Source: Zwartia hollandica (lineage in GTDB: Bacteria > Pseudomonadota > Gammaproteobacteria > Burkholderiales > Burkholderiaceae_B). From it: a stretch of DNA of 64,000 nt. Positions 1 through 64,000 of the stretch are shown here, in pieces (the first letter of the stretch is position 1; each line of letters begins with the position of its first letter). The stretch spans positions 434,001 through 498,000 of the forward strand of contig NZ_JAHXRI010000007.1 in the NCBI RefSeq assembly GCF_019923725.1, read 5' to 3'. The translations under genes and the position numbers were made by a program. Below the pieces are notes generated by a model that saw only the letters and a list, made by a program, of their open reading frames with translations, was not told where the DNA came from and ran no database searches.

Positions 1-36
1 TGACGCGAAGATTTCGCGCTCCAGCACAGCAGCCAT
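1..36 (-). CDS. 5' end of an unidentified leftward gene
   Basis: Only the first 12 codons lie in the window (peptide MAAVLEREIFAS). The start is supported by a strong Shine-Dalgarno AAGGAG six bases upstream. Too little is present to assign a family. The gene lies downstream of the autotransporter on the same strand, with 80 bp between them. Confidence 0.6.
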   Translation of the reverse strand, partial: MAAVLEREIFAS

Positions 37-42
37 GGCTAA

Positions 43-48
43 CTCCTT
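43..48 (-). promoter_or_regulatory. ribosome binding site of the edge gene
   Basis: On the minus strand this reads AAGGAG, six bases before an ATG. It is the main reason for calling the truncated gene at the left edge. Confidence 0.65.
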
Positions 49-116
49 GGGTTGAGTTCCTGATGGCCTAAGTTTAGCAGATTAGTATAAAAGTTACAAT
101 TTTTGTTTTTATAGTA

Positions 117-2819
117 TCAAAACTGAATCCGTATCCCTATCTGACCACCGTATAACGTCTGCGCACTTCTTACTTCACCTGCGAGCCCAGCATAAGCATA
201 GATATTGTCCTCAATGCGCAACGTGCCGTAGAGGCCCACTTGCACGAACACTGCGCCCGCTGTCGGTGTAGTCACTGCCAAAGATTGGCTTGCTAACGTC
301 GCATTCATAGTGGGATTCAATAAGCCTTGCGAATCTGCACCCACAGCGATGTTCGCCCGATAGGTGTAGGTGTCGCGCAGTGGGTCTTTGTTGGGGGAAG
401 AGAGTGCCACACCTAGTGCCCCACGCGCTCCGTTGCCGGTGTAGCGATCAAGCTGAAGCGCGGCCGCGCCGCTGCCTTCGTTATAGCCATTCTGATTCAC
501 TTGCTGATAGGTCACCCGCACGTATGGCGTAATACCCACGCCCTCATACGAAAAGTCTCGACTTAACCCGAGACTAAGCAACACATCATTGCCTATCACC
601 GCTTTGCTTTTAAAGCCACTCGTCAAACCCGTCACATCGCTTCGAGACAAATCCGTTGAGCTCAAGCCCACGCTTGCAACGCCGTCAAGCACGTACGCAT
701 CAAACAGGGACATCTTGCCGTAGGCAAAGAGTGCTCCCTGTTGCAGGTTGCTGTTGCCTCCATTAGCTGAGACCAAGGTATTTGCTAACGATATACCTGC
801 CCCGAGCTTAGTTTTTTGCTGTGCGTCTGAATAGAGATCTGAACCAAACACGATTTGATATAAGTTGCTTCCATAACCGCTACCACCAGTATTGCTCGTC
901 CGATCCCCACGCTGATAGGCGACCTCACCCCACAGCTTGCCGTCCGACACAGACTGGCCAGCATTGGGCAACCCCATGGGTATCGTCGAAGGCAAATCAC
1001 CAAGCCGAGCCAGCAAGCCCTGTTGCAGCCTCTGCGTCGTTTGTGGCAACACTGCTACTGAGGCTGCATGCACTTCGCCCGCCAAGCCCTTTACAAAATC
1101 CTGCAGACTTCCCGCTCGTTCCCCAGCGGTCGCATACAGAAGCTGTTCTTGCAGACTGCTCGAGGTACCCGCTTGGTTTAAGCTCACCAGGCGATCAAGC
1201 ACTGCGGCTGTTGCGTTGATATTGTGTGTTGTGTCCGCCAACGTATTCGTATAAGACAACGGCGCTGTAAAAAGATCTACGCTATTGCTGTTGCTCATAT
1301 TGTAAAAAGCAAGTAGCTGGGTACCTGCGGCGAGTTCAGCTGGTTGGACAATGGTAGTGAACCGCCCAGAGATAGCTTGCGCAGCGGTGATGATTCTAAA
1401 TTGATCACCCAATTGCGGCACATACACCGCGCTGCCGTACCCACTTTCAGAGGCACTAAAGAGATTACTAAGAGTCGGCCTAAGCGTTACACCAGAGTCA
1501 ATCACAAACTGGCCGCTTAGGACATTCATATAAGCGTAGTAACCACTCGCCCCTGCGGGTGAACTCGCGGACGACTGCAGTACCCCAGCAATATCTTGCT
1601 GAAAGACCGAGCCCTGTTGCATAGTCACCGGCGCATTGGTAGCTAGATAGCCGGGCGATTGCCCTGGCTTTAATACACCCGCGACAGTCAACGCACCCTG
1701 GATCGTGCCTGTACCCATCAGTTGAGCTCCACTTGCGACATACACAGGGCCCGTACCGGTCGCAGAGCTACCTTGTATCGACAAGGTACCCGATGCCACA
1801 GTTGTGCCGCCTGCGTACGTATTAGCGCCCGTCATCACTGTGGTGCCGTTACCCGTAAACGTTAAGCCTCCAGCACCAGAGAACACGCCAGATAAGGTTG
1901 CGCTTCCAGAAGTTGGATGGGCAATTGTGCCGCCTGCGCTTGTGACACTGAAGCTAATACTTGAACGATCACCGTTTTGTAGAAGTAACGAACCGCCCGT
2001 GAATATTGGATTGACGCTCACGCCCACGCTGCTCAGCCAAACGCTCGTGCCAGCAACCATGTCTGGTAACGTCACCGCCCCCGTGCTTGGCACACTAACG
2101 ACTAAATCCCAAATCGTTGACGATCCGGTTGCATTCACTAACAACCAGTTGTAGCCGCCGTAACTACCCGAGAGACTGCTGCTGGTGATGTTTGCAGAAG
2201 TTAAGCCGCTCAAAACACTCAGGTAACGCTCACTGGTAAGCACCGAACTGCTATCAATCCCGAAGGTCAGTCCGCTGGTGCCCGCAGCATTGGTCACCGA
2301 ACTCGCAGACAATTTGCCGTAATTGCTAGTGCTAGCGACGATGATGTTGTAATTCACCGGTAAAACGCCGGTGTAGGTCAAGGCACTGCTACTGGCACCT
2401 TGCTTATTGTTAATGGTTGTAATCGTGCCCGCGTTGTAAATTCCCGCGGTGCCGCCAGTAATCGTACCAGTATTGATCAGGGTACCGATGCTAGCGCCAT
2501 TGTTATTCTTTATGCCGTACGCCGTACCACTAATTGAACCTGCATTGGATAGGGTTGTGATCACTCCAGGACTGTTATTCACTATCCCTTCCGCAGCACC
2601 AGAGATCGTGCCGCCACTTGTCACATTAAAGGTGGTTGTTGTTACATTATTGGTGCATGGACCCGTGAGTGGCGCGATGACATTGCCGCATCCGTTAGCG
2701 TATGAAACCCCATGAAAGAAGAGGCTCAATACAAACAGCAGGGCGTGTACCTTGCGCAAGGCACGGCAGGCTAGGCTTGAGGGCCTAAGGCGCAGTAATG
2801 GCGGAATCGTCTCAAACAT
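117..2819 (-). CDS. autotransporter outer-membrane protein (type Va)
   Basis: A 900-residue protein with a signal peptide (basic N-terminus, hydrophobic stretch LLFVLSLFFHG, cleavage near residue 41). A Gly/Ser/Thr/Asn-rich passenger follows, with NTGTITG-type beta-helix repeats around residues 60-140. Around residues 310-350 there is an autotransporter-associated strand repeat (motif GANTYAGGTTVASGTL). Residues from about 610 to 900 look like an autotransporter beta-barrel domain, with GELWGEVAYQRGDR-like segments and a final aromatic residue (IRIQF), as expected for BAM recognition. The passenger would be displayed at the cell surface. Its ligand or activity cannot be told from sequence. 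It reads away from the metallo-hydrolase-like gene. Family assignment is firm; function is unknown. Confidence 0.88.
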   Translation of the reverse strand: MFETIPPLLRLRPSSLACRALRKVHALLFVLSLFFHGVSYANGCGNVIAPLTGPCTNNVTTTTFNVTSGGTISGAAEGIVNNSPGVITTLSNAGSISGTAYGIKNNNGASIGTLINTGTITGGTAGIYNAGTITTINNKQGASSSALTYTGVLPVNYNIIVASTSNYGKLSASSVTNAAGTSGLTFGIDSSSVLTSERYLSVLSGLTSANITSSSLSGSYGGYNWLLVNATGSSTIWDLVVSVPSTGAVTLPDMVAGTSVWLSSVGVSVNPIFTGGSLLLQNGDRSSISFSVTSAGGTIAHPTSGSATLSGVFSGAGGLTFTGNGTTVMTGANTYAGGTTVASGTLSIQGSSATGTGPVYVASGAQLMGTGTIQGALTVAGVLKPGQSPGYLATNAPVTMQQGSVFQQDIAGVLQSSASSPAGASGYYAYMNVLSGQFVIDSGVTLRPTLSNLFSASESGYGSAVYVPQLGDQFRIITAAQAISGRFTTIVQPAELAAGTQLLAFYNMSNSNSVDLFTAPLSYTNTLADTTHNINATAAVLDRLVSLNQAGTSSSLQEQLLYATAGERAGSLQDFVKGLAGEVHAASVAVLPQTTQRLQQGLLARLGDLPSTIPMGLPNAGQSVSDGKLWGEVAYQRGDRTSNTGGSGYGSNLYQIVFGSDLYSDAQQKTKLGAGISLANTLVSANGGNSNLQQGALFAYGKMSLFDAYVLDGVASVGLSSTDLSRSDVTGLTSGFKSKAVIGNDVLLSLGLSRDFSYEGVGITPYVRVTYQQVNQNGYNEGSGAAALQLDRYTGNGARGALGVALSSPNKDPLRDTYTYRANIAVGADSQGLLNPTMNATLASQSLAVTTPTAGAVFVQVGLYGTLRIEDNIYAYAGLAGEVRSAQTLYGGQIGIRIQF

Positions 2820-2970
2820 CTAAATTTTTTCTGATCTTATAGAGAAGCTTTGCTATGCTTTGTTTGAGATTGATCTCTAACATTCATTCGTTTTCAGTCT
2901 ACCATGTGATGGAACTGCCACCTCTCTTTCTATAGCTAGTTAAACAGCAAGAGACCCCTTTAAATCGCCG

Positions 2971-4071
2971 ATGCTTCCCCGAATTCTTCGTTCTAAGTTA
3001 TTCATCTTCGCGCTCGTGCTGCTTGCACTGAGTGCGAGTCTTTATGCGTATCGACAACCGTTGCTCGAGCGAATTATCCAAGTAGCCGTTGGACATCGGC
3101 TGTCCGTGAGCAACGCAGCCTACCTACCTGATGGTCTTCACATCGCCCTGTGTGGCGCTGGCTCTCAGTTTTTGGTCGATCCAAAACGCAGTGAGCCTTG
3201 TGTACTGGTGCTCGCAGGGCAACAACTCTTCGTGGTCGGTGCCGGCAATAAAAGCACTCAAATCATTGAGAGCATGAATTTCGGCGCTGGCGAAGTCAAA
3301 GCAATCTTTTTGACTTCATTCCACTCGTATCAAATAAACGGTTTAGGTCAGTTATTGAACTGGAACTGGTTACTCGCAAAGTCTGACATCCCTTTGCCCG
3401 TTTTAGGTCCCAAGGGAGTAGAAGATGTTGTCTCGAGTTTGAATCTGGCGTATGCCATTGACAGCCGATTCAAGCTCGACACCTTGAATCCAAAAAATTT
3501 ATCGTACGTTAGTTATGGTGGCCGACCCATCACCATTCATTTTGACAAGCCTGACGACGTCGCGACTATTTCTAAGACAAAAGATCTAGAAGTCTTGGCC
3601 TTTCAAGTCAACGCAGACAGCAATGCGCAATCTCTTGGCTATATTTTTCGTTATAAAGGTCGCAGCGCTTTAATCACCGGCGATATTTCCAAAAGCGCAA
3701 ATATCGTTGAGCGAGCGAAAAATGTTGATCTGCTCGTACATGATGCCTTATCGCCAGTGTTGATGCAGGCGTATTTGAATGGCGCCGTTAAGTCTGGCCT
3801 GACACATGTTTCCGACCTTTTTTCAACGATCATGACGCAGCACACCTCACCGGAAGAGGCCGCTCAAACTGCGTCGCGTGCAGCTGTCAAATACCTACTG
3901 CTGTCTGGCATCACCCCCCCGCTGCAATTGCCAGGCGCGGAGGGCATCTTTATGGGCCAAGCCAAAAAACTCTATAACGGTCCCATCAAAATTGGGGTCG
4001 ATGGCGACGTGGTGTCAATGCCTGCGTACTCGGATGAGTTCAACCTAAGAAACCTCATCACGCGGTTCTAA
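2971..4071 (+). CDS. metallo-beta-lactamase-fold protein with degenerate metal site
   Basis: A 366-residue protein with one N-terminal membrane anchor (residues 10-26) followed by an MBL-fold hydrolase-like domain, probably periplasmic. The fold is recognisable from LTSFHSYQINGL (equivalent of THxHxDHxxGL), ITGDIS, LLVHDAL and HTSPEEAAQTASRA. Most metal ligands are changed: the first His of HxHxDH is Ser, the Asp is Tyr and the last His is Gln. The usual His after the helix (LTHxSPR) reads LLLSGITPP. It is therefore probably a non-catalytic or repurposed member. The stop is two bases from the next ATG, so the two genes are likely co-transcribed. The start is the first ATG with a full membrane anchor; the ribosome binding site is weak. 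Confidence 0.72.
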   Translation: MLPRILRSKLFIFALVLLALSASLYAYRQPLLERIIQVAVGHRLSVSNAAYLPDGLHIALCGAGSQFLVDPKRSEPCVLVLAGQQLFVVGAGNKSTQIIESMNFGAGEVKAIFLTSFHSYQINGLGQLLNWNWLLAKSDIPLPVLGPKGVEDVVSSLNLAYAIDSRFKLDTLNPKNLSYVSYGGRPITIHFDKPDDVATISKTKDLEVLAFQVNADSNAQSLGYIFRYKGRSALITGDISKSANIVERAKNVDLLVHDALSPVLMQAYLNGAVKSGLTHVSDLFSTIMTQHTSPEEAAQTASRAAVKYLLLSGITPPLQLPGAEGIFMGQAKKLYNGPIKIGVDGDVVSMPAYSDEFNLRNLITRF

Positions 4072-4073
4072 GT

Positions 4074-4826
4074 ATGGCGACAAACATCATTCAGTTATTT
4101 TCTAAAACACAGATCTTTTTTATCTGTCTGGGTGTACTGGCACAAATTTCATTTTTTGATACCTTGCGTTATTTTTTCGAACGCGGCGTATGGGGATATC
4201 CAAAACTAGGCTGGCTCATCCCTCAAAAAATAGTTCATTTAGGTTTTTTTGAAGTTAACTCCACTACGGTCATTACCTTGCATGCCGCAACGAGCTTCTT
4301 GTTGTACGGCGGGGTACTTTGCCAGTTAGGGATCATGCTTTTTGTGCGCCCGTCGCCTGCAAAGGCGCGCTTTCATAAGCTCTTTGGTCGAACGCTCGCC
4401 TTTGTTTGCTTACCGATATTCGCGTTGTTTGCGTTGATTCTCAATAGCCAAATGATTCAATCACCCGCCAATCAACTGTTATTCGGCGTGATTCCGCTGT
4501 TGGTTCTCTGGGGCTTTATTCAGGCCATCTGCGCCGCGCGCTCGCATGACCAGACGCGGCATATCGATGCCGTGTATTTAATCCTCATGTGTTTGAATGC
4601 CGCGGCGATCACGCGTCTATGTGTCGGATTGCTCTATGCGGCTGGCCTATCGACCACCTTTTTGATGCAAAATCAAGAACCAGCGGTGATTGGTCCAATC
4701 TTTCGAACCGTCTTGCTCATTTTGATCTTGAGTGCCTCTTATCTGTCTTGCGACAGATTTAAAGCCAACTACAAGCCGATTTTGTTGTTAGGTACTTTCT
4801 TGGGCGTCGCGATTTGGGTGGCATAA
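4074..4826 (+). CDS. multi-pass inner-membrane protein (DUF2306-like, tentative)
   Basis: A 250-residue protein with about seven hydrophobic segments. A conserved-looking loop (RFHKLFGRTLAF) and a second one (TRHIDAVYLILM) recall the His/Arg pattern of DUF2306-type membrane proteins, but this match is by eye. It follows the MBL-fold gene by two bases and probably forms an operon with it. No transport or enzyme motif is visible. Confidence 0.6.
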   Translation: MATNIIQLFSKTQIFFICLGVLAQISFFDTLRYFFERGVWGYPKLGWLIPQKIVHLGFFEVNSTTVITLHAATSFLLYGGVLCQLGIMLFVRPSPAKARFHKLFGRTLAFVCLPIFALFALILNSQMIQSPANQLLFGVIPLLVLWGFIQAICAARSHDQTRHIDAVYLILMCLNAAAITRLCVGLLYAAGLSTTFLMQNQEPAVIGPIFRTVLLILILSASYLSCDRFKANYKPILLLGTFLGVAIWVA

Positions 4827-4829
4827 CGC

Positions 4830-4846
4830 GACCCTGAGGGAGGGTC
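4830..4846 (+). terminator. possible weak hairpin terminator
   Basis: A perfect 6-bp stem (GACCCT/AGGGTC) with a 5-base loop lies just after the membrane-protein stop. A T run follows only after a gap, so termination is uncertain. Confidence 0.35.
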
Positions 4847-4899
4847 ACAACGATTTTTCAGAACGACCTCTCCGAAATTTAAAAAAAATTTAACTAACA

Positions 4900-4935
4900 T
4901 AGATATTATTTTTATCATTATTTTGATAATATCTA
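4900..4935 (+). promoter_or_regulatory. palindromic operator upstream of hipB
   Basis: A perfect 10-bp inverted repeat (TAGATATTAT and ATAATATCTA) ends three bases before the hipB ATG. A second dyad inside it, TATC-N8-GATA, recalls the TATCC-N8-GGATA boxes bound by E. coli HipB but with different spacing. It is the natural site for autorepression by the HipB/HipA complex. A -10-like GATAAT lies in the right arm and no Shine-Dalgarno is visible before the ATG, so the message may be leaderless (inference). Confidence 0.62.
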
Positions 4936-4938
4936 TAT

Positions 4939-5301
4939 ATGCCTAAGAAACCACAAGCACTTACTATGTTGCCGCCGTTGGTTCAGGCTCATTTGCGTGA
5001 ACTGGGTGAGAATCTCGTTATTGCACGCAAGCGTCGTGGCGAATCTCGTCGCCAGTGGGCAGAGCGGATCGGTGTGTCAGAACCAACCCTCATGCGCATG
5101 GAACAAGGCGACGCATCTGTCGCATTAGGTATCTATGCGACTGCGCTTTGGTTAATTGGCCGCTCTAATGAGTTGGCCACACTGGCCGCACCTGAGTTTG
5201 ATCTAGGAGCCCTCGATCTAAGCGTGCAGGCCGCCAAAAAGAGATCTGTCCGCAAGCCAGTTTCTCTGGAAAGCCGACTACGCGCAAAGGCCACCCCATG
5301 A
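4939..5301 (+). CDS. hipB: HipB-like XRE antitoxin / autorepressor
   Basis: A 120-residue protein with an XRE helix-turn-helix at about residues 20-75 (LGENLVIARKRRGESRRQWA, then VSEPTLMRMEQG). A basic C-terminal tail follows. It overlaps the hipA-like gene by four bases (ATGA), the usual order in hipBA operons where the antitoxin is encoded first. It probably binds the palindrome directly upstream and neutralises HipA. The extended basic tail resembles those of longer HipB homologues. Confidence 0.82.
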   Translation: MPKKPQALTMLPPLVQAHLRELGENLVIARKRRGESRRQWAERIGVSEPTLMRMEQGDASVALGIYATALWLIGRSNELATLAAPEFDLGALDLSVQAAKKRSVRKPVSLESRLRAKATP

Positions 5302-6545
5302 CTGTCGCCTCACCGTATCAACCTCAAGATGAGATGAGCCTCTGGTGGCTGGGTGAACCTGAGAATCCCGCACTGATCGGGCGTTTGCAATTCACACAGA
5401 GCCTGCGTGGTGTTGGGTTGCGCTATGACTCCGCGTGGTTACGTCACGGCTTTGCCCTGAGTGAAGACTTACCGCTTCGTGATCATCTATTTCTGCCCAC
5501 CACGAAAGACTCAGCCGCTGGAGCAGTAGACGACGCGCGACCAGACCGCTGGGGCGAGCGCATCATCCGAGCCTTCGATCGGCCGGTCCGCTTATCCGTC
5601 ATGGAGTACCTGTACTTTGCGGGTGATAACCGATTTGGTGCCTTGGGTGTATCCGTCTCCGACAACACATACCGGCCACATATAACGGGCCCACTCCCAA
5701 AGTTACCCGACCTTGGATCGATTGAAGCCAGCATCGCGGAGGTTTTTGCTGGTGCACCTGTAAACGAACACTTGTTGCGCCTAATCAAACCGGGGGCCAG
5801 CATGGGCGGTGCTCGGCCAAAGGCACTCATCGATCTTGCGGGGACGCAATGGGTTCTTAAGTTTCGAGAAGAAGGCGAGTCAACTGACACCCCTCTAATT
5901 GAACACGCCACCATGACTCTTGCGCGCAGTTGCGGAATTAATGTTGCAGAGACAAAAGCGTTACCTCTACGCAAAGGTCACGCAATCGCTGTCAAACGCT
6001 TTGATCGCGTGGCGAATAAGCGAATTCACAGCCTCTCTGCCGCAGTCGTGTTGCGTGCCTGCGCAGAAGACTTGAGCTATCCTACGCTCGCCCTTTGGTT
6101 AAGAAGAAAGGGCTCAGTCAGAACTGGCCAAGCCACACAAGACATGCGCGAACTCTTCCGACGGATGGTTTTTAATATTCTGATCGATAACAATGATGAT
6201 CACGAAAAGAACCATGTTGTGCAGATGGACGACACGGGAAGTTACCACCTATCACCAGCCTTCGATGTCCTGCCAACCGGTCAGGCACTCGGATTTCAAC
6301 AAATGCGCGTTGGTACCCTTGGCACCGAGTCCACTCTTGAAAACGCCATCTCGGAACACAACCTCTTTGGTCTAACCTACGACCAAGCTCTTGCGGAGAT
6401 AAGTCGGGTTATACGTTGCGTAGACGGATGGGAAACACACTTCAGAGATAACGGTGTATCCGAATCAGATTTAATTCAACTCAGAACTCAGATAGATCGC
6501 CCATTTTTACGTCAACAGCGCTTAGGTTGGTTGAAGATTAATTGA
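5298..6545 (+). CDS. hipA: HipA-like serine/threonine kinase toxin
   Basis: A 415-residue protein of normal HipA length. The N-terminal subdomain is followed by the Gly-rich loop KPGASMGGARPK (about residues 164-175). Next come the ATP-binding Lys in WVLKF, AVKRFDR (231-237), the catalytic loop NNDDHEKN (298-305) and the metal-binding SPAFDVLP (Asp 323). The catalytic Asp, Lys and Asn are all present, so the kinase should be active. HipA kinases phosphorylate targets such as glutamyl-tRNA synthetase and cause growth arrest or persistence; the target here is not known. It is translationally coupled to hipB. Confidence 0.87.
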   Translation: MTVASPYQPQDEMSLWWLGEPENPALIGRLQFTQSLRGVGLRYDSAWLRHGFALSEDLPLRDHLFLPTTKDSAAGAVDDARPDRWGERIIRAFDRPVRLSVMEYLYFAGDNRFGALGVSVSDNTYRPHITGPLPKLPDLGSIEASIAEVFAGAPVNEHLLRLIKPGASMGGARPKALIDLAGTQWVLKFREEGESTDTPLIEHATMTLARSCGINVAETKALPLRKGHAIAVKRFDRVANKRIHSLSAAVVLRACAEDLSYPTLALWLRRKGSVRTGQATQDMRELFRRMVFNILIDNNDDHEKNHVVQMDDTGSYHLSPAFDVLPTGQALGFQQMRVGTLGTESTLENAISEHNLFGLTYDQALAEISRVIRCVDGWETHFRDNGVSESDLIQLRTQIDRPFLRQQRLGWLKIN

Positions 6546-6613
6546 TTTAGCTTAGTCAGTTATGAATCGGACACCACTTTGACTAGTTAGCCACTCTTGT
6601 ACAAAAGCAAGCA

Positions 6614-7048
6614 CTATGCCGCCAAGCGCCAACCGGCCCTAGTATCATCAGATAAGACTAACTTTACATTTTGACGATCATCTAGCTCGATTAGACGATC
6701 AATGAGTTCCTGGACCTTTACATTGCCATCGATATTTTCCAAATACAACAATCGTATCAATCGGTCATAACCTGTGGGAATGCGACCCCGGCGCTCCCAT
6801 AAGGACACCGTTTGTTCAGTGCTTCCCAATAAATCTGCCAGCCGCTTCTGAGATAGGCCAAGCTCCTTTCGCAGGAAGCGAATTTCGGCGGCACTTAATG
6901 TGGACTTGGCAGCCAGCGTCCTTCCGATGACCTCGTGAAGTTGCTCTGCATCTGTAATCGATACCGCTTTTTCCCCATCAAACTTACAAACTTGGTACCC
7001 GTTTGTAAGCCAGACATTTTTCAATCCGCACTCAGTGTAGTGATACAT
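6614..7048 (-). CDS. XRE-type regulator resembling MqsA-family antitoxins, without visible toxin
   Basis: A 144-residue protein. The N-terminal segment (YHYTECGLKNVWL, NGY) resembles MqsA/YgiT-like antitoxins but lacks their paired CxxC zinc motifs. Residues about 55-110 are a helix-turn-helix (IRFLRKELGLSQKRLADLLG, then TEQTVSLWERRGR). No toxin-like ORF lies next to it; the convergent neighbour is hipA. It is either an orphan antitoxin or an independent DNA-binding regulator. Confidence 0.68.
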   Translation of the reverse strand: MYHYTECGLKNVWLTNGYQVCKFDGEKAVSITDAEQLHEVIGRTLAAKSTLSAAEIRFLRKELGLSQKRLADLLGSTEQTVSLWERRGRIPTGYDRLIRLLYLENIDGNVKVQELIDRLIELDDRQNVKLVLSDDTRAGWRLAA

Positions 7049-7241
7049 AACGTGATCCGCACCGATTTGATCCCAGTGTTAAACGAAGACAGCAAAGAAG
7101 ACTCGCTTAGAACTATGTTCCATAGACCTAAATAAATCCACGCCTTTTACACAATCAAACACTTGTCACCTTTCGTAACGTCCGGCACCATCGCATCTAG
7201 ATCAAGTAGCTGTTTGCGAGCACTACATACGTCCATGCCGA

Positions 7242-7270
7242 TTGATTTAGAGCGCCATAAAAGTTATACT
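7242..7270 (+). promoter_or_regulatory. sigma70-type promoter
   Basis: TTGATT at 7242-7247 and TATACT at 7265-7270 are separated by exactly 17 bases, with transcription expected to start near 7277. It is among the best sigma70 matches seen in the window and points at a short structured RNA ending in a terminator. Confidence 0.6.
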
Positions 7271-7276
7271 TCGTCT

Positions 7277-7338
7277 ACTACTTCCCTGAATACTTTGATG
7301 TTCAGGTGCAGGCCCCCGCAAGGGGGCTTTGCTTTTTT
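7277..7338 (+). ncRNA. candidate short structured RNA or attenuator leader
   Basis: The predicted transcript has two tandem hairpins. The first is CCTGAA/TTCAGG at 7285-7306 with a 10-base loop. The second is the terminator stem at 7312-7327. No ORF of useful length fits in it. It could be a free small RNA of about 62 nt or a leader that controls read-through into the NYN gene starting 14 bases later. Existence is inferred from promoter plus terminator only. Confidence 0.4.
7312..7338 (+). terminator. rho-independent terminator
   Basis: A perfect 6-bp stem GCCCCC/GGGGGC with a GCAA tetraloop is followed by a T-rich tract (TTTGCTTTTTT). It is the clearest intrinsic terminator in the window and sits just before the NYN gene. 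Confidence 0.78.
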
Positions 7339-7351
7339 GTATGAGGCAATA

Positions 7352-7978
7352 TTGCGCACGACGGTCTACATTGATGGATTTAATCTCTACTACGGCAGTC
7401 TCAAAAAGACTCCTTACAAGTGGCTAGACCTCTGGAGCTACTTTCAAAGAGCATTGCCAAAAGACTGTAACCTGACAAAAATCAAATACTTCACCGCACG
7501 CGTATCTCCGCTCCCTAGCGACCTAAGCGCGCCTGCGCGCCAGGATGCTTACATAAGAGCATTGCGCGCCCTGTACCATGACAAAATCGAGATAATTGAA
7601 GGCCATTTCAGTACAAAAAAAGTACGTATGCCGCTCTCAATTCCGCCGCACAACACAGTTGAGGTCATTAAAAGCGAAGAGAAAGGCTCTGACGTTAATC
7701 TCGCTGTAGAGCTTCTAAACGACTCTTGGAAACAGCTAATTGATTGTGCCGTTGTAGTCTCCAACGACGCTGATCTCGCGAGGTCTATGGCGATCGTTAA
7801 ACGACAGAAAACTGCAAAAATTTTACTTCTGACTCCCGGTGGGCCGATCCGAAAACCACTTGCTGTACTAACAAAATGGGCACATCAGCAGCTCAACGTC
7901 CTGCCTGGTGATCTAGCGCAGTCACAGCTTCCAAGCCGAATACTTGGAACAACAATTACCAAGCCAAATAGCTGGTAA
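7352..7978 (+). CDS. NYN-domain (PIN-like) putative ribonuclease
   Basis: The conserved part begins TVYIDGFNLYYG, contains KGSDVNLAVELL and ends VVVSNDADLARSM. These are the acidic motifs of the NYN/PIN-like nuclease fold (LabA/DUF88 type). The acidic residues needed for metal binding are present. The frame is open back to an ATG at 7163, but that stretch crosses a promoter and a terminator and is not protein-like. A TTG at 7352 with GAGG five bases upstream is the better start, giving about 208 residues. Role unknown; NYN proteins are often RNA-processing or defence-linked nucleases. Confidence 0.75.
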   Translation: MRTTVYIDGFNLYYGSLKKTPYKWLDLWSYFQRALPKDCNLTKIKYFTARVSPLPSDLSAPARQDAYIRALRALYHDKIEIIEGHFSTKKVRMPLSIPPHNTVEVIKSEEKGSDVNLAVELLNDSWKQLIDCAVVVSNDADLARSMAIVKRQKTAKILLLTPGGPIRKPLAVLTKWAHQQLNVLPGDLAQSQLPSRILGTTITKPNSW

Positions 7979-8118
7979 GTCTTTCGACCATTTATAAGCG
8001 GCCAAGCCACTAGTAATTCCCCAACGACTGCGCACAGCTGGCGCCACCCCCCCGTAACTCGCCCCCCAAGCAGTTATACTTTCTACAACTAAAACCACCA
8101 TCCTTTCTAGAGCGGACC

Positions 8119-8328
8119 TTGGTCAAAGCGGTTTATCTCGCTGGTAACTCTTATCCCGGTGACCGCGCTCTTGAAGAGCGGGTTACGCAGTTTTTATCTG
8201 CACGCCTGGGTATCAGCACCTATCCGCAAAGCTGTCTGATTCCACCGCCAGAGCAACTGACGGTAGACCCCTTGATTCACTACACCTTGCACGGTCTACA
8301 AGAAAACCGGCGCTATCAAATAACATGA
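8119..8328 (+). CDS. small unidentified ORF coupled to kpsC
   Basis: A 69-residue frame that begins at TTG and has no better start. Its stop overlaps the kpsC start (ATGA), which argues for translational coupling. The tail VDPLIHYTLHGLQENRRYQ recalls the DPLxHYxxxG segment in N-terminal modules of capsule glycosyltransferases. It may be a remnant of such a module. Real expression is not certain. Confidence 0.4.
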   Translation: MVKAVYLAGNSYPGDRALEERVTQFLSARLGISTYPQSCLIPPPEQLTVDPLIHYTLHGLQENRRYQIT

Positions 8329-10328
8329 GTGCGCGCCATCACTCGTACAAAAAGCTTGGGGTGTTTTCTCGAGCGATCGCAAAGATTGCCGACATTGAAA
8401 CTTTGCTTGACGCAAAACTCATCCCTCAAAGCTTTGGGCACTTTAAAGAACCCATTGATGCAGTCGCCGGCTGGGGACACAAGCCTACCGCAGATCGTGC
8501 GCGCGCCTATGCAAAAGAAAAGAACCTACCCTACGTCGCCATCGAAGACGGTTTTTTGCGATCGATTGGCCTGGGCAAGGATGACCCGCCTTTATCTGTT
8601 GTGATCGATGACATCGGGATTTATTACGACGCGAGTCAACCCTCAAGGCTCGAGCAGCTAGCCAAGGTAGAGATCACCCCCAGGGAGCAAGAGCGTGCCA
8701 CAGCACTCATCGCCTTATGGCGAGAAGCACGCGTCTCTAAATACAACCACTTACGAGAAACAGATCATCCCTTACCCATCCCCTACATACTTGTCGTTGA
8801 TCAAACGCTCGGGGATGCCTCTGTCACCCTAGGGCAGGCAGATGCAAGCAGCTTTGAAACCATGCTTGCCGCCGCCTTAGCGGAACATCCCAACAAAACC
8901 ATTCTGATAAAAACGCATCCGGAAGTACTGGCGGGCCATAAGAAGGGATTTTTTGATTTAACAAAGCTTCAAAGCGAGCCCAGGATTCAAGTCTGGCCAC
9001 ACGACTGCCATCCCGTATCTTTGATCGAACAGGCAGAAACCGTCTATACCGTCACCTCACAACTTGGGTTCGAAGCCTTGCTATGGGGTAAGACCGTTCA
9101 TGTATTCGGTATGCCGTTTTATGCTGGCTGGGGCTTGACCAAAGACCGCCTCCCTCCCCCAACAACAGAAGGCATAGCACGCAGGCGTGCGATTAGTCTT
9201 ACACAATTAGCCTATGCAGCCTTAATTGCGTATCCGCGCTACCGCGATCCTGAGACCTCGGCGCCTTGTAGCGTTGAAGAATTGATTGCTTGGATGGAGC
9301 GGCAACGCGCACTGCGCCAGCAGTTTGCGCCAACCGTATATGGGTTGGATTTTTCTTGGAACAAACGCCCGAACGTGCGTAGGTTCTTGTCGGGTAGCGA
9401 CATCAAGTTTGTATCTAAAGAAGCCTCAGTGCCAGCAGGTGCGACACTTGCCGTTTGGGGTAGTCGACCCGTTACCCGAACCGATCTAAAAGTATTGCGT
9501 ATAGAAGATGGCTTTATACGTTCCGTAGGGCTGGGAGCAGCCTACGCACGCCCTCTGTCGTGGGTGATGGATAGCTCTGGTATCTACTATGACGCGACGC
9601 AACCGTCTGACCTTGAAAACATTCTGCAAACCTTTGAGCCCACGCCCGAGTTACTCGCGCGCGCCAAGAAGCTGCGCGAGCAAATCGTAAGTACCGGCAT
9701 CACCAAATACAACCTTAACAGCAAGAAGGATTGGTACCGACCCAGTACAGCACAAAAGGTGCTTTTGGTTATCGGGCAAGTTGAGACCGATGCATCCATC
9801 GCCAAAGGCGCAACAACGATTCGCACAAATATTGAATTGCTACAACAAGTGCGCAAACTCAACCCCGGCGCCTTTCTTGTATACAAGCCCCACCCAGATG
9901 TCGTCGCGAAGCTTCGCAAACAAGGTGTGCAAGAAGACAAAGCTAAGCTGTATTGCAACAGCATCGTGGCAGACACAAGCTTAGACGCCATACTAAATAA
10001 AGTCGATGAAGTCCACGTCATCACCTCGCTCAGTGGCTTTGAAGCACTACTGCGAGAAGTGCCCGTCGTCACCTACGGCTGCCCCTTTTATGCCGGTTGG
10101 GGACTTACCCACGACCATACTCAAATCGAGCGCAGAAAAAGAAAACGCAGCCTAGACGAACTGGTCGCAGCTGCGTTGATTTTGTATCCTAGGTATTGGC
10201 TACTGAGGCAGAGGTCGCTAGTTCAGGTAGAGGCAGCAGTCCATAAACTTCAGCAACCACATCGGGATGAAAACCTTCTTACGAAAGTTAAAGCCTATAT
10301 CTTCCAACAGATTGATCGCTATACGTGA
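8325..10328 (+). CDS. kpsC: KpsC, dual-domain beta-Kdo transferase
   Basis: A 667-residue protein, the normal length for KpsC. Two homologous halves are visible. VAIEDGFLRSIGLG...DIGIYYDASQPSRLE with KTHPEV and PFYAGWGLTKDR is in the first half. LRIEDGFIRSVGLG...SGIYYDATQPSDLE with YKPHPDV and PFYAGWGLTHDH is in the second. In group 2 capsules the two domains (GT99 and GT107) add alternating beta-Kdo residues to lysophosphatidylglycerol, making the linker on which the capsule is anchored. The reaction is cytoplasmic. No kpsS, kpsF or kpsU is visible in the window, so these must lie elsewhere. It is the strongest evidence that this is an ABC-dependent capsule locus. Confidence 0.92.
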   Translation: MSARHHSYKKLGVFSRAIAKIADIETLLDAKLIPQSFGHFKEPIDAVAGWGHKPTADRARAYAKEKNLPYVAIEDGFLRSIGLGKDDPPLSVVIDDIGIYYDASQPSRLEQLAKVEITPREQERATALIALWREARVSKYNHLRETDHPLPIPYILVVDQTLGDASVTLGQADASSFETMLAAALAEHPNKTILIKTHPEVLAGHKKGFFDLTKLQSEPRIQVWPHDCHPVSLIEQAETVYTVTSQLGFEALLWGKTVHVFGMPFYAGWGLTKDRLPPPTTEGIARRRAISLTQLAYAALIAYPRYRDPETSAPCSVEELIAWMERQRALRQQFAPTVYGLDFSWNKRPNVRRFLSGSDIKFVSKEASVPAGATLAVWGSRPVTRTDLKVLRIEDGFIRSVGLGAAYARPLSWVMDSSGIYYDATQPSDLENILQTFEPTPELLARAKKLREQIVSTGITKYNLNSKKDWYRPSTAQKVLLVIGQVETDASIAKGATTIRTNIELLQQVRKLNPGAFLVYKPHPDVVAKLRKQGVQEDKAKLYCNSIVADTSLDAILNKVDEVHVITSLSGFEALLREVPVVTYGCPFYAGWGLTHDHTQIERRKRKRSLDELVAAALILYPRYWLLRQRSLVQVEAAVHKLQQPHRDENLLTKVKAYIFQQIDRYT

Positions 10329-10394
10329 AGCTCGACACGTACAGCGTGGGCTGCACTACGCCGAATGGAATGCGATAGGGTGCTCCCCGTTGGA

Positions 10395-11426
10395 TTAACT
10401 GAAATTTTCAAGAAATGCCTTCCAACTTGACTTGGCAACTTGAAAATCAAATAGAGAAATCGCATCTCTGCGCCCGTTTATTGAAATCGACATCGCCAAG
10501 TGATCATCATTTAAGATCAGTTGAAAAACTTCCTTGGCCTCTTTGACGGTTTCAACTAAAAAACCGTTCACGCCGTTAACAATAAAATCGTCAATCTCAA
10601 ACTCACCAGCGGCAGCACCACAAAATTTATCCCTGCCCACATGGATGACAGGTGTACCAGTCATCCATGCCTCGATAAAACTTAAGGTATACGGGGCTGG
10701 CCGACTTCCAGTCATAAAAACTGCCCGATAATCCCTTAGCGCCTGAAGCTGCTCCTCGTACTTTAAAACTCCTCTCCAGTTTGGTATCCCGTCGTTACCG
10801 ACACCATATAAATCAAAAGGTTGACTATCAACACATAATTGATGAAACCCAAAATTTAACTGATCGCCGCGATCGTAAAAATTATTATTAAATGTAATGA
10901 TCCTTTTTATCTTACCGTTCCAGTTAGACCACTCTGTGCAATCCTTCGCAGCGCGAATAACTGTATCGCCTCCGATGTAGTCAGCAATTTGACTCTCGAC
11001 AGGCGACCATCTAACAATACTCACACCTTGATCTCGAAAATCCTTCATGGCGTTTTCTGTCCAATGAATACCTTGGCCAATCGATCGCCAAATCACCCTC
11101 TTGTCTTGGATTTGACTCCAGTTATTCTGTAAGAACTGGTAATCATGATGCACGACAATCAAATCAAAATGCGCTATAAATTCCTCAGTGATTAGCCAAC
11201 CTTTCTCTGAGTCCCTGCTGCATCCAAAATGACCAAAGTCCTGCAAGCACTTTGCATGCCAAGCGCTCCCCTGCAGTCTAGGTCGAAGTTCATTATCCGA
11301 ATTGCGATCTAGATAAAATCCGCAACTAAAAACGTTATAGCCTAGGGATTCAAATATTTTTATTTCATCGAATTCGAGAACGGGATGAACCGAGATTATT
11401 AAAATATTATTGATTTTTTTATTCAA
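10395..11426 (-). CDS. GT-B glycosyltransferase (GT4-like)
   Basis: A 343-residue protein with an N-terminal Rossmann-like half (NILIISVHPVLEFDEI) and a C-terminal half carrying SFIEAWMTGTPVIHVG, the donor-binding region of GT4-type retaining transferases. It converges on kpsC. The next gene upstream starts 38 bp away and probably shares its transcript. Donor and acceptor cannot be told. Confidence 0.7.
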   Translation of the reverse strand: MNKKINNILIISVHPVLEFDEIKIFESLGYNVFSCGFYLDRNSDNELRPRLQGSAWHAKCLQDFGHFGCSRDSEKGWLITEEFIAHFDLIVVHHDYQFLQNNWSQIQDKRVIWRSIGQGIHWTENAMKDFRDQGVSIVRWSPVESQIADYIGGDTVIRAAKDCTEWSNWNGKIKRIITFNNNFYDRGDQLNFGFHQLCVDSQPFDLYGVGNDGIPNWRGVLKYEEQLQALRDYRAVFMTGSRPAPYTLSFIEAWMTGTPVIHVGRDKFCGAAAGEFEIDDFIVNGVNGFLVETVKEAKEVFQLILNDDHLAMSISINGRRDAISLFDFQVAKSSWKAFLENFS

Positions 11427-11463
11427 AAAAATTCCAAAATTAATGACAACGGACTTACTGCGG

Positions 11464-12291
11464 TTATTTCTCGTTGATTAACCTTCTATATTCTAACTGC
11501 ATGTTCAATCGATAAAAAATATTTTTAATCAAAAATGACGCACTATCACTGCTTGTTGGCAAAAACGGGTAAAACAATAATGCTAAATCAGGCGCATCCA
11601 CATTATTGGGCGCATCTAGATGTGTCGGATAAAATGTCTGCGACTGGGTGCTAGTTACCAGGTCTTTTCTAACGAAAGACACCTCAAGCACATCGGCAAC
11701 TGCAATGTTATCAACCAATACAATTGGGGCGCAGTTATTAGCATGAACATGAAATAACAAGAAATTGTCCGTCAGCTTCTTCAAAGCAGTATATGCACTT
11801 GCGTACCAAGCTTCTTCTTTAATTTTTCTAAAGTCATGTAGTTCTAAAATAATTTGCTCAGCGCATAAAAGTGTTTCCAGCGGAGCCTTCTCTAATACCT
11901 TCCACTCCACACCTTCTATATCCATTTTTAAAATTATGTTTTTTTCTTGTGCAGCGAATTTACTTAAATGATCTTCTAACGTGGACATTGGACCCAAGAC
12001 GTCAGTTTCAGTTGAAATCCCTTCCTTCGCCCAGTGAAAATAAGGATGCTGCACAGTCAGACTTTCGATAGTGTGGTCAAACATGTAGACATTATGGCCG
12101 CGTTGCGCGAGGTCATAATCGAAAGCAAGATTCCACGACAACCCATAACTGAAAATTTTCTGAGTCGGATTTAGCTTGTCCAAAACTACATATCCGCCAT
12201 CGTTAGGCGCACCGATTCTTATCTTTTTAAAATCTAGTATATCTCTCGGTGTAAGCAATGATAATAGGTTAATAATATGATTTGAGTTCAT
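11464..12291 (-). CDS. FkbM-like methyltransferase
   Basis: A 275-residue protein. It has a DGGYVVLD segment near residue 30, an acidic pocket (MFDHTIE) and ILKMDIEGVEWKVLEKA, the signature of FkbM/Methyltransf_21 SAM-dependent O-methyltransferases. The rest fits the family. It probably methylates a sugar hydroxyl of the polysaccharide. It sits between two glycosyltransferase genes on the same strand, with 25 bp to the upstream gene. Confidence 0.74.
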   Translation of the reverse strand: MNSNHIINLLSLLTPRDILDFKKIRIGAPNDGGYVVLDKLNPTQKIFSYGLSWNLAFDYDLAQRGHNVYMFDHTIESLTVQHPYFHWAKEGISTETDVLGPMSTLEDHLSKFAAQEKNIILKMDIEGVEWKVLEKAPLETLLCAEQIILELHDFRKIKEEAWYASAYTALKKLTDNFLLFHVHANNCAPIVLVDNIAVADVLEVSFVRKDLVTSTQSQTFYPTHLDAPNNVDAPDLALLFYPFLPTSSDSASFLIKNIFYRLNMQLEYRRLINEK

Positions 12292-12316
12292 ATCTACTTA
12301 GACTATATATTTTTTA

Positions 12317-15300
12317 TTAATTAAGCTTTGACACTAATTCAAACAAATACTCTTCGCACACTTTGCCTAGTTTCTTCGGACTTAATTGCTGTCTGATAGA
12401 CTTCTTCGCCACTGCAACATACTGTCGACGAAAGTCACTATTTAACATTTGCCGCATCATGTCAGACGCCGCCTCGATATTCGGATCTCCCCATATAGTG
12501 CCTGGAGGGTAAGGTCCGAACGCTCTATCAGTCTGAACGATTGGGGTTTCAATTAAGAAACTGTTCTGACTACTCATAAAATCAAGATTGCCAGAATAGT
12601 TACTTGCAATGACAGAAACGCCCAACGCCATTGCCTCAGCCAAGGTTAAGCCAAACCCCTCGGACCGGTGCAGAGAGACGTAAACATCCAGTGACTTAAT
12701 AAAATTGAATGTCTCGGCTCTATCAAAATCTCCATATACAAATATTACGCGCTCATTCTTATTTTCTACCTTAAGCCGCTCAAAGTCATACGAACCGGAT
12801 CCGTAACGACCATGAATTTTTATTACTAAATAGGCATTGTCATCATGCTTGAATGACTTGTTAAAGGCCGAGATCAGGCCTGCTATATTTTTTCTCTCAA
12901 AACCACTCCGAGGGTCACACAAAAACCCGAATAACAGCGCATCTTCTGGAAGCTTAAAATACTGACGATCTCCTTTTGCCGCAAGCATCAACTCCCAATT
13001 GAGTGTGTAAGGTAGAACCTTCACGACCTTCCCGATAGTCGAACCGATAGAGTCCGCAGAGTACTGCGAGGGCGTCCAAATCTGATCAAAGGACTCAACC
13101 GCGCCTAACCATTGTTCTGGGAAGTTTTCAGTTTCCCATACCCAGTAGCCCACACTCCTATTACCGAAGAAATTACTTGGCAAGAAAGTTTTCGATTGAC
13201 TGACCATGTCGGCATTAGCAATCAATATACTTACGTCAGATTGATAGTAGCAATCGCCAAAGTAGTCCTCTCTATATTCACCAAGGTAGGAAGATGAATT
13301 ACTATTTGGAATCGCCAGGGCACGATACGGAGCATGACTGGCCTCCAACGTTGTGCAAATACTCCTAGCGGCCTCACCTACACCGCTAGAGGCACCTAAA
13401 TATCCTGCGATATTTAAGCGTAGATCTTGCTTTTTTGATGCCAAATGATTTTTTACTTGCAGCAAGACTTTGTAGCTATCTTCGATTTCCAAATCTGACA
13501 CTGCACACTTTGAAATGTTTTTCAACGGGTCTTCAACACTGCCAAACCTCTGAATATACTCACCTAAAAAGTCAAAAGAGAATGTCTGCTGATGATCTAG
13601 GTTGAGCAACCATTTGGTTAAATCATTCGCAGATTCCTTTGTTCCGCAAAATCTTCTTCGCGCATCGATATCATAGATAGAAACGACAGGTTTATTTTTA
13701 TCTTGGTGATTATGTTGATATAAAAATTGCATTCGCTCAATAAACTGAGCTTCAGTTGTTGCAAACTCATAAAACAACGATATATCTGTTTCTCGCAAAT
13801 TAAAATCGTGACAGTTGGTTTTACACCAATTTGTAAATGGCACCAAGTCAGAATCGAGCGTTAATACTGGAAACTTCAACTGAAGCTCGCCACTTAAAAA
13901 GTAAACGTTTAATATCGATCCGATTTTAGGGTAAGAGTCTTGCAAGGCCAAAACATGTTCAACGGACAAATCAAGCTCATTCGTTCCATGCGCCAAGATC
14001 CAAATACAAAATTCGTCGAAGACTTTGCGAGATCTCCACATTAAATTGAATGTAGTAAAAATGTCGTTCCGATTTGACGACTGTAATTTGACGAATACGT
14101 CTTCGACATAGTTCAGCGGCTTATTATCTCGAGCCAAATTCAATAGCTCTTCACTTATTTTTAACTCCTTTTTACCGGACTCGTTCAGCCATGCTTCAAA
14201 AACAGTCAACCCATTGGGCCCAGCAAGCTCCTTGAGCTCAGCGGCTACATCTGGCCTCAGCTCTAACACCGCGTTATAAAAAATGGGTAAGTTAGGAAAA
14301 GTTAAGCTTGGATCATAAGAAAACAGAAAGGCACAGAACCTATCTGGCGCACTCAGAGGCAAGGGAATATCTACATTATTGTTATCTGCCCATCTCACTG
14401 CGCGGTTTACGACTGTCAAGGGCATTGACACGCCATTTGGCAGAGTTTCAAACGCATAACTGTAACTTGAAGACTCTAGATAACCTTTTTCTAACAACTG
14501 AGTTGCGTAAAAATTTGTGAGCTCACTCAGTGCTTTGCTGTGTGAACTAATAAATCTATTTTGATGTTTCGAAAGTCTGTGCGGAACTAAGGGATTAAAG
14601 CCAGAGAAATGGAAGAAATATAATTCTTGTTGATCACAGCGCCAAGCTCCTCCTTCCTGCGTGATCGGGCGCTCGTGTAAATTCCAGTATGCCGCGTTGT
14701 AGCCAGGGTCTCGTAAGATGAAGTGGTCTGCAAAATATGAAGGGACCAAATCGATCCACTTTTGATCGACAAAAAGGCCGTTTGATATATCTACAAAACA
14801 GTGTTTGTATAACCTTTCCTTCCACCAGTTTAAAAAATCAGTGGTAACGGCTGAACGCTTTAAGCCAATAAATCCTAAATTGAACGTTCCACTTTGTAAG
14901 ATATTGATTTCCGCTGGAAACTTATCATCGTAGTAGGGCTTTCGCAAATGCGGTGTCAGAACTATAGAGTTATTTTCTAATTGATCATATATTCGTGTTA
15001 AAGGCTTAAAAACATATATATCTGGATCTAAATATACGACTGATTCGTAATTAAATTGTGTAAATAAACTATGAATAACGTATGGCTTAATCGCGGTATT
15101 AAGCTCCATTATTGAATGTCTATAAATGAAAATTTCAATGGTAGGTATGTTGAAATTTTCGAACTCAATTACTTCACTACCATTTTCAAGCAGGCCACCC
15201 ACAATTCCTTCTGCTCTATCTACGAGCACAACTATGAAATCATGATTTGGATGCTGTTTAAGATATGAATCCGATAGAACCTTTGCATAGCTGATGTAGT

Positions 15301-15463
15301 TTTTCGAAACAATTGTCACAGCTACATTATCGCTACGTTTTTTTTGTGCTCTATTTTCTAAACTACGTTCCGTAGTTAAGTTTTTACTTAGGCTGTTTTT
15401 TTTATTTTTAATTTCTTTAGCAATTTGTTTGACATCTTTTCTTTCATTTTTGATGTTTTTCAT
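12317..15463 (-). CDS. two-domain glycosyltransferase (GT8-like plus GT4)
   Basis: A 1048-residue protein. Residues about 45-330 form a GT-A domain (AVTIVSKNYISYAKVLSDSY, then VVYLDPDIYVFKPL with a DxD-type DPD). Residues about 350-680 are a helical linker. From about 690 there is a GT4 domain (LNIAGYLGASSGVGEAARS, then RSEGFGLTLAEAMALG). A fused pair could add two successive sugars. The Lys-rich N-terminal 40 residues look unstructured. It is the first gene of a leftward unit, 161 bp downstream of rmlC. Confidence 0.8.
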   Translation of the reverse strand: MKNIKNERKDVKQIAKEIKNKKNSLSKNLTTERSLENRAQKKRSDNVAVTIVSKNYISYAKVLSDSYLKQHPNHDFIVVLVDRAEGIVGGLLENGSEVIEFENFNIPTIEIFIYRHSIMELNTAIKPYVIHSLFTQFNYESVVYLDPDIYVFKPLTRIYDQLENNSIVLTPHLRKPYYDDKFPAEINILQSGTFNLGFIGLKRSAVTTDFLNWWKERLYKHCFVDISNGLFVDQKWIDLVPSYFADHFILRDPGYNAAYWNLHERPITQEGGAWRCDQQELYFFHFSGFNPLVPHRLSKHQNRFISSHSKALSELTNFYATQLLEKGYLESSSYSYAFETLPNGVSMPLTVVNRAVRWADNNNVDIPLPLSAPDRFCAFLFSYDPSLTFPNLPIFYNAVLELRPDVAAELKELAGPNGLTVFEAWLNESGKKELKISEELLNLARDNKPLNYVEDVFVKLQSSNRNDIFTTFNLMWRSRKVFDEFCIWILAHGTNELDLSVEHVLALQDSYPKIGSILNVYFLSGELQLKFPVLTLDSDLVPFTNWCKTNCHDFNLRETDISLFYEFATTEAQFIERMQFLYQHNHQDKNKPVVSIYDIDARRRFCGTKESANDLTKWLLNLDHQQTFSFDFLGEYIQRFGSVEDPLKNISKCAVSDLEIEDSYKVLLQVKNHLASKKQDLRLNIAGYLGASSGVGEAARSICTTLEASHAPYRALAIPNSNSSSYLGEYREDYFGDCYYQSDVSILIANADMVSQSKTFLPSNFFGNRSVGYWVWETENFPEQWLGAVESFDQIWTPSQYSADSIGSTIGKVVKVLPYTLNWELMLAAKGDRQYFKLPEDALLFGFLCDPRSGFERKNIAGLISAFNKSFKHDDNAYLVIKIHGRYGSGSYDFERLKVENKNERVIFVYGDFDRAETFNFIKSLDVYVSLHRSEGFGLTLAEAMALGVSVIASNYSGNLDFMSSQNSFLIETPIVQTDRAFGPYPPGTIWGDPNIEAASDMMRQMLNSDFRRQYVAVAKKSIRQQLSPKKLGKVCEEYLFELVSKLN

Positions 15464-15624
15464 AATGTCCTGAGAAGGGTATTTTTCTCTACTTTATAGA
15501 CGAGCAGAATTCAGTGTTATGAATGCGTATATTGCAGAAGCTTTTCACTAACGGCTGGGGACGCAGAAAAAAACAACTCATACCGATGCTATCGACATCA
15601 CTCTGACTTGCATTTATACAACCC

Positions 15625-16176
15625 CTAATCAAAACACTCCGCCTCCGTCAGTTTTACACCCGCTTGATCTTTTGCAGACAACACCGGCGCGACCGTTAAC
15701 TTAGGCCAATCAATAGCGATCTGCGGATCGTTCCATGCGATGCATCGCTCGGCCTGGGGGGCGTAATAATCAGTCGTCTTGTATAAAAACTGGGCACGAT
15801 CCGTGAGCGTTAAAAACCCGTGTGCAAAGCCCTGAGGGATCCACAACTGCTGTTGATTCTCTGCAGACAAGATCGCAGAGGTCCACTGACCAAAGTTGGG
15901 AGAAGATCGGCGAAGATCTACCACGACGTCAAACACGGTACCCTCGACTACTCGCACCAGCTTCCCTTGCGCATGGGGTGCCAGTTGATAATGCAAGCCT
16001 CGCAGCGTACCCATCACCGAACTTGAGTGGTTATCTTGCACAAAGGTCATAGGGCTACCCGTTCGCTCACCGAACAACTTTGCATTAAAGCTCTCGTAAA
16101 AATATCCGCGTTCATCACCAAACACTTTAGGGGTGATAAGCATGACATCTGGAATAGATAGTCGCTGAACGTTCAT
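15625..16176 (-). CDS. rmlC: dTDP-4-dehydrorhamnose 3,5-epimerase
   Basis: A 183-residue cupin of normal RmlC length. Family motifs are present: DERGYFYESFN, QDNHSSS, TLRGLHYQ, VFDVVVDLRRSS and PQGFAHGFLTL. The active-site His of GLHYQ and the Tyr/Asp pairs are intact. It makes dTDP-4-keto-L-rhamnose from dTDP-4-keto-6-deoxy-glucose. Its start overlaps the rmlA stop (TAATG). rmlB and rmlD are not in the window. Confidence 0.93.
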   Translation of the reverse strand: MNVQRLSIPDVMLITPKVFGDERGYFYESFNAKLFGERTGSPMTFVQDNHSSSVMGTLRGLHYQLAPHAQGKLVRVVEGTVFDVVVDLRRSSPNFGQWTSAILSAENQQQLWIPQGFAHGFLTLTDRAQFLYKTTDYYAPQAERCIAWNDPQIAIDWPKLTVAPVLSAKDQAGVKLTEAECFD

Positions 16177-17060
16177 TAACGCCCCTCATGCTTTAGAAGA
16201 TTCAACAAATACTCGCCATAGCCAGTCTTGGCTAGTGGCGTTGCTAGGGCCTTGAGCTGGTGGGCATCAATCCACCCACTTCGATACGCGATTTCTTCAG
16301 GACAGGAAATCTTTAAGCCCTGACGCTTCTCGATCGTCGCGATGTATTGACCTGCCTCAAGCAAGGATTCATGGGTACCCGTATCTAGCCAGGCATAACC
16401 ACGCCCCATGATCTCAACACTTAACGCATCGAGTTCAAGGTACTTACGATTCAAGTCAGTAATTTCTAGCTCACCTCTCGGCGAAGGTGTCAGGCCTTTT
16501 GCAAGCTCTACCACTCTCTCGTCATAGAAATAGAGTCCAGTGACCGCATAGTTCGACTTTGGATTAACTGGCTTTTCTTCTAGTGACAAGACCTTACCCG
16601 CACCGTCAAACTCTGCGACCCCATACCTCTCCGGATCGTGGACATGGTAAGCAAAGACCGTGGCGCCCGTCTGATTGGCGTTTGCGCTAGACAGCAGTTT
16701 CTGAAAATCATGCCCATAGAAAATGTTGTCCCCAAGGACTAAGGCACTTGGAGATCCCGCTAAAAACTTATCACCAAGAATGAAAGCCTGCGCTAACCCG
16801 TCAGGGCTCGGCTGAACAACATAGCTTAGTTTGAGTCCCCAGCGCGATCCGTCGCCCAGCAACTGCTCGAAGCGTTGTGTATCTTGCGGTGTCGAGATAA
16901 TTAGTATTTCGTTAATGCCCGCCAGCATCAACGTGCTAAGCGGGTAATAAATCATCGGCTTATCGAATACTGGCAAGAGTTGCTTTGACACAGCAATCGT
17001 TGCAGGGAACAGCCGTGAGCCTGAACCACCTGCTAGGATAATACCTTTACGCTCTTTCAT
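16176..17060 (-). CDS. rmlA: glucose-1-phosphate thymidylyltransferase
   Basis: A 294-residue nucleotidyltransferase with [16 protein letters not shown] at the N-terminus, [25 protein letters not shown] and [20 protein letters not shown]. These are classic RmlA motifs with the catalytic residues in place. It makes dTDP-glucose, the first step to dTDP-L-rhamnose. It is coupled to rmlC by a one-base overlap, and the upstream glycosyltransferase ends 26 bp away. Confidence 0.95.
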
Positions 17061-17086
17061 TTGACTTCATCCTCACAAATACTTCG

Positions 17087-18136
17087 CTAACAATCTTTAC
17101 GCGCCTTAATCGTCACTACGTTTGGTGCTGCTACTAAATAGGTCACGTGCGACCACTGCACTTCTCTCTTGCAAAGAGAACGGCACAACACCATCAACAT
17201 AAAGAGGTCGATCAAGGGTCTACAAAAAACCAAACCGAACTGAGAGAGTCTCACGTCCGGACGATCGCGATAGCCCAAACATGAAGCGATGCTCAATGAA
17301 ACAAGATGTTTCATACACAAAAGAGAAAAAATAATCGCTATAGAACTATACAAAATAATTCTATTGTCACTGCAAGTGAACATCACGAGCCAGCAAGCTA
17401 TCAGGAGCGTAATTCTTACAAACTCAATCAGCCACAAGCCTGGTCGATAGATTTTAATAATTTGCAATTGCCGGACCGCAAAGTTCCAGACCCGAAGTAA
17501 GCCCGTGGGTGGACGAGACGGCACCAACAGCACTCGCCGATTCAACACACGGTAGTTGTTTTTCGTGGCGTAGTCGGCGAGCATCAGATCGTCTGACACC
17601 GTATTTTCTAGAACGTGATCTGCAAGAATTTTTCTTAGCAGTTGCACAGGCATCGCGAGCGTTCCGCCCCACAAGAGCGTTAAGCCAGGGGGTCTGACAG
17701 ACAGCGCAATTGCGCGGTCGATAAAGGAAATTAGATTCTCAGCAAAACTATTGGCCGCCGGAACTTGCCAGCGATAACCGCTGACGATATCGTATTGCTT
17801 CCTCGCCAAAGGCTTAATCACCGCAGCTAACCACCACTGCGGAGGAGCAATGTCGGCATCAAGCATCACCACGTAGTCCTCGCCCGCATGGAGTTGCCTA
17901 GCGGCAGCCACGAGGTTGTGGCATTTTTGAGAAGACGACTCAGCAAGCCCAGCGATTACAACCGACACGGGAAAGCTCACGCTTGATGCCAAGCTCAAAG
18001 CAAAGGGATAGGCAGGGTCTGTGTCAGACTCTATTGCGATGATTAGACGTTTAGGCCTCAGTGTTTGCTGCTCGAGCAAACCCAAGAGATTTTGAAAACT
18101 ATCGTGCCGCCCTGTGAGCGGCAAAATCAACGCCAC
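17087..18136 (-). CDS. membrane GT2/GT21-like glycosyltransferase with unclear start
   Basis: The protein from the GTG at 18136 is 349 residues and begins directly at the GT-A fold (ALILPLTGRHDS). It has VMLDADIAPPQWW, the acidic NTVSDDLMLADYA and FAVRQLQ, matching ceramide-glucosyltransferase-like (GT21) enzymes. C-terminal membrane segments follow. This start lacks a ribosome binding site. The same frame stays open upstream to a TAG near 18317 and encodes a convincing membrane helix (LVAIGLLIFYSTASFASAVYY, about 18170-18245). That extension contains no ATG, GTG or TTG. Either a rare start such as ATT near 18268 is used or a frameshift has separated the true ATG. Confidence 0.66.
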   Translation of the reverse strand: MALILPLTGRHDSFQNLLGLLEQQTLRPKRLIIAIESDTDPAYPFALSLASSVSFPVSVVIAGLAESSSQKCHNLVAAARQLHAGEDYVVMLDADIAPPQWWLAAVIKPLARKQYDIVSGYRWQVPAANSFAENLISFIDRAIALSVRPPGLTLLWGGTLAMPVQLLRKILADHVLENTVSDDLMLADYATKNNYRVLNRRVLLVPSRPPTGLLRVWNFAVRQLQIIKIYRPGLWLIEFVRITLLIACWLVMFTCSDNRIILYSSIAIIFSLLCMKHLVSLSIASCLGYRDRPDVRLSQFGLVFCRPLIDLFMLMVLCRSLCKREVQWSHVTYLVAAPNVVTIKARKDC

Positions 18137-18343
18137 AGAGGCGTCGACATGACCAGTATGTTTTTTTAAGCACAGTCTGTAGTAGACCGCACTTGCAAAC
18201 GAAGCGGTGCTATAAAAAATCAGTAGCCCGATAGCAACTAGACTACTGAGATCAGCACCGACATTAATTTTGACATCCTCTACGACTGAACCGACCCATA
18301 ACCAGATGCTGCTCTATCGGACGGTTCCGTAAATTGATGCTGC

Positions 18344-18670
18344 CTATTTCTGCAGCTCAAAATTAATCGTTTTAGGAAAGAATTCAAACGATGTGCCATC
18401 AGGAATCGTCTTTTCGGTGACCTTGACCGTGGCGGGCTTAAACCCCTCTTTGTTTGCGGTAAAAACGTACTCGCTAAACCAGCCAGCCCGATCTTTAACC
18501 ACAAATTCAAATGGGGTGACTCCCATAGGTGTGACATTGTCCGTATCGCCCCAACCTCTACAACCATTACACGTAACGGTCGCACCTTGAGGATTTGATT
18601 CGAATTTAACTGCCGATGAACATCCAGTCAAAGCAATTAACAAACCACCCACAGCCGCTAATTTTTTCAT
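18344..18670 (-). CDS. small lipoprotein with PEGA-like domain
   Basis: Starting at the ATG at 18670 (preceded by AAAGGAAC) the product is about 108 residues. It has a lipoprotein signal (MKKLAAVGGLLIALTGC, lipobox LTGC). The mature part (SNPQGATVTCNG, GVTPFEFVVKD, NKEGFKPATVKVTE) looks like a PEGA carbohydrate-surface-type beta domain. The frame is open further upstream but that region lacks signal features. It is likely anchored in the outer membrane; role unknown. Confidence 0.72.
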   Translation of the reverse strand: MKKLAAVGGLLIALTGCSSAVKFESNPQGATVTCNGCRGWGDTDNVTPMGVTPFEFVVKDRAGWFSEYVFTANKEGFKPATVKVTEKTIPDGTSFEFFPKTINFELQK

Positions 18671-18849
18671 TTTCGTTCCTTTATTACCTAGTTGACTAAC
18701 GAGAGCGGGCGACTGCACCCTGTCTTGAATAGAGATTTTCTGCACTTGTACTTCAGATGGTAACAGCAATACTTATAAATTCAACAAGTATTTCGTCTCT
18801 AGCGGCCTACATAGCGCCTTTACAGGCAGTAAAACAGCGCTCAAACCAT

Positions 18850-20460
18850 TTAAAAGATGCAACGCGTGACGCTTCTTTTAGACCAAATCTCCTTCAACCG
18901 CTTTTTATAACGGTCACCCACGACCTCCGGCGCAAAAATACTGCAATCCATCGGCGCTAACGCACCACCCAAGGAAAGGTTAGTTTGCGTGCAAGCATTC
19001 TCATAAAACTCGCGCATTAATTGTGCCGCATGACGGACATTCGGTTCTGCCCAGACCTGACCACTCGCGCGCGGATACTGGCTTTTCTTGACGCGTACTA
19101 GCCGATATTTCACTAAATCTGCATACGGTGGTTGGCAGAAATCCACGTTACCAGAGTAACCGGTACAAATGACATGCAATCCAAGCTGCAGCGCTTCAGC
19201 CATCCCACGCCCAAATCCCTCGGCCCGATGCAACGACACATAGCAGTCGCAGGCACCATACAAAGCAAGCAAGGCGGGGCGATCTAACGTCTGCTCAATG
19301 ATACGAATACGTCGATCGCTTCTAGCGATCTTCTTAAGCTCTGACCAAGCTTCGTTGTAAGCACGGGGCTTTTGCACCTTTACCACCAGGCCAACTTGCG
19401 CAGCTTTGTAATCGGCCTTTGGAAACGCCTTCAAAAACGCTTCCACACAAGCCATGGGATTTTTACGTTCAATATAGGAATTCAAATCAAACGCGAAGCA
19501 AAAGAGCTTTGCTGACGTATTGAGCTTAAAACTTTCTCTCGCTTTGTTACGTGATCTAAATTTTTTGACTACACCGAGCTCTACCGCCATAGGCATTAAC
19601 TGCAGAGGCTTTGTACATACTGGCTTAAGCGCATCATACGTATGCTGCGTAGAGACCCAAACCTCATCCACGAGCTCAAGCATCATTTCCCATTCTTTAG
19701 GCCACGCGCCAAGCTCCCAAGGCCAGTAACCAATGTTGTAACGACCTAGAAACTGGCTCTGGCCACGTTCGGCATAGAACCGCCCTGTCTCTTCGGCCGT
19801 TAAACAGAAAATATTGAAGGCAAACTCACCTGTGTCCGATACATGACGCGCCATGCTTCGCTCATTCGTATCAACGTTATCTCCTGGCGGAAAATCGAGC
19901 ATCGTCATAGGAACTTGGGCTTGTAATAAAGCCTTGCCCGCCATGCGCAAATCTTCACCGATTCCCAAGCGACCGAACGCATAACCTATTAAATTGACGC
20001 CGTAACCCCGCTTTTTAAACGGAGCTCTTGAGAATGCAGGCGGCTGCGCTCTGTGAGTAACAGTCTTCAGTCGCGTTGCCCAAGGCTCTGGCAGACCGAG
20101 TACGTACGCCTTTTCTTCTAAACTCAAGAAATCCCAGTAGTCATGCTCCTCTAGGCCATAGGTGTAGAACCAATCTTTAAATGCCAGGGTTCCCTCGGGC
20201 ATCTGAAATGCTTCTTGGACATCCGGCCGAGCTATCAAGGTAAGCTGCTGAACACGGGTCAGCCCCGGTGTGCCGCGACCGTAGGATGTTAGAAGGCTTT
20301 GTATAAAACGTATATCCCCGCTAATTGCTTGGTATTCTTTTTTTCCAGTCGTGATTAGCCATGCACAATACGCGTCATACGCCTCGTTACCCAACAAGGA
20401 AAATCGCTTTTGCAAGTCTGGACGCAGCGTAAGAATCAGACGCGAGAGGTCAAAGTTCAT
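18850..20460 (-). CDS. GT4 glycosyltransferase
   Basis: A 536-residue protein with about 140 N-terminal helical residues of unknown role. A GT4 domain follows, beginning VNLIGYAFGRLGIGEDLRMAG and containing RAEGFGRGMAEALQLGLHVI, the donor-binding Glu region. Its C-terminal half resembles that of the 1048-residue transferase (shared GYxFGxxGxGE and SGNVDF features), so they may be distant paralogues. It diverges from the sulfotransferase-like gene across about 114 bp. Confidence 0.8.
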   Translation of the reverse strand: MNFDLSRLILTLRPDLQKRFSLLGNEAYDAYCAWLITTGKKEYQAISGDIRFIQSLLTSYGRGTPGLTRVQQLTLIARPDVQEAFQMPEGTLAFKDWFYTYGLEEHDYWDFLSLEEKAYVLGLPEPWATRLKTVTHRAQPPAFSRAPFKKRGYGVNLIGYAFGRLGIGEDLRMAGKALLQAQVPMTMLDFPPGDNVDTNERSMARHVSDTGEFAFNIFCLTAEETGRFYAERGQSQFLGRYNIGYWPWELGAWPKEWEMMLELVDEVWVSTQHTYDALKPVCTKPLQLMPMAVELGVVKKFRSRNKARESFKLNTSAKLFCFAFDLNSYIERKNPMACVEAFLKAFPKADYKAAQVGLVVKVQKPRAYNEAWSELKKIARSDRRIRIIEQTLDRPALLALYGACDCYVSLHRAEGFGRGMAEALQLGLHVICTGYSGNVDFCQPPYADLVKYRLVRVKKSQYPRASGQVWAEPNVRHAAQLMREFYENACTQTNLSLGGALAPMDCSIFAPEVVGDRYKKRLKEIWSKRSVTRCIF

Positions 20461-20574
20461 ATTTTTTTAAATATCGTCCCAGAAGGTAATTAGAATCATA
20501 CCGCCCTACCCCATCTTGTTACTTTGCCCAGAAAAGTGCATTATTCGTCACAGTCTGGAAACTTAAAATTTGAA

Positions 20575-22104
20575 ATGAGCTTTCTCGTCGTTTTAGGCAT
20601 GCACCGATGCGGTACGTCTGCATTAACAGGCACCTTAAATCTGCTGGGATTTTCCGCAGGAAGCCAATTAACGCCGCCAGATACATTCAATGCGCGCGGC
20701 TATTTTGAAGATATTCCTCTTAATAGAGAACTAGATCATTTCTTGTCAGCAATAAATCGTTCATGGAACGATGAACGCCCCTACCCAAACGACTGGTTAT
20801 CTAGTGATGCGGCTTTAGCTACGGCGAAAAAACTGGAAGCTCTGTTCCGAGACGATTTCGATTTTAGCCAACGCACTGTTTTAAAAAACCCTAGGTTTTC
20901 TCGTCTACTCCCGTTGTTACAACCAATCTGGCTAGGGACGGGGCTAACTCCCAAGTATGTACTGAGCTTGCGCTCCCCATTGGCAGTCATTCAATCACTC
21001 GCTCGCCGCGATTCTATTTTGCCGCAACGTGCTGCTCTTTTGTATGTAGCACACATGTTGGAGGCAGAATTGAATACGCGAAACCAACCACGCGCATTTG
21101 TTGAATACGATGCTTTGCTGCACGACTGGAGAAAAGTCGTCGAGCAAATTGGTTCGAAGTTAACCGCTGACGTTCTCTCCTCATGGCAGAGCGACTCTGT
21201 GCGCTCGGCAACCATTGATGCGTTTTTAACCACAGAGCTGAATCATTTTTCCGACGAGCAGCCCAGACCCTCTGGCCCAGCTATTGATTTAGCACTGGAA
21301 GTCTATGATTTATTGCGTGCACCGCAAGATGATTCCACCTTATCTGCTTTAGATGCAGTGCGGCTGCGCTGGTGTAATTATTTAAGCTCGCTCGAGCCCT
21401 GGTTAAGCGAAACCGTGAGGATGGAGCAGATCACCAATAATTTAACTAGTGCCTATATCACTCCATCAAAAGAACTTGTACTACTGCACAGTTTGAACGC
21501 CATATCTGAGATGTTCTGGGCCTGCGATGGGGAGGAGTTTACACAGGCTCGCAAAGTGTTGGCTGGTTGGTCGTTTAGCCAAAGAAATTGCCAACGCTTT
21601 ATTATCCCCACCCTTACACAACCCCTCAGAGCACTTAGGTGGGACATCACAGATAGACCAGCGTTTTGTATCATCAAAAAAATATGGCTTGAGGACATAT
21701 TGGGTGAGGTCCACTGGGTTGCTGAACTAAACACCTCCCTTTTTACTCAAAACGGTGCAGAGTCCAACGTTGTTGCCGAGAAAGACAACGGCTACCTACA
21801 AATATTGGCGCTAGGTTTTGACCCAAGCTGCGTATTGAGCATCCCTGAGGCCGTATTAAGTCGAATCCAGCCAGGTTGGGCTATGTGCACCGATTGGGAA
21901 GCCAAACTACCAGTCGAGGGCTTACCCACCGTCATGAAACAATTTGGTATTGCGCAGAGGCAACTCACACAAATGAAAGCAGCGCTAGACCAGCTTTATG
22001 TCAGTTTCGAGCAACGCCTAGAAGATCCGGTTCTTGCTGAGAGTCAACTAGCTCTCTTGAAGGGTCTGCTGCTTACCGATAAAGAGATAGATGGAAAGGT
22101 TTAG
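20575..22104 (+). CDS. sulfotransferase-like protein
   Basis: From the ATG at 20575 the protein is about 509 residues and starts FLVVLGMHRCGTSAL, the 5'-phosphosulfate-binding loop of PAPS-dependent sulfotransferases. The 3'-phosphate region is LSLRSPLAVIQSLARR. The following about 250 residues are unassigned. An upstream TTG in the same frame gives a 17-residue extension and is less likely. It probably transfers sulfate to the polysaccharide using PAPS made by the nearby cysD/cysNC products. It is followed after 36 bp by the DUF218 gene and the MurC-NRPS gene, probably one operon. Confidence 0.7.
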   Translation: MSFLVVLGMHRCGTSALTGTLNLLGFSAGSQLTPPDTFNARGYFEDIPLNRELDHFLSAINRSWNDERPYPNDWLSSDAALATAKKLEALFRDDFDFSQRTVLKNPRFSRLLPLLQPIWLGTGLTPKYVLSLRSPLAVIQSLARRDSILPQRAALLYVAHMLEAELNTRNQPRAFVEYDALLHDWRKVVEQIGSKLTADVLSSWQSDSVRSATIDAFLTTELNHFSDEQPRPSGPAIDLALEVYDLLRAPQDDSTLSALDAVRLRWCNYLSSLEPWLSETVRMEQITNNLTSAYITPSKELVLLHSLNAISEMFWACDGEEFTQARKVLAGWSFSQRNCQRFIIPTLTQPLRALRWDITDRPAFCIIKKIWLEDILGEVHWVAELNTSLFTQNGAESNVVAEKDNGYLQILALGFDPSCVLSIPEAVLSRIQPGWAMCTDWEAKLPVEGLPTVMKQFGIAQRQLTQMKAALDQLYVSFEQRLEDPVLAESQLALLKGLLLTDKEIDGKV

Positions 22105-22140
22105 TTTTATTGACTTCGTTTAATACTAAGGTGAACACTG

Positions 22141-22704
22141 ATGCAGGCTGACAACTCTCGCGATGCAATTACACAATTCGTATTTGTCAGTCATCAACCT
22201 GCGAAGGTAGACATTGCACTTGTACTAGGATCGCCTTCGATCAGCAATATACTGCCCGCGATATCGCTTTATTTACAAGGCAACACAAACCGCATCGTCA
22301 TTAGTGGCCACGGACCCGACGATCAACATACCCCAGAATGGAGTGTTTACAATGACTATGCGCTCGCAGCGGGGGTGCCTGCTTCGGCAATTTATCTTGA
22401 GCCTAGTGCTCGAAACACATTAGAAAATTTTGTTTTCTCTTCACAACTAATTGAACAATTGATTGGATGGCATTCAGTTAAGTCAGTTGCAATATGTTGT
22501 AAGCCGCTACATAGTCGCCGCGCACTCATGACGGCGCGGCAACATTTACCTAGGCATGTGAATCTACTGATGACCCCACCCAAACACCCAGATGATATTC
22601 AAGCGGATGACTGGTGGAGCACTGCGCATGGTCGAGATCGGGTCATGGGGGAAGTGACCCGTATCGGAGAGTATGCGCAGAAAGGTGATCTTTCGCTTGA
22701 TTAA
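22141..22704 (+). CDS. YdcF/SanA-like DUF218 protein
   Basis: A 187-residue protein with DIALVLGSP, RIVISGHGPDD and EPSARNTLENFVFS, the pattern of the DUF218 family (YdcF, SanA, ElyC), whose members act in envelope metabolism. No signal peptide or membrane helix is visible, so this copy is probably cytoplasmic. It is preceded by an AAGGTG site. Its end overlaps the MurC-NRPS gene by 32 bases, so the two are translationally linked and probably work together. Confidence 0.78.
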   Translation: MQADNSRDAITQFVFVSHQPAKVDIALVLGSPSISNILPAISLYLQGNTNRIVISGHGPDDQHTPEWSVYNDYALAAGVPASAIYLEPSARNTLENFVFSSQLIEQLIGWHSVKSVAICCKPLHSRRALMTARQHLPRHVNLLMTPPKHPDDIQADDWWSTAHGRDRVMGEVTRIGEYAQKGDLSLD

Positions 22705-25700
22705 GATACCCCCGCCATTTAACCAAGTACATATGGTCGGTGTTGCTGGATCAGGGATGAGTGCACTCGCTAGATTATTTGTCGAAATGGGTGTTAGTGT
22801 CTCAGGAAGTGATCATGCCGGTTTAGAACGCTTGCAAGAGCTACGTCATATCGGCGTCAAAGTCCATGATAGACACTCCCCGGACAACGTTGGAAGCCCA
22901 GACCTCGTCGTATTTAGTCCTGCTGTAGCCAGAGACAATATTGAGCTTTGCTATGCTCGCGAGCGCGGAATTCAATTGCGCTCACGCGGGAGTGCACTTG
23001 CCAATCTACTAAAGGCTCGCGATTATGTGAGCGTTGCTGGCAGTCATGGCAAAACTACTACCTCTGCAATGCTGGCAAGTATTTTTGATCGCGCAGGCCT
23101 GTCGCCAGGCTTTATGCTCGGTGCCCCAATACCAAATTTAGAGAATAGAAATGCCCAATGGAAGGATGGGGCGATTTTTGTTGCTGAAACCTGCGAGGCA
23201 TTTCGTGCACTTGATTACTTTTCTCCAACACACTGCATTGTTACTAACATCGATGATGAGCATAGTGATCATTATGGCGGACACGAGCGTCTAGAACATG
23301 CCTATGCGGATTTTATTGATCGCGTATCCAAAAAGGGCTGTGTAGTGCTGTACGGCGAAGATATTCGACTCATCAATATATCGAAAAAGATTGCGCAACC
23401 TGCGATCACATATGGATTCAATAAAAATTCAACATGGCATGCTGACGACCTAACACTAGAGCACGATTCCTCAATATTTAGGGCTGTTCATCAAAATGGC
23501 TACTCCGTTTCTTTGCGGTTAAGAGTCCCCGGCAAACACAATGTTATGAATGCACTTGGTGCACTCGCTATGGCCCACGCGCACGAGGTCCCGCTTGAAG
23601 TTATTGCCAGTGCTTTGGAATGCTACCAATCCGCAGAGCGTCGTTGGCAACGACTTGGCCGTCCAAATGATATTGAAATATTCGATGATTTTGCTCATCA
23701 TCCCACCGAGATCGCTGCGACTTTGGCGACTGCACGGTTAGCCGCAGCCGATACAGCTAGAGTGATTGCGCTGATTGAGCCACTATTACATTCTCGCGTT
23801 AACCGTCTTGCACAAGAATTTGCCACCGCCCTGGCAGGCGCAGATGAATGCATTGTTCTCCCAGTAAATGGTAGCGGTGAGCCTGTCCCTGGCGAATTAT
23901 CAGATTGGCTTTTACATGCAGCATTGAGGCAGCACGGTCGCTCTTTCCGTGTTTGTAGCGATGTGGATCAGGCAGCACTGATTCTGGCCTCCGTTGCGCG
24001 AAAGGGCGATGTTGTGGTGACAATGGGCGCAGACAAAGCCAGTCTGTGCGCGCGCGCGGCATTAATGGCCTTAGTTAAACCTAATAACGAGGACTCCATA
24101 CAAGTTCTTGAGCCAAAAGAATCGATCAAGCTTGACGGTCCGGCGCATGAGCAAGAGCGACTGCAGTCGAGATTTGAGCAGATGGTGTTACGTCATCCCA
24201 ATGCCACCTGTGTGCTCGATGGCGATCGGGAGTGGACTTATCACGAAATTTCAATGATGGCCGATCACGTGGCTGTCCAGTTATGCAATCGTGGTCTAGC
24301 TCCAGAAGATCTTGTGGTTCTAAGGCTTAAAAAATCTGCATATTTGATTGCTTTGATTTTGGGAGTGCTAAAAGCAGGTTGTGCATTCATACCGATTGAT
24401 CCCTACTTGGAAAGAGCAGGTATTCGCAATTCTCTTTTACGCGTCAGAGTCAAAATTGTTGTGACCGATGAAAATGCGTGGAACGCGTCGGGTTTAGGCA
24501 TCCCCTGCATAAACGCTAACAATTTTTTCGATTCAACTCCTAGCACTGCGGTGGTGCAATGCCTGGCTTCGAGCAGTAATCTTGCCTATGCGATTTTCAC
24601 TTCGGGCTCAACTGGGGAGCCAAAACTGGTTGGTGTCGAGCATCGAAATGTTGTGAATGTTATTGAGCATGCAGTTCAAGAACTCACAGAGCCGTCAGAT
24701 CTTGAATTTGTGCCGTTTATCGACTCTATCGGTTTCGATGCAAGTATCCACCAAATATTTGCCACGTTTGGCCATGGTGGGACCCTTCTTATCACACAAG
24801 ACTTGCAGAGTCTTGTGCGATCACCCCACTTTGCAAGAGTGACTGCGCTTGGCGGAACCCCGTCCGTTATATCTCGCTTGGCTGAGTCTACAAACCTACC
24901 TGAAACACTCAGGATCATCATGCTCGGCGGCGAAGTGGTACCTAATGCACTTATTGAACGTTTACGCCAAGTCACTCATTTGCGACAGGTATTAAACCTT
25001 TATGGGCCGACTGAGACAACAATTTACTCCACAGTTGCTATGATTTTTGACGCGGCGCTTGTGAGGACCGGAGAAAGCGATCTGTTGCAAGGGCGGTATA
25101 TTGGAAATCCCATTCGTAACACGCGTGTCTCGATCATCAACGAACTGGGTGGCACAGTTGAAGACAGTGTCGAAGGTGAAATAACGATCTTTGGAGACGG
25201 CGTATGCAGAGGCTATCTTGACGATCCGACGCTAACACGTAAGCGGTTTGGAGAAGAAGCTCTTACCGAGTCGTTAACTGTACGTTTCTATCGTACCGGA
25301 GATCTCGGTAGGAGACTCCCAGATGGAACGTTACAGTTCATTGGACGTAAGGATGACCAATTAAAGATACACGGAGTGCGATTCGAACCTATCGAGGTGG
25401 AGAACGCCCTTGAGACATTTCCGGGCATCGAGCGCGCTGCGGTTGTTATCTCAGCATCCGATGACTTGAGGCCACAACTCGTTGCCTATGTGACTGCAAA
25501 AAGCAACTTGGACCTAGCGTTGGTTCGAGATTGGCTTAAGTCTAAATTACCTAAGCCTCTCATACCAGGCCTTATTTTGCGGGCTGAAGACCTGCCCCTC
25601 TCCGTTCATGGCAAGCTTGATCGCAGCAGGATTGCGGAAATAGTCCCCCTCGCGGATATGCTGCGTCCCAATGCTCCACCGCGGGATCAGATTGAGCGAG

Positions 25701-26551
25701 ATCTGATGGTTATTTGGCAAAAAAATCTAAGACTCGCAGGCCTCGGTGTTGACGAGGACTTCTTTAGTGCTGGTGGAGACTCACTGTCTTCCTCTAAGCT
25801 CGTACTCGATGTTGAAGATTTTTTTGATTTAAGAATGCCCGCAGAGGCGTTAGAGAACCTATCAACCGTTGCCGTCATGGCAACATATCTGCGCAAGGCA
25901 TTAATGTTGCCTCTTGGTGGACGAGAGAAAGCCGAGGTGGCATTTGCAAATATCCGAAATTTCATCGCCGCATGGAAAGGTGCACGCCTTAAACCTGACT
26001 CTTTTATTGTGACACTTAATCACTCCAACACACAAAATGGTTTTTTCTGGTGTTGTCAGTCATTCACTGAGTTGCTTTCTCTCGCGCAGGCAATGGGCGA
26101 GTCTCAGGTTATCCACGGCATGCGCTCTGGGCACTTAGCTTTTGAATATGAACCGGAGACAATTGATGCACTTGCAGTTGCTTACGCTCGTGAAATTATG
26201 CTCCTCCAACCCGATGGCGACATCATCATTGGAGGTAATTGTCAGGGGGGGCTGATCGCTCGTGCCACTGCGAATGCTCTAAAAAAACAAGGAAGAATTG
26301 TTGGGAGGCTGATTATGATGGAACAAAGCACTTATTGGCCTTACGACCAGTATGTTGACCTATTGTTTGGTTATGAAAGTACTTTCAACCCAACCCATCG
26401 CGTGAGTCATCCATCAGTTGTCTTAGAAAAGGCCTACCCTGCAGGCTATTCTTTACACTTTATTTCGGGCAGCCATGGGACTTTTTTCAATCCAAATAAT
26501 GTTGATAGCTTGGCCGACAAAATTCGATTGATATTAAAGCAGACTGTCTAG
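22673..26551 (+). CDS. MurC-like ligase fused to NRPS adenylation, carrier and thioesterase domains
   Basis: A 1292-residue single frame with four parts. Residues 18-470 are a complete MurC-type Mur ligase (GVAGSGMSALARL, P-loop VAGSHGKTTTS 121-131, NIDDEHSDHYGG, FDDFAHHPTEIAATL). Residues about 490-990 are an NRPS adenylation domain (TSGSTGEPK 643-651, FDAS 688, NLYGPTE 775, YRTGDLGR 873, HGKLDR with Lys 981). Residues about 1000-1075 are a peptidyl carrier (GGDSLSS, Ser 1037). Residues about 1105-1292 are an alpha/beta thioesterase with GGNCQGG (Cys 1190) and a late His in GSHGT. No condensation domain is present. The ligase half would join an amino acid to a carboxylated (nucleotide) sugar. 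The NRPS half would activate and load an amino acid. How they cooperate is unknown. It overlaps the DUF218 gene and converges on the methyltransferase gene. Confidence 0.88.
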   Translation: MRRKVIFRLIKIPPPFNQVHMVGVAGSGMSALARLFVEMGVSVSGSDHAGLERLQELRHIGVKVHDRHSPDNVGSPDLVVFSPAVARDNIELCYARERGIQLRSRGSALANLLKARDYVSVAGSHGKTTTSAMLASIFDRAGLSPGFMLGAPIPNLENRNAQWKDGAIFVAETCEAFRALDYFSPTHCIVTNIDDEHSDHYGGHERLEHAYADFIDRVSKKGCVVLYGEDIRLINISKKIAQPAITYGFNKNSTWHADDLTLEHDSSIFRAVHQNGYSVSLRLRVPGKHNVMNALGALAMAHAHEVPLEVIASALECYQSAERRWQRLGRPNDIEIFDDFAHHPTEIAATLATARLAAADTARVIALIEPLLHSRVNRLAQEFATALAGADECIVLPVNGSGEPVPGELSDWLLHAALRQHGRSFRVCSDVDQAALILASVARKGDVVVTMGADKASLCARAALMALVKPNNEDSIQVLEPKESIKLDGPAHEQERLQSRFEQMVLRHPNATCVLDGDREWTYHEISMMADHVAVQLCNRGLAPEDLVVLRLKKSAYLIALILGVLKAGCAFIPIDPYLERAGIRNSLLRVRVKIVVTDENAWNASGLGIPCINANNFFDSTPSTAVVQCLASSSNLAYAIFTSGSTGEPKLVGVEHRNVVNVIEHAVQELTEPSDLEFVPFIDSIGFDASIHQIFATFGHGGTLLITQDLQSLVRSPHFARVTALGGTPSVISRLAESTNLPETLRIIMLGGEVVPNALIERLRQVTHLRQVLNLYGPTETTIYSTVAMIFDAALVRTGESDLLQGRYIGNPIRNTRVSIINELGGTVEDSVEGEITIFGDGVCRGYLDDPTLTRKRFGEEALTESLTVRFYRTGDLGRRLPDGTLQFIGRKDDQLKIHGVRFEPIEVENALETFPGIERAAVVISASDDLRPQLVAYVTAKSNLDLALVRDWLKSKLPKPLIPGLILRAEDLPLSVHGKLDRSRIAEIVPLADMLRPNAPPRDQIERDLMVIWQKNLRLAGLGVDEDFFSAGGDSLSSSKLVLDVEDFFDLRMPAEALENLSTVAVMATYLRKALMLPLGGREKAEVAFANIRNFIAAWKGARLKPDSFIVTLNHSNTQNGFFWCCQSFTELLSLAQAMGESQVIHGMRSGHLAFEYEPETIDALAVAYAREIMLLQPDGDIIIGGNCQGGLIARATANALKKQGRIVGRLIMMEQSTYWPYDQYVDLLFGYESTFNPTHRVSHPSVVLEKAYPAGYSLHFISGSHGTFFNPNNVDSLADKIRLILKQTV

Positions 26552-26559
26552 ATTACAAA

Positions 26560-27414
26560 TTATTTTGGTCTGAGCAAGCACCGGTTACGCATGCATAATA
26601 GATCGGCGGCGTCGCGCCCGACACTTCGCTGCAGATCCACGACATCAAATCCCGCATCTCTTATTAAATCGATCGTATTCGATAGCGGTTGAAAGAATTC
26701 AAATCTCCCCTCTGGTGGAGTAATAAAAATTAGATGATCCTCCAGATCGCCTTGAAGAGTCGATCCGATTAGATTCAACACCAGCTGTTTCAATTGCGCA
26801 GGAGTATCTGCAAGCTCGGTAAGTCCTGAAGCATTCGGCTTCCAGGTCACGCCAAGGCGATTCACGGCCTCTCGTATAGAAATGCTCGACCGGAGGCAGG
26901 ACGAATCCGTAAAGCTAACCATGGCAATACCATCAGGCTTTAAAACCCGCCGCGCTTCTTTGAGCAGCCGATGTGCAAAAACTGTTGGTGAACAGTTAAG
27001 TATGAAATCTTGAATCACGATGTCTATTGAGCTCGTGTCAGCACAATTGGTCAAGTCACCGGCATCCCCTTGAACAAACTTCATTTCCGGCATGGAGACA
27101 CCTAGGCGCTTGTAAATGCCTGGGATATCCAAGAGATCGATCGCAAGTGTGCTCTTTAGTTTGATACCGAAATTATTTAAAAAATGTTCGAGGGTCAGGC
27201 TGTTGTAAGGAGCCGTATAGCCCTGAAAAAGGCATGAGACATCTTTGGGCAAAGACTCGAATACTGTTGCAATACCCTCGCTTTGTTTGAAGACATCAAT
27301 GCTGTTAGCAAACGTAGGTAATTTAGGAAGATGATGCTCAGATGACGCGACATACCTTGCAACGAAATGATCGTCACTCTTCAATTCAACTGAGGCTAAA
27401 GTCGGGAGATTCAT
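26560..27414 (-). CDS. SAM-dependent methyltransferase (class I, atypical motif I)
   Basis: A 284-residue protein. The middle reads FVQGDAGDLTNCADTSSIDI, then EARRVLKPDGIAMVSF, a typical class I methyltransferase core (acidic loop and post-motif strand). The usual GxGxG of motif I is replaced by TLAIDLLDIPG, so the SAM site may be altered. Its start overlaps the preceding short FAD-type fragment by four bases, and that in turn overlaps cysQ, so the three form one leftward unit. It ends eight bases from the convergent MurC-NRPS stop. Substrate unknown. Confidence 0.66.
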   Translation of the reverse strand: MNLPTLASVELKSDDHFVARYVASSEHHLPKLPTFANSIDVFKQSEGIATVFESLPKDVSCLFQGYTAPYNSLTLEHFLNNFGIKLKSTLAIDLLDIPGIYKRLGVSMPEMKFVQGDAGDLTNCADTSSIDIVIQDFILNCSPTVFAHRLLKEARRVLKPDGIAMVSFTDSSCLRSSISIREAVNRLGVTWKPNASGLTELADTPAQLKQLVLNLIGSTLQGDLEDHLIFITPPEGRFEFFQPLSNTIDLIRDAGFDVVDLQRSVGRDAADLLCMRNRCLLRPK

Positions 27415-27647
27415 GCACGGCGGTTTTTAGTTTGACAGGCCTTATAGAAACTAACCCATATTGTAGTGATCCCAGCAACGGCCTCGCTATGCAGGCAGGT
27501 CAAGTTCACAGGTGATCTTGAAGATTCAATTGCCATCAACCCACTGTAACCACCCCCGACGATTGCTATTGCCTTTGTCCCAGCCAAACTATTTTTATGC
27601 AATGAACCAATCAATGCCTCATTGGCATCGCGAGCGACATCGCTCAT
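27411..27647 (-). pseudogene. N-terminal remnant of an FAD/NAD(P)-binding protein
   Basis: A 78-residue frame with the dinucleotide-binding fingerprint AIAIVGGGYSGLMA but nothing after it that could complete a Rossmann fold. The remaining sequence runs into a Lys/Arg-rich tail. It overlaps cysQ and the methyltransferase gene by four bases each. This looks like an in-frame deletion remnant of a longer flavoprotein-like gene, kept in an operon by overlapping stops. It may still be translated. Confidence 0.55.
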
Positions 27648-28450
27648 GACCCGCTCCGTAGCGCACTGAGGGCTACCGAAGCAGCAATGAAACTGGGATT
27701 AAGACAGTTCGGCTTACCGTAGCGCAAACGAGTCCCTGAAGTGTCATAAACACACCCGCCTGCGCCCTCTAAAACTGCGTGGGCCGCCGCAGTATCCCAC
27801 TCACACGTCGGAGCAAGACGCGGGTAAACATCCGCACGCCCTTCAGCGATCGTGCAAAGCTTTAGAGAGCTACCAACTTGAACCAACTCAGTCGCGCCTA
27901 GCTGCTCGATGAAACCCGAGGTCGCAGCATTTAAATGGCTCTTACTTGCAACCACTCGATACGATTGACCAAACTCAACTGGCGCTGCAACCCGAATTGA
28001 ATCAACCTTGCCCTTGTGCTTACGGTAGCTGCCATAGTCAAGACCACCCCAAAACATTTGATCTAAAGCTGGGGCGTACACAACTCCCCACACTGGCTCC
28101 GAGTTCGCAATCAACGCAATATTGATTGTGAACTCGCCATTGCGCGCCAAGAATTCTTTCGTGCCATCCAAGGGGTCAATCAACCAATAGGACCCCTCCG
28201 CCATTGACTGGGCGATGGAATCTGCATCTTCTTCCGACACGACGGGCATGGTCGGCTGCAAACGGGTTAACTGCTCAACGATCAAGTGATGTGAGGCCAG
28301 ATCTGCCTTGGTGAGTGGACTGTCGTCAGCCTTGTTCGCCAGCGCGGCATCGCTTGGGCTTTGACCTTCATAAATACGCATCACTGCAGAGCCGGCATCC
28401 TGTGCGATCTGGCAAAGTTCGTGTTCTAGCTCAAATACCTTATGTCGCAT
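27644..28450 (-). CDS. cysQ: 3'(2'),5'-bisphosphate nucleotidase
   Basis: A 268-residue protein with the inositol-monophosphatase-like metal motifs SEEDADS, IDPLDGTKEFL and EWDTAAAHAVLEGAGG. This is the CysQ signature. It hydrolyses PAP, the by-product of sulfotransferases, and so prevents product inhibition. It is divergent from cysD across 71 bp and its start codon lies inside a long palindrome. Its place beside cysD/cysNC and near sulfotransferase-like genes fits PAPS-dependent sulfation. Confidence 0.9.
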   Translation of the reverse strand: MRHKVFELEHELCQIAQDAGSAVMRIYEGQSPSDAALANKADDSPLTKADLASHHLIVEQLTRLQPTMPVVSEEDADSIAQSMAEGSYWLIDPLDGTKEFLARNGEFTINIALIANSEPVWGVVYAPALDQMFWGGLDYGSYRKHKGKVDSIRVAAPVEFGQSYRVVASKSHLNAATSGFIEQLGATELVQVGSSLKLCTIAEGRADVYPRLAPTCEWDTAAAHAVLEGAGGCVYDTSGTRLRYGKPNCLNPSFIAASVALSALRSGS

Positions 28451-28536
28451 TTTGTATTATTCATAAAAATAAGTGTTAATATTTATAACATATTAAATAT
28501 AGTTAAATATTTATAAATAAAATGCAAAATGCGACA
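28443..28536. promoter_or_regulatory. long inverted repeat across the cysQ-cysD divergent promoter
   Basis: Perfect 12-bp arms (TGTCGCATTTTG at 28443 and CAAAATGCGACA at 28525) cover the first codons of both divergent genes. They enclose a very AT-rich centre with further near-symmetric bases (TCATAAA / TTTATAAA). It may bind a symmetric regulator, or may come from an inverted duplication of one gene start. Confidence 0.5.
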
Positions 28537-29991
28537 ACCGATCGAAACACACCTCAACCGACTCAGCTCTGGGGGCTAGACTCGCCTGAGGTTTGGGATA
28601 CACAACGAGCGTTTGAACACCTTCAGTCACTTGGCAAAGCAGATACAAAGCGCACCGCAGAACGCCGTCTGACTGAATTACAGCTGTTGCCAACTGAGCT
28701 CAACGAAAACTTAATCGAAGACGAGCTCGGTCGCCCGGCAAACAAAATAGTGCTGCATGCCGCCCTCGCAAAAGCCAGAAGCCAGCGCAAACTCGTACTC
28801 TTTATTCAACTGTTTCCGCTTCCAACGGGCCAGGCATGTTTGCATGCGAACGACGCCAGAAGCGGACGTTACTGGGTCCCGTTGAGTGACACCACGCAAG
28901 ATCTAACGACCAACGCAATACTAGACGGCCTTCGCAAACTACAACAACACCTCGGCAAAGACATTGCCGTCTTCCCGCATGGCAACTTAGCGGGCTTGCT
29001 CAGAGACCAACAATCAATAGAAAATATTAGCCTCTCCCCGTCGAGTTATCTCCCCACACTAAACTTACCCGTAACGAATAAGCAAAGAGGGGAAACCACC
29101 CCACACCTCAGACGGCTTGAAGCGGAAAGTATCCACATTCTTCGCGAGGCTGTCGCAGAGGCTGAAAACCCTGTCATGCTCTATTCAGTGGGCAAAGATA
29201 GCTCTGTGATGCTGCACTTAGCACGCAAGGCTTTTTACCCAGCCCCCCCGCCCTTTCCATTACTTCACGTCGATACACGCTGGAAGTTTCAAGAAATGTA
29301 TCTCTTTCGCGATCACATGGCTAAAGAGAGCGGTATGGATTTACTCGTACACATCAATCCGGATGCGATCGCAAAGGACATTAACCCGTTTGATCATGGC
29401 TCGGCCATGCATACCGATATCACTAAGACCGAGGGCCTCAAGCAAGCTTTGGATCAAAACAAGTTTGATGTCGTTTTTGGGGGTGCACGCCGAGACGAGG
29501 AAAAGTCCCGCGCCAAAGAACGTATATTTTCCTTCCGGAGTCAGACACACCGGTGGGATCCCAAACAACAACGCCCCGAGTTATGGAATCTGTTCAATAC
29601 AAAAAAGAACCCCGGAGAAAGCATCCGAGTCTTTCCGATCTCCAACTGGACGGAGCTCGACATCTGGCAATACATCTACCAAGAACATATTCCAGTCGTG
29701 CCTCTGTACTTCGCTAAAAAGCGCCCTGTCGTTATCCGGGATGGCATGATCTTGATGGTGGATGACAGTCGCTTTCGTCTTCTACCAGACGAAGAGATTC
29801 TTGAAAAAGTCGTTCGCTTCCGAACGCTAGGTTGCTATCCCTTAAGCGGTGCGATCGAATCCACCGCTACCAACCTACCAGAAATCATTCTCGAGATCAT
29901 TAACGCACGCAGCTCTGAGCGCCAAGGCAGAGCTATCGATAGTGACGCATCAGCCAGTATGGAAAAGAAGAAACAAGAGGGGTACTTCTAA
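28522..29991 (+). CDS. cysD: sulfate adenylyltransferase subunit 2 with extra N-terminal domain
   Basis: A 489-residue protein; CysD is normally about 300. The standard CysD part begins near residue 193 ([16 protein letters not shown]) and has the PP-loop [41 protein letters not shown] and the C-terminal [16 protein letters not shown]. The first about 190 residues match nothing I recognise, though they look like a folded domain ([24 protein letters not shown]). The CysD part makes APS from ATP and sulfate together with CysN. It overlaps cysNC by one base. Confidence 0.88.
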
Positions 29992-31931
29992 TGGGTCAGC
30001 ACGCTAAAAAACGCGCAAGCCAGTCCTTAGATACAGAAAAGCGCCTTGCGGCTAGGCACCTCGAGCAGCCAGCCACCATCGAGGCATTTTTAGCACAGCA
30101 GAAAGGACAAGACCTACTGCGTTTTATTACCTGCGGCAGCGTCGACGATGGCAAAAGTACCCTCATCGGACGCTTGCTGTGGGAGGCACAACAACTGTTT
30201 GATGATCAGCTAGCCGCACTTCAAGCAGATTCAAAAAAGCACGGCACCCAAGGCGAAGACATCGATTTTGCACTTCTAGTTGATGGTCTCGCAGCCGAAC
30301 GCGAGCAAGGCATCACGATTGATGTGGCGTACAGATTTTTTGCGACATCCAAACGTAAATTTATCGTGGCTGACACACCAGGCCACGAGCAATACACCAG
30401 AAACATGGTGACTGGGGCATCCACAGCAGACGTCGCGATATTGCTAGTCGACGCACGCGCGGGACTTCTTGTACAAACGCGCCGACATGCCTTTTTAACG
30501 TCACTGATGGGGATTAAAAAGGTTGTCCTAGCGGTAAACAAAATGGATTTGGTGGGTTACAGCACAAAGACCTTTGCGCAGATCAAAGAGAGCTTTGAAT
30601 CATTCGCCCTGACGCTTGGCTTTGAAACCATCACCGCTATTCCCATTAGCGCGCTCAAAGGCGACAACATTACAGAAAGGTCGGCGCAAACACCTTGGTA
30701 TCAAGGCCCAACACTGATGGGATACCTAGATACTGTTGAAATCAACACAAGTAAAAATGACAAAGCCGCTTTCCCAGTGCAATGGGTGAATAGACCGAAC
30801 TCAGATTTTCGGGGATTTAGCGGGACGCTCGCGCAAGGCCGAATCAACGTAGGGAACGAGATCCGCGTGACCGCCTCAGGGCAGACGGCTATTGTTGCCG
30901 ACATTGTGACCATGGATGGATCGTTAGCCTCCGCGAATGCCGGAGACGCCATCACACTTTGCCTGGACCGCGAGATCGATGCCTCCCAGGGGGATGTTCT
31001 GTCACTGGCGAGTATCCCGCTCGAGATGACCGATCAATTTGAAGCAACGATCGTTTGGATGCATCAAGACCACGGGATGCCGGGTCGCAATTACGACCTG
31101 AAGCTATCTAGTCAGTGGGCCGGTGCGTCCATCACCAATATCAAATACCGGATCGATATCAATACCTTGGCACAGGTTGCGAGCAAAAGCCTAAAGCTGA
31201 ACGACATCTCCGTCTGCACCCTCTCAATGGCGAAACCGATTGTGTTTGCGCCCTACACCACGTCACCTACTTTAGGTGGCTTCATTCTTGTTGATCGCTT
31301 CACGCATGCGACTGTCGCAGCGGGCATGATCAGACATAACCTGCGCCGAGCGCAAAACATTCATAAACAAGCACTATCCATCACCCGCCCTGACCGTGAG
31401 AGACTCAACGGCCACAAAGGTAAAGTCATTTGGTTTACTGGGCTATCAGGCTCTGGGAAATCAACACTGGCCAATGCGCTTGAGGTGGAGCTTCACACCC
31501 GCGGGATGCGCACGTATATCTTAGATGGCGACAACATCCGCCATGGATTGAATAAGGATTTGGGTTTTACCGATGCCGATCGTGTTGAAAACATCAGACG
31601 CATCGCAGAAGTCGCCAAACTGATGATGGATGCAGGGATCATTGTGATGACTGCATTCATTTCACCGTTTAAGCGTGAGCGTGAAATGGCACGCGAGCTA
31701 ATTGGCGCTGAGAGCTTTGTAGAGGTCTATGTCAGCACCTCGTTAGAGGTTTGCGAACAGCGAGATGTGAAAGGGCTCTATAAGCAAGCGCGATCGGGGA
31801 AGATACCGAATATGACGGGGATTAGCAGCCCTTATGAATTACCCAAAAATCCGGAGTTTGTTGCCGACACCGCCAAAATGTCTGTCAAGGATGTTATATA
31901 CAACGTAGCTAGACTCGTCGTGCTCGCTTAG
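29991..31931 (+). CDS. cysNC: CysNC: sulfate adenylyltransferase GTPase subunit fused to APS kinase
   Basis: A 646-residue fusion. Residues about 40-450 are an EF-Tu-like GTPase (GSVDDGKSTLIGRLL, DTPGHEQYTRNM, NKMDL). From about residue 475 there is an APS kinase (FTGLSGSGKSTLANALE, DGDNIRHGLNKDLGFT, GISSPYE). Together with CysD it converts sulfate to PAPS, the sulfate donor for sulfotransferases. Its start overlaps the cysD stop by one base. A weak AT-rich hairpin (GTTTTTTGAAAAAC) lies just after the stop. Confidence 0.93.
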   Translation: MGQHAKKRASQSLDTEKRLAARHLEQPATIEAFLAQQKGQDLLRFITCGSVDDGKSTLIGRLLWEAQQLFDDQLAALQADSKKHGTQGEDIDFALLVDGLAAEREQGITIDVAYRFFATSKRKFIVADTPGHEQYTRNMVTGASTADVAILLVDARAGLLVQTRRHAFLTSLMGIKKVVLAVNKMDLVGYSTKTFAQIKESFESFALTLGFETITAIPISALKGDNITERSAQTPWYQGPTLMGYLDTVEINTSKNDKAAFPVQWVNRPNSDFRGFSGTLAQGRINVGNEIRVTASGQTAIVADIVTMDGSLASANAGDAITLCLDREIDASQGDVLSLASIPLEMTDQFEATIVWMHQDHGMPGRNYDLKLSSQWAGASITNIKYRIDINTLAQVASKSLKLNDISVCTLSMAKPIVFAPYTTSPTLGGFILVDRFTHATVAAGMIRHNLRRAQNIHKQALSITRPDRERLNGHKGKVIWFTGLSGSGKSTLANALEVELHTRGMRTYILDGDNIRHGLNKDLGFTDADRVENIRRIAEVAKLMMDAGIIVMTAFISPFKREREMARELIGAESFVEVYVSTSLEVCEQRDVKGLYKQARSGKIPNMTGISSPYELPKNPEFVADTAKMSVKDVIYNVARLVVLA

Positions 31932-32039
31932 TTTTTTGAAAAACAGACTCTTCGTACAGCACAAAAACGAACGTGATCCAAATAAGGTGATAGCAAAGAC
32001 ACAATGTGCACTTCAAACTACGTTTCGCTTGCGGAAAGC

Positions 32040-32525
32040 TTAGCCGTCACGTTCGTCGCTCTGATTTTTCGTTAAAATAAAATGTAAAAATGGATTTACG
32101 TTTGAACCTAACACATCGGTGTTCGACCTCAAGTATTCTTGGGTGGAAAATTCAGGATTAGGATCGCTACCTTCTCTCCAGCCAGCACGACAGAAATGCT
32201 CAGCAGGCCCCTCTCCCGCATCTGCGACATCTCTAATATTTTTAAGATAATAGATTGGATCAAAACTAGGACCAATTAAATCCATTTTTTTTCTATCAAA
32301 TTAATACCTAGTTTTAAATACTCTATCGACGAATTTTTTTTCTTTGATATCATTCTTTAGTCTTTTCCTCCTCAAGGCGAATTCTAAGTTAAACCGAATA
32401 CATTTAACTAGTGGTCCTTTCGTGGTGGCTAGAGATAATTGATAGTGCCTAATCGCATCGTCGACGTTTTCGTTGCGAAGAGCTGTATTAGCAATGAGGA
32501 AAAATGAGTCAATCGGTGCTACCAC
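32040..32525 (-). pseudogene. remnant of a capsule glycosyltransferase N-terminal module
   Basis: Two short frames on the same strand, 32301-32525 (74 aa) and 32040-32285 (81 aa), separated by a stop and 15 bp. The first has a TPR-like stretch (NTALRNENVDDAIRHYQLSL). The second has FDPIYYLKNIRDV and GWREGSDPNPEFSTQEYL repeats. This order matches the N-terminus of the 856-residue transferase at 36681-39251, but the catalytic domains are missing. An intact IS3 element lies just upstream of its start, consistent with IS-linked rearrangement. Confidence 0.6.
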
Positions 32526-32702
32526 ATCAAGTCCTCCTGAAGGTAGATGGCGTCAAATCGACAACAACAGTAATCATTCACAAGCTTAACCAAGCCTAGG
32601 TTCAAAAAACACCCTGCAGACGAAGAGTAGTGCTCTTGACCTGCCTCGGGATTTTCAGACCAAGCAAAATTAGAGACAATGAGTCCTTGACGTCGAGGAG
32701 CC

Positions 32703-32969
32703 ATGATGAGGAAAGCACGATTTACAGACGAGCAGATAGTTCGCATATTGCAGGAAGCTGATCGAGATCCAATTCCAGCTGTCGCCAAGCGGCATGGCGT
32801 CAGTGAGGCCTCAATTTATGTCTGGAGCAAGCGATTTGGTGATATGCGTACGGACGACGTTAAACGGCTGCGCAACTTGGAGCAGGAGAACAGCCGGCTA
32901 AAGAAGATTTTGGCTGAACGGGATCTGGAGATCGAGGTCATGAAGGAGATCACTGCAAAAAAGTGGTGA
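32703..32969 (+). CDS. IS3-family transposase OrfA
   Basis: An 88-residue helix-turn-helix protein (RKARFTDEQIVRILQEAD, VSEASIYVWSKRFG) with a leucine-zipper tail (LRNLEQENSRLKKIL). It binds the IS ends. A slippery heptamer A AAA AAG lies in the correct phase at 32957-32963 near its end and should allow a -1 frameshift into orfB to make the OrfAB transposase. Confidence 0.92.
   Translation: MMRKARFTDEQIVRILQEADRDPIPAVAKRHGVSEASIYVWSKRFGDMRTDDVKRLRNLEQENSRLKKILAERDLEIEVMKEITAKKW
32957..32963 (+). promoter_or_regulatory. -1 programmed frameshift heptamer
   Basis: A AAA AAG in the zero frame of orfA, immediately before the overlapping orfB frame, is the standard IS3-family slip site. Confidence 0.7.
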
Positions 32970-33817
32970 GCGTGCAGGCTCGATTGGCTCAGGCTCGTTA
33001 TGCCATCGAGCGCGGAGTCAGCCAAAGACGGGCCTGTGCGCTGCTTCAAGTTGCAAGATCTGGTTTGACCTATGCGTGCAAGATGCCGATCAAGGATGCA
33101 CCGATTGTTCAGGCCATGCGTCACTATTCTGGCAAGTACCCTCGGTTTGGGGCTAGACGGGTGAGAATCTTTTTACGGCGTGATGGCATAGCGCTCGGAC
33201 GAGATCGTACTGCTAGGATTTGGGCAAAGCACGGGCTTCAGGTGCCAGCAAAGAAGCCAAAGAAGCGTTATCGCCCTGAACGTACGCAAATCGGCGCATC
33301 TAGCCGACCGAATGAAGTGTGGAGCTATGACTTTGTCTTTGATGCTTGTGCAAACGGGCAGAAATTGAAATGTCTGACGATGATCGACGAGTTTACGAAG
33401 GAAAGTTTATTCATTGATGTTGCAGGTTCGATCCGAGGTAAAAGGGTTGTCGAGGTACTGCAGGCTGTTGCAGCAGAACGCGGATATCCGACCTATCTAC
33501 GAAGCGATAATGGCCCGGAGTTTGTGAGTACGGTGCTGCTGGAGTGGGCCAGTACAAATGGCATGACGAATATGCTGATTGAGCCAGGCAAGCCTTGGCA
33601 AAATGGTACGAACGAAAGTTTTAACGGCAAGTTTAGAGACGAATGTTTAGCAATGAACTGGTTTCATAGCCGAAAGCATGCGAAGGTTTTAATCGAGCAG
33701 TGGCGGGAACATTACAATACGATCAGACCGCATTCAAGTTTGGATTATCAAACGCCGCTTGAATATGTGTCTGGATGGAACAGCAGTTCAACAACCGGAG
33801 CCTTCGTTTCTAAATGA
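32963..33817 (+). CDS. IS3-family transposase OrfB (DDE integrase)
   Basis: A 284-residue rve-type integrase in the -1 frame relative to orfA. It has VWSYDFVFDA (first Asp), LRSDNGPEFVS (second Asp) and NESFNGKFRDE (Glu), with the C-terminal RPHSSLDYQTPLEY box. All catalytic residues are present. It probably acts as the OrfAB fusion made by frameshifting; the GTG at 32963 is only the first codon of the open frame. The order of motifs fits the IS407 group. Confidence 0.93.
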   Translation: MVSVQARLAQARYAIERGVSQRRACALLQVARSGLTYACKMPIKDAPIVQAMRHYSGKYPRFGARRVRIFLRRDGIALGRDRTARIWAKHGLQVPAKKPKKRYRPERTQIGASSRPNEVWSYDFVFDACANGQKLKCLTMIDEFTKESLFIDVAGSIRGKRVVEVLQAVAAERGYPTYLRSDNGPEFVSTVLLEWASTNGMTNMLIEPGKPWQNGTNESFNGKFRDECLAMNWFHSRKHAKVLIEQWREHYNTIRPHSSLDYQTPLEYVSGWNSSSTTGAFVSK

Positions 33818-33974
33818 AAATGGTCCGATAAAACCAGACAGGTCAGTAGTTCAAGCGCTTCAACACAAATTAAAATGTAAAATCACAGGTTATTGTTGTT
33901 TCGCTAATTTTCAGAAATTTATACAGTTAACATTTGAAATTTTTTAGTCTATAACCTAATAACGAAAGATAAAA

Positions 33975-34904
33975 ATGAGAAAATTATTTTTACATATTGG
34001 TGCAAATAAAACAGGATCGACTGCGCTACAGTTTTTTTTAAACTCAAATTATTTAAAGCTCTTAGAAGAGGGTTTTCTATACCCACGAGTAGGCTGTATT
34101 GGCGATAGCCACCTTGGTATTTCCGCGAAACTTGGATTTACCAGTGACCCAGAATTAAAAACATTGGCGGACATAAATCTTGCAGAGATACACACTCAAT
34201 TTAACAAAGAGGTGAATTTGCACACACCACACACCGTCATTGTAAGTAGTGAATCGTTTGTTTTGCCTGGAGATCCAAAAGCAGTAAAACGTTTTTTTTG
34301 TGATTTTGATGTCAAAATAGTACTGTATTTACGACGCCATGATCATTGGTTGAGATCCTTGTATAACCAGGCAGTAAAGACAAGCTATAACCCAAGTTGG
34401 CCTCGCGGTATTAACGGCTACCTACAATATCTCTCCACGCCTAACATTGCAAAACAAGTAGCATACATAAACTACAGATGGTTAGTATCCCGATGGGCGA
34501 AGGAGTTTGGCGAGAGTAATGTATTTTGTATACCTTATGAACCGAAGTTTCGTGAGAAAAGCTTATTTGAAGACTTTCATGAAATTGCAAAGATACCGCA
34601 ATCAATAGATTTTAGTGCCGCTCATAGATTAAATGAAAGTATTCCTGAAAGAACGCTTTTTGCGATAGATTATATAAACAGAACAAACTTATCAGTGGAC
34701 AGAAAAAAAATGCTACGTTCGTATCTTTTAAGTCAATCAGAAGATAACAAGAATGAAAAGAAATTTGACTTTTCTAACGAGTTGAAAATAAAAATTCTTA
34801 CCGAACACATTGATTCTTATAATTGGATTGCTACCAACTACGGTTTTTTTTGCGGTACCACATTTTTTTCTGAGCCTTGGCCCAAAGTTGATGTTTCTGA
34901 TTGA
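33975..34904 (+). CDS. sulfotransferase-like protein
   Basis: A 309-residue protein starting LFLHIGANKTGSTALQFFL, the PAPS 5'-phosphosulfate loop, with the 3'-phosphate strand YLRRHDHWLRSLYNQA. Size and motifs match bacterial carbohydrate sulfotransferase-like proteins. It is AT-rich like its surroundings and lies between the IS element and an AlgJ-like gene on the same strand, 41 bp apart. It likely uses PAPS from CysD/CysNC; the acceptor is unknown. Confidence 0.74.
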   Translation: MRKLFLHIGANKTGSTALQFFLNSNYLKLLEEGFLYPRVGCIGDSHLGISAKLGFTSDPELKTLADINLAEIHTQFNKEVNLHTPHTVIVSSESFVLPGDPKAVKRFFCDFDVKIVLYLRRHDHWLRSLYNQAVKTSYNPSWPRGINGYLQYLSTPNIAKQVAYINYRWLVSRWAKEFGESNVFCIPYEPKFREKSLFEDFHEIAKIPQSIDFSAAHRLNESIPERTLFAIDYINRTNLSVDRKKMLRSYLLSQSEDNKNEKKFDFSNELKIKILTEHIDSYNWIATNYGFFCGTTFFSEPWPKVDVSD

Positions 34905-34945
34905 TTTTATCCAAATAATCAACATCTAAAAAGACGATTATATCC

Positions 34946-35815
34946 ATGAAAAATTCAATTTCGATCCGAGCGATAACTGGGCGGAATGACTTTTTATTCC
35001 TTGACGGTGACAATAATAATGTGATTAAACAAACCGAAGGTAAGTTGCTGTTTGATCGCCGTCAACTTATAATGTGGATAAGTTTAATCAAGTCGAGGAT
35101 TTTATTATTTAGAGAAATGGGTATCGACTATAGATTTATAGTTCCACCTAATAAAGAATCAATTTATTACGATTTATTGCCAGATAATATTAAATTTTCC
35201 AGTCTAAGGCCGATCACACAAATCTTATCAGAGGTTAAACATTATTCTAAATACATATATTACAATTCAAATCGAGACGATTTCCCACAAGTTGATCCAT
35301 CACATGGTTTTTATCCTAAAGGAGAAACACATTGGAATGACGGGTTTGCGTATGAATATATAAAACGTGCATTGTTGGGCACCGTCTTTAATCCCCTCGC
35401 TCAAACACAGCTTATGCAATATAGTAAGCAGGAGCTTCGGTTTGATCTTGGATCTAAGATTTCCCAGAGTTACACTGAACCGATCTTAGGAATTCGGCCA
35501 AAAGAACCAAAGTCCCGCCTCGTAAAAAAAAATGAATTGCAAAATATGGGATCGATTGAAATCTGGGAGAACTCAAATCGAAGTTTACCGACAGCTGTAG
35601 TGTTCAGAGACTCTTTTTTTACTAATTTAACGAGTCTTTTTGCCGAGAGCTTTTCACGTGTCGTCTATCTATGGCACCCTTGGGTGGACTATGAAGTTAT
35701 AGAGGACGAGAGGCCAGATTTAGTTCTAAACTGCACTGTTGAGCGATTTATGATGAGATTGCCATGTGATTTCACCAGTCAATCATATAGGGATATAGAA
35801 AAAAGCAAAACTTGA
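34946..35815 (+). CDS. AlgJ/AlgX-like SGNH-type O-acetyltransferase
   Basis: A 289-residue protein with NDFLFLDGDNN near the start, YPKGETHWND (equivalent of the DTHWN block) and AVVFRDSFFTNL (GDSL-type Ser block). These are the marks of AlgX/AlgJ SGNH-like polysaccharide acetylases. No export signal is obvious, unlike AlgJ, so a cytoplasmic role or a missed signal is possible. It pairs with the preceding sulfotransferase-like gene. It is expected to acetylate a sugar hydroxyl. Confidence 0.7.
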   Translation: MKNSISIRAITGRNDFLFLDGDNNNVIKQTEGKLLFDRRQLIMWISLIKSRILLFREMGIDYRFIVPPNKESIYYDLLPDNIKFSSLRPITQILSEVKHYSKYIYYNSNRDDFPQVDPSHGFYPKGETHWNDGFAYEYIKRALLGTVFNPLAQTQLMQYSKQELRFDLGSKISQSYTEPILGIRPKEPKSRLVKKNELQNMGSIEIWENSNRSLPTAVVFRDSFFTNLTSLFAESFSRVVYLWHPWVDYEVIEDERPDLVLNCTVERFMMRLPCDFTSQSYRDIEKSKT

Positions 35816-36680
35816 CTGCCCCTAATCTGATAGAAATTTTGGGCCTATTGACCTTCTCCAACTAAAAAGGGGAGAATTACCCGATTACCTGTGCAGCTTC
35901 AAGTATGGCTTACAAACAACCGTCGATAATAACCGTCAGCATTAAATGTATCAGGTAAAAATAGCGGCCTAGGGCATTTAAAACCGAGACTTCTACGAGG
36001 CTTGGTATTTAATGCTCAAGCAACAGTATCTAGTTCAACTTAGTTAAACACGGATAGGCCGATTCCTTTGAGTGAATACTGTCTTAGTAATCCGTTAGTC
36101 ATCTCGTTGATGACTCACTGCCAAGGGCTGTGTTGGTCTGCAACGCACACTCAGACCCGTACGTTCAGAGAACTTCTCATGCAAAGACACCCACGAACTT
36201 AGTCAAGGTCGCAAACAAACTTGTGTGTTCAAGGAGCGTGCCGACCGCGGAAGCGAGTCGACCAGCACCAAAGCGCAGGGATTTTGGAATACACCATACG
36301 CAACGCGCCAGCTCTCAACTCACGGAGCTGGGCCATCGATCCAAGCTTCCAGCCGCTGTCCGAATGGTAGGTCCTTGCTCAAGATTCAATTGAATCAAAG
36401 TTCGCTCTTTACAATTAAAGACTTATATATTTGTTTTTAATCGCAACACAGCACCTCAGCGATAGTGCTGCGCTTCCATTTTTTTGAGCTCGCCCATATC
36501 GCTTACTGCCAGTATTATAAACACTATAACTAGAGCTTCACATAATACGAAGTGCAAGAGTTCCCATGGAGAACTCTTGGCAAAGATACAACTCACATAA
36601 TATTCTTCAAAAAATTAAATACCCGATTTTTGGTATGATCGGAAAATATCAATCTACACTAAGTACTAAACTTGATTTAT
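35816..36680. other. gene-free stretch between convergent genes
   Basis: About 860 bp without a convincing gene. Short frames at 36130-36440 show no family features. A small IS3 orfA-like fragment may lie at 36456-36509 on the minus strand. The rest looks like decayed or transferred sequence. Confidence 0.5.
36456..36509 (-). pseudogene. possible IS3 orfA fragment
   Basis: The minus-strand frame reads AVSDMGELKKMEAQ and then stops, close to the linker of IS3 OrfA proteins. It is very short, so the match could be chance. Confidence 0.3.
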
Positions 36681-39251
36681 TTAAGCAATGGTCAATAAAC
36701 AATTGATAATTTCTTCATCAGTTGAATTTATTTCTATTAATCTACCGCTCGAATAATTTGTTAAAAATTCTGCTTGTCCACCTATATTAAATGCAAACAC
36801 AGGCAGTCCAGTAGCAAAACATTCTCTAACCGTAAAGGAGAAGGTCTCAGGAATTATCGAAGGATGAAACCATCTGTCAATTTTGTATTTTTTTGCTAAG
36901 TCTGAAACCTCTTCGATCGCATATTTTCCATGCACTAATATATTCTCATTTGAAAACTTTGGGTCAAGCTCCCCTAAAACAATTATTTTTACTCTTCCAT
37001 TTGAAATTTTAGCTATGTTTTGTAAAACACCAGCACCTTTATGATATCCAATATTTCCCAGAATACCGATGGTCGGCAGATCATTATTTTGGAACTCAAT
37101 CTTTCGCGGCAAGATCACAACCTCGTGGGGCTTGATCGATATTTTTTCTTTTAAATCAGGCCAAACTTTTAATAAAATGCTACGACTTGAGTCTGAGAAA
37201 ACAGTAATACAGTCTGCCTGATCAATCCTTTTTTTCCATTCAGCTCTCCAGCTAGTGACTGATGTTTCATATAGACCATCGAAAGAAGGGCTCAACCCTT
37301 CGTAACACTTTTCACAAGATTTTATGTTTGGAATGCTGCAAAACCTTCCATTGGTATCACAAAGTGTATATGATTTGCAAATGATATAGTAATCGTGAAT
37401 CAACATCTCAAATTTTTCATTTTTATGAACTATAGATTTGAGTAGTCCGTCAATTATTGCAAAACGGTCATAGGCTCCCACAAGGCATGAATAAATAATT
37501 CTTTTATTGCGTAGAAGGCTAAAATAGTCATAAATCTCATCTATTAGAATACTTCCGATCGTTACGCCGTGATCACCATACAGTTCAAGATTGACATGAG
37601 AACTATCACTTGATTGCCTAACTACAACTGCAGATTGATTTGAATTTGTTAGGTTTTTAATTTGATTACTAAGCCAAATATCAGCCCCTCCACCTAAAGT
37701 GTGGGCAAGATATATATTAACGTTACTTTGCTCTTTAACCAATCTTGCGAAATATAATGAAACACGAATCCCGAAAAGTGAATCCGCTTTTAATGTTGCC
37801 TGCACGTCTAGATCATATTTAGGATATCTATTCAAAATAATTTTAGAATTTTCAAAAATCCTACTTTGTTTTTCGCTTCCGAACGACGCACCCCCGCGAT
37901 GCTCAACAAATAATGCACCTGTCAGAACATTTTTTCCTTTCAACTTGATTATTTTTTGGCACCAGTCAACCTCTTCACCGTATCCTCTTCCAAATATAAG
38001 ATCAAATTTAGGCACTTTATTTAACCAACGTCTTGCAAACGCCATGCAAAACCCGGTTCCAGTGGGTACAAGCATAGTATTTTCTATAGGGTCAAACTGA
38101 GCCGCAATTTCATCAATGTAATCTGCAGTACCTTTCTGCAGGCTTACCGGAACACACATCAATGGGATATTTGATAACTCGCCATTATTACTCATAGGTG
38201 TTACAGACGCGATATCTCTATCGTTATAAATAGGGGCCATTAACCTCTTTAACCAATTATTAGGTACAAATGCATCAGTGTTCAATACCACTATATCATT
38301 ATTAGATAATTCCATTCCTTGGTTAACGGTTTTTATAAAGCCTAGATTATCGAAATTATTAATGTAGACTGAAGATTCATTATTTTTCGCATACTCGCTT
38401 AAATATTTACTGACTCTAAAATCTGTTGATCCATCATTGATTATAATTAATTTTGAATATTCAGGAGTATGCAAATCAAAACGCGTCAAACACTCTACCA
38501 AGTCTTCAAACGCATTGTAAACGGGAATTATTATATCGACTTTGTTTATTAAATTTATATTTACATCAATATTATTTTTAACTCTATGAAGATTTTTTTT
38601 TGCTCGCGCATGCAACACCAGTTGATTTATTGGTTTACCTAACCTACCTTCTGTTTTTCCGAATTTAATCCAGTGATAAAACGGATTGATACTAATTTTT
38701 TTTACATCTGAATTTGTATCTAAATACCAGGCGGTATCAAACTCTCCATTTGGATTCCTGCTCTCACACCAACCATGATTGCAGTAATGATCCAGGGGGT
38801 CAACGCCTGATTGTTTTACATCACTATTATTTTTAAGATAATAATCTACATCAAATTCATTTTTAACACTTTCTTTTAAATGATTATAAAAATAATCCAA
38901 TGCTGAAATATGGCTTTCTGCATGACAAACATTTTTTATTTTACTTGATTTTAATTTTTTAATTGTTAATTTGATATTGATCAATATGCTTTTATTTAAA
39001 TAAGTGGATAGATCTAAATATTCAACATAAAGCCTCAGGGCCTCTGTATAGTCACCGCTCCTGTATGCCATATTTGCATTATGTAAACATAACCTTCCAC
39101 TTCGATTCGTCATATTGTGCTTCAAATATTTTCTTGAAAATTCACTCACACCATTACGCTTGGCTACCGCTGCAATTGGGTCCTGATCAGCTTCTAGTAA
39201 TATGCGAACGTTTTTTTCGGCGGTAAAATGTGCTTTTTTCATCAATCCCAC
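36681..39251 (-). CDS. two-domain glycosyltransferase with IS-derived N-terminus
   Basis: An 856-residue frame. Residues 1-37 (KKAHFTAEKNVRILLEAD ... VAKRNGVSE) match OrfA of the IS407-like element in this window and are not part of the transferase. A likely native start is Met47 near 39113. Residues about 47-120 are TPR-like, and about 130-200 carry FDxxYYL / DPLDHY repeats. A GT2 domain starts near residue 225 (IIIPVYNAFEDL, VVLNTDAFVPNNW) and a GT4 domain lies in the C-terminal third (GILGNIGYHKGAG, RECFATGLPVFAFNIGG). Both domains look intact. The IS-derived part may supply promoter or start signals. Confidence 0.8.
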   Translation of the reverse strand: MGLMKKAHFTAEKNVRILLEADQDPIAAVAKRNGVSEFSRKYLKHNMTNRSGRLCLHNANMAYRSGDYTEALRLYVEYLDLSTYLNKSILINIKLTIKKLKSSKIKNVCHAESHISALDYFYNHLKESVKNEFDVDYYLKNNSDVKQSGVDPLDHYCNHGWCESRNPNGEFDTAWYLDTNSDVKKISINPFYHWIKFGKTEGRLGKPINQLVLHARAKKNLHRVKNNIDVNINLINKVDIIIPVYNAFEDLVECLTRFDLHTPEYSKLIIINDGSTDFRVSKYLSEYAKNNESSVYINNFDNLGFIKTVNQGMELSNNDIVVLNTDAFVPNNWLKRLMAPIYNDRDIASVTPMSNNGELSNIPLMCVPVSLQKGTADYIDEIAAQFDPIENTMLVPTGTGFCMAFARRWLNKVPKFDLIFGRGYGEEVDWCQKIIKLKGKNVLTGALFVEHRGGASFGSEKQSRIFENSKIILNRYPKYDLDVQATLKADSLFGIRVSLYFARLVKEQSNVNIYLAHTLGGGADIWLSNQIKNLTNSNQSAVVVRQSSDSSHVNLELYGDHGVTIGSILIDEIYDYFSLLRNKRIIYSCLVGAYDRFAIIDGLLKSIVHKNEKFEMLIHDYYIICKSYTLCDTNGRFCSIPNIKSCEKCYEGLSPSFDGLYETSVTSWRAEWKKRIDQADCITVFSDSSRSILLKVWPDLKEKISIKPHEVVILPRKIEFQNNDLPTIGILGNIGYHKGAGVLQNIAKISNGRVKIIVLGELDPKFSNENILVHGKYAIEEVSDLAKKYKIDRWFHPSIIPETFSFTVRECFATGLPVFAFNIGGQAEFLTNYSSGRLIEINSTDEEIINCLLTIA

Positions 39252-39312
39252 TTGCTCTCACGGGAGCCCTCTGCTGCAACCTCACTTGGACTGAAAATCG
39301 TAAGACTGGTCA
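39138..39312 (-). mobile_element. left-end remnant of an IS407-like element
   Basis: On the minus strand this begins TGACC at 39312 and shows the block CGATTTTCAGTCCAAG, matching the left terminal repeat of the intact IS at 32637. It continues through the first about 37 codons of orfA before breaking into the glycosyltransferase. It is the 5' stump of an IS. Confidence 0.65.
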
Positions 39313-39517
39313 TAGTAGGAGTTTAGCCAAAACTCAGATAGAAAAGAACCCACCGAATGCCGGTAACTCTCCCCTAGAAGTAGCAGCCTAATTAACAATA
39401 CCTCAAGTTTTTTGGGACAAGGTCAACTTCAACATCAACCAATATACAAAATTATGAATTTCCCAATTTCATTACTGAAGTGATTTATTGCATCTATGTT
39501 CATATTTGAGGCTAATT

Positions 39518-40315
39518 CTATTTGATGTCCGCGCGATTCCAGGTCACACCTGTTCGTACCACCTTGGCAGGCACGCCCGCTATAATACTATTTTCTTGTG
39601 AATATATATTTCTTACAAATGCTCTTTCACCTATTATATTATCGTGAGCGATTATTGAATTACCCATAATAGTCGATTGACTCCCCATCCAAACATGCTT
39701 TTGAATCGTAACAGCTCCTCCGAATGGATTAATGCGTTTTCGAGTTTGAATATCTATTATGCTATGACAATCATCACTCATTATCTTACACCCGTTTGAT
39801 ATTAATATATCGTCATTGAGAATAACCGATCCGGAGTTCCTTACATTTATAATGGTTTGACCAGCAGATGTAACGCCGTCGCCAACATACACCAATCCAG
39901 ACCCAACCGCTATGGTCGCACTTGGAAGCGAAGATCTAGGCGAGATGTATAGAAAATTACCAGAATTCCAAAGCACAATATTATAGTTTGTCGCACCATT
40001 CAAATAAAGGATTGAGTCTCGCGCAGGAGGCACACCTGGATGCAGATTGATACTGGGGATATTTTTTTTACTTATGGCTTTAGGTAGGAAAACTTTATTA
40101 TTATTTTCATTAAACCAATCCGGCAAATTATCGATTTCAGTAAGTATTTCATACCCATCTAATCGCTCAAGAAGTGTCGTTCCTGAAATGGTTCGTTTTA
40201 TTGAATCGATTATATTTAGTTCATTCACTATTATATCTGATTGTTGAGTTCTACCGCATGCGATATTGAAACGATATTGTATGTTTTGTAACATTTCAAG
40301 CTGATCATCATTCAT
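39518..40315 (-). CDS. left-handed beta-helix acyltransferase (O-acetyltransferase-like)
   Basis: A 265-residue protein. The C-terminal about 170 residues form hexapeptide-repeat turns (VGDGVTSAGQTIINVRN, ILISNGCKIMSDDCHSI) and end in HVWMGSQSTIMGNSII and SIIAGVPAKVVRTG. This is typical of WcaF/Vat-like acetyltransferases. The His in DDCHSI is the likely catalytic base. The N-terminal about 90 residues are unassigned. It probably acetylates a glycan residue or sugar precursor. Confidence 0.78.
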   Translation of the reverse strand: MNDDQLEMLQNIQYRFNIACGRTQQSDIIVNELNIIDSIKRTISGTTLLERLDGYEILTEIDNLPDWFNENNNKVFLPKAISKKNIPSINLHPGVPPARDSILYLNGATNYNIVLWNSGNFLYISPRSSLPSATIAVGSGLVYVGDGVTSAGQTIINVRNSGSVILNDDILISNGCKIMSDDCHSIIDIQTRKRINPFGGAVTIQKHVWMGSQSTIMGNSIIAHDNIIGERAFVRNIYSQENSIIAGVPAKVVRTGVTWNRADIK

Positions 40316-40488
40316 TTTTCTATTACCATTTGTTTGAATTTTTTTTATAATTCAGGTTGTGTTGATCGCAACTTCAACTAGCTCGCCCTCGATCAATTTG
40401 CGTTATGTATTTTTGAGGTAAAGCGTGATCATTACAAACCAACAGTCTCGAATGCGCGCCTTACCGCTCTCATTGTTAACAGATTTAC

Positions 40489-40605
40489 CCTCGTATTACC
40501 GGGCCACGTTTCTCAGCTAGTTAATTGCCTGTCTTTCCCGACGCTTCCTTGGCGAAAGCTATTTCAATCCACTGTGAGAGTGTTTTTGATTGTAATGCGC
40601 CAACA
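40489..40605 (-). pseudogene. IS3 orfB C-terminal remnant
   Basis: The minus-strand frame reads AHYNQKHSHSGLK, then stop, LSPRKRRERQAIN, stop, LRNVAR, matching the C-terminus of IS3-group transposases (WYNxxHRHSGLxxVTPxQRH). Several stops show decay. It fills most of the gap between two glycan-modification genes. Confidence 0.6.
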
Positions 40606-40690
40606 AAACTTTCAACCTATCCATAACAATAGCCGACGCTGAGCTATCGGCCAATCGAACAGAAATCTGGTTTGGGGATGTAAAGAAAAC

Positions 40691-41722
40691 TTAAGCGCTA
40701 TCTCGTTTATAGATTAACGATATAAGGTCCGAGTATATTTGATAAAGCCGTTCGGATGAATAGAAATTATTTAAATCAGCCGCACATACAGGAAAATAAT
40801 TAAATAGCTGAGTTTTATCTTTAAAGTAATTTTCCTTTACCCACTCGTTGGACTTATTATAAAAATCGTAGTATTTTTTTCTAATTGAATTTTCAATAAT
40901 GGTGGGAGAAGGATCGATTTTACGAAAGTATTCAGATACTTGTTCTATTAATTTATGTCGCAAAGGGTTTATTTTTCCATCTATAAAATACGGAATATTT
41001 TTATTTATATAAGCAAGCGTTTTGATTCCCAAGTAAGGAAGTGATTCATTTTGTCTTGGTGGAATAGCATACTTGTCGTTTAAATTTATAGATGTGGCAT
41101 AACAAAAATCATTTATCAATGCTCCTCCAACAAACTGATCGCTATCGAATAATCTCACGCAAACATCTTCGGAAAAAATTGATGACCACAGCTGAATTGT
41201 TCGCCTATGATCAAAGGCGTACGAAACCTCGCTAGGCTCAGGGAAAAGAGTCCATGCAAGCCCAGAGGACACAGCTGTAGACCAAAGAGAGCATGCTGCA
41301 TCAGCCTGATTTCTAATATAGAGGACGACATAAATTTTATTAAAAAATGCCGATAGAAAAGTTCTTAGCCGTTCAACTTCTTCCTTTGTTTGAAGCCTTG
41401 CTTGCAAAAATTCGCTTGAAATTATCCACTTGGGATATGTCGTACTGATTGCATGGTTAGAAAACTCAGCGCGTACTTTCTCAATATATTCAACTTTCTC
41501 TTGAGTGCTTTCAGAGTCTTGGCACTCGGTAATAAATAAATCATCCTTACTGTAATGATTGAATGCAATTCCAGTAACTTTTCTATGAGCCTCCCCCAAA
41601 AAATCTGCCACATAAAAACCATCCTCTTGTAGTAATTCAGCATTAGTTGATAGAAAATTTTGGATTGATTTTGTTCCAGTTTTTTCAGTACCAATATGCA
41701 AATATAAAATTTTTGATTTCAT
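40691..41722 (-). CDS. sulfotransferase-like protein
   Basis: A 343-residue protein beginning ILYLHIGTEKTGTKSIQNFL (PAPS loop), with the 3'-phosphate strand VVLYIRNQADAACSLWS. It is related in layout to the 309-residue protein at 33975 but clearly not a recent copy. It is AT-rich. It likely sulfates a glycan hydroxyl. No partner gene overlaps it. Confidence 0.7.
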   Translation of the reverse strand: MKSKILYLHIGTEKTGTKSIQNFLSTNAELLQEDGFYVADFLGEAHRKVTGIAFNHYSKDDLFITECQDSESTQEKVEYIEKVRAEFSNHAISTTYPKWIISSEFLQARLQTKEEVERLRTFLSAFFNKIYVVLYIRNQADAACSLWSTAVSSGLAWTLFPEPSEVSYAFDHRRTIQLWSSIFSEDVCVRLFDSDQFVGGALINDFCYATSINLNDKYAIPPRQNESLPYLGIKTLAYINKNIPYFIDGKINPLRHKLIEQVSEYFRKIDPSPTIIENSIRKKYYDFYNKSNEWVKENYFKDKTQLFNYFPVCAADLNNFYSSERLYQIYSDLISLIYKRDSA

Positions 41723-41967
41723 CGTGTTAATTTCATTTAATTAAGTTGTGTCTAACACTAAAATTTAAGGCGACTTATTAGGCGAGATAAATTCCATCAT
41801 ATTGTTTAAATACTACCTGCGTCGCAATCAACAAGGCACAGAACTACATCTACACTGGATTTAAAAAAATTCATTTAATATATACAATTAGTCTGTTAAA
41901 TAATGCTAACTTAAATTTGATTTTTAAAATATTAGTTATAGCCGATATTAAGTTGAAAAAATCTGAT

Positions 41968-43215
41968 CTATTGAAAGGCTGCTTTTAGACTTACTGATAA
42001 ATTTTCCTGATTAAATTTTTTTGACATTTCAATGTATGATTCAGAAGGCATATTTTGAATGAAATTAACTAGATTTGCAAAACTCGATGTGCTTTCATCT
42101 GAAACAATAGCTAAACCCGTGAGATCAAACTGATCAAGTAAGCGATATACAGAGGAATTTCGAGGCCCATGATATATCGGAATTAAACCGGCTTCAATAT
42201 AGCTGACAAATTTACTAGGAAAACTGTATTTTACCGTATTAACAAGAGATGCATCTGTTGGATATGGAACATACCCAATATGGTAATTTTCTTCAAATCT
42301 TTTCTGCAATTCATTATGTGGCAAATAATCAAAAATTCCAATTTTTAATTTTTTATCTATATTAATAGGTTTAAGTATTGCTAGGAAAGTTTGTTGTGCC
42401 TTGCTATCGCCGTATAGATCAAATTGTATATTTAACTCACTGCTTTTTGTATACTCATTTATTTCATATAAAAATTTATGTAATGAATCCTTGGCATACA
42501 CTTGTCCTGCTAGGGCTATTTTTACTCTCGCTTTTATATCTATTTTTTTTGCTAGCCTTTGATTAAATTTTCTACGAAATGTTGAATACGCAGTGAATAA
42601 TTTACTCTTATTCGTAAAAATACTAAGAATTTCGATTCCACTGTCTGATGCGCAAAGTACCGCATGTGCATTTTTGATTAAATCCATGAATGAATCATTA
42701 ATTATTTTGGTAGTTTGTTTTGAAATATTGAGTAAAGATACCCGCATTTCTGGCAAATCCATAACTATTGGTACTAATGTCAAACCTTTAGATATTAATG
42801 AGTTAGCGAGAAATATTGAATATGGCTCATGTGCAAAAATCACCACTTTCTCGTAACCTTTTTCTAATATCCATTTTTGAATAATTTTCGAATCAACAGA
42901 AGAAATAAATTTTATTTGATTGATTATTATAGACCTCTCTAAATCGGTCGGGTAGTTATACTCATGATCGTAGTATGTGCTCGTTGTAAAATTATAATAT
43001 ATATAATTTTCTTGAATGCATTGTAAAGGGCGTCCCTTGGGTACAGAGACTTTTTCACCATCTATAAATGCGTTTGTGTGCCGATAAATGTTACTTACTT
43101 TAAGAAATGTACAATCAGCAAAAAGTTTTGCATTCGTATAAATGTCGAAAAAATGCAAACATCCGCTCGATTGAGCATTTAAATCAAATTCGGAAATGAA
43201 TAATATTTTTTTCAT
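41968..43215 (-). CDS. glycosyltransferase (GT4-like)
   Basis: A 415-residue GT-B protein with an N-terminal FISEFDLNAQSSG, a middle VKIALAGQVYAKDSLHKFL and a C-terminal YSFPSKFVSYIEAGLIPIYHG donor region. It resembles GT4 enzymes of capsule loci. Its start is 8 bp after the end of a decayed IS3 orfA on the same strand, so that the IS may have supplied upstream signals. Substrates unknown. Confidence 0.7.
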   Translation of the reverse strand: MKKILFISEFDLNAQSSGCLHFFDIYTNAKLFADCTFLKVSNIYRHTNAFIDGEKVSVPKGRPLQCIQENYIYYNFTTSTYYDHEYNYPTDLERSIIINQIKFISSVDSKIIQKWILEKGYEKVVIFAHEPYSIFLANSLISKGLTLVPIVMDLPEMRVSLLNISKQTTKIINDSFMDLIKNAHAVLCASDSGIEILSIFTNKSKLFTAYSTFRRKFNQRLAKKIDIKARVKIALAGQVYAKDSLHKFLYEINEYTKSSELNIQFDLYGDSKAQQTFLAILKPINIDKKLKIGIFDYLPHNELQKRFEENYHIGYVPYPTDASLVNTVKYSFPSKFVSYIEAGLIPIYHGPRNSSVYRLLDQFDLTGLAIVSDESTSSFANLVNFIQNMPSESYIEMSKKFNQENLSVSLKAAFQ

Positions 43216-43222
43216 TGCTTAG

Positions 43223-43437
43223 TTATAAGATCAGATCGTCAACTAATCGTTTAAGTCTGAGATTCTCCTCTCGCGACTGCCCTAGCCGTCGAACTTCGGT
43301 AGCGCCAGGCTTTCCATACTTCTTTTCTAATTGTAGAAGGTCACCTGTCAGATACCCATGCTGCGGCAAATATCTTCAACCGCGGTCCCGTACCCCGCCT
43401 GGCGAAGAGCGTAGGCAACTTGCGCTTCGGTAAATTT
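43223..43437 (-). pseudogene. decayed IS3 orfA
   Basis: The minus strand reads KFTEAQVAYALRQAG, YGTAVEDICRSMGI, then TGA, QVTFYN, TAG and, after a one-base shift, KKYGKPGATEVRRL with a leucine-rich tail. This is an IS3-family OrfA with two nonsense changes and a frameshift. It differs from the OrfA at 32703, so it comes from another element. It abuts the start of the downstream glycosyltransferase. Confidence 0.75.
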
Positions 43438-43647
43438 CGATCATTTCATCGCTTTCACTTTTCAACGCTTTGACTATTGGCTAAATTGATAACAAACGAC
43501 ATTTCTATAGCTTTGACTACCCCAAGTTTTAGGGGCAAGTTCACTGAAATTCGCAATAAGTACCGTGTTATCTATCGGTTGTCGTTCCAGTGAAATTTCA
43601 ATTTTCTGAAGTCTCACTATGATCAAAAGTTTAATGGTCAAAAAAGT

Positions 43648-44559
43648 TCAAAAGATTACTGACTTCAATTTACGAGCATAGTTAAATAGCTCCAACAAAA
43701 AATTAGGCTCTTTTACACAAAGATCCTCAAGAAGGTGCTCAACATCATCTGCACAGTTTAGAGCTTCAACAAGCTTAGTAAGCTGATCTCCCCCGCCATA
43801 CCAATGACACCCTAGAACATGACAGTTATTAATAAAATTTTTCGTGGAGATCCTGTCAGATAGAAGCTCAGTCAAGTGAAGCGAATAGAGTGCATGATTC
43901 GGCAAGTTGAGAATTTTTATCTGGGGATGCTGGTCATATATTTTGTGGAATTCAGGGTAAGTCGCGTTATACAACATGGATCCATACGCTTGATAATCAG
44001 AGCTTTGATCAACCATCAATATTTTTTGTAAAATTTCATTGAAAAAATTATTATTTTTTGATGCGGCAAGGAAACCGATACGATGCGATTGGTACGGACA
44101 GATTGAACCAAAGCTTGTTTGTGCGATTATTGTGTTTACATTATTATTTTCTGGCAATGAAAGAAAAGAATTATCTAGTGAGCTCGTGAATATTATATCG
44201 CTATCCATCCAATAACCACCAACGGTTGAAAGTAACCACACACGAAGAATATCTGAAACATGTACGGCAGTGTGCATCTTGAACGGAATGATAGACATAA
44301 ACTCATCTGGAACTTTTTTTATAGTTACATTATGTAGGGCTTCAATTTCACTAAAGAAATCCTTTGTTATATGTACAACACTTTGTTCGTGCGTATTGAA
44401 TGCGCGTCCGGTGAGTAAGTCATTAGCTGTATAAATATTTAAATGTATATTAGGGTTGTGTATGGCAAAAGATGCAATACTTAAATACCTTAAATAAGGT
44501 AATCCATAAGGACCATACCAAAAGCAGTGGGCAACTAATGGTATCTCAATCGGTAGCAT
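43648..44559 (-). CDS. GT32-like glycosyltransferase
   Basis: A 303-residue protein with PLVAHCFWYGPYGLPYL at the start and VSDILRVWLLSTVGGYWMDSDI, the DxD region of the GT32/OCH1-like family, then IGFLAASKNNNFF. Metal-binding Asp residues are intact. Its start overlaps the preceding transferase gene by 14 bp. Probably a retaining hexosyltransferase. Confidence 0.76.
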   Translation of the reverse strand: MLPIEIPLVAHCFWYGPYGLPYLRYLSIASFAIHNPNIHLNIYTANDLLTGRAFNTHEQSVVHITKDFFSEIEALHNVTIKKVPDEFMSIIPFKMHTAVHVSDILRVWLLSTVGGYWMDSDIIFTSSLDNSFLSLPENNNVNTIIAQTSFGSICPYQSHRIGFLAASKNNNFFNEILQKILMVDQSSDYQAYGSMLYNATYPEFHKIYDQHPQIKILNLPNHALYSLHLTELLSDRISTKNFINNCHVLGCHWYGGGDQLTKLVEALNCADDVEHLLEDLCVKEPNFLLELFNYARKLKSVIF

Positions 44560-45922
44560 TTAACGTCATCTCGGAGTCTAGAAAGGGATTGCGAGCAATA
44601 AACTGATAACCTAAATCGTTTAATTTTATAACTGAACTATGGCTAGTTTTAAGTGCATCTTGAACGGAATCTGATTGATCAAATTTTCGCAAGTCCTCTA
44701 AGAAATAATTTAAATTGTTATTAATCAAAAGCGAGTCACTGTCTACGATGATCAAATATCGGTATCTTTTTATTGCAAAATTAACGGTATCGTCAATTGA
44801 CTGCTCGAATTTGATGCTGTATGTAAATGGAAAGCCACATATTTTTTCTATTCCCTCCGTGCTGTAGCTATACCCATCTAGAAACCAACCTAATTCAGGG
44901 TCGGGGATCTCGTTGATAAATTTCGCTGTTTTCTCAATTCCCTCTTTGAGCACAACAGCAACTTGATGGCAGATCATTGCTGCATCAGTACTATTCAGTT
45001 TTTGATCATTTGAATTGATGATCAAACAATATTTAAGCAAGTTGAGCTCATGCTCGCAAAGTCGTGTTAGATTATAGTTTTCATGAGAAGAAAAAGGAGT
45101 ATACAGACCAGTATTACTAGGAGGAAAATAAAATACTTCACGCTGCTCGGCAATTGATAAATTAGTAAGTTGTTTTGCGCTAGTAATAATTGAGAATATA
45201 TAGTCCTGCAAAGTGTTTTTTTCGAACTCGTGAATTTCTGATAAGGTTTTTGACTCCATCTGTGGATGGACGGTGGAGGTCATACCGGCAAACGAATCGA
45301 CAAAAAAACGAGGTTTCCGGCCTATTAATCTTGTCCAAAATACATAATCTTGTGTAGTTCTAAACTCCTGAGGAAAACCACCGACATCATGCCAGAGTTT
45401 CTTACTAAAAAGAGCTGTGCACCCGGATATTAACCCTTTGCTCAAGCAGTACTCTGCTAGAAATTTACTATTGAACTCTGCAAGCCAATTTATATCGTGT
45501 ATTTCTCTTGTCTGCGTTTCAAGATTAAATAGCTCAAAACTACTTATGAGAAATAATTTATCTAGCTCTTCATCAGTACAATGTTTTTTTTGCAAAAAAT
45601 TATACTGCCTTAATAATTTAATTTCGGAGTAGATATCGTCATCTGACAACCAAGAAATTAATTTAGTAGTTGAAGAACTTATTGCAAAGTTGAGATTCGC
45701 ACCAACTCCGCCAATATCGTTAATTAAGACACGATAAGGAATGGATTTATTTTGTGGCGGTAAACTAAGCTTTACATCTTTATATTTTGCGTCAAGTACA
45801 ATAATTATCTCTTTTACAATGCTGCCTCTCTGTGCTTGCGCTGACTCTACTGCGTTATAGAGGATGTCCCTACCAATAGTTGGTATAACGATTGTAATTT
45901 CTTTAGTTTTTAGTTCATTCAT
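44546..45922 (-). CDS. GT2 glycosyltransferase
   Basis: A 458-residue protein. The first about 250 residues are a GT-A domain (EITIVIPTIGRDILYNAVES, ISWLSDDDIYS as the DxD). The C-terminal about 200 residues are of unknown type. It is translated ahead of, and overlaps, the GT32-like gene, suggesting they add neighbouring sugars. AT-rich composition matches the rest of this block. Confidence 0.75.
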   Translation of the reverse strand: MNELKTKEITIVIPTIGRDILYNAVESAQAQRGSIVKEIIIVLDAKYKDVKLSLPPQNKSIPYRVLINDIGGVGANLNFAISSSTTKLISWLSDDDIYSEIKLLRQYNFLQKKHCTDEELDKLFLISSFELFNLETQTREIHDINWLAEFNSKFLAEYCLSKGLISGCTALFSKKLWHDVGGFPQEFRTTQDYVFWTRLIGRKPRFFVDSFAGMTSTVHPQMESKTLSEIHEFEKNTLQDYIFSIITSAKQLTNLSIAEQREVFYFPPSNTGLYTPFSSHENYNLTRLCEHELNLLKYCLIINSNDQKLNSTDAAMICHQVAVVLKEGIEKTAKFINEIPDPELGWFLDGYSYSTEGIEKICGFPFTYSIKFEQSIDDTVNFAIKRYRYLIIVDSDSLLINNNLNYFLEDLRKFDQSDSVQDALKTSHSSVIKLNDLGYQFIARNPFLDSEMTLNATD

Positions 45923-46842
45923 AAGATTACCTCAATTGCTACTGCTAACAGTTAGTCTTACGTCTAATATTTTCTAGAGAGGAGTCTTTAGTCTTATTGA
46001 CGGATCGGCAAGGGTATTGGTTGTAAGCCCTGAAAATCATGCTTCACCCAAGCGCTTGTCGCGATACAAAATTCAGCCCCGTCAACCAGGCCGTTAGTCG
46101 CTGCCAAATTCTTCCATAATGAAGCGCCCACTTCTCAAGTGGCAAAGGGGATTTTATCTTGTACAGTACAGCGTGCAGTGCATCATCCATAGCGCTTTTC
46201 ATGGAATTCCGATGCATTCGGTAATTATTTTTAATGTGTAAGGTCGACGGCACAAGAGTGGTTCTATAATGCGGATGCGAATCCAGATGCCAATCAACGA
46301 TGACCCACGTGTATAAAGTTCTGTCTAGGTCTCCTTAAAATCAGGGCTGGGATAATAAACAATCGAGCGTCTAAGTAACTAAATCTGAACTATCGTGGCT
46401 AAAATATTTACACATTCGTTACTTTGGTTAAAGTACGTCGATATATAAAAATGGACCCGAACCAATTAACACTTTGAAGAGCTTAATTCGAATGCAATAA
46501 AAAAGCTCGGTCACTTAAGTCAAGCTGTCGAAGCTAAAAACGCAACCTGCGCTCGAAAAGTGGTGGATTTTGCCGATAATTTTTTTATAGTTATTAGACA
46601 GCATTTTCACACGACACAGTTGGAAGTTTGTTAGGAACAAACCGTAATGAAATCAACTAAAACAACAGCGATGTCATGCCCCCCCCCCCTGAACTGAGGT
46701 GAATTTCTTGGGATTTACGCAAAAAGGCTTCGTGAGAATCTTATCGATTCATATTCCCCGATTTATCTTACAAGCCCCCACCACAAACTGATGGGCAGAG
46801 AGATCAACTCGCGTGCTGTACTTAATGCAAGGCAGATCAAGC
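45923..46842. other. gene-poor stretch with decayed sequence and an 11-C tract
   Basis: About 920 bp without an intact gene. It includes the decayed frame at 46044-46334 and a run of 11 C at 46679-46689. No tRNA, repeat array or intact transposase is visible. Confidence 0.5.
46044..46334 (-). pseudogene. unidentified decayed coding remnant
   Basis: A 96-codon open frame (DLDRTLYTWVIVDWHLDSHP, then AMDDALHAVLYKIKSPL) reads like protein and ends normally. It is open upstream only to a TAA near 46335, with a plausible continuation in another frame (IVYYPSPDFKE). It looks like the C-terminal part of a lost gene. No family recognised. Confidence 0.35.
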
Positions 46843-47805
46843 TTACTCATCTATCGTAGCTCCCAAGCGGGCGATCTCCGTTCGGACATATTTTTGCGCC
46901 ATAGCTTTGACGGCTACTGGCGCTAGGCTGCGCTTACCGGCGACAAACTCTGATGCCATACGTTTAATTAGTGAGTCTTCGTCGCATGCACCAGCAAGAA
47001 GTTCAGCACAGCTTTTCTCCAGCGCCTGAGATATCTGTTTGTGCCATAGTTGAAAAAGGCGCAAACTATTTTTTTTATCTCGGTCCTCTTGAAGCCCACG
47101 CGTCTGGCTCACGTGATGCCACACTCGACTTGTGGGCACGATCCAGCAAGCTCCACCCGCTTGGGTCACTTTCATGCATAGGTCGACGTCTTCGCCACCA
47201 TTTATGTACACCTCATCGAAGCCGCCCAATGTCTCGAAAGTCTGGCGTTTAATTAAACAACAAGCTCCCGTGACAGCAAAAACTTTCTCTGGCTCAGTTG
47301 AGATGGATTCGCGTCGGTGCTCTATAACCGGGCGGTCTGACTCAGTATCAAAGCGCACGTCAAAACCAGCGTGATCTAGTTTATTGGTACATGGCTGAAA
47401 TTGAAGGTTACCAACAATAATGGGCCTTGATGGGTACCGTTCAAACATGGAGAGCATCGGCTCTAACCACTCTTGTTCGAGCACAAGATCGTTGTTGAGT
47501 AACGCCAAGATTGCGCCCTGGGCTTGCTCAGCCGCCAGGTTGTTACTTTTGGCATAGCCGAAGTTATGAGCATTCCTCAAGACTAACAACGATTTTATCT
47601 GTGGGGATGCGAGGTCTGCTTTACTAACCGTAGCGAGCCAGGAGGCAGTATCATCTGTAGAGGCATCATCCACGATGATGACCTCTACAGAAAGGTTCTG
47701 GGGTAGCGTTTTAACCAGAGACGCGAGCATATTTTGCGTCAGCGTCAGTTTGTTAAACACCGGAATGATGATGCTTATATCCACAGATTGAATGATTGGT
47801 GACAT
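46843..47805 (-). CDS. GT2 glycosyltransferase
   Basis: A 320-residue GT-A enzyme with SIIIPVFNKLTLTQNML, VIIVDDASTDDTASWL, ALLNNDLVLEQEW and GGFDEVYINGGEDVDLCMK. The WHHVSQTRG box near the end is typical of rhamnosyltransferase-like and O-antigen GT2 enzymes. It follows the truncated TPR-like gene by 14 bp. Its linkage is unknown. Confidence 0.85.
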   Translation of the reverse strand: MSPIIQSVDISIIIPVFNKLTLTQNMLASLVKTLPQNLSVEVIIVDDASTDDTASWLATVSKADLASPQIKSLLVLRNAHNFGYAKSNNLAAEQAQGAILALLNNDLVLEQEWLEPMLSMFERYPSRPIIVGNLQFQPCTNKLDHAGFDVRFDTESDRPVIEHRRESISTEPEKVFAVTGACCLIKRQTFETLGGFDEVYINGGEDVDLCMKVTQAGGACWIVPTSRVWHHVSQTRGLQEDRDKKNSLRLFQLWHKQISQALEKSCAELLAGACDEDSLIKRMASEFVAGKRSLAPVAVKAMAQKYVRTEIARLGATIDE

Positions 47806-47819
47806 TCAACTAATTGTAT

Positions 47820-48165
47820 TCAATTGCTGGCATCAAGGCCAAGGCACTGGCGCTGTTGGCGCACTCGGGCACGAGATAATAATTTAAGGTCTGTGCCCGG
47901 CATCTCGGTCTGAACTGTTTTTTCAAAAAACAATTTAACGCGATCGGTTTGGCCTGCTGCCAGCGATGCCAGCCCCGGGCTATTTTGCACCCCCGAAATC
48001 AGCACTTGACTAATTAATTTACGCGAACAACCCCAATCTTGAGCTAGGCGGATAAATTGCTGAAGTTTTTCTTGGTTGCCGAGCTGACCGTGCCCGGGGG
48101 TCACCAACATAGCAAGCCTTTTGCGCTCGGGGTGGTGCTGAAGAGCCTCTCTAGCAATAGAAATC
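47820..48165. repeat. direct repeat, copy 1
   Basis: About 345 bp closely similar to 52311-52656 (offset 4491 bp). The two copies bracket the nucleotide-sugar cassette. This copy covers the end of the truncated TPR-like gene. Confidence 0.8.
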
Positions 48166-48275
48166 TCGAACACTGCGCTAACGCATTCTTTGCCAGAGCT
48201 TGCAGCCATATTGTCCATTGCTTGCTGACGCCATTGCGAGATTTGGTTCTCGTATACTTCAAACTGTACCGCCAA
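47820..48275 (-). pseudogene. truncated copy of the TPR-like gene with IS-derived N-terminus
   Basis: A 151-codon frame. The last about 110 residues (HPERKRLAML, QFIRLAQDWGCSRKLISQVL) are nearly the same as the C-terminus of the 195-residue protein at 52311-52898. The first about 28 residues (FEVYENQISQWRQQAMDNMA) are an IS3 OrfA fragment. The frame could be translated, but it lacks the native N-terminus, so a functional product is doubtful. Confidence 0.62.
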
Positions 48276-48325
48276 CTCCGTCAGGTCCTGTCCCCGCGCA
48301 GCGCTGCTAACACTACCCTAGCCTA
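48190..48325 (-). pseudogene. IS3 orfA fragment
   Basis: The minus strand reads VLAALRGDRT and, after a one-base shift, LTELAVQFEVYENQISQW, the N-terminal helix-turn-helix of an IS3-group OrfA. It is fused to the truncated TPR-like gene. It is a third distinct OrfA type in the window. Confidence 0.7.
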
Positions 48326-48490
48326 GCGGTCGGCCGTATGATTCCTTCCGATTCGTCTCATCAATACCACCTTAGACACTCTGCGCCAAAACGACCAGTG
48401 ACTTTTCATAAGTTATTGGGCGGTCCAGTTTGGCCAGACCAGATCTGTGCGTAGAGGAGCGAAGTTTTCTTGCAATGCGCGCAGTCAGCA

Positions 48491-49621
48491 TCAATTTTTG
48501 TGCCAAACCTTGCGGTTAACAAAATCGGTATAACTCTGAATAATGCGTAGTACCTTTTCAGATACATTGTTGGGTGCGTAGTCGGTTACCAAGCGTAAAC
48601 TACGCTGTGAACCCCGAGTCTGGGTTTCCAAAATACCTAAGCCCTGCATAACGCGGTCTATACTCATACCTACAAAAATCACAACGCCCTCTTCAAACCC
48701 CTCAGGCCGCTCATGTACTTCACGCAGATTTAGCGCTGGAAAGTTCAAAATAGACGATTCCTCGGTAATCGTGCCGCTATCAGACAAAACTGCATGAGCT
48801 TTCGTTTGCAGCTTTACGTAGTCTAGAAAGCCAAAGGGCTTAAAGAATTTAACCAGAGGATGCGCCGTCAAACCCATCGCATCCATACGCTTTTTTGTGC
48901 GTGGGTGTGTTGAAAAAATCACAGGTTCCCTGTAACGCTCGGCCACAGCATTCAATATCGCGAAAAGCTTTTGCAAATTTTCAGGAGAGTCGACATTTTC
49001 TTCTCGATGCGAGCTCACAACAAAGTACTGCTGTGCCTTTAGCCCAAGCTGCGTCAAGACGTCTGAAGCCTCAATACCCGACATGTAATAGTCAATAACC
49101 TCGCTCATAGGGCTACCGGTCTTGATCACCTGGTCTGGCGGCAAACCCTCACGCAACAGGTATTCACGGGCGATATCGCTATATGGCAGATGGATGTCTG
49201 CTATGTGGTCAACAATGCGACGGTTGATTTCCTCGGGTACCCTGAAATCAAAGCAACGGTTGCCTGCCTCCATATGAAATATCGGAATCTTGCGGCGCTT
49301 GGCGGCAATGGCCGCCAATACGCTGTTGGTGTCTCCCAACAGAAGCAAAGCCTCTGGATGGTAGCGCTCCATCGCCTTATCCGCTGACATGATGACTTGC
49401 CCAATGGTCTCGGCTGCGGTTGCTCCTGCGGCTTCCAGAAATGAATCAGGCTTGCGAATTTTTAGGTCATTGAAGAAAACTTCATTCAACTCATAGTCGT
49501 AGTTTTGCCCAGTGTGCACCAGAACATGATCGCAGTGCTGATCCAACTTGGGAATCAAACGTGACAGGCGAATGATCTCTGGCCGAGTGCCAACAATGGT
49601 CATGACCTTGAGATTATTCAT
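48491..49621 (-). CDS. UDP-HexNAc 2-epimerase (CapG/WbjD/WbvD type)
   Basis: A 376-residue WecB-family epimerase: VMTIVGTRPEIIRLSRLIP, HTGQNYDYELNEVFF, LLLGDTNSVLAA, HMEAGNRCFD, SSHREENVDS and SDSGTITEESS. It is closer to the CapG/WbjD/WbvD type than to MnaA in its opening and its RCFDFRVPEE segment. In the predicted pathway it inverts C2 of a UDP-L-HexNAc. It overlaps the dehydratase gene by 8 bp. Confidence 0.86.
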   Translation of the reverse strand: MNNLKVMTIVGTRPEIIRLSRLIPKLDQHCDHVLVHTGQNYDYELNEVFFNDLKIRKPDSFLEAAGATAAETIGQVIMSADKAMERYHPEALLLLGDTNSVLAAIAAKRRKIPIFHMEAGNRCFDFRVPEEINRRIVDHIADIHLPYSDIAREYLLREGLPPDQVIKTGSPMSEVIDYYMSGIEASDVLTQLGLKAQQYFVVSSHREENVDSPENLQKLFAILNAVAERYREPVIFSTHPRTKKRMDAMGLTAHPLVKFFKPFGFLDYVKLQTKAHAVLSDSGTITEESSILNFPALNLREVHERPEGFEEGVVIFVGMSIDRVMQGLGILETQTRGSQRSLRLVTDYAPNNVSEKVLRIIQSYTDFVNRKVWHKN

Positions 49622-50624
49622 TCAAAGCCGCCCGGATGATGTCCAGTTTCATCAAGACCTGTTTAACACCGTCCAAATCTAGGCGGTGCGTGTTGTGGGA
49701 GTTGTAATCATCAAAAGTGGGGATCGCCACTTCCCCCTCCACAAAGTACTGAGCGTATTTGAGATCACGTGACTCTGCTGGAATACGGTAGTAATTACCC
49801 AAGTCATCGGCCCGAGCCCTTTCCTCACGAGACAACAGCGACTCATAAAGCTTTTCACCGTGTCGGGTACCAATCACCTGCACTTCGCTTTTACTTTTTA
49901 ACAACCCCTTCATCGCTAGCGCGAGGTCACCAATTGTCGACGCGGGCGCCTTTTGCACAAAGATGTCGCCAGGTTGAGCATGCTCAAAAGCGAACAGAAC
50001 CAAGTCAACCGATTCTTCCAATGACATCAAAAATCGAGTCATATTTGGGTCGGTAATGGTTAAGGGCTTACCCGACTGCAGTTGATCCAGAAAAAGTGGG
50101 ATCACCGACCCACGAGACCCCATCACATTCCCATAGCGCGTGGCGCTTAAAACAGTTCTACTAGGGTCGCATAGACGAGACTTAGCGACCATTACCTTTT
50201 CCATCATTGCTTTGGAGATACCCATTGCATTGATCGGGTAGACAGCTTTATCAGTGCTTAGCACTACACAACTTTTTACACCGTTGGCGATAGCTGCACG
50301 CATTACGTTTTCAGCGCCCTGCACATTGGTCCGCAATGCCTCCATGGGGTAGAACTCGCACGAAGGAACTTGCTTGAGCGCAGCCGCATGAAACACGTAA
50401 TCCACACCCTGCAGGGCATCATCAATACTCTCGTAAATACGTACATCACCAATATAAAATTTGACCTTGTCATTGTTTAAGGCGATACGCATATCTTCCT
50501 GCTTTTTTTCATCCCGACTGAAAATGCGTACTTCGCGTACTCCACCTGAAAGAACACGTTTAAGAACGGCATTACCGAACGAACCTGTTCCTCCGGTAAT
50601 CATTAATATCTTATCTTTGAGCAT
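49614..50624 (-). CDS. UDP-GlcNAc 4,6-dehydratase/5-epimerase (CapE/WbjB/WbvB type)
   Basis: A 336-residue extended SDR: MITGGTGSFGNAVLKR (NAD loop), FHAAALKQVPSCE, LSTDKAVYPINAMGISKAMM. The usual YxxxK is MGISK, as in the CapE/FlaA1-like group. It begins the route from UDP-GlcNAc to L-configured 6-deoxy-HexNAc sugars. It lies 15 bp after the reductase gene and overlaps the epimerase gene. Confidence 0.86.
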   Translation of the reverse strand: MLKDKILMITGGTGSFGNAVLKRVLSGGVREVRIFSRDEKKQEDMRIALNNDKVKFYIGDVRIYESIDDALQGVDYVFHAAALKQVPSCEFYPMEALRTNVQGAENVMRAAIANGVKSCVVLSTDKAVYPINAMGISKAMMEKVMVAKSRLCDPSRTVLSATRYGNVMGSRGSVIPLFLDQLQSGKPLTITDPNMTRFLMSLEESVDLVLFAFEHAQPGDIFVQKAPASTIGDLALAMKGLLKSKSEVQVIGTRHGEKLYESLLSREERARADDLGNYYRIPAESRDLKYAQYFVEGEVAIPTFDDYNSHNTHRLDLDGVKQVLMKLDIIRAALNE

Positions 50625-50639
50625 AGCTATCTCTTTTTA

Positions 50640-51494
50640 TTAACCGAAAGCATGCATTCTTTTGATCATTTCCAACCAGCTGGAAGCAGCATAGCCTGTC
50701 TCACTTCGGAAACGCTCCGCATTGAGTGATCTATTAATTACCACTCGCTCGTCAGGGATAACATCAATAGATTTTTTGTATACGGAAGCAATTAATTTAA
50801 TCAGTTCGTATTTAGAAATAGGTTCAGACGCCACGTGATAAAGTCCCGACAATTCTTTATTGGGAATCACAAAATCACGAATAATTTGTGCCAAAACAAC
50901 AGTGGGGAGACCTGAAAAAATCGCCCTCGTGTAACCGTTGCATTGTCCTTCCTGCGACAAGAACCATCCGACCAATCCATTTGCACTCTGCAGTTCGTGG
51001 CCGATAATTGATGTGCGTAGGGTCACAGCATGCGAGTAAGTAACTTCGCCCAACAGTTTAGAGAGTCCATATAAATCTTGGGCATCAGGTCGATCAGATT
51101 CTCGATAATTGCCAACAGCGCCTGAAAATACGCAATCCGTACTAATATGAATCAGACGCGAATTGATGAGTTTGCATATGCGCGCAAGACGGTGCGGCAG
51201 TAACGCGTTCATAGGTATCGCTTGTAGTGGGTCTTCTGCATCAGCCAGTTGCTTAATTAAGCCCACACAATTAACGACGACATCTGGACGAATGTGACTG
51301 AGAACGTCAATAAGCGAATCTTGCTGGTTAAGATCAATTCCGAAAATAAGACGATTACTAAGTGCTGGATTAAATAACTTCTTGACGCTCTCCGAGCGGG
51401 CAGTACCGAATATCTCCCACTGAGAATTTTCGTTCAGCAATCTAAAAATCGCATTCCCAAGCATCCCATTTGCACCAATAACCAATACCCTCAT
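50640..51494 (-). CDS. RmlD-like NAD(P)-dependent 4-reductase (WbvR-like)
   Basis: From the ATG at 51494 (with GGAG upstream) the protein is about 284 residues: VLVIGANGMLGNAIFRLL, RPDVVVNCVGLIKQLADAE, LIHISTDCVFSG and DLYGLSKLLGE (YxxxK intact). It is an RmlD-type reductase and lacks the C-terminal cupin of CapF/WbjC. That points to the WbvB-WbvR-WbvD route (UDP-L-RhaNAc then UDP-L-QuiNAc) rather than UDP-L-FucNAc. An upstream in-frame start adds 10 residues without support. Confidence 0.8.
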   Translation of the reverse strand: MRVLVIGANGMLGNAIFRLLNENSQWEIFGTARSESVKKLFNPALSNRLIFGIDLNQQDSLIDVLSHIRPDVVVNCVGLIKQLADAEDPLQAIPMNALLPHRLARICKLINSRLIHISTDCVFSGAVGNYRESDRPDAQDLYGLSKLLGEVTYSHAVTLRTSIIGHELQSANGLVGWFLSQEGQCNGYTRAIFSGLPTVVLAQIIRDFVIPNKELSGLYHVASEPISKYELIKLIASVYKKSIDVIPDERVVINRSLNAERFRSETGYAASSWLEMIKRMHAFG

Positions 51495-51689
51495 TTTAAA
51501 AATCTCCGTACAGACCACGGGCACATCAATAGCACCTTCATATATTTTTTGAAAAAAACATTTTCATTCATTTATGTGTACTTTAAAAAACTGGGCATTA
51601 CCTCTCTTGATTTACATCGAGAGCCTGTCATAAGTCGTACACCATTCCATCATTTGCGATTAAAGTGCAGCGGTATGCACATACCAACA

Positions 51690-52255
51690 ATGCTCCAAAT
51701 GAAAGCCCTCGAAGAAACGAATCGATGACACAAGCCTATATAGATCTAAGAACGGTTGACGGTAAAAATCGTTCCTGCGGCTATTGCAAAAAGTGGCGAA
51801 GTGCTCGATCGTTTTAAACGGATGAACATTCAAACACTACTCTCTCATTCTGTCGTTAAGTGCTTCACAAATTCCATTGTCTGTAGGATCTCTGAATTGA
51901 ATCGTTACTCGTTTTATAGATCCTTTTCGAGAGCGTACATCAAATCAAACCGTCATGGTTCACGCCGACCAAGGCAGTCAACTCTCAGATTATGAGTGGC
52001 AAGGATTCTCGGAACAGCAAAACATAGTTGCAAGCATGGGCTGGTGTGGAAACTGTCATGACAATGCGCTAGTGGAAGGCTTTTCAGTTTCCCAAGCTTG
52101 GGCAAATCAAACGTCAGACATAGGCGAGTCGAGATCAAGCCCGTCAAAACATCTTCGACTAAATAGAAATTTTTCAACTCTATTCACTATCACAGTCACA
52201 ACGACGGTTTGTCACCGATAAAATACGATCAGTAGTTTATTCAGAGGCTAGCGAA
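51690..52255 (+). pseudogene. decayed IS3-family transposase
   Basis: The 3' half reads VHADQGSQLSDYEWQGF, SMGWCGNCHDNALVEGF and, in shifted frames, ARQNIFD, IEIF and SHNDGLSPIKYD, the C-terminus of an IS3 OrfB. An OrfA-like patch (LQMKALEETNR) near 51690 may be its 5' part. Several stops and frameshifts show it is dead. It is the only IS3 debris on the plus strand. Confidence 0.75.
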
Positions 52256-52310
52256 TGTCTGGTAAATTGGTAGCGATTCAGAATGCTTGGTGATATTCTG
52301 TTAATGGTAT

Positions 52311-52656
52311 TCAGTTGCTGACATGAAGTCCAAGAAGCTGACGCTGTTGGCGTACTCGGGCACCGGACAGCAATTTAAGGTCTGCTCCCGGCATCCCCGT
52401 CCGAACTGACTGTTCGAAAAACAATTTAGCCCGATCGGTTTGCCCTGCTGCGAGAGATGCCAGCCCGAGGCTATTTTGCACTCCTGAAATCAGCACTTGG
52501 CTAATTAATTTACGCGAACAACCCCAGTCTTGAGCTAAGCGGATAAATTGCTGAAGTTTTTCTTGATTACCTCGCTGACCGTGCCCAGCGGCCACTAATA
52601 CAGCAAGCCTTGCGCGCTCGGGGTGGTGCTGAAGAGATTCTCTGGAAATCGACGCC
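52311..52656. repeat. direct repeat, copy 2
   Basis: Counterpart of 47820-48165; it is the 3' part of the complete TPR-like gene, so this is the likely parental copy. Confidence 0.8.
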
Positions 52657-52898
52657 AAGCTTTCCCAGTCACCGAACTGCCATTGGGTACGGGCACGCTC
52701 TAGTAAGCTTTCGTCGAAGGCAACCCAAGATACTCCCTCGGGAGTGATTGCCTCCGTATCTATCGTAGCCTCTCTATTGACAACCGAAGCTTCGCGAGAT
52801 GGGTCTACCGAGGAGTGCATCCCTTTTTCTGCGAGCGAAGATTGCAAGTCCTCAGAGGGCTGAGCTTTACGGAACAAACGTAGTAACCAATTAAACAT
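52311..52898 (-). CDS. TPR-like protein of unknown function
   Basis: A 195-residue protein. The first about 70 residues are polar and probably unstructured (FRKAQPSEDLQ). From about residue 70 it has helix pairs (ARTQWQFGDWESLASISRESL, LAVLVAAGHGQRGNQEKLQQF) of the TPR type. It may scaffold proteins of the polysaccharide complex. It starts 5 bp after the methyltransferase stop and is the last complete gene of the long leftward operon. A truncated copy lies at 47820. Confidence 0.62.
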   Translation of the reverse strand: MFNWLLRLFRKAQPSEDLQSSLAEKGMHSSVDPSREASVVNREATIDTEAITPEGVSWVAFDESLLERARTQWQFGDWESLASISRESLQHHPERARLAVLVAAGHGQRGNQEKLQQFIRLAQDWGCSRKLISQVLISGVQNSLGLASLAAGQTDRAKLFFEQSVRTGMPGADLKLLSGARVRQQRQLLGLHVSN

Positions 52899-52903
52899 AG
52901 CGC

Positions 52904-53869
52904 TTAATCTAGTTTTTGGACGAGTAAAGTGTTTGAAACCATCGATGCAGACGCGCCAATGGAGTCGTCTTCGTAAAGTTCACAAACTCGACACCCGGCG
53001 TTTGCGACCAAATTTAGAAGTTCAGCCTGGGGGAAGAAGTGCATCTCCATATCGGTTTGATTATCTTCTTGTAGATACGACTCGAGCAAAAACTTATACC
53101 CCGCTTTAAAAACAGGGATCTGAAAAAAACCGATTCCGCCTGGTCTTAAAGCAGTAAGTAAGTTTTTAAGCAAGACGTCCATCACAGGCGGAGGGTTATG
53201 CTGGAGAACAATCTTTGAGTAAAAAAGATCAATCGGACCATACCCTTCAGTCTGCTCAAGAGATGTCAAATGCTGGTATGTCACGTTACTGACACCCCGC
53301 ATAGATAGCTCTTGTTCCGCAAGACGCAAGTGTGGTTCCGAGATATCAACCGCAATCACCTCTTGATAGCGTTTCGCCAACGCAGCAGTAACGCGCCCAA
53401 CGCCGCAACCCAGTTCGATACAACGCCCTAACGGACGATGTTCAAGAAAATGGCGCTCAAGCGTGCTGTCTAGCAATTGAATTTCTTGCTCGCCAGTGGC
53501 GTAAAAGACTTCCCTGCTTTGTTGGAAATGACTTTGCAAGTAGCTTTCTTGCGTGATGACAGACCAATACGGCTCGGTCTCTCCAAGATGATGCCACTGA
53601 GCAGCTGTCTTAACATAGAGCATTGCCAACTGTTCGTCCGTTGCTTTGAGCTCTACCTTCATGACGGGGCCGTAAAAGCCTCTGCGAGAACGTTTCGGGG
53701 CGTGAATGTGCTCAAACTTTTGCCGAAACTCATTCGAACTCAAAAACATATCGCGTAAGGCATTCAGGTCAGAGAGCTCTGTTGCGTATCGATTCACTGA
53801 CTCCTGACTTTCAGGCTCACGACCGAGAATGAGTCGATAGGCGTTAACAACATCTTGAGGATCAATCAT
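52904..53869 (-). CDS. class I methyltransferase with N-terminal DUF4214-like domain
   Basis: A 321-residue protein. Residues about 5-55 (VVNAYRLILGREPESQE, LRDMFLSSNEFR) look like DUF4214. A class I methyltransferase follows: CIELGCGVGRVTAALAKRY, VIAVDISEPHL, YSKIVLQHNPPP and ALRPGGIGFFQIP. In ABC-exported glycans such enzymes can methylate the chain end. It is separated by 17 bp from the coiled-coil gene upstream. Confidence 0.8.
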   Translation of the reverse strand: MIDPQDVVNAYRLILGREPESQESVNRYATELSDLNALRDMFLSSNEFRQKFEHIHAPKRSRRGFYGPVMKVELKATDEQLAMLYVKTAAQWHHLGETEPYWSVITQESYLQSHFQQSREVFYATGEQEIQLLDSTLERHFLEHRPLGRCIELGCGVGRVTAALAKRYQEVIAVDISEPHLRLAEQELSMRGVSNVTYQHLTSLEQTEGYGPIDLFYSKIVLQHNPPPVMDVLLKNLLTALRPGGIGFFQIPVFKAGYKFLLESYLQEDNQTDMEMHFFPQAELLNLVANAGCRVCELYEDDSIGASASMVSNTLLVQKLD

Positions 53870-53886
53870 TCTTAGCGTTTATATAC

Positions 53887-55656
53887 TTAGAGACCCTGCT
53901 CTCTTAGCAGCAGGTCCTTAATCAGGGTGATTTGTCCCTCGGCCTTCACAAGCTCTTCATTCATCAATTTTTGTCGATGCGTTAACTCGTTGTTTTCCGC
54001 CGTGAGGCGCTGTACTTGCAAGAGCTCTGACTCAAGGGCTATTTCTTTGGCTTTAAGCGTAGCCGTTAAAGCATCGCACGACTGCCGCATATCCGCAAGC
54101 TGGTGCAAGGCCTGCTCTTTTGCTTGCGTTTGTTCTTTTAGCTGGGCTCCTAGCGCAGCACTACTAGCCTGAACAGTATCACGCTCCAACTGTGTCGTAT
54201 CTAGCTTGGCTTGCAACACTTGCTGATCTTCGGATGCCTTTAGTAGGCATGCAGTTAACGCTTCGGCAGATTTATTTATCTCCGCGAGCTCATTCAATGC
54301 TACATCCTTCACTTCTATTTGCTCTTGAAGCTGCAAGTCTAGCGCAGCACTAGTCGCTCTCGATGCGTCTCGCTCTTGAAGCGTGACGTCTAACTTAGCT
54401 TGTGTAGCTTTCAGACCTTCGGCGGACTGCTGCAGAGAGGCGGTTAAGGCGTGCATAGATTGTTTTGCCTCCTCAAGCTGTTGCAATGCCTGCTCTTTTT
54501 CTTGCGTTTGTTCGTGTAGCTGGGCTCCTAGCGCAGCACTGGTCGCTTGCGCTGCATCGCGCTCTTTAAGCGTTACGTCCAACGTCGCGCGCGCTGCGTC
54601 ACGCTCTTGAAGTGTGGCGTCTAACTTAGCTTGTGTAGCTTTCAGACCTTCGGCGGACTGCTGCAGAGAGGCGGTTAAGGCGTGCGTAGATTGTTTTGCC
54701 TCCTCAAGCTGTTGCAATGCCTGCTCTTTTTCTTGCGTTTGTTCGTGTAGCTGGGCTCCTAACGCAGCACTGCTCGCTCTCACTGAATCGCGCTCTTGAA
54801 AAGTTGCCTCTGCCGCCGCTTGAGCTGCGTCACGCTCCTGAAGTGTTACGTCTAACTTAGCTTGTGTAGCTTGCAGGCTTTCCGATGTCTGCTGCAAGGA
54901 TACTGTCAACGCTTCGGCAGCTTGTTGAACCTGCGAAAGCTGAAGTGAAGCCTCCGATTCAATCGGGCTTTTTACCTGAATACTTCGTTTACGTGCATAT
55001 AGCGCATGGCCAACCTTTGGGTTTAAGCCGGGAAGGTAAATGACTCGTATAAATCCCTTTTCTTCCAGAAAACGATCAACTGCTGCAAGATCAGCCCCGG
55101 CTGGCTCACCCCGAAACCCGGCTTCGGCTAGCGCTCGCACACACACCAAACTGCTCACATCGAGCAACTTCGTACCACCACTTAAGATGCTTACCGCAGG
55201 TAGCGCATCAACAATTAACCACAAGGGCTCGGCGCCCACATCAATAGCTGTATCCAACATTTCTGCTGCAGCACGATCAAGCGTGCTGGAATCCCGCTGA
55301 ACTTGATGCGAAAGTGTCAGGCTTGGCCAAACCATTCTGAGTAGACTGGGATCAATCAAACCATTCTCAGAGGGGTTGCTTGCTACAAAATAAGCAACCC
55401 TACCTTCAGTTTCACCGATCACGTGGGATTGCACCTCAATGACCTCTTGGGTCTGAGGGTCAGCGTCAATCGCTAACGCTTTGGTTAACGGCCAGTCAGT
55501 CCAAACACAGGACTCGCCTTTGCCATCACCGATCCCAATATGCACAATCCGTGTCGGTCGCTGAACGACTGCCAAAGCGTTAAGCCATACCGATAAAGAC
55601 TGCCCTGATCCACCCAAAGGGCTGGTGGTGCGTAAGCTCACTACAAGTGGTTTCAT
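53887..55656 (-). CDS. FkbM-like domain fused to a long coiled coil
   Basis: A 589-residue protein. Residues about 35-225 resemble a degenerate FkbM methyltransferase fold (IVHIGIGDGKGE, ALAIDADPQTQE, LWLIVDA). From about residue 240 to the end it is heptad-rich coiled coil (KATQAKLDATLQERDAARA, EKEQALQQLEEAKQS). A 77-residue block is duplicated by a 231-bp repeat, which equals 11 heptads, so register is kept. Methyltransferase plus coiled coil is the layout of WbdD, which sets O-antigen chain length. It overlaps the upstream coiled-coil gene by four bases. Confidence 0.7.
   Translation of the reverse strand: MKPLVVSLRTTSPLGGSGQSLSVWLNALAVVQRPTRIVHIGIGDGKGESCVWTDWPLTKALAIDADPQTQEVIEVQSHVIGETEGRVAYFVASNPSENGLIDPSLLRMVWPSLTLSHQVQRDSSTLDRAAAEMLDTAIDVGAEPLWLIVDALPAVSILSGGTKLLDVSSLVCVRALAEAGFRGEPAGADLAAVDRFLEEKGFIRVIYLPGLNPKVGHALYARKRSIQVKSPIESEASLQLSQVQQAAEALTVSLQQTSESLQATQAKLDVTLQERDAAQAAAEATFQERDSVRASSAALGAQLHEQTQEKEQALQQLEEAKQSTHALTASLQQSAEGLKATQAKLDATLQERDAARATLDVTLKERDAAQATSAALGAQLHEQTQEKEQALQQLEEAKQSMHALTASLQQSAEGLKATQAKLDVTLQERDASRATSAALDLQLQEQIEVKDVALNELAEINKSAEALTACLLKASEDQQVLQAKLDTTQLERDTVQASSAALGAQLKEQTQAKEQALHQLADMRQSCDALTATLKAKEIALESELLQVQRLTAENNELTHRQKLMNEELVKAEGQITLIKDLLLREQGL
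54390..54546. repeat. 231-bp-period internal repeat, copy 1 (coiled-coil gene)
   Basis: About 157 bp nearly the same as 54621-54777, offset 231 bp (77 codons). Confidence 0.85.
54621..54777. repeat. 231-bp-period internal repeat, copy 2 (coiled-coil gene)
   Basis: Second copy of the unit at 54390; only a few bases differ, so the duplication is recent or kept alike by conversion. Confidence 0.85.
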
Positions 55657-58274
55657 TTACGCACACCTTTTTTAGCGCGGGATGCTGTGCGTTTTGGCGT
55701 CAACGGTGTAGACACTTGTAACAAAGGGCTTTCAGAGCCCCCCTTCAAGATGCGAGCAACATCGCGCACTAACTGCCGCCAATCTTCCCAGTCACGCTTA
55801 AGTTTTACACCAGACATTTCTAGCTCAGATAGAAATGCAGGCATATTCTGCACAAGTTCCTCAAGAAACGCTCTATCCGATAATGAAAGTCGTCCCCATA
55901 CCTCTATATCCATGGCAGCTGGCAGGGCAAATCGCAACTCAAGCTTCGGGCCAAAATCATCATACGATTCATCAAACCACTCAGTGAAAGCCGCCCGGCC
56001 ACTTGTTTCTGGAAACTCTAGTTTCGGATGCCTCCCAAAAACATTCGGGCGTAGATTCGCGCACGAAACCCTAAAATCAAAATCAAATAACCGTCTATCA
56101 CCAATCGCGACATGCCGGAAATTTAGCCACAAATGTTCGTAATCGTGATTCACTTGCTCGCGCATTAGTGTCAGTTCGTCAAACCGGAAAACTCTGGGCA
56201 TTTGGCTCAGCTTGGACTGCAACGCACCAAGCGCCGGGAGGGTATTCTCCGTAACAACGACACCAGTACGCTTTAATATTCCGGGAGTATTCAGCGAGGT
56301 ACGCAGTGCTGTGATGATCACTTGGATCAAATCCCAATCGCTGCGCCCTAATTGTCGGAGTGTTTGGGTCAGCTTCTCATCTGCGTTCGCATCGCCAAGC
56401 CAGGCAACGACGAGGGTCTCGTCAGACGCAACCACAGCAGGCCAGCGCTGGATGATATTGTGTCCGCCCATTTTGCGTGGTAACTCTAACCCTGCAATGC
56501 CATCCACGACAAAGGTGGTCAATTCAAGTTCTGGCAGTTTGCGTCCAGCCGCCTCTAAACCCTTTAAATGCCACCTTAAGGTCTCAGCACTGACCCCTTC
56601 AATGCTCTGCACCTCTATGGACTCGAGGTCGAAATAATCAGGCGTTCTTTGTAACATGCGCTTCCAACGCAACGCTGCGGCCTCAAGCTCTTGTTCAGAA
56701 TCCTGGTACTTGAGGAAATAATGTTCTAACTCTTCTTGCACTTGATGCAGTTGCGCAAGCAAGAGCTCCGACTCTTCCTGAGTATCCTTAAGTTGCGCCT
56801 GAGTACCCTTTAATCGAGCAGCCGCATCCTCCCGTTGTGTGCGTTCGTCATTGAGGAGGGTGTTAAGCGCCTGTTCTACGGCCTGCTGCTCTGTCAACTG
56901 ATGTTGTGCAATGCTAAGAGCAGATACAGATTTTTCTGAATCTGCCAGGCTTCGGCCCAGCTGCTCTTTTAATGAATTGTTTTCTTCACTCGAAACTCCG
57001 ACTGAGCGCTCCGCCATCTCAATATTCTTTTTAGAATTTTGCAGCTCAAGGAAATTATTTTTTAACTCTTCTTGCACTTGAGGCAGTTGCGATAACAACA
57101 ACCCGACCCTTTCTTGTGCCTCGTTCGATTGTACTTGGGCAGCCAGTAAAGCGGATTTCGATTTTTCTAAATCTGCCAGGCTTCGACCCAGCTGCTCTTT
57201 TAATGAATTGTTTTCTTCACTCAAAACTCCGACTGAGCGCTCCGCCATCTCAATATTCTTTTTAGAATTTTGCAGCTCAAGGAAATAATTTTCAAGCTCT
57301 TCTCGCACTTGATGCAACTGTGCAAGTAGCAAGTTTGCTTCTTCTTTGGCGTCGTGTAATTGAGCTGTTAACGCTTCCAAATCAGCTGCATGTTTCGCTC
57401 GCGTCTCCGTTAACTCGGTGTTAAGGTCCTGATTCTTAGTCTGCCACTCGATCAGCGCCTGTTGCGCAGCGTTGAGCAGTTCAATCTCTTTAGCAGAAAC
57501 GCTCGGCTCAATTTTTAGATACTTTTCATCGCGATAGGCATGTACCGCGTCGGCTATATCGATACGCGATGGTTTTTTCCAAAGGGTGCCGATCGCTGTT
57601 GCACTCGATGACAGTTCATTTTGTAGCGGCAGCCACAGCGGATCTGTTTGACTCAGATTCTCCGCCAGAAACCGCGACATAACCGACAAAGTCGGTGCAG
57701 GTTGGCTCGGAAAATGCACTTTGCTTAAACCCAGTTGCCAGGACTGTTGGCACACTTTAAGCAGCCCGGCCGGGTTGTCAATACAGTGATCAATATCCAC
57801 CAGCACAGCTTTTTGCGGAAAGCGATGATAAAAATGAAGCATCTGCAGGTGTTGTGCGGCCCACTGCTCAAGCAAAACACTGGTCGTTGGAACAGCTTCA
57901 CCTGACTCCAGGGCGCTGGCAATAAACCGCTGTGCCGAGCATGCCACCAAGATAAACCGCAATTGCGGATCAAACGCCTGCCAAAAATCCAACAGCGCGA
58001 TTGACTGCGCGTTTGACCATCCCCACACTGGCTGTTCTAGGTTAGATACAAACAAGTCGCTGGCCAGTTGCTCCCACACCCGCCCCAGCTCTGCAGGGCC
58101 TTGCTCGGTAGCGATCTCTTTGACTCGACTCTGAATCTTCTCGTGCCAACGGCCTATCGTGAGCGTCTCGTCACGCTGCGCAGGTCGGGGCAGAGCCATC
58201 CCAGCTTGTACGAAGATGCCCTCAATAAACGATAGCTCGGCTGGATTCACACCAGTAATGCAGAGTGTTTTCAT
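55653..58274 (-). CDS. long coiled-coil protein with sulfotransferase-like N-terminus
   Basis: An 873-residue protein. Residues about 1-230 weakly resemble a sulfotransferase fold (ITGVNPAELSFIEGIF, LRFILVACSAQRFIASAL) but lack a convincing PAPS loop. Residues about 265-560 are coiled coil with an internally repeated block (NSKKNIEMAERSVGV, then NNSLKEQLGRSLAD), again at 231-bp spacing. The C-terminal about 300 residues form an unknown domain (LTTFVVDGIAGLELP, LWLNFRHVAIGDRRL). It lies between the export-lipoprotein gene and the second coiled-coil gene, which it overlaps by four bases. A role in chain length or complex assembly is inferred from position only. Confidence 0.65.
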   Translation of the reverse strand: MKTLCITGVNPAELSFIEGIFVQAGMALPRPAQRDETLTIGRWHEKIQSRVKEIATEQGPAELGRVWEQLASDLFVSNLEQPVWGWSNAQSIALLDFWQAFDPQLRFILVACSAQRFIASALESGEAVPTTSVLLEQWAAQHLQMLHFYHRFPQKAVLVDIDHCIDNPAGLLKVCQQSWQLGLSKVHFPSQPAPTLSVMSRFLAENLSQTDPLWLPLQNELSSSATAIGTLWKKPSRIDIADAVHAYRDEKYLKIEPSVSAKEIELLNAAQQALIEWQTKNQDLNTELTETRAKHAADLEALTAQLHDAKEEANLLLAQLHQVREELENYFLELQNSKKNIEMAERSVGVLSEENNSLKEQLGRSLADLEKSKSALLAAQVQSNEAQERVGLLLSQLPQVQEELKNNFLELQNSKKNIEMAERSVGVSSEENNSLKEQLGRSLADSEKSVSALSIAQHQLTEQQAVEQALNTLLNDERTQREDAAARLKGTQAQLKDTQEESELLLAQLHQVQEELEHYFLKYQDSEQELEAAALRWKRMLQRTPDYFDLESIEVQSIEGVSAETLRWHLKGLEAAGRKLPELELTTFVVDGIAGLELPRKMGGHNIIQRWPAVVASDETLVVAWLGDANADEKLTQTLRQLGRSDWDLIQVIITALRTSLNTPGILKRTGVVVTENTLPALGALQSKLSQMPRVFRFDELTLMREQVNHDYEHLWLNFRHVAIGDRRLFDFDFRVSCANLRPNVFGRHPKLEFPETSGRAAFTEWFDESYDDFGPKLELRFALPAAMDIEVWGRLSLSDRAFLEELVQNMPAFLSELEMSGVKLKRDWEDWRQLVRDVARILKGGSESPLLQVSTPLTPKRTASRAKKGVRK
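56928..57090. repeat. 231-bp-period internal repeat, copy 1 (873-aa gene)
   Basis: Nearly the same as 57159-57321, offset 231 bp. A shorter related piece lies at about 56710-56760. Confidence 0.82.
57159..57321. repeat. 231-bp-period internal repeat, copy 2 (873-aa gene)
   Basis: Second copy; the encoded coiled-coil block keeps the 7-residue phase because 77 = 11 x 7. Confidence 0.82.
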
Positions 58275-58334
58275 AAGATGCGTACAGTCGTAGGTAACAA
58301 TTCAAGACTCATTAAGAGAGTCGTCTTCTCAAGA

Positions 58335-59498
58335 TCAGAAGCCATTAACAATATTCCCCACATTAACAATGGGATAGATCACTGAAACCAAGATGTTCAA
58401 AAATTTCTGTAGCTCAACGGCTGAAGCATTGGAGACGTACAGCACATCCCGGTTGCGTATCTCAAAGTTCTGCGCCACAAAGAAAGCGGCGGGGTCGCTC
58501 ATGTCGAGCCGATAAACGATCGGTAACTTACCTTCGCTATTCGCCACTTTTGCAATGAACTCTGCGCCAACGGCATCTCTGCTTTCAAAACGGAAAACAT
58601 ACACACCCGACGCGTTGGCGCGCGCGTCTTGCACACCGCCGACCCTGCCGATTGCTTGTGCGAGCGTGACGCCTTGTGCCTCAAAATTAATCTCGTCATT
58701 TTTACCGGTGGCACCCAAGGCGGTAAAGCTAAGGGGTTGATAGTACGCCGTCACGACATCACCAGGATAAAGCTGGATATTTTGTTTGGGATCTTGAATG
58801 ACTTTTTCCAGTGCAATGTCTCTGACGACACTGCCTCTGGACAGTTGCAGTGTGATTTTATTAACAGGCTGTCTCACTCCGCCTGCGGCGGCAATCGCAT
58901 CGAGCAAGCGTTCACCGCGGGGCGTAATAGGTAGGAGCGCACTTTGCGTGACTTCGCCCACTACGGTCACGTTTGAGGTCGTGTTGCGTGTCATGCGCAC
59001 AATTACTTGCGGATAATTGGCTTTACCCTCCAAGGCCTTCGCTATATCGGTTTCAATTTTCTGCAAGTCTTTGCCCGCAACCTTGACACGGCCTGCAAAC
59101 GGTACGTTGATATAGCCATCTGCGCCCACCATTTGCTCAGGCAAGGTGCTTGCCTTGCTGCCAGAGCTTGCGCTGAAGGCGGCCGCGGCTGGCGCCACAC
59201 CAAACAGCATCGCGGGGCTTGCCTCCCAGATGCTAACTTCAATAACATCACCCGGGTTCACAAGGTAGGAATTCACGCGACGCTCTGTGAAGGACTCTGC
59301 GAAAGACTGCTTCTTTTGGCTAAGAGCCAGCCGTTGCGTAACCGTTGGGGTAATGTCAACCAGCTGGATTATTGACGTATCTGCCTCAGCGGCCTCGTTC
59401 ATTTTGATGGTGGATGGACCCGAGGCCGGCAACCAGTGCGAGCACGCGCTTAGCACGGGAAGCAATACACTAATCGAAATTTTTGCTAAGGCATTCAT
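58335..59498 (-). CDS. polysaccharide export outer-membrane lipoprotein (CtrA/BexD/KpsD-like OPX)
   Basis: A 387-residue protein with a lipoprotein signal (ISISVLLPVLSAC, lipobox LSAC). The Poly_export domain begins RRVNSYLVNPGDVIEVSIWEA, and two SLBB-like blocks follow (VTVVGEVTQSALLPITPRGERLLDAIAAAGG; VTLAQAIGRVGGVQD). Length fits CtrA/BexD better than KpsD. It forms the outer-membrane channel with KpsE and the ABC transporter. It overlaps the kpsT stop region by four bases. Confidence 0.9.
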   Translation of the reverse strand: MNALAKISISVLLPVLSACSHWLPASGPSTIKMNEAAEADTSIIQLVDITPTVTQRLALSQKKQSFAESFTERRVNSYLVNPGDVIEVSIWEASPAMLFGVAPAAAAFSASSGSKASTLPEQMVGADGYINVPFAGRVKVAGKDLQKIETDIAKALEGKANYPQVIVRMTRNTTSNVTVVGEVTQSALLPITPRGERLLDAIAAAGGVRQPVNKITLQLSRGSVVRDIALEKVIQDPKQNIQLYPGDVVTAYYQPLSFTALGATGKNDEINFEAQGVTLAQAIGRVGGVQDARANASGVYVFRFESRDAVGAEFIAKVANSEGKLPIVYRLDMSDPAAFFVAQNFEIRNRDVLYVSNASAVELQKFLNILVSVIYPIVNVGNIVNGF

Positions 59499-60163
59499 TG
59501 CAAAATACTCCGGTAAAACGCATACGCGCTATCAATATCGTCAAAATGATGCAAGGTCTGCTCGTGCAGCACACAAGCTTTGTCACAGAGTTCACGAATC
59601 GTTTCAGCTTGATGGGACACCAACACTAAAGAGCGATCCGCACGCTTCACAATCAATTCTTCATGGCAGCGCGCACGAAAACGTTCGTCACCAACCGCCA
59701 GGGTCTCGTCGATTAAATAGCAATCAAACTCAATCGCCATCGAAATCGCAAAACCAAGCCGCGATCGCATACCCGCGGAATAAGATTTAGCGGGCTCGTG
59801 GAGGTACTTGCCCAGTTCCGCAAAGTCTTCAACAAACGGCAGCACTGAATCAATGTCCGCGCCATAAATACGGCAGATAAACTTAAGGTTGTCATACCCA
59901 GTCAGCGAGCCTTGAAATCCACCATCTAAAGCTAGGGGCCACGAGACACTCATCCCACGCTCGATCGTGCCTGAATCGGGCAAGCTGACGCCGCCTAACA
60001 ATCGGATTAGTGTCGACTTGCCTGCTCCGTTTAGACCTAAGACACCAATTTTTTGACCCTGCTCAACGTTCAAATTGATGCCGTGAAGAACGGTGCGCCA
60101 GCCACCACGCACCTCATAGGATTTGGATACACCTTCGACACGAATCACCGCTGGATCGTCCAT
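59495..60163 (-). CDS. kpsT: capsule ABC transporter ATPase KpsT
   Basis: A 222-residue ATPase of KpsT size: Walker A GLNGAGKSTLIRLL, signature YSAGMRSRLGFA, Walker B-type FDCYLIDETLAVGD and the switch His in LVLVSHQAE. It powers export of the finished chain through KpsM. It lies 15 bp after kpsM and overlaps the export-lipoprotein gene. Confidence 0.95.
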   Translation of the reverse strand: MDDPAVIRVEGVSKSYEVRGGWRTVLHGINLNVEQGQKIGVLGLNGAGKSTLIRLLGGVSLPDSGTIERGMSVSWPLALDGGFQGSLTGYDNLKFICRIYGADIDSVLPFVEDFAELGKYLHEPAKSYSAGMRSRLGFAISMAIEFDCYLIDETLAVGDERFRARCHEELIVKRADRSLVLVSHQAETIRELCDKACVLHEQTLHHFDDIDSAYAFYRSILQ

Positions 60164-60178
60164 TGAGAGCGCGGAAGC

Positions 60179-60988
60179 CTATTCATCTTCGAGGCCTCTA
60201 CGTATTTTGCGTACCAGTAACAGCCCGAGTAAAGTCACGCCAGCATTAGCTTTCACGAGGTATTGAATGGAATACACGACCTGGATTTCAGTACCAAAAT
60301 AGCCTTCTCGAAGCATCTCAACGGCGTTCACCATGGGAGACCACAACAAAATATCTTGCGCCTCTGGAGGCAACCACGCCGTCATCGAAAGTGCACCCGT
60401 AAACGGTATCGTCAGATAAAGGGCTACGTGCCAAATCCGATCAAAGAGTTCCGATACCACACCAAGATATGCCGCTATCATTCCAACACCAAATACAAAC
60501 CACATCAGATAAAACCAGCCTATCACCGCCGTCAAGGGTGCTGAGGGCATTTCCATCAGCCCAAGTTGTTGAAACACAATCGTCAGAATCACCAACGACG
60601 TCGTGACACTCGCGAACTCTAATAGACTGCGGGCCAGCACAATATCTAATATTTTGACTTGCTGGTGATACAGCAAGCCTTTGTTTGACGATGCAGCACC
60701 AGCCATCTTATTCACCGTATTACGCCACAAGACAAGTGATGAATAACCCGTCAGTGCAAAGCCCGCGGCCGAGATGGAACCTTTGGATAACCCTGTGTAC
60801 GTCCAAAGAATCGCGATACCCACCGAAAACAGCATAGGCTCTATAAACAGCCATAAAAAACCAATATTATGGCGACCATAACGGGTCAATATCTCGCGTA
60901 ATACTAGGCCGTGGATCACGCGGCGCTGAATGGCTAGACTTTGCAAAAACGAAGTCTGACCAATCCGGACGCGACTGCTGTCAGACAT
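60179..60988 (-). CDS. kpsM: capsule ABC transporter permease KpsM
   Basis: From the ATG at 60988 (MSDSSRVR) the product is about 269 residues with six hydrophobic segments and the ABC2 pattern VLREILTRYGRHNIGFLWLFIEP. The frame opens further upstream inside kpsE, but that is unlikely to be used. It overlaps kpsE by 8 bp. It pairs with KpsT in the inner membrane. Confidence 0.93.
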   Translation of the reverse strand: MSDSSRVRIGQTSFLQSLAIQRRVIHGLVLREILTRYGRHNIGFLWLFIEPMLFSVGIAILWTYTGLSKGSISAAGFALTGYSSLVLWRNTVNKMAGAASSNKGLLYHQQVKILDIVLARSLLEFASVTTSLVILTIVFQQLGLMEMPSAPLTAVIGWFYLMWFVFGVGMIAAYLGVVSELFDRIWHVALYLTIPFTGALSMTAWLPPEAQDILLWSPMVNAVEMLREGYFGTEIQVVYSIQYLVKANAGVTLLGLLLVRKIRRGLEDE

Positions 60989-61886
60989 TGTGCTCACGCA
61001 CACCAGAAACGAGCAGGGAAACGATTCCCCAGAAGAGCAAACCCAGCACAAATGTCGTCAGAATCCCACGCACGCGATCAGGCTCAAGCGAGCTATCAGG
61101 GACTTGGGGCTGCGCAACACGTTCGATGTATAACTGCTGGCGCAAGGCCTCTGAGCGCGCTTGCTCAAGTGCAGCCATGGCGGCTGCCAACTGCTTATCC
61201 GCAAATTCTTTTTCTAATAAAAGACGTTGTGCCAAGATAACCTGTCTATCGCCATCAAGCGTTTGCTTGGCAGTGCGCATCGCGGTTAGCTGTAATGCTT
61301 TAGCTTCTAGCCGTGTCTGTGCCAGGTCTACTTCTTTTTGCGCCATTTTCACGATATCGGTTCGGGCGCGTTCGTTCAACCTGTTCACAAAACCTTCGCT
61401 CAATTCCAACAGCTTCTTGTTAATACGCATTGCCGATTCGGGATCAAAGGATCGAACCGTTAAGCTCGCGATCGACGAACCAGCCTCAACCAACACGCCT
61501 ACTTGCTTTTGATAATAGCGATAGAACGACTCACCACTGGTTTCCCAATAGCGTAAGCCAGGAAAACGCGCAAGCATATCAATAGTGGGGCTCGAGTACT
61601 GCTCTTTGATATCAAGTTCTTTAATCAGAATATCCATCGCATCACGCGACAAAATATAGTCACGCACAATGTAAGAATCATCGTCAGATTTAGAGATGCC
61701 CACCTTGCTAAAAAAATCCGTCACCGACCCGCCTTGCTTCTGCGGGCTACGCACCACAAAACGGGACTCGCTAATATAAATATTAGAAGCGTAGGTTGCA
61801 TAATAAAAGACGGCGATCGCAGTCGGGATCACAACAGTGATCAAAAAAATCACTAAGCCTTCGATACTTTTTTTCTTTTTCTTCAT
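60981..61886 (-). CDS. kpsE: capsule export inner-membrane protein KpsE (CtrB/BexC)
   Basis: A 301-residue protein with membrane segments at both ends (VIFLITVVIPTAIAVFYYA near the N-terminus and LTTFVLGLLFWGIVSLLVSGV near the C-terminus). The periplasmic part is coiled-coil-rich (KMAQKEVDLAQTRLEAKA), and the start of the loop has SESRFVVRSPQKQGG. This is the KpsE/CtrB/BexC layout, a PCP family adaptor linking the transporter to the outer-membrane channel. It overlaps the GT2 gene upstream by four bases. Confidence 0.92.
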   Translation of the reverse strand: MKKKKKSIEGLVIFLITVVIPTAIAVFYYATYASNIYISESRFVVRSPQKQGGSVTDFFSKVGISKSDDDSYIVRDYILSRDAMDILIKELDIKEQYSSPTIDMLARFPGLRYWETSGESFYRYYQKQVGVLVEAGSSIASLTVRSFDPESAMRINKKLLELSEGFVNRLNERARTDIVKMAQKEVDLAQTRLEAKALQLTAMRTAKQTLDGDRQVILAQRLLLEKEFADKQLAAAMAALEQARSEALRQQLYIERVAQPQVPDSSLEPDRVRGILTTFVLGLLFWGIVSLLVSGVREHNV

Positions 61887-63499
61887 GCGTAGGCACTCAA
61901 CAAGGGATTGGCTTTCGGGACACGGTCGGTACCCCAGCGCGCCTTCATGATGGCGTGCTCATAGCGCTCGCGTTGGTCAGAGGCGCTGGACTGATCCAGG
62001 TTGCGCGACTTAGACTCATGATGAATCAGCCGAGCGTGGGGAGTAAATACAATACGCTGTCCCCGTTGACGCAGTTTTAGACATAAGTCGACATCATTAA
62101 ACGCAACAACAAGGTGTTGCGCATCAAAACCACCCGCTGCTTGAAACAACTCTTTGCGCATCACCATCGCAGCTGCCGTGACGGCATCTGGATTATGCAC
62201 GGACTGCAACATCCCAAAGGGGTCCGCCCGCTTGTCATTGAGTCGAACACCTTTGAAGGCGTGATCCGCCACACCATGCATACCAACCACCACACCTCCG
62301 TGCTGTACGGTGTAGTCCGGATATAACAATAACGCACCGACCACCCCCACCTCGGGCCGCAGCGCATGGCTCACCAGTTCGGTCAGCCAATCGTTATTGA
62401 GTACTTCGACATCATTATTAATGAAACCAACAATTGACCCCGAGCACTGCTCGACAGCGTAGTTGTTAATAGCTGAATAATTAAAGGCGTGGGCGTAGGG
62501 CAGCACCCGGATATGCGGATGTCTTTTACTGAGTTGCCGCAAGTAGCGCAGCGTTTGCAGCTCTGTTGACTGGTTGTCGACGATCAGAATTTCATAATTC
62601 GTGTACGACGTGCCTTGCAAAATCGACTCAACGCAAGCCTTTAATATCTTGTAGCCATCCCGCGTAGGAATAATCAAACTCACCTTGGGCTGCGCAGAAG
62701 GAACAGGCCATTTGTTTCTCAGCACGTCAGAACGACATACGCTTGTTTGCACTCGTCGTCGTTGCCGTGCGAAGTGCCGCCGCACTGCTCTGACCGTGTG
62801 TTCATTCCACTCGCGCCGATGGGTCGCACTCAGCTTGGCCCGTCGCCTATAGTGCAAGATCTCTGGTACATGCATAACGGGCTGTGACACAGCGTTCGTA
62901 GCTTGCGTGAGGCGCAACAACAAATCATGCGCCCACGCAGAGCTAAATTCTGCCTTCACGCCGCCAATGGCCTTGATCGCCTCGGCGCGTACAGCAAAAA
63001 AATCGCCTATATATTGTTGACTACAAAGCAGATCTTCAGAGAAGGCCGGTTTAGCATGCACGAGTGGCAGTTTGGTGGTGCCGGATACAAAGCCATGATC
63101 CCCATAAATAACGTTCGGGGTCGGACCTTCGAGTGCCGCTTTTAATAAGAGGTACGTGGCGGTTGGTGCTAGGACATCGCAGCCGTTGATCACAGCGACC
63201 CATTCCGTCGCAATGCCTTCAAGTGCGCCCGCTAGCCGCTTGAGCGCCCCTCTTTCAGAGCGAACAACGACGGAGATATTTTTACTTTTTTGCGCAGATG
63301 CATGGACATTCAAAAGCGCTTGGATCTTGCGCGCTAGCTGCGCTGTGACACAAATCTGTAGCTGCCACATCGGGACACTTTGGTTCATGACCGAATCAAG
63401 CGTCTGCAAAAAACACTTCTCATCCCAAACAAACGGCTCGCCCACCCGCTCAGGCGACCAGAGGTATGTCAATGTTGGGCGTAATTGCTTTCTACTCAA
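61883..63499 (-). CDS. large GT2 glycosyltransferase
   Basis: A 538-residue protein. The N-terminal half looks like a second, less conserved GT-A domain (CFLQTLDSVMNQSVPMWQL). The C-terminal half has VSLIIPTRDGYKILKAC, ILIVDNQSTELQ, GFINNDVEVLNNDW and RLIHHESKSR, typical of O-antigen and capsule GT2 enzymes. Being next to kpsE, it may elongate the main chain. It overlaps both neighbours by four bases (ATGA). Confidence 0.84.
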   Translation of the reverse strand: MSRKQLRPTLTYLWSPERVGEPFVWDEKCFLQTLDSVMNQSVPMWQLQICVTAQLARKIQALLNVHASAQKSKNISVVVRSERGALKRLAGALEGIATEWVAVINGCDVLAPTATYLLLKAALEGPTPNVIYGDHGFVSGTTKLPLVHAKPAFSEDLLCSQQYIGDFFAVRAEAIKAIGGVKAEFSSAWAHDLLLRLTQATNAVSQPVMHVPEILHYRRRAKLSATHRREWNEHTVRAVRRHFARQRRRVQTSVCRSDVLRNKWPVPSAQPKVSLIIPTRDGYKILKACVESILQGTSYTNYEILIVDNQSTELQTLRYLRQLSKRHPHIRVLPYAHAFNYSAINNYAVEQCSGSIVGFINNDVEVLNNDWLTELVSHALRPEVGVVGALLLYPDYTVQHGGVVVGMHGVADHAFKGVRLNDKRADPFGMLQSVHNPDAVTAAAMVMRKELFQAAGGFDAQHLVVAFNDVDLCLKLRQRGQRIVFTPHARLIHHESKSRNLDQSSASDQRERYEHAIMKARWGTDRVPKANPLLSAYA

Positions 63500-64000
63500 C
63501 GTCGTGCCGCTAGAAGACGCAAGATTTCTTGCAACTGTTCGTTGGCGCTAGGTGTTGCTGCAATGGGTCGTGGTACGCCATGAGGTCTATGCGCCGCTTC
63601 CGGTGCAAAACGTTGCTCATACTGCTGCCAATAGTCCGCAACCTGCGCGTTGGATATTTTACTGTCCCGCTTGATATCAAACGTTAATCCAAGCTTTTTA
63701 TACAGGCGGCTTAAAAAGAAATTGCGCGTCAATCTGGCAAGGCGCAAATGCGTCACTTCCGCCTTGAGTACGTGAGTGGCACCGGGTGCGCTGACCGCAA
63801 TCGCTAAGTCGCCATCCCGCTTTAGCCAAAGCAGGCGCTTACCCATCGTCGCGCTCTTCACACGCAAAGGGCAGTCTTCGTGGCTGCTCGCTCTTGGGCG
63901 CGTCGAACCTTGCGTGTTGAGGTAATCGACCCGCGTGTCGACTTGTATGCGTGCGCTGAAGTGGCGTGGGTCTACTGTTGCCTCAAGCATGTAGTACCCG
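63496..64000 (-). CDS. 3' part of an unidentified gene running off the right edge
   Basis: The frame is open to the window edge. A Met at 63990 has no ribosome binding site and is probably internal (the frame reads GYYMLEATVDP across it). The visible about 168 residues contain a beta-rich part (LEATVDPRHFSARIQV) and a basic helical part (LRLARLTRNFFLSRLYKKLG). No family recognised. It overlaps the GT2 gene by four bases, so it belongs to the capsule operon. Confidence 0.6.
   Translation of the reverse strand, partial: GYYMLEATVDPRHFSARIQVDTRVDYLNTQGSTRPRASSHEDCPLRVKSATMGKRLLWLKRDGDLAIAVSAPGATHVLKAEVTHLRLARLTRNFFLSRLYKKLGLTFDIKRDSKISNAQVADYWQQYEQRFAPEAAHRPHGVPRPIAATPSANEQLQEILRLLAARR

Follow-up and report, generated by a model that had tools for sequence, protein, structure and literature searches.

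Domain organization of the fused protein

A MurC-type ligase, an adenylation (A) domain, a carrier (T) and a thioesterase (TE) lie in one open frame of the window, the 64,000-nucleotide stretch of Zwartia hollandica DNA analysed here, and the arrangement raises the question of what a Mur ligase does at the head of an NRPS module. The domain that normally forms peptide bonds in an NRPS assembly line is the condensation (C) domain. Comparison of the window protein with Pfam gave seven matches, all above their gathering scores: Mur_ligase (residues 19-115), Mur_ligase_M (121-301) and Mur_ligase_C (323-453) in the Mur part, and AMP-binding (501-849), AMP-binding_C (908-981), PP-binding (1011-1073) and Thioesterase (1160-1219) in the NRPS part. 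No Pfam match to a Condensation domain was found at E <= 0.001, either in the window protein or in protein P0002. In NCBIfam the window protein scored 375.7 bits with TIGR01082 (murC; cut-off 335.1) and 322.6 bits with TIGR01733 (adenylation; cut-off 317.4). It thus contains the adenylation domain and the serine-bearing carrier of an NRPS module and lacks the condensation domain. The domain search bore out the initial annotation, which had read a Mur ligase, an A domain, a carrier with its Ser and a thioesterase, without a condensation domain, from a single frame. The features are listed in Table 1.

Table 1. Coordinates of the Mur-A-T-TE gene, its domains and the two adjacent genes in the window
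Feature	Position	Strand	Basis
DUF218 (YdcF-like) gene, 187 aa	22141..22704	+	PF02698, 71.5 bits (cut-off 27.6)
Mur-A-T-TE protein, 1292 aa	22673..26551	+	Single open frame, zero internal stops
MurC-type ligase domain, aa 18-460	22724..24052	+	TIGR01082, AF2 model, ATP/Mg residues
Adenylation domain, aa 501-981	24173..25615	+	PF00501, PF13193, TIGR01733
Carrier domain, aa 1011-1073, Ser1037	25703..25891	+	PF00550
Thioesterase domain, about aa 1092-1292; Cys1190, Glu1217, His1268	25946..26548	+	PF00975, AF2/PDB match
Methyltransferase gene, convergent neighbour	26560..27414	-	PF08241

An AF2 model of residues 1-476 (pLDDT 87.6), built on an alignment of 11 sequences with the window's own counted, had MurC structures as its best PDB matches, with TM values of 0.88-0.89 to 1p3d. 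The model of residues 1075-1292 (pLDDT 90.6; 12-sequence alignment) matched NRPS and PKS thioesterases best, with 4zxh at the top. The start of the synthetase is ambiguous between ATG 22673, GTG 22685 and TTG 22697, the last of which gives an 8-nt overlap with the stop of the DUF218 gene.

Distribution of Mur-A-T-TE proteins

The initial annotation had proposed a genome-wide search for the same domain order, and the searches reported here yielded a family of at least 17 proteins. When 72,556 plasmid records were searched with the protein as query, the sole record with a match spanning 80% or more of the query was pAMI4 of Paracoccus aminophilus, a complete plasmid record with a 32% identical relative. 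In a genome sample of the phylum, 2 of 397 other genomes carried a relative (56% and 36% identical; limit 1e-105), both outside the class of the window, and at the same limit a sample of the class gave none in 368 other genomes. None was found among 150 other genomes of the family sample, six of them from the same genus, at a limit of 1e-150 that may miss distant members. A scan of one genome per species (84,980 species), with an alignment of four members as query, returned among its best 80 loci 13 that matched into the adenylation domain and 67 that matched the Mur part only. The 13 loci were from an Asaia MAG, Falsiroseomonas, a Rhodobacteraceae MAG, Sinirhodobacter, Pararhodobacter, Rhodobacter capsulatus DSM 1710, Sphingobium, Rhodobacter NTK016B, an Asticcacaulis MAG, Xinfangfangia, a Rhodobacterales MAG, Paenirhodobacter and Falsigemmobacter, which we take from the genus names to be Alphaproteobacteria. 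No relative was confirmed in a genome scan with the single window protein as query, nor in viral contigs searched with two alignments.

The family, whose size is a lower bound, thus comprises the window protein, the Paracoccus protein, the two from the phylum sample and the 13 from the species scan. Full-length relatives in independent genomes were 32-56% identical to the window protein. Contig ends cut two relatives (L025 and L026), and the order Mur-A-T-TE was kept in all 15 members without such a cut; for L023 and L035, the deposited sequence places the beginning of the Mur domain in a different frame. The family splits into two sub-clades, that of the window with five members and a larger one with 12. 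Its scattered presence suggests that the window host gained the gene horizontally.

The initial annotation had named two explanations that would refute its reading, namely that the frame is an assembly artefact joining two genes, or that the MurC part simply replaces a missing housekeeping murC and has an unused NRPS tail. We give these next to no chance. An artefact was ruled out by the 17 members from independent genomes, one of them on a complete plasmid record, with their adenylation, carrier and thioesterase residues kept wherever readable. As for replacement, the window protein does score above the TIGR01082 cut-off, but a separate MurC was present in all eight carrier genomes searched with this model, at 512-555 bits against 284-379 bits for the fused copy. 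Family members other than the window protein scored 275-371 bits, some of them under the cut-off; of the four that were scored in the larger sub-clade, three fell below it. The Paracoccus plasmid gave no TIGR01082 match at a limit of 1e-60.

Residues and phylogeny of the Mur domain

The 17 Mur domains were aligned with 30 MurC sequences fetched by TIGR01082 from the phylum sample. Since 59 of 60 genomes matched and loci were taken for the best 30 only, this reference set leans canonical. Lys127, Glu172, Glu175, His197, Asn293, Arg324 and Asp339 of the ATP and metal sites were kept in 17/17 family members, and Asp47, which contacts the diphosphate, in 16/16 readable ones. With these residues in place the Mur domain looks active on a nucleotide sugar, the kept diphosphate-binding Asp in particular pointing to an acceptor of that kind, and the acceptor sugar may be a uronic acid. 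Of 16 readable members only 4 retained His70, the uracil residue, and UDP-MurNAc itself is therefore doubtful for the larger sub-clade.

In Haemophilus influenzae MurC, the incoming amino acid is assigned to His376, Arg377, Arg380, Tyr346 and His348 (PMC3060825). All five were present in the 30 proteobacterial MurC of our best-scoring set, whereas three of the five were absent from every family member: His376 was replaced by Gln (15) or Leu (2), Arg377 by Leu (16) or Ser (1) and Tyr346 by Phe (15) or Cys (2). Across MurC only the change at His376 is special, because all 27 MurC-like proteins of the scan, sorted by having His376, also lacked Arg377 and had Phe at 346, a Phe imposed by the search pattern. 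Forty Mpl-like references lacked His376 by that very sorting. Arg380 and His348 were kept in 17/17 family members, which leaves room for binding of a free amino acid.

It could be argued from the amino-acid site altered in all members, and from a uracil His missing in 12 of 16 readable ones, that the Mur domain does not ligate and is a platform bringing a nucleotide sugar to the A-T-TE enzyme. This seems very improbable to us when the P-loop Lys, the two Glu and the His of the metal site and the Asn, Arg and Asp of the ATP site are kept without exception.

A FastTree phylogeny of 71 Mur sequences (17 family members, 30 MurC and 24 of 68 other references; midpoint root) recovered the family as a single clade (support 1.0), separate from both MurC and the Mpl-like branch. 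The family shares with MurC the whole three-domain fold, the ATP/Mg residues and, for the window protein, a TIGR01082 score above the cut-off, but it is fused to A-T-TE, forms a separate clade, occurs in addition to a stand-alone MurC and lacks the equivalents of His376, Arg377 and Tyr346. With Mpl it has in common FAHH and a Glu-Pro pair of the C-terminal domain (residues as given in PMC3060825). Mpl attaches a group that exceeds a free amino acid in size, as the family would do under the mechanism proposed below. Membership of Mpl was nevertheless rejected on the score of the window protein with TIGR01081, 168.4 bits against a cut-off of 388.7; the EPRSNT loop is absent and the branch in the tree is a different one.

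Adenylation, carrier and thioesterase domains

The specificity residues of the A domain, at positions set by the GrsA numbering, read DAHGMGLIYK in the window protein, with related codes for the rest of its sub-clade, and DVGS[IV]AA[VI]EK in all 12 members of the larger sub-clade, one of them cut before the last residue. We know of no specificity code that matches DAHGMGLIYK; the code of the larger sub-clade may suit a basic amino acid. The choice of amino acid probably differs between the two sub-clades. The carrier Ser was kept in 16/16 readable members.

The nucleophile of the thioesterase is Cys (GGNCQGG in the window protein) and not Ser in all 15 readable members, and its Glu and His are likewise each kept in 15/15. 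With PF00975 the window thioesterase scored 29.0 bits (cut-off 26.4) and P0002 22.4 bits, below the cut-off. Of the features of a type I NRPS thioesterase, the alpha/beta-hydrolase fold and the Pfam match are present and the Ser nucleophile is absent. Glu1217 aligns with the acid of AB3403 when the alignment is read by eye. A catalytic Cys in place of Ser is also described for the thioesterases of ObiF1, which forms a beta-lactone, and SulM, which forms a beta-lactam (PMC6668435 and PMC11298585). ObiF1 has Gly where the family has its Glu at the AB3403-acid position and carries an Asp on strand 6, and SulM has a Gln-Cys-Asn motif that is absent from the family thioesterase.

A plasmid search with the thioesterase matched 22 records, in five of which the match spanned more than 80% of the query. 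Besides Paracoccus, these include the loci L010 (Methylomagnum) and L011 (Rhodobacter CZR27), which encode C-A-T-TE proteins with a GGNCQG thioesterase, that of L010 having Tyr at the His position. L098 encodes an A-T-TE protein without a C domain that ends in a weaker relative of the Cys thioesterase, and L097 a discrete thioesterase, another weaker relative with the Cys present. By these examples and the Mur family, the Cys thioesterase type occurs in proteins with a C domain, in proteins with a Mur ligase and in the absence of both. The family shares the A-T-TE order with the C-A-T-TE termination modules of L010, L011, EntF and AB3403, and with the first two the GGNCQG thioesterase as well, but it has a Mur ligase where the condensation domain sits. 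In a tree of A-T-TE sequences L010 and L011 paired at a support of 0.36, which does not resolve their position, and replacement of a C domain therefore lacks phylogenetic backing.

Two of these loci have further features. The L010 protein (10564-16620 of the locus, on a Methylomagnum plasmid) is 2018 aa long and carries a sulfotransferase domain and TPR repeats in addition to C-A-T-TE with the Cys thioesterase. On a Phaeobacter plasmid, L097 (8001-15006) combines the discrete Cys thioesterase (GGNCQG) with an AMP-binding protein, a protein that matches P450 weakly, a carrier protein and a carbamoyltransferase.

The DUF218 partner and other neighbouring genes

In the window the DUF218 gene overlaps the start of the synthetase gene, and in 17/17 members a DUF218 gene immediately preceded the synthetase gene on its strand. 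In 16 of them it could be read as its own 187-aa frame with no internal stop, some starts being set by hand, and in the MAG locus L019 DUF218 and synthetase formed one open frame, an in-frame fusion. The gathering score of PF02698 was exceeded by the DUF218 proteins of the window, L014 and L015, to which the others were assigned by tblastn. This strict adjacency and the one fusion support the suggestion of the initial annotation that the overlapping DUF218 protein is a partner of the synthetase. No match of the DUF218 protein to PDB sequences was found at E <= 1. The DUF218 domain is known from ElyC and SanA. PF02698 is common to these, to YdcF and to the partner gene, and the partner differs from them in being tied to a Mur-NRPS protein, with which it is once fused. 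YdcF is reported to bind S-adenosylmethionine (PMC3879167).

Downstream, the two sub-clades differed in gene content. In the sub-clade of the window a methyltransferase gene came next in all four members with downstream sequence (the sequence of L017 ends). In the window, L014 and L018 these genes were homologous and ran convergently to the synthetase gene; that of L019 was on the strand of the synthetase, and its relation to the others was doubtful (pair E 0.010). A GH3 gene resembling that of Paracoccus was found downstream in 7/17 members, all in the sub-clade of 12, of which two others are cut before the GH3 position and three have no GH3 gene. P0004, the sole GH3 protein scanned, matched PF00933, and its best NCBIfam match was the NagZ-type PRK05337, at 152.3 bits under a cut-off of 207.

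The cassette of the window is flanked by capsule, rhamnose, glycosyltransferase and sulfate-activation genes, and the initial annotation had proposed that the protein decorates this polysaccharide by linking one or two amino acids to one of its sugar acids. Glycosyltransferase genes also lie near the C-A-T-TE proteins of L010 and L011, which would fit such a role. However, when family-2 glycosyltransferases (PF00535) were searched in ten other carrier genomes, for seven of which the cassette contig is known, none was found within 80 kb of the cassette on that contig in 7/7, some contigs being shorter; the nearest match was about 84 kb away (G897), and contig G688:C2 is just 68 kb long. Among 71 neighbour ORFs at 11 other loci, some of which are probably not genes, no glycosyltransferase or glycan theme appeared among the 25 of 71 matched Pfam families that were listed. 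Capsule decoration was thus rejected as the general function on the PF00535 result, and we consider the polysaccharide reading improbable.

Other features of the window and its genome were recorded. A 526-aa protein encoded directly upstream of the DUF218 gene (20524-22104) matched neither Pfam nor NCBIfam at E <= 0.001; by eye, its N-terminus resembles the phosphate-binding loop of sulfotransferases. In the sulfate adenylyltransferase small subunit CysD (28522-29991) the match begins at about residue 184, and the extra first 183 residues matched no Pfam family. An integrase-core transposase (32963-33817) stands just ahead of a stretch of low G+C (34001-46000; 0.345-0.379 per 2 kb), the remaining window being mostly at 0.41-0.53. 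A HipA-like gene at 4939-6545 (HipA_C, 5298-6545) overlaps a 120-aa frame, possibly as a pair of toxin-antitoxin type. Furthermore, contigs C5, C6, C12 and C24 of the same genome (3.6-7.4 kb) each hold one long frame with NRPS adenylation or carrier matches; the assembly has probably split a large NRPS cluster into pieces.

Proposed mechanism

Mur ligases turn a carboxylate into an acyl phosphate that is then attacked by an amine, and an amino acid on an NRPS carrier has its amine free and its carboxyl masked. With the domain order Mur-A-T-TE and the altered amino-acid site, it is simplest to suppose that the acceptor of the Mur reaction is the amino acid on the carrier and that the product goes to the Cys thioesterase. 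The reading that we favour, at a little short of an even chance, is that the Mur ligase stands in for the condensation domain in a one-module Mur-A-T-TE synthetase, where other modules have C-A-T-TE. That the family is an assembly-line enzyme of a new class, whose Mur domain makes an amide between the lactyl carboxylate of a sugar nucleotide and a tethered amino acid before a Cys-Glu-His thioesterase acts, we advance more tentatively, as somewhat less than evenly likely.

From the knowledge of each protein family and the kept residues, the A domain would adenylate one alpha-amino acid and load it on the carrier arm, and the Mur domain would use ATP to phosphorylate the carboxylate of a UDP-MurNAc-like lactyl sugar. 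The sugar substrate, like the steps that follow and the role of DUF218, is something we infer rather than observe. The amine of the carrier-bound, not of a free, amino acid would then attack the acyl phosphate and give the amide, which would be the novel step. The sugar-aminoacyl chain would pass to Cys1190 and might be released by water, by transfer to an amine or alcohol or by ring closure, the last being conceivable because the Cys thioesterases of ObiF1 and SulM form beta-lactones and beta-lactams. The DUF218 protein, to judge from its linkage and the one fusion, would act on the substrate or the product of the synthetase, and the methyltransferase of the window sub-clade or the NagZ-like glycosidase of part of the other may tailor the product.

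A different division of labour, in which the Mur domain couples a free amino acid to the carboxylate of the sugar in the manner of MurC and the A-T-TE part adds a second one, with the Cys thioesterase as an aminoacyl transferase, strikes us as unlikely, though less so than the other alternatives. Aminoacyl transfer of this kind has been suggested for A-T-TE proteins of mycosporine pathways, and L098 provides an A-T-TE protein with a similar Cys thioesterase and no C domain. Retention of Arg380 and His348 throughout the family also suits two ligations, whereas the change of the other three amino-acid-site residues in 17/17 members, and a fused order that is the order of a C-A-T-TE module, speak for the Mur domain in place of the condensation domain.

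Novelty and implications

No description of a Mur ligase or MurC fused to NRPS domains was found among the titles and the starts of abstracts listed by searches of open full texts, subscription papers and preprints lying outside this search, and the initial annotation, which knew of no MurC-A-PCP-TE enzyme, is supported within that range. In one apparent hit, PMC8949500, 'MurC' is part of the author name Murcia. Another, PMC2922099, mentions Mur ligases in operons with cyclodipeptide synthases.

A Mur ligase in the slot of the condensation domain would link the chemistry of cell-wall precursors to non-ribosomal synthesis and offer a possible way to place sugar acids on carrier-bound amino acids. 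If the proposal is true, muramyl-aminoacyl products would be made outside cell-wall synthesis, and a DUF218 protein would gain a concrete substrate context. The pairing of DUF218 with the synthetase in 17/17 members, once as a fusion, makes DUF218 function testable on a defined substrate.
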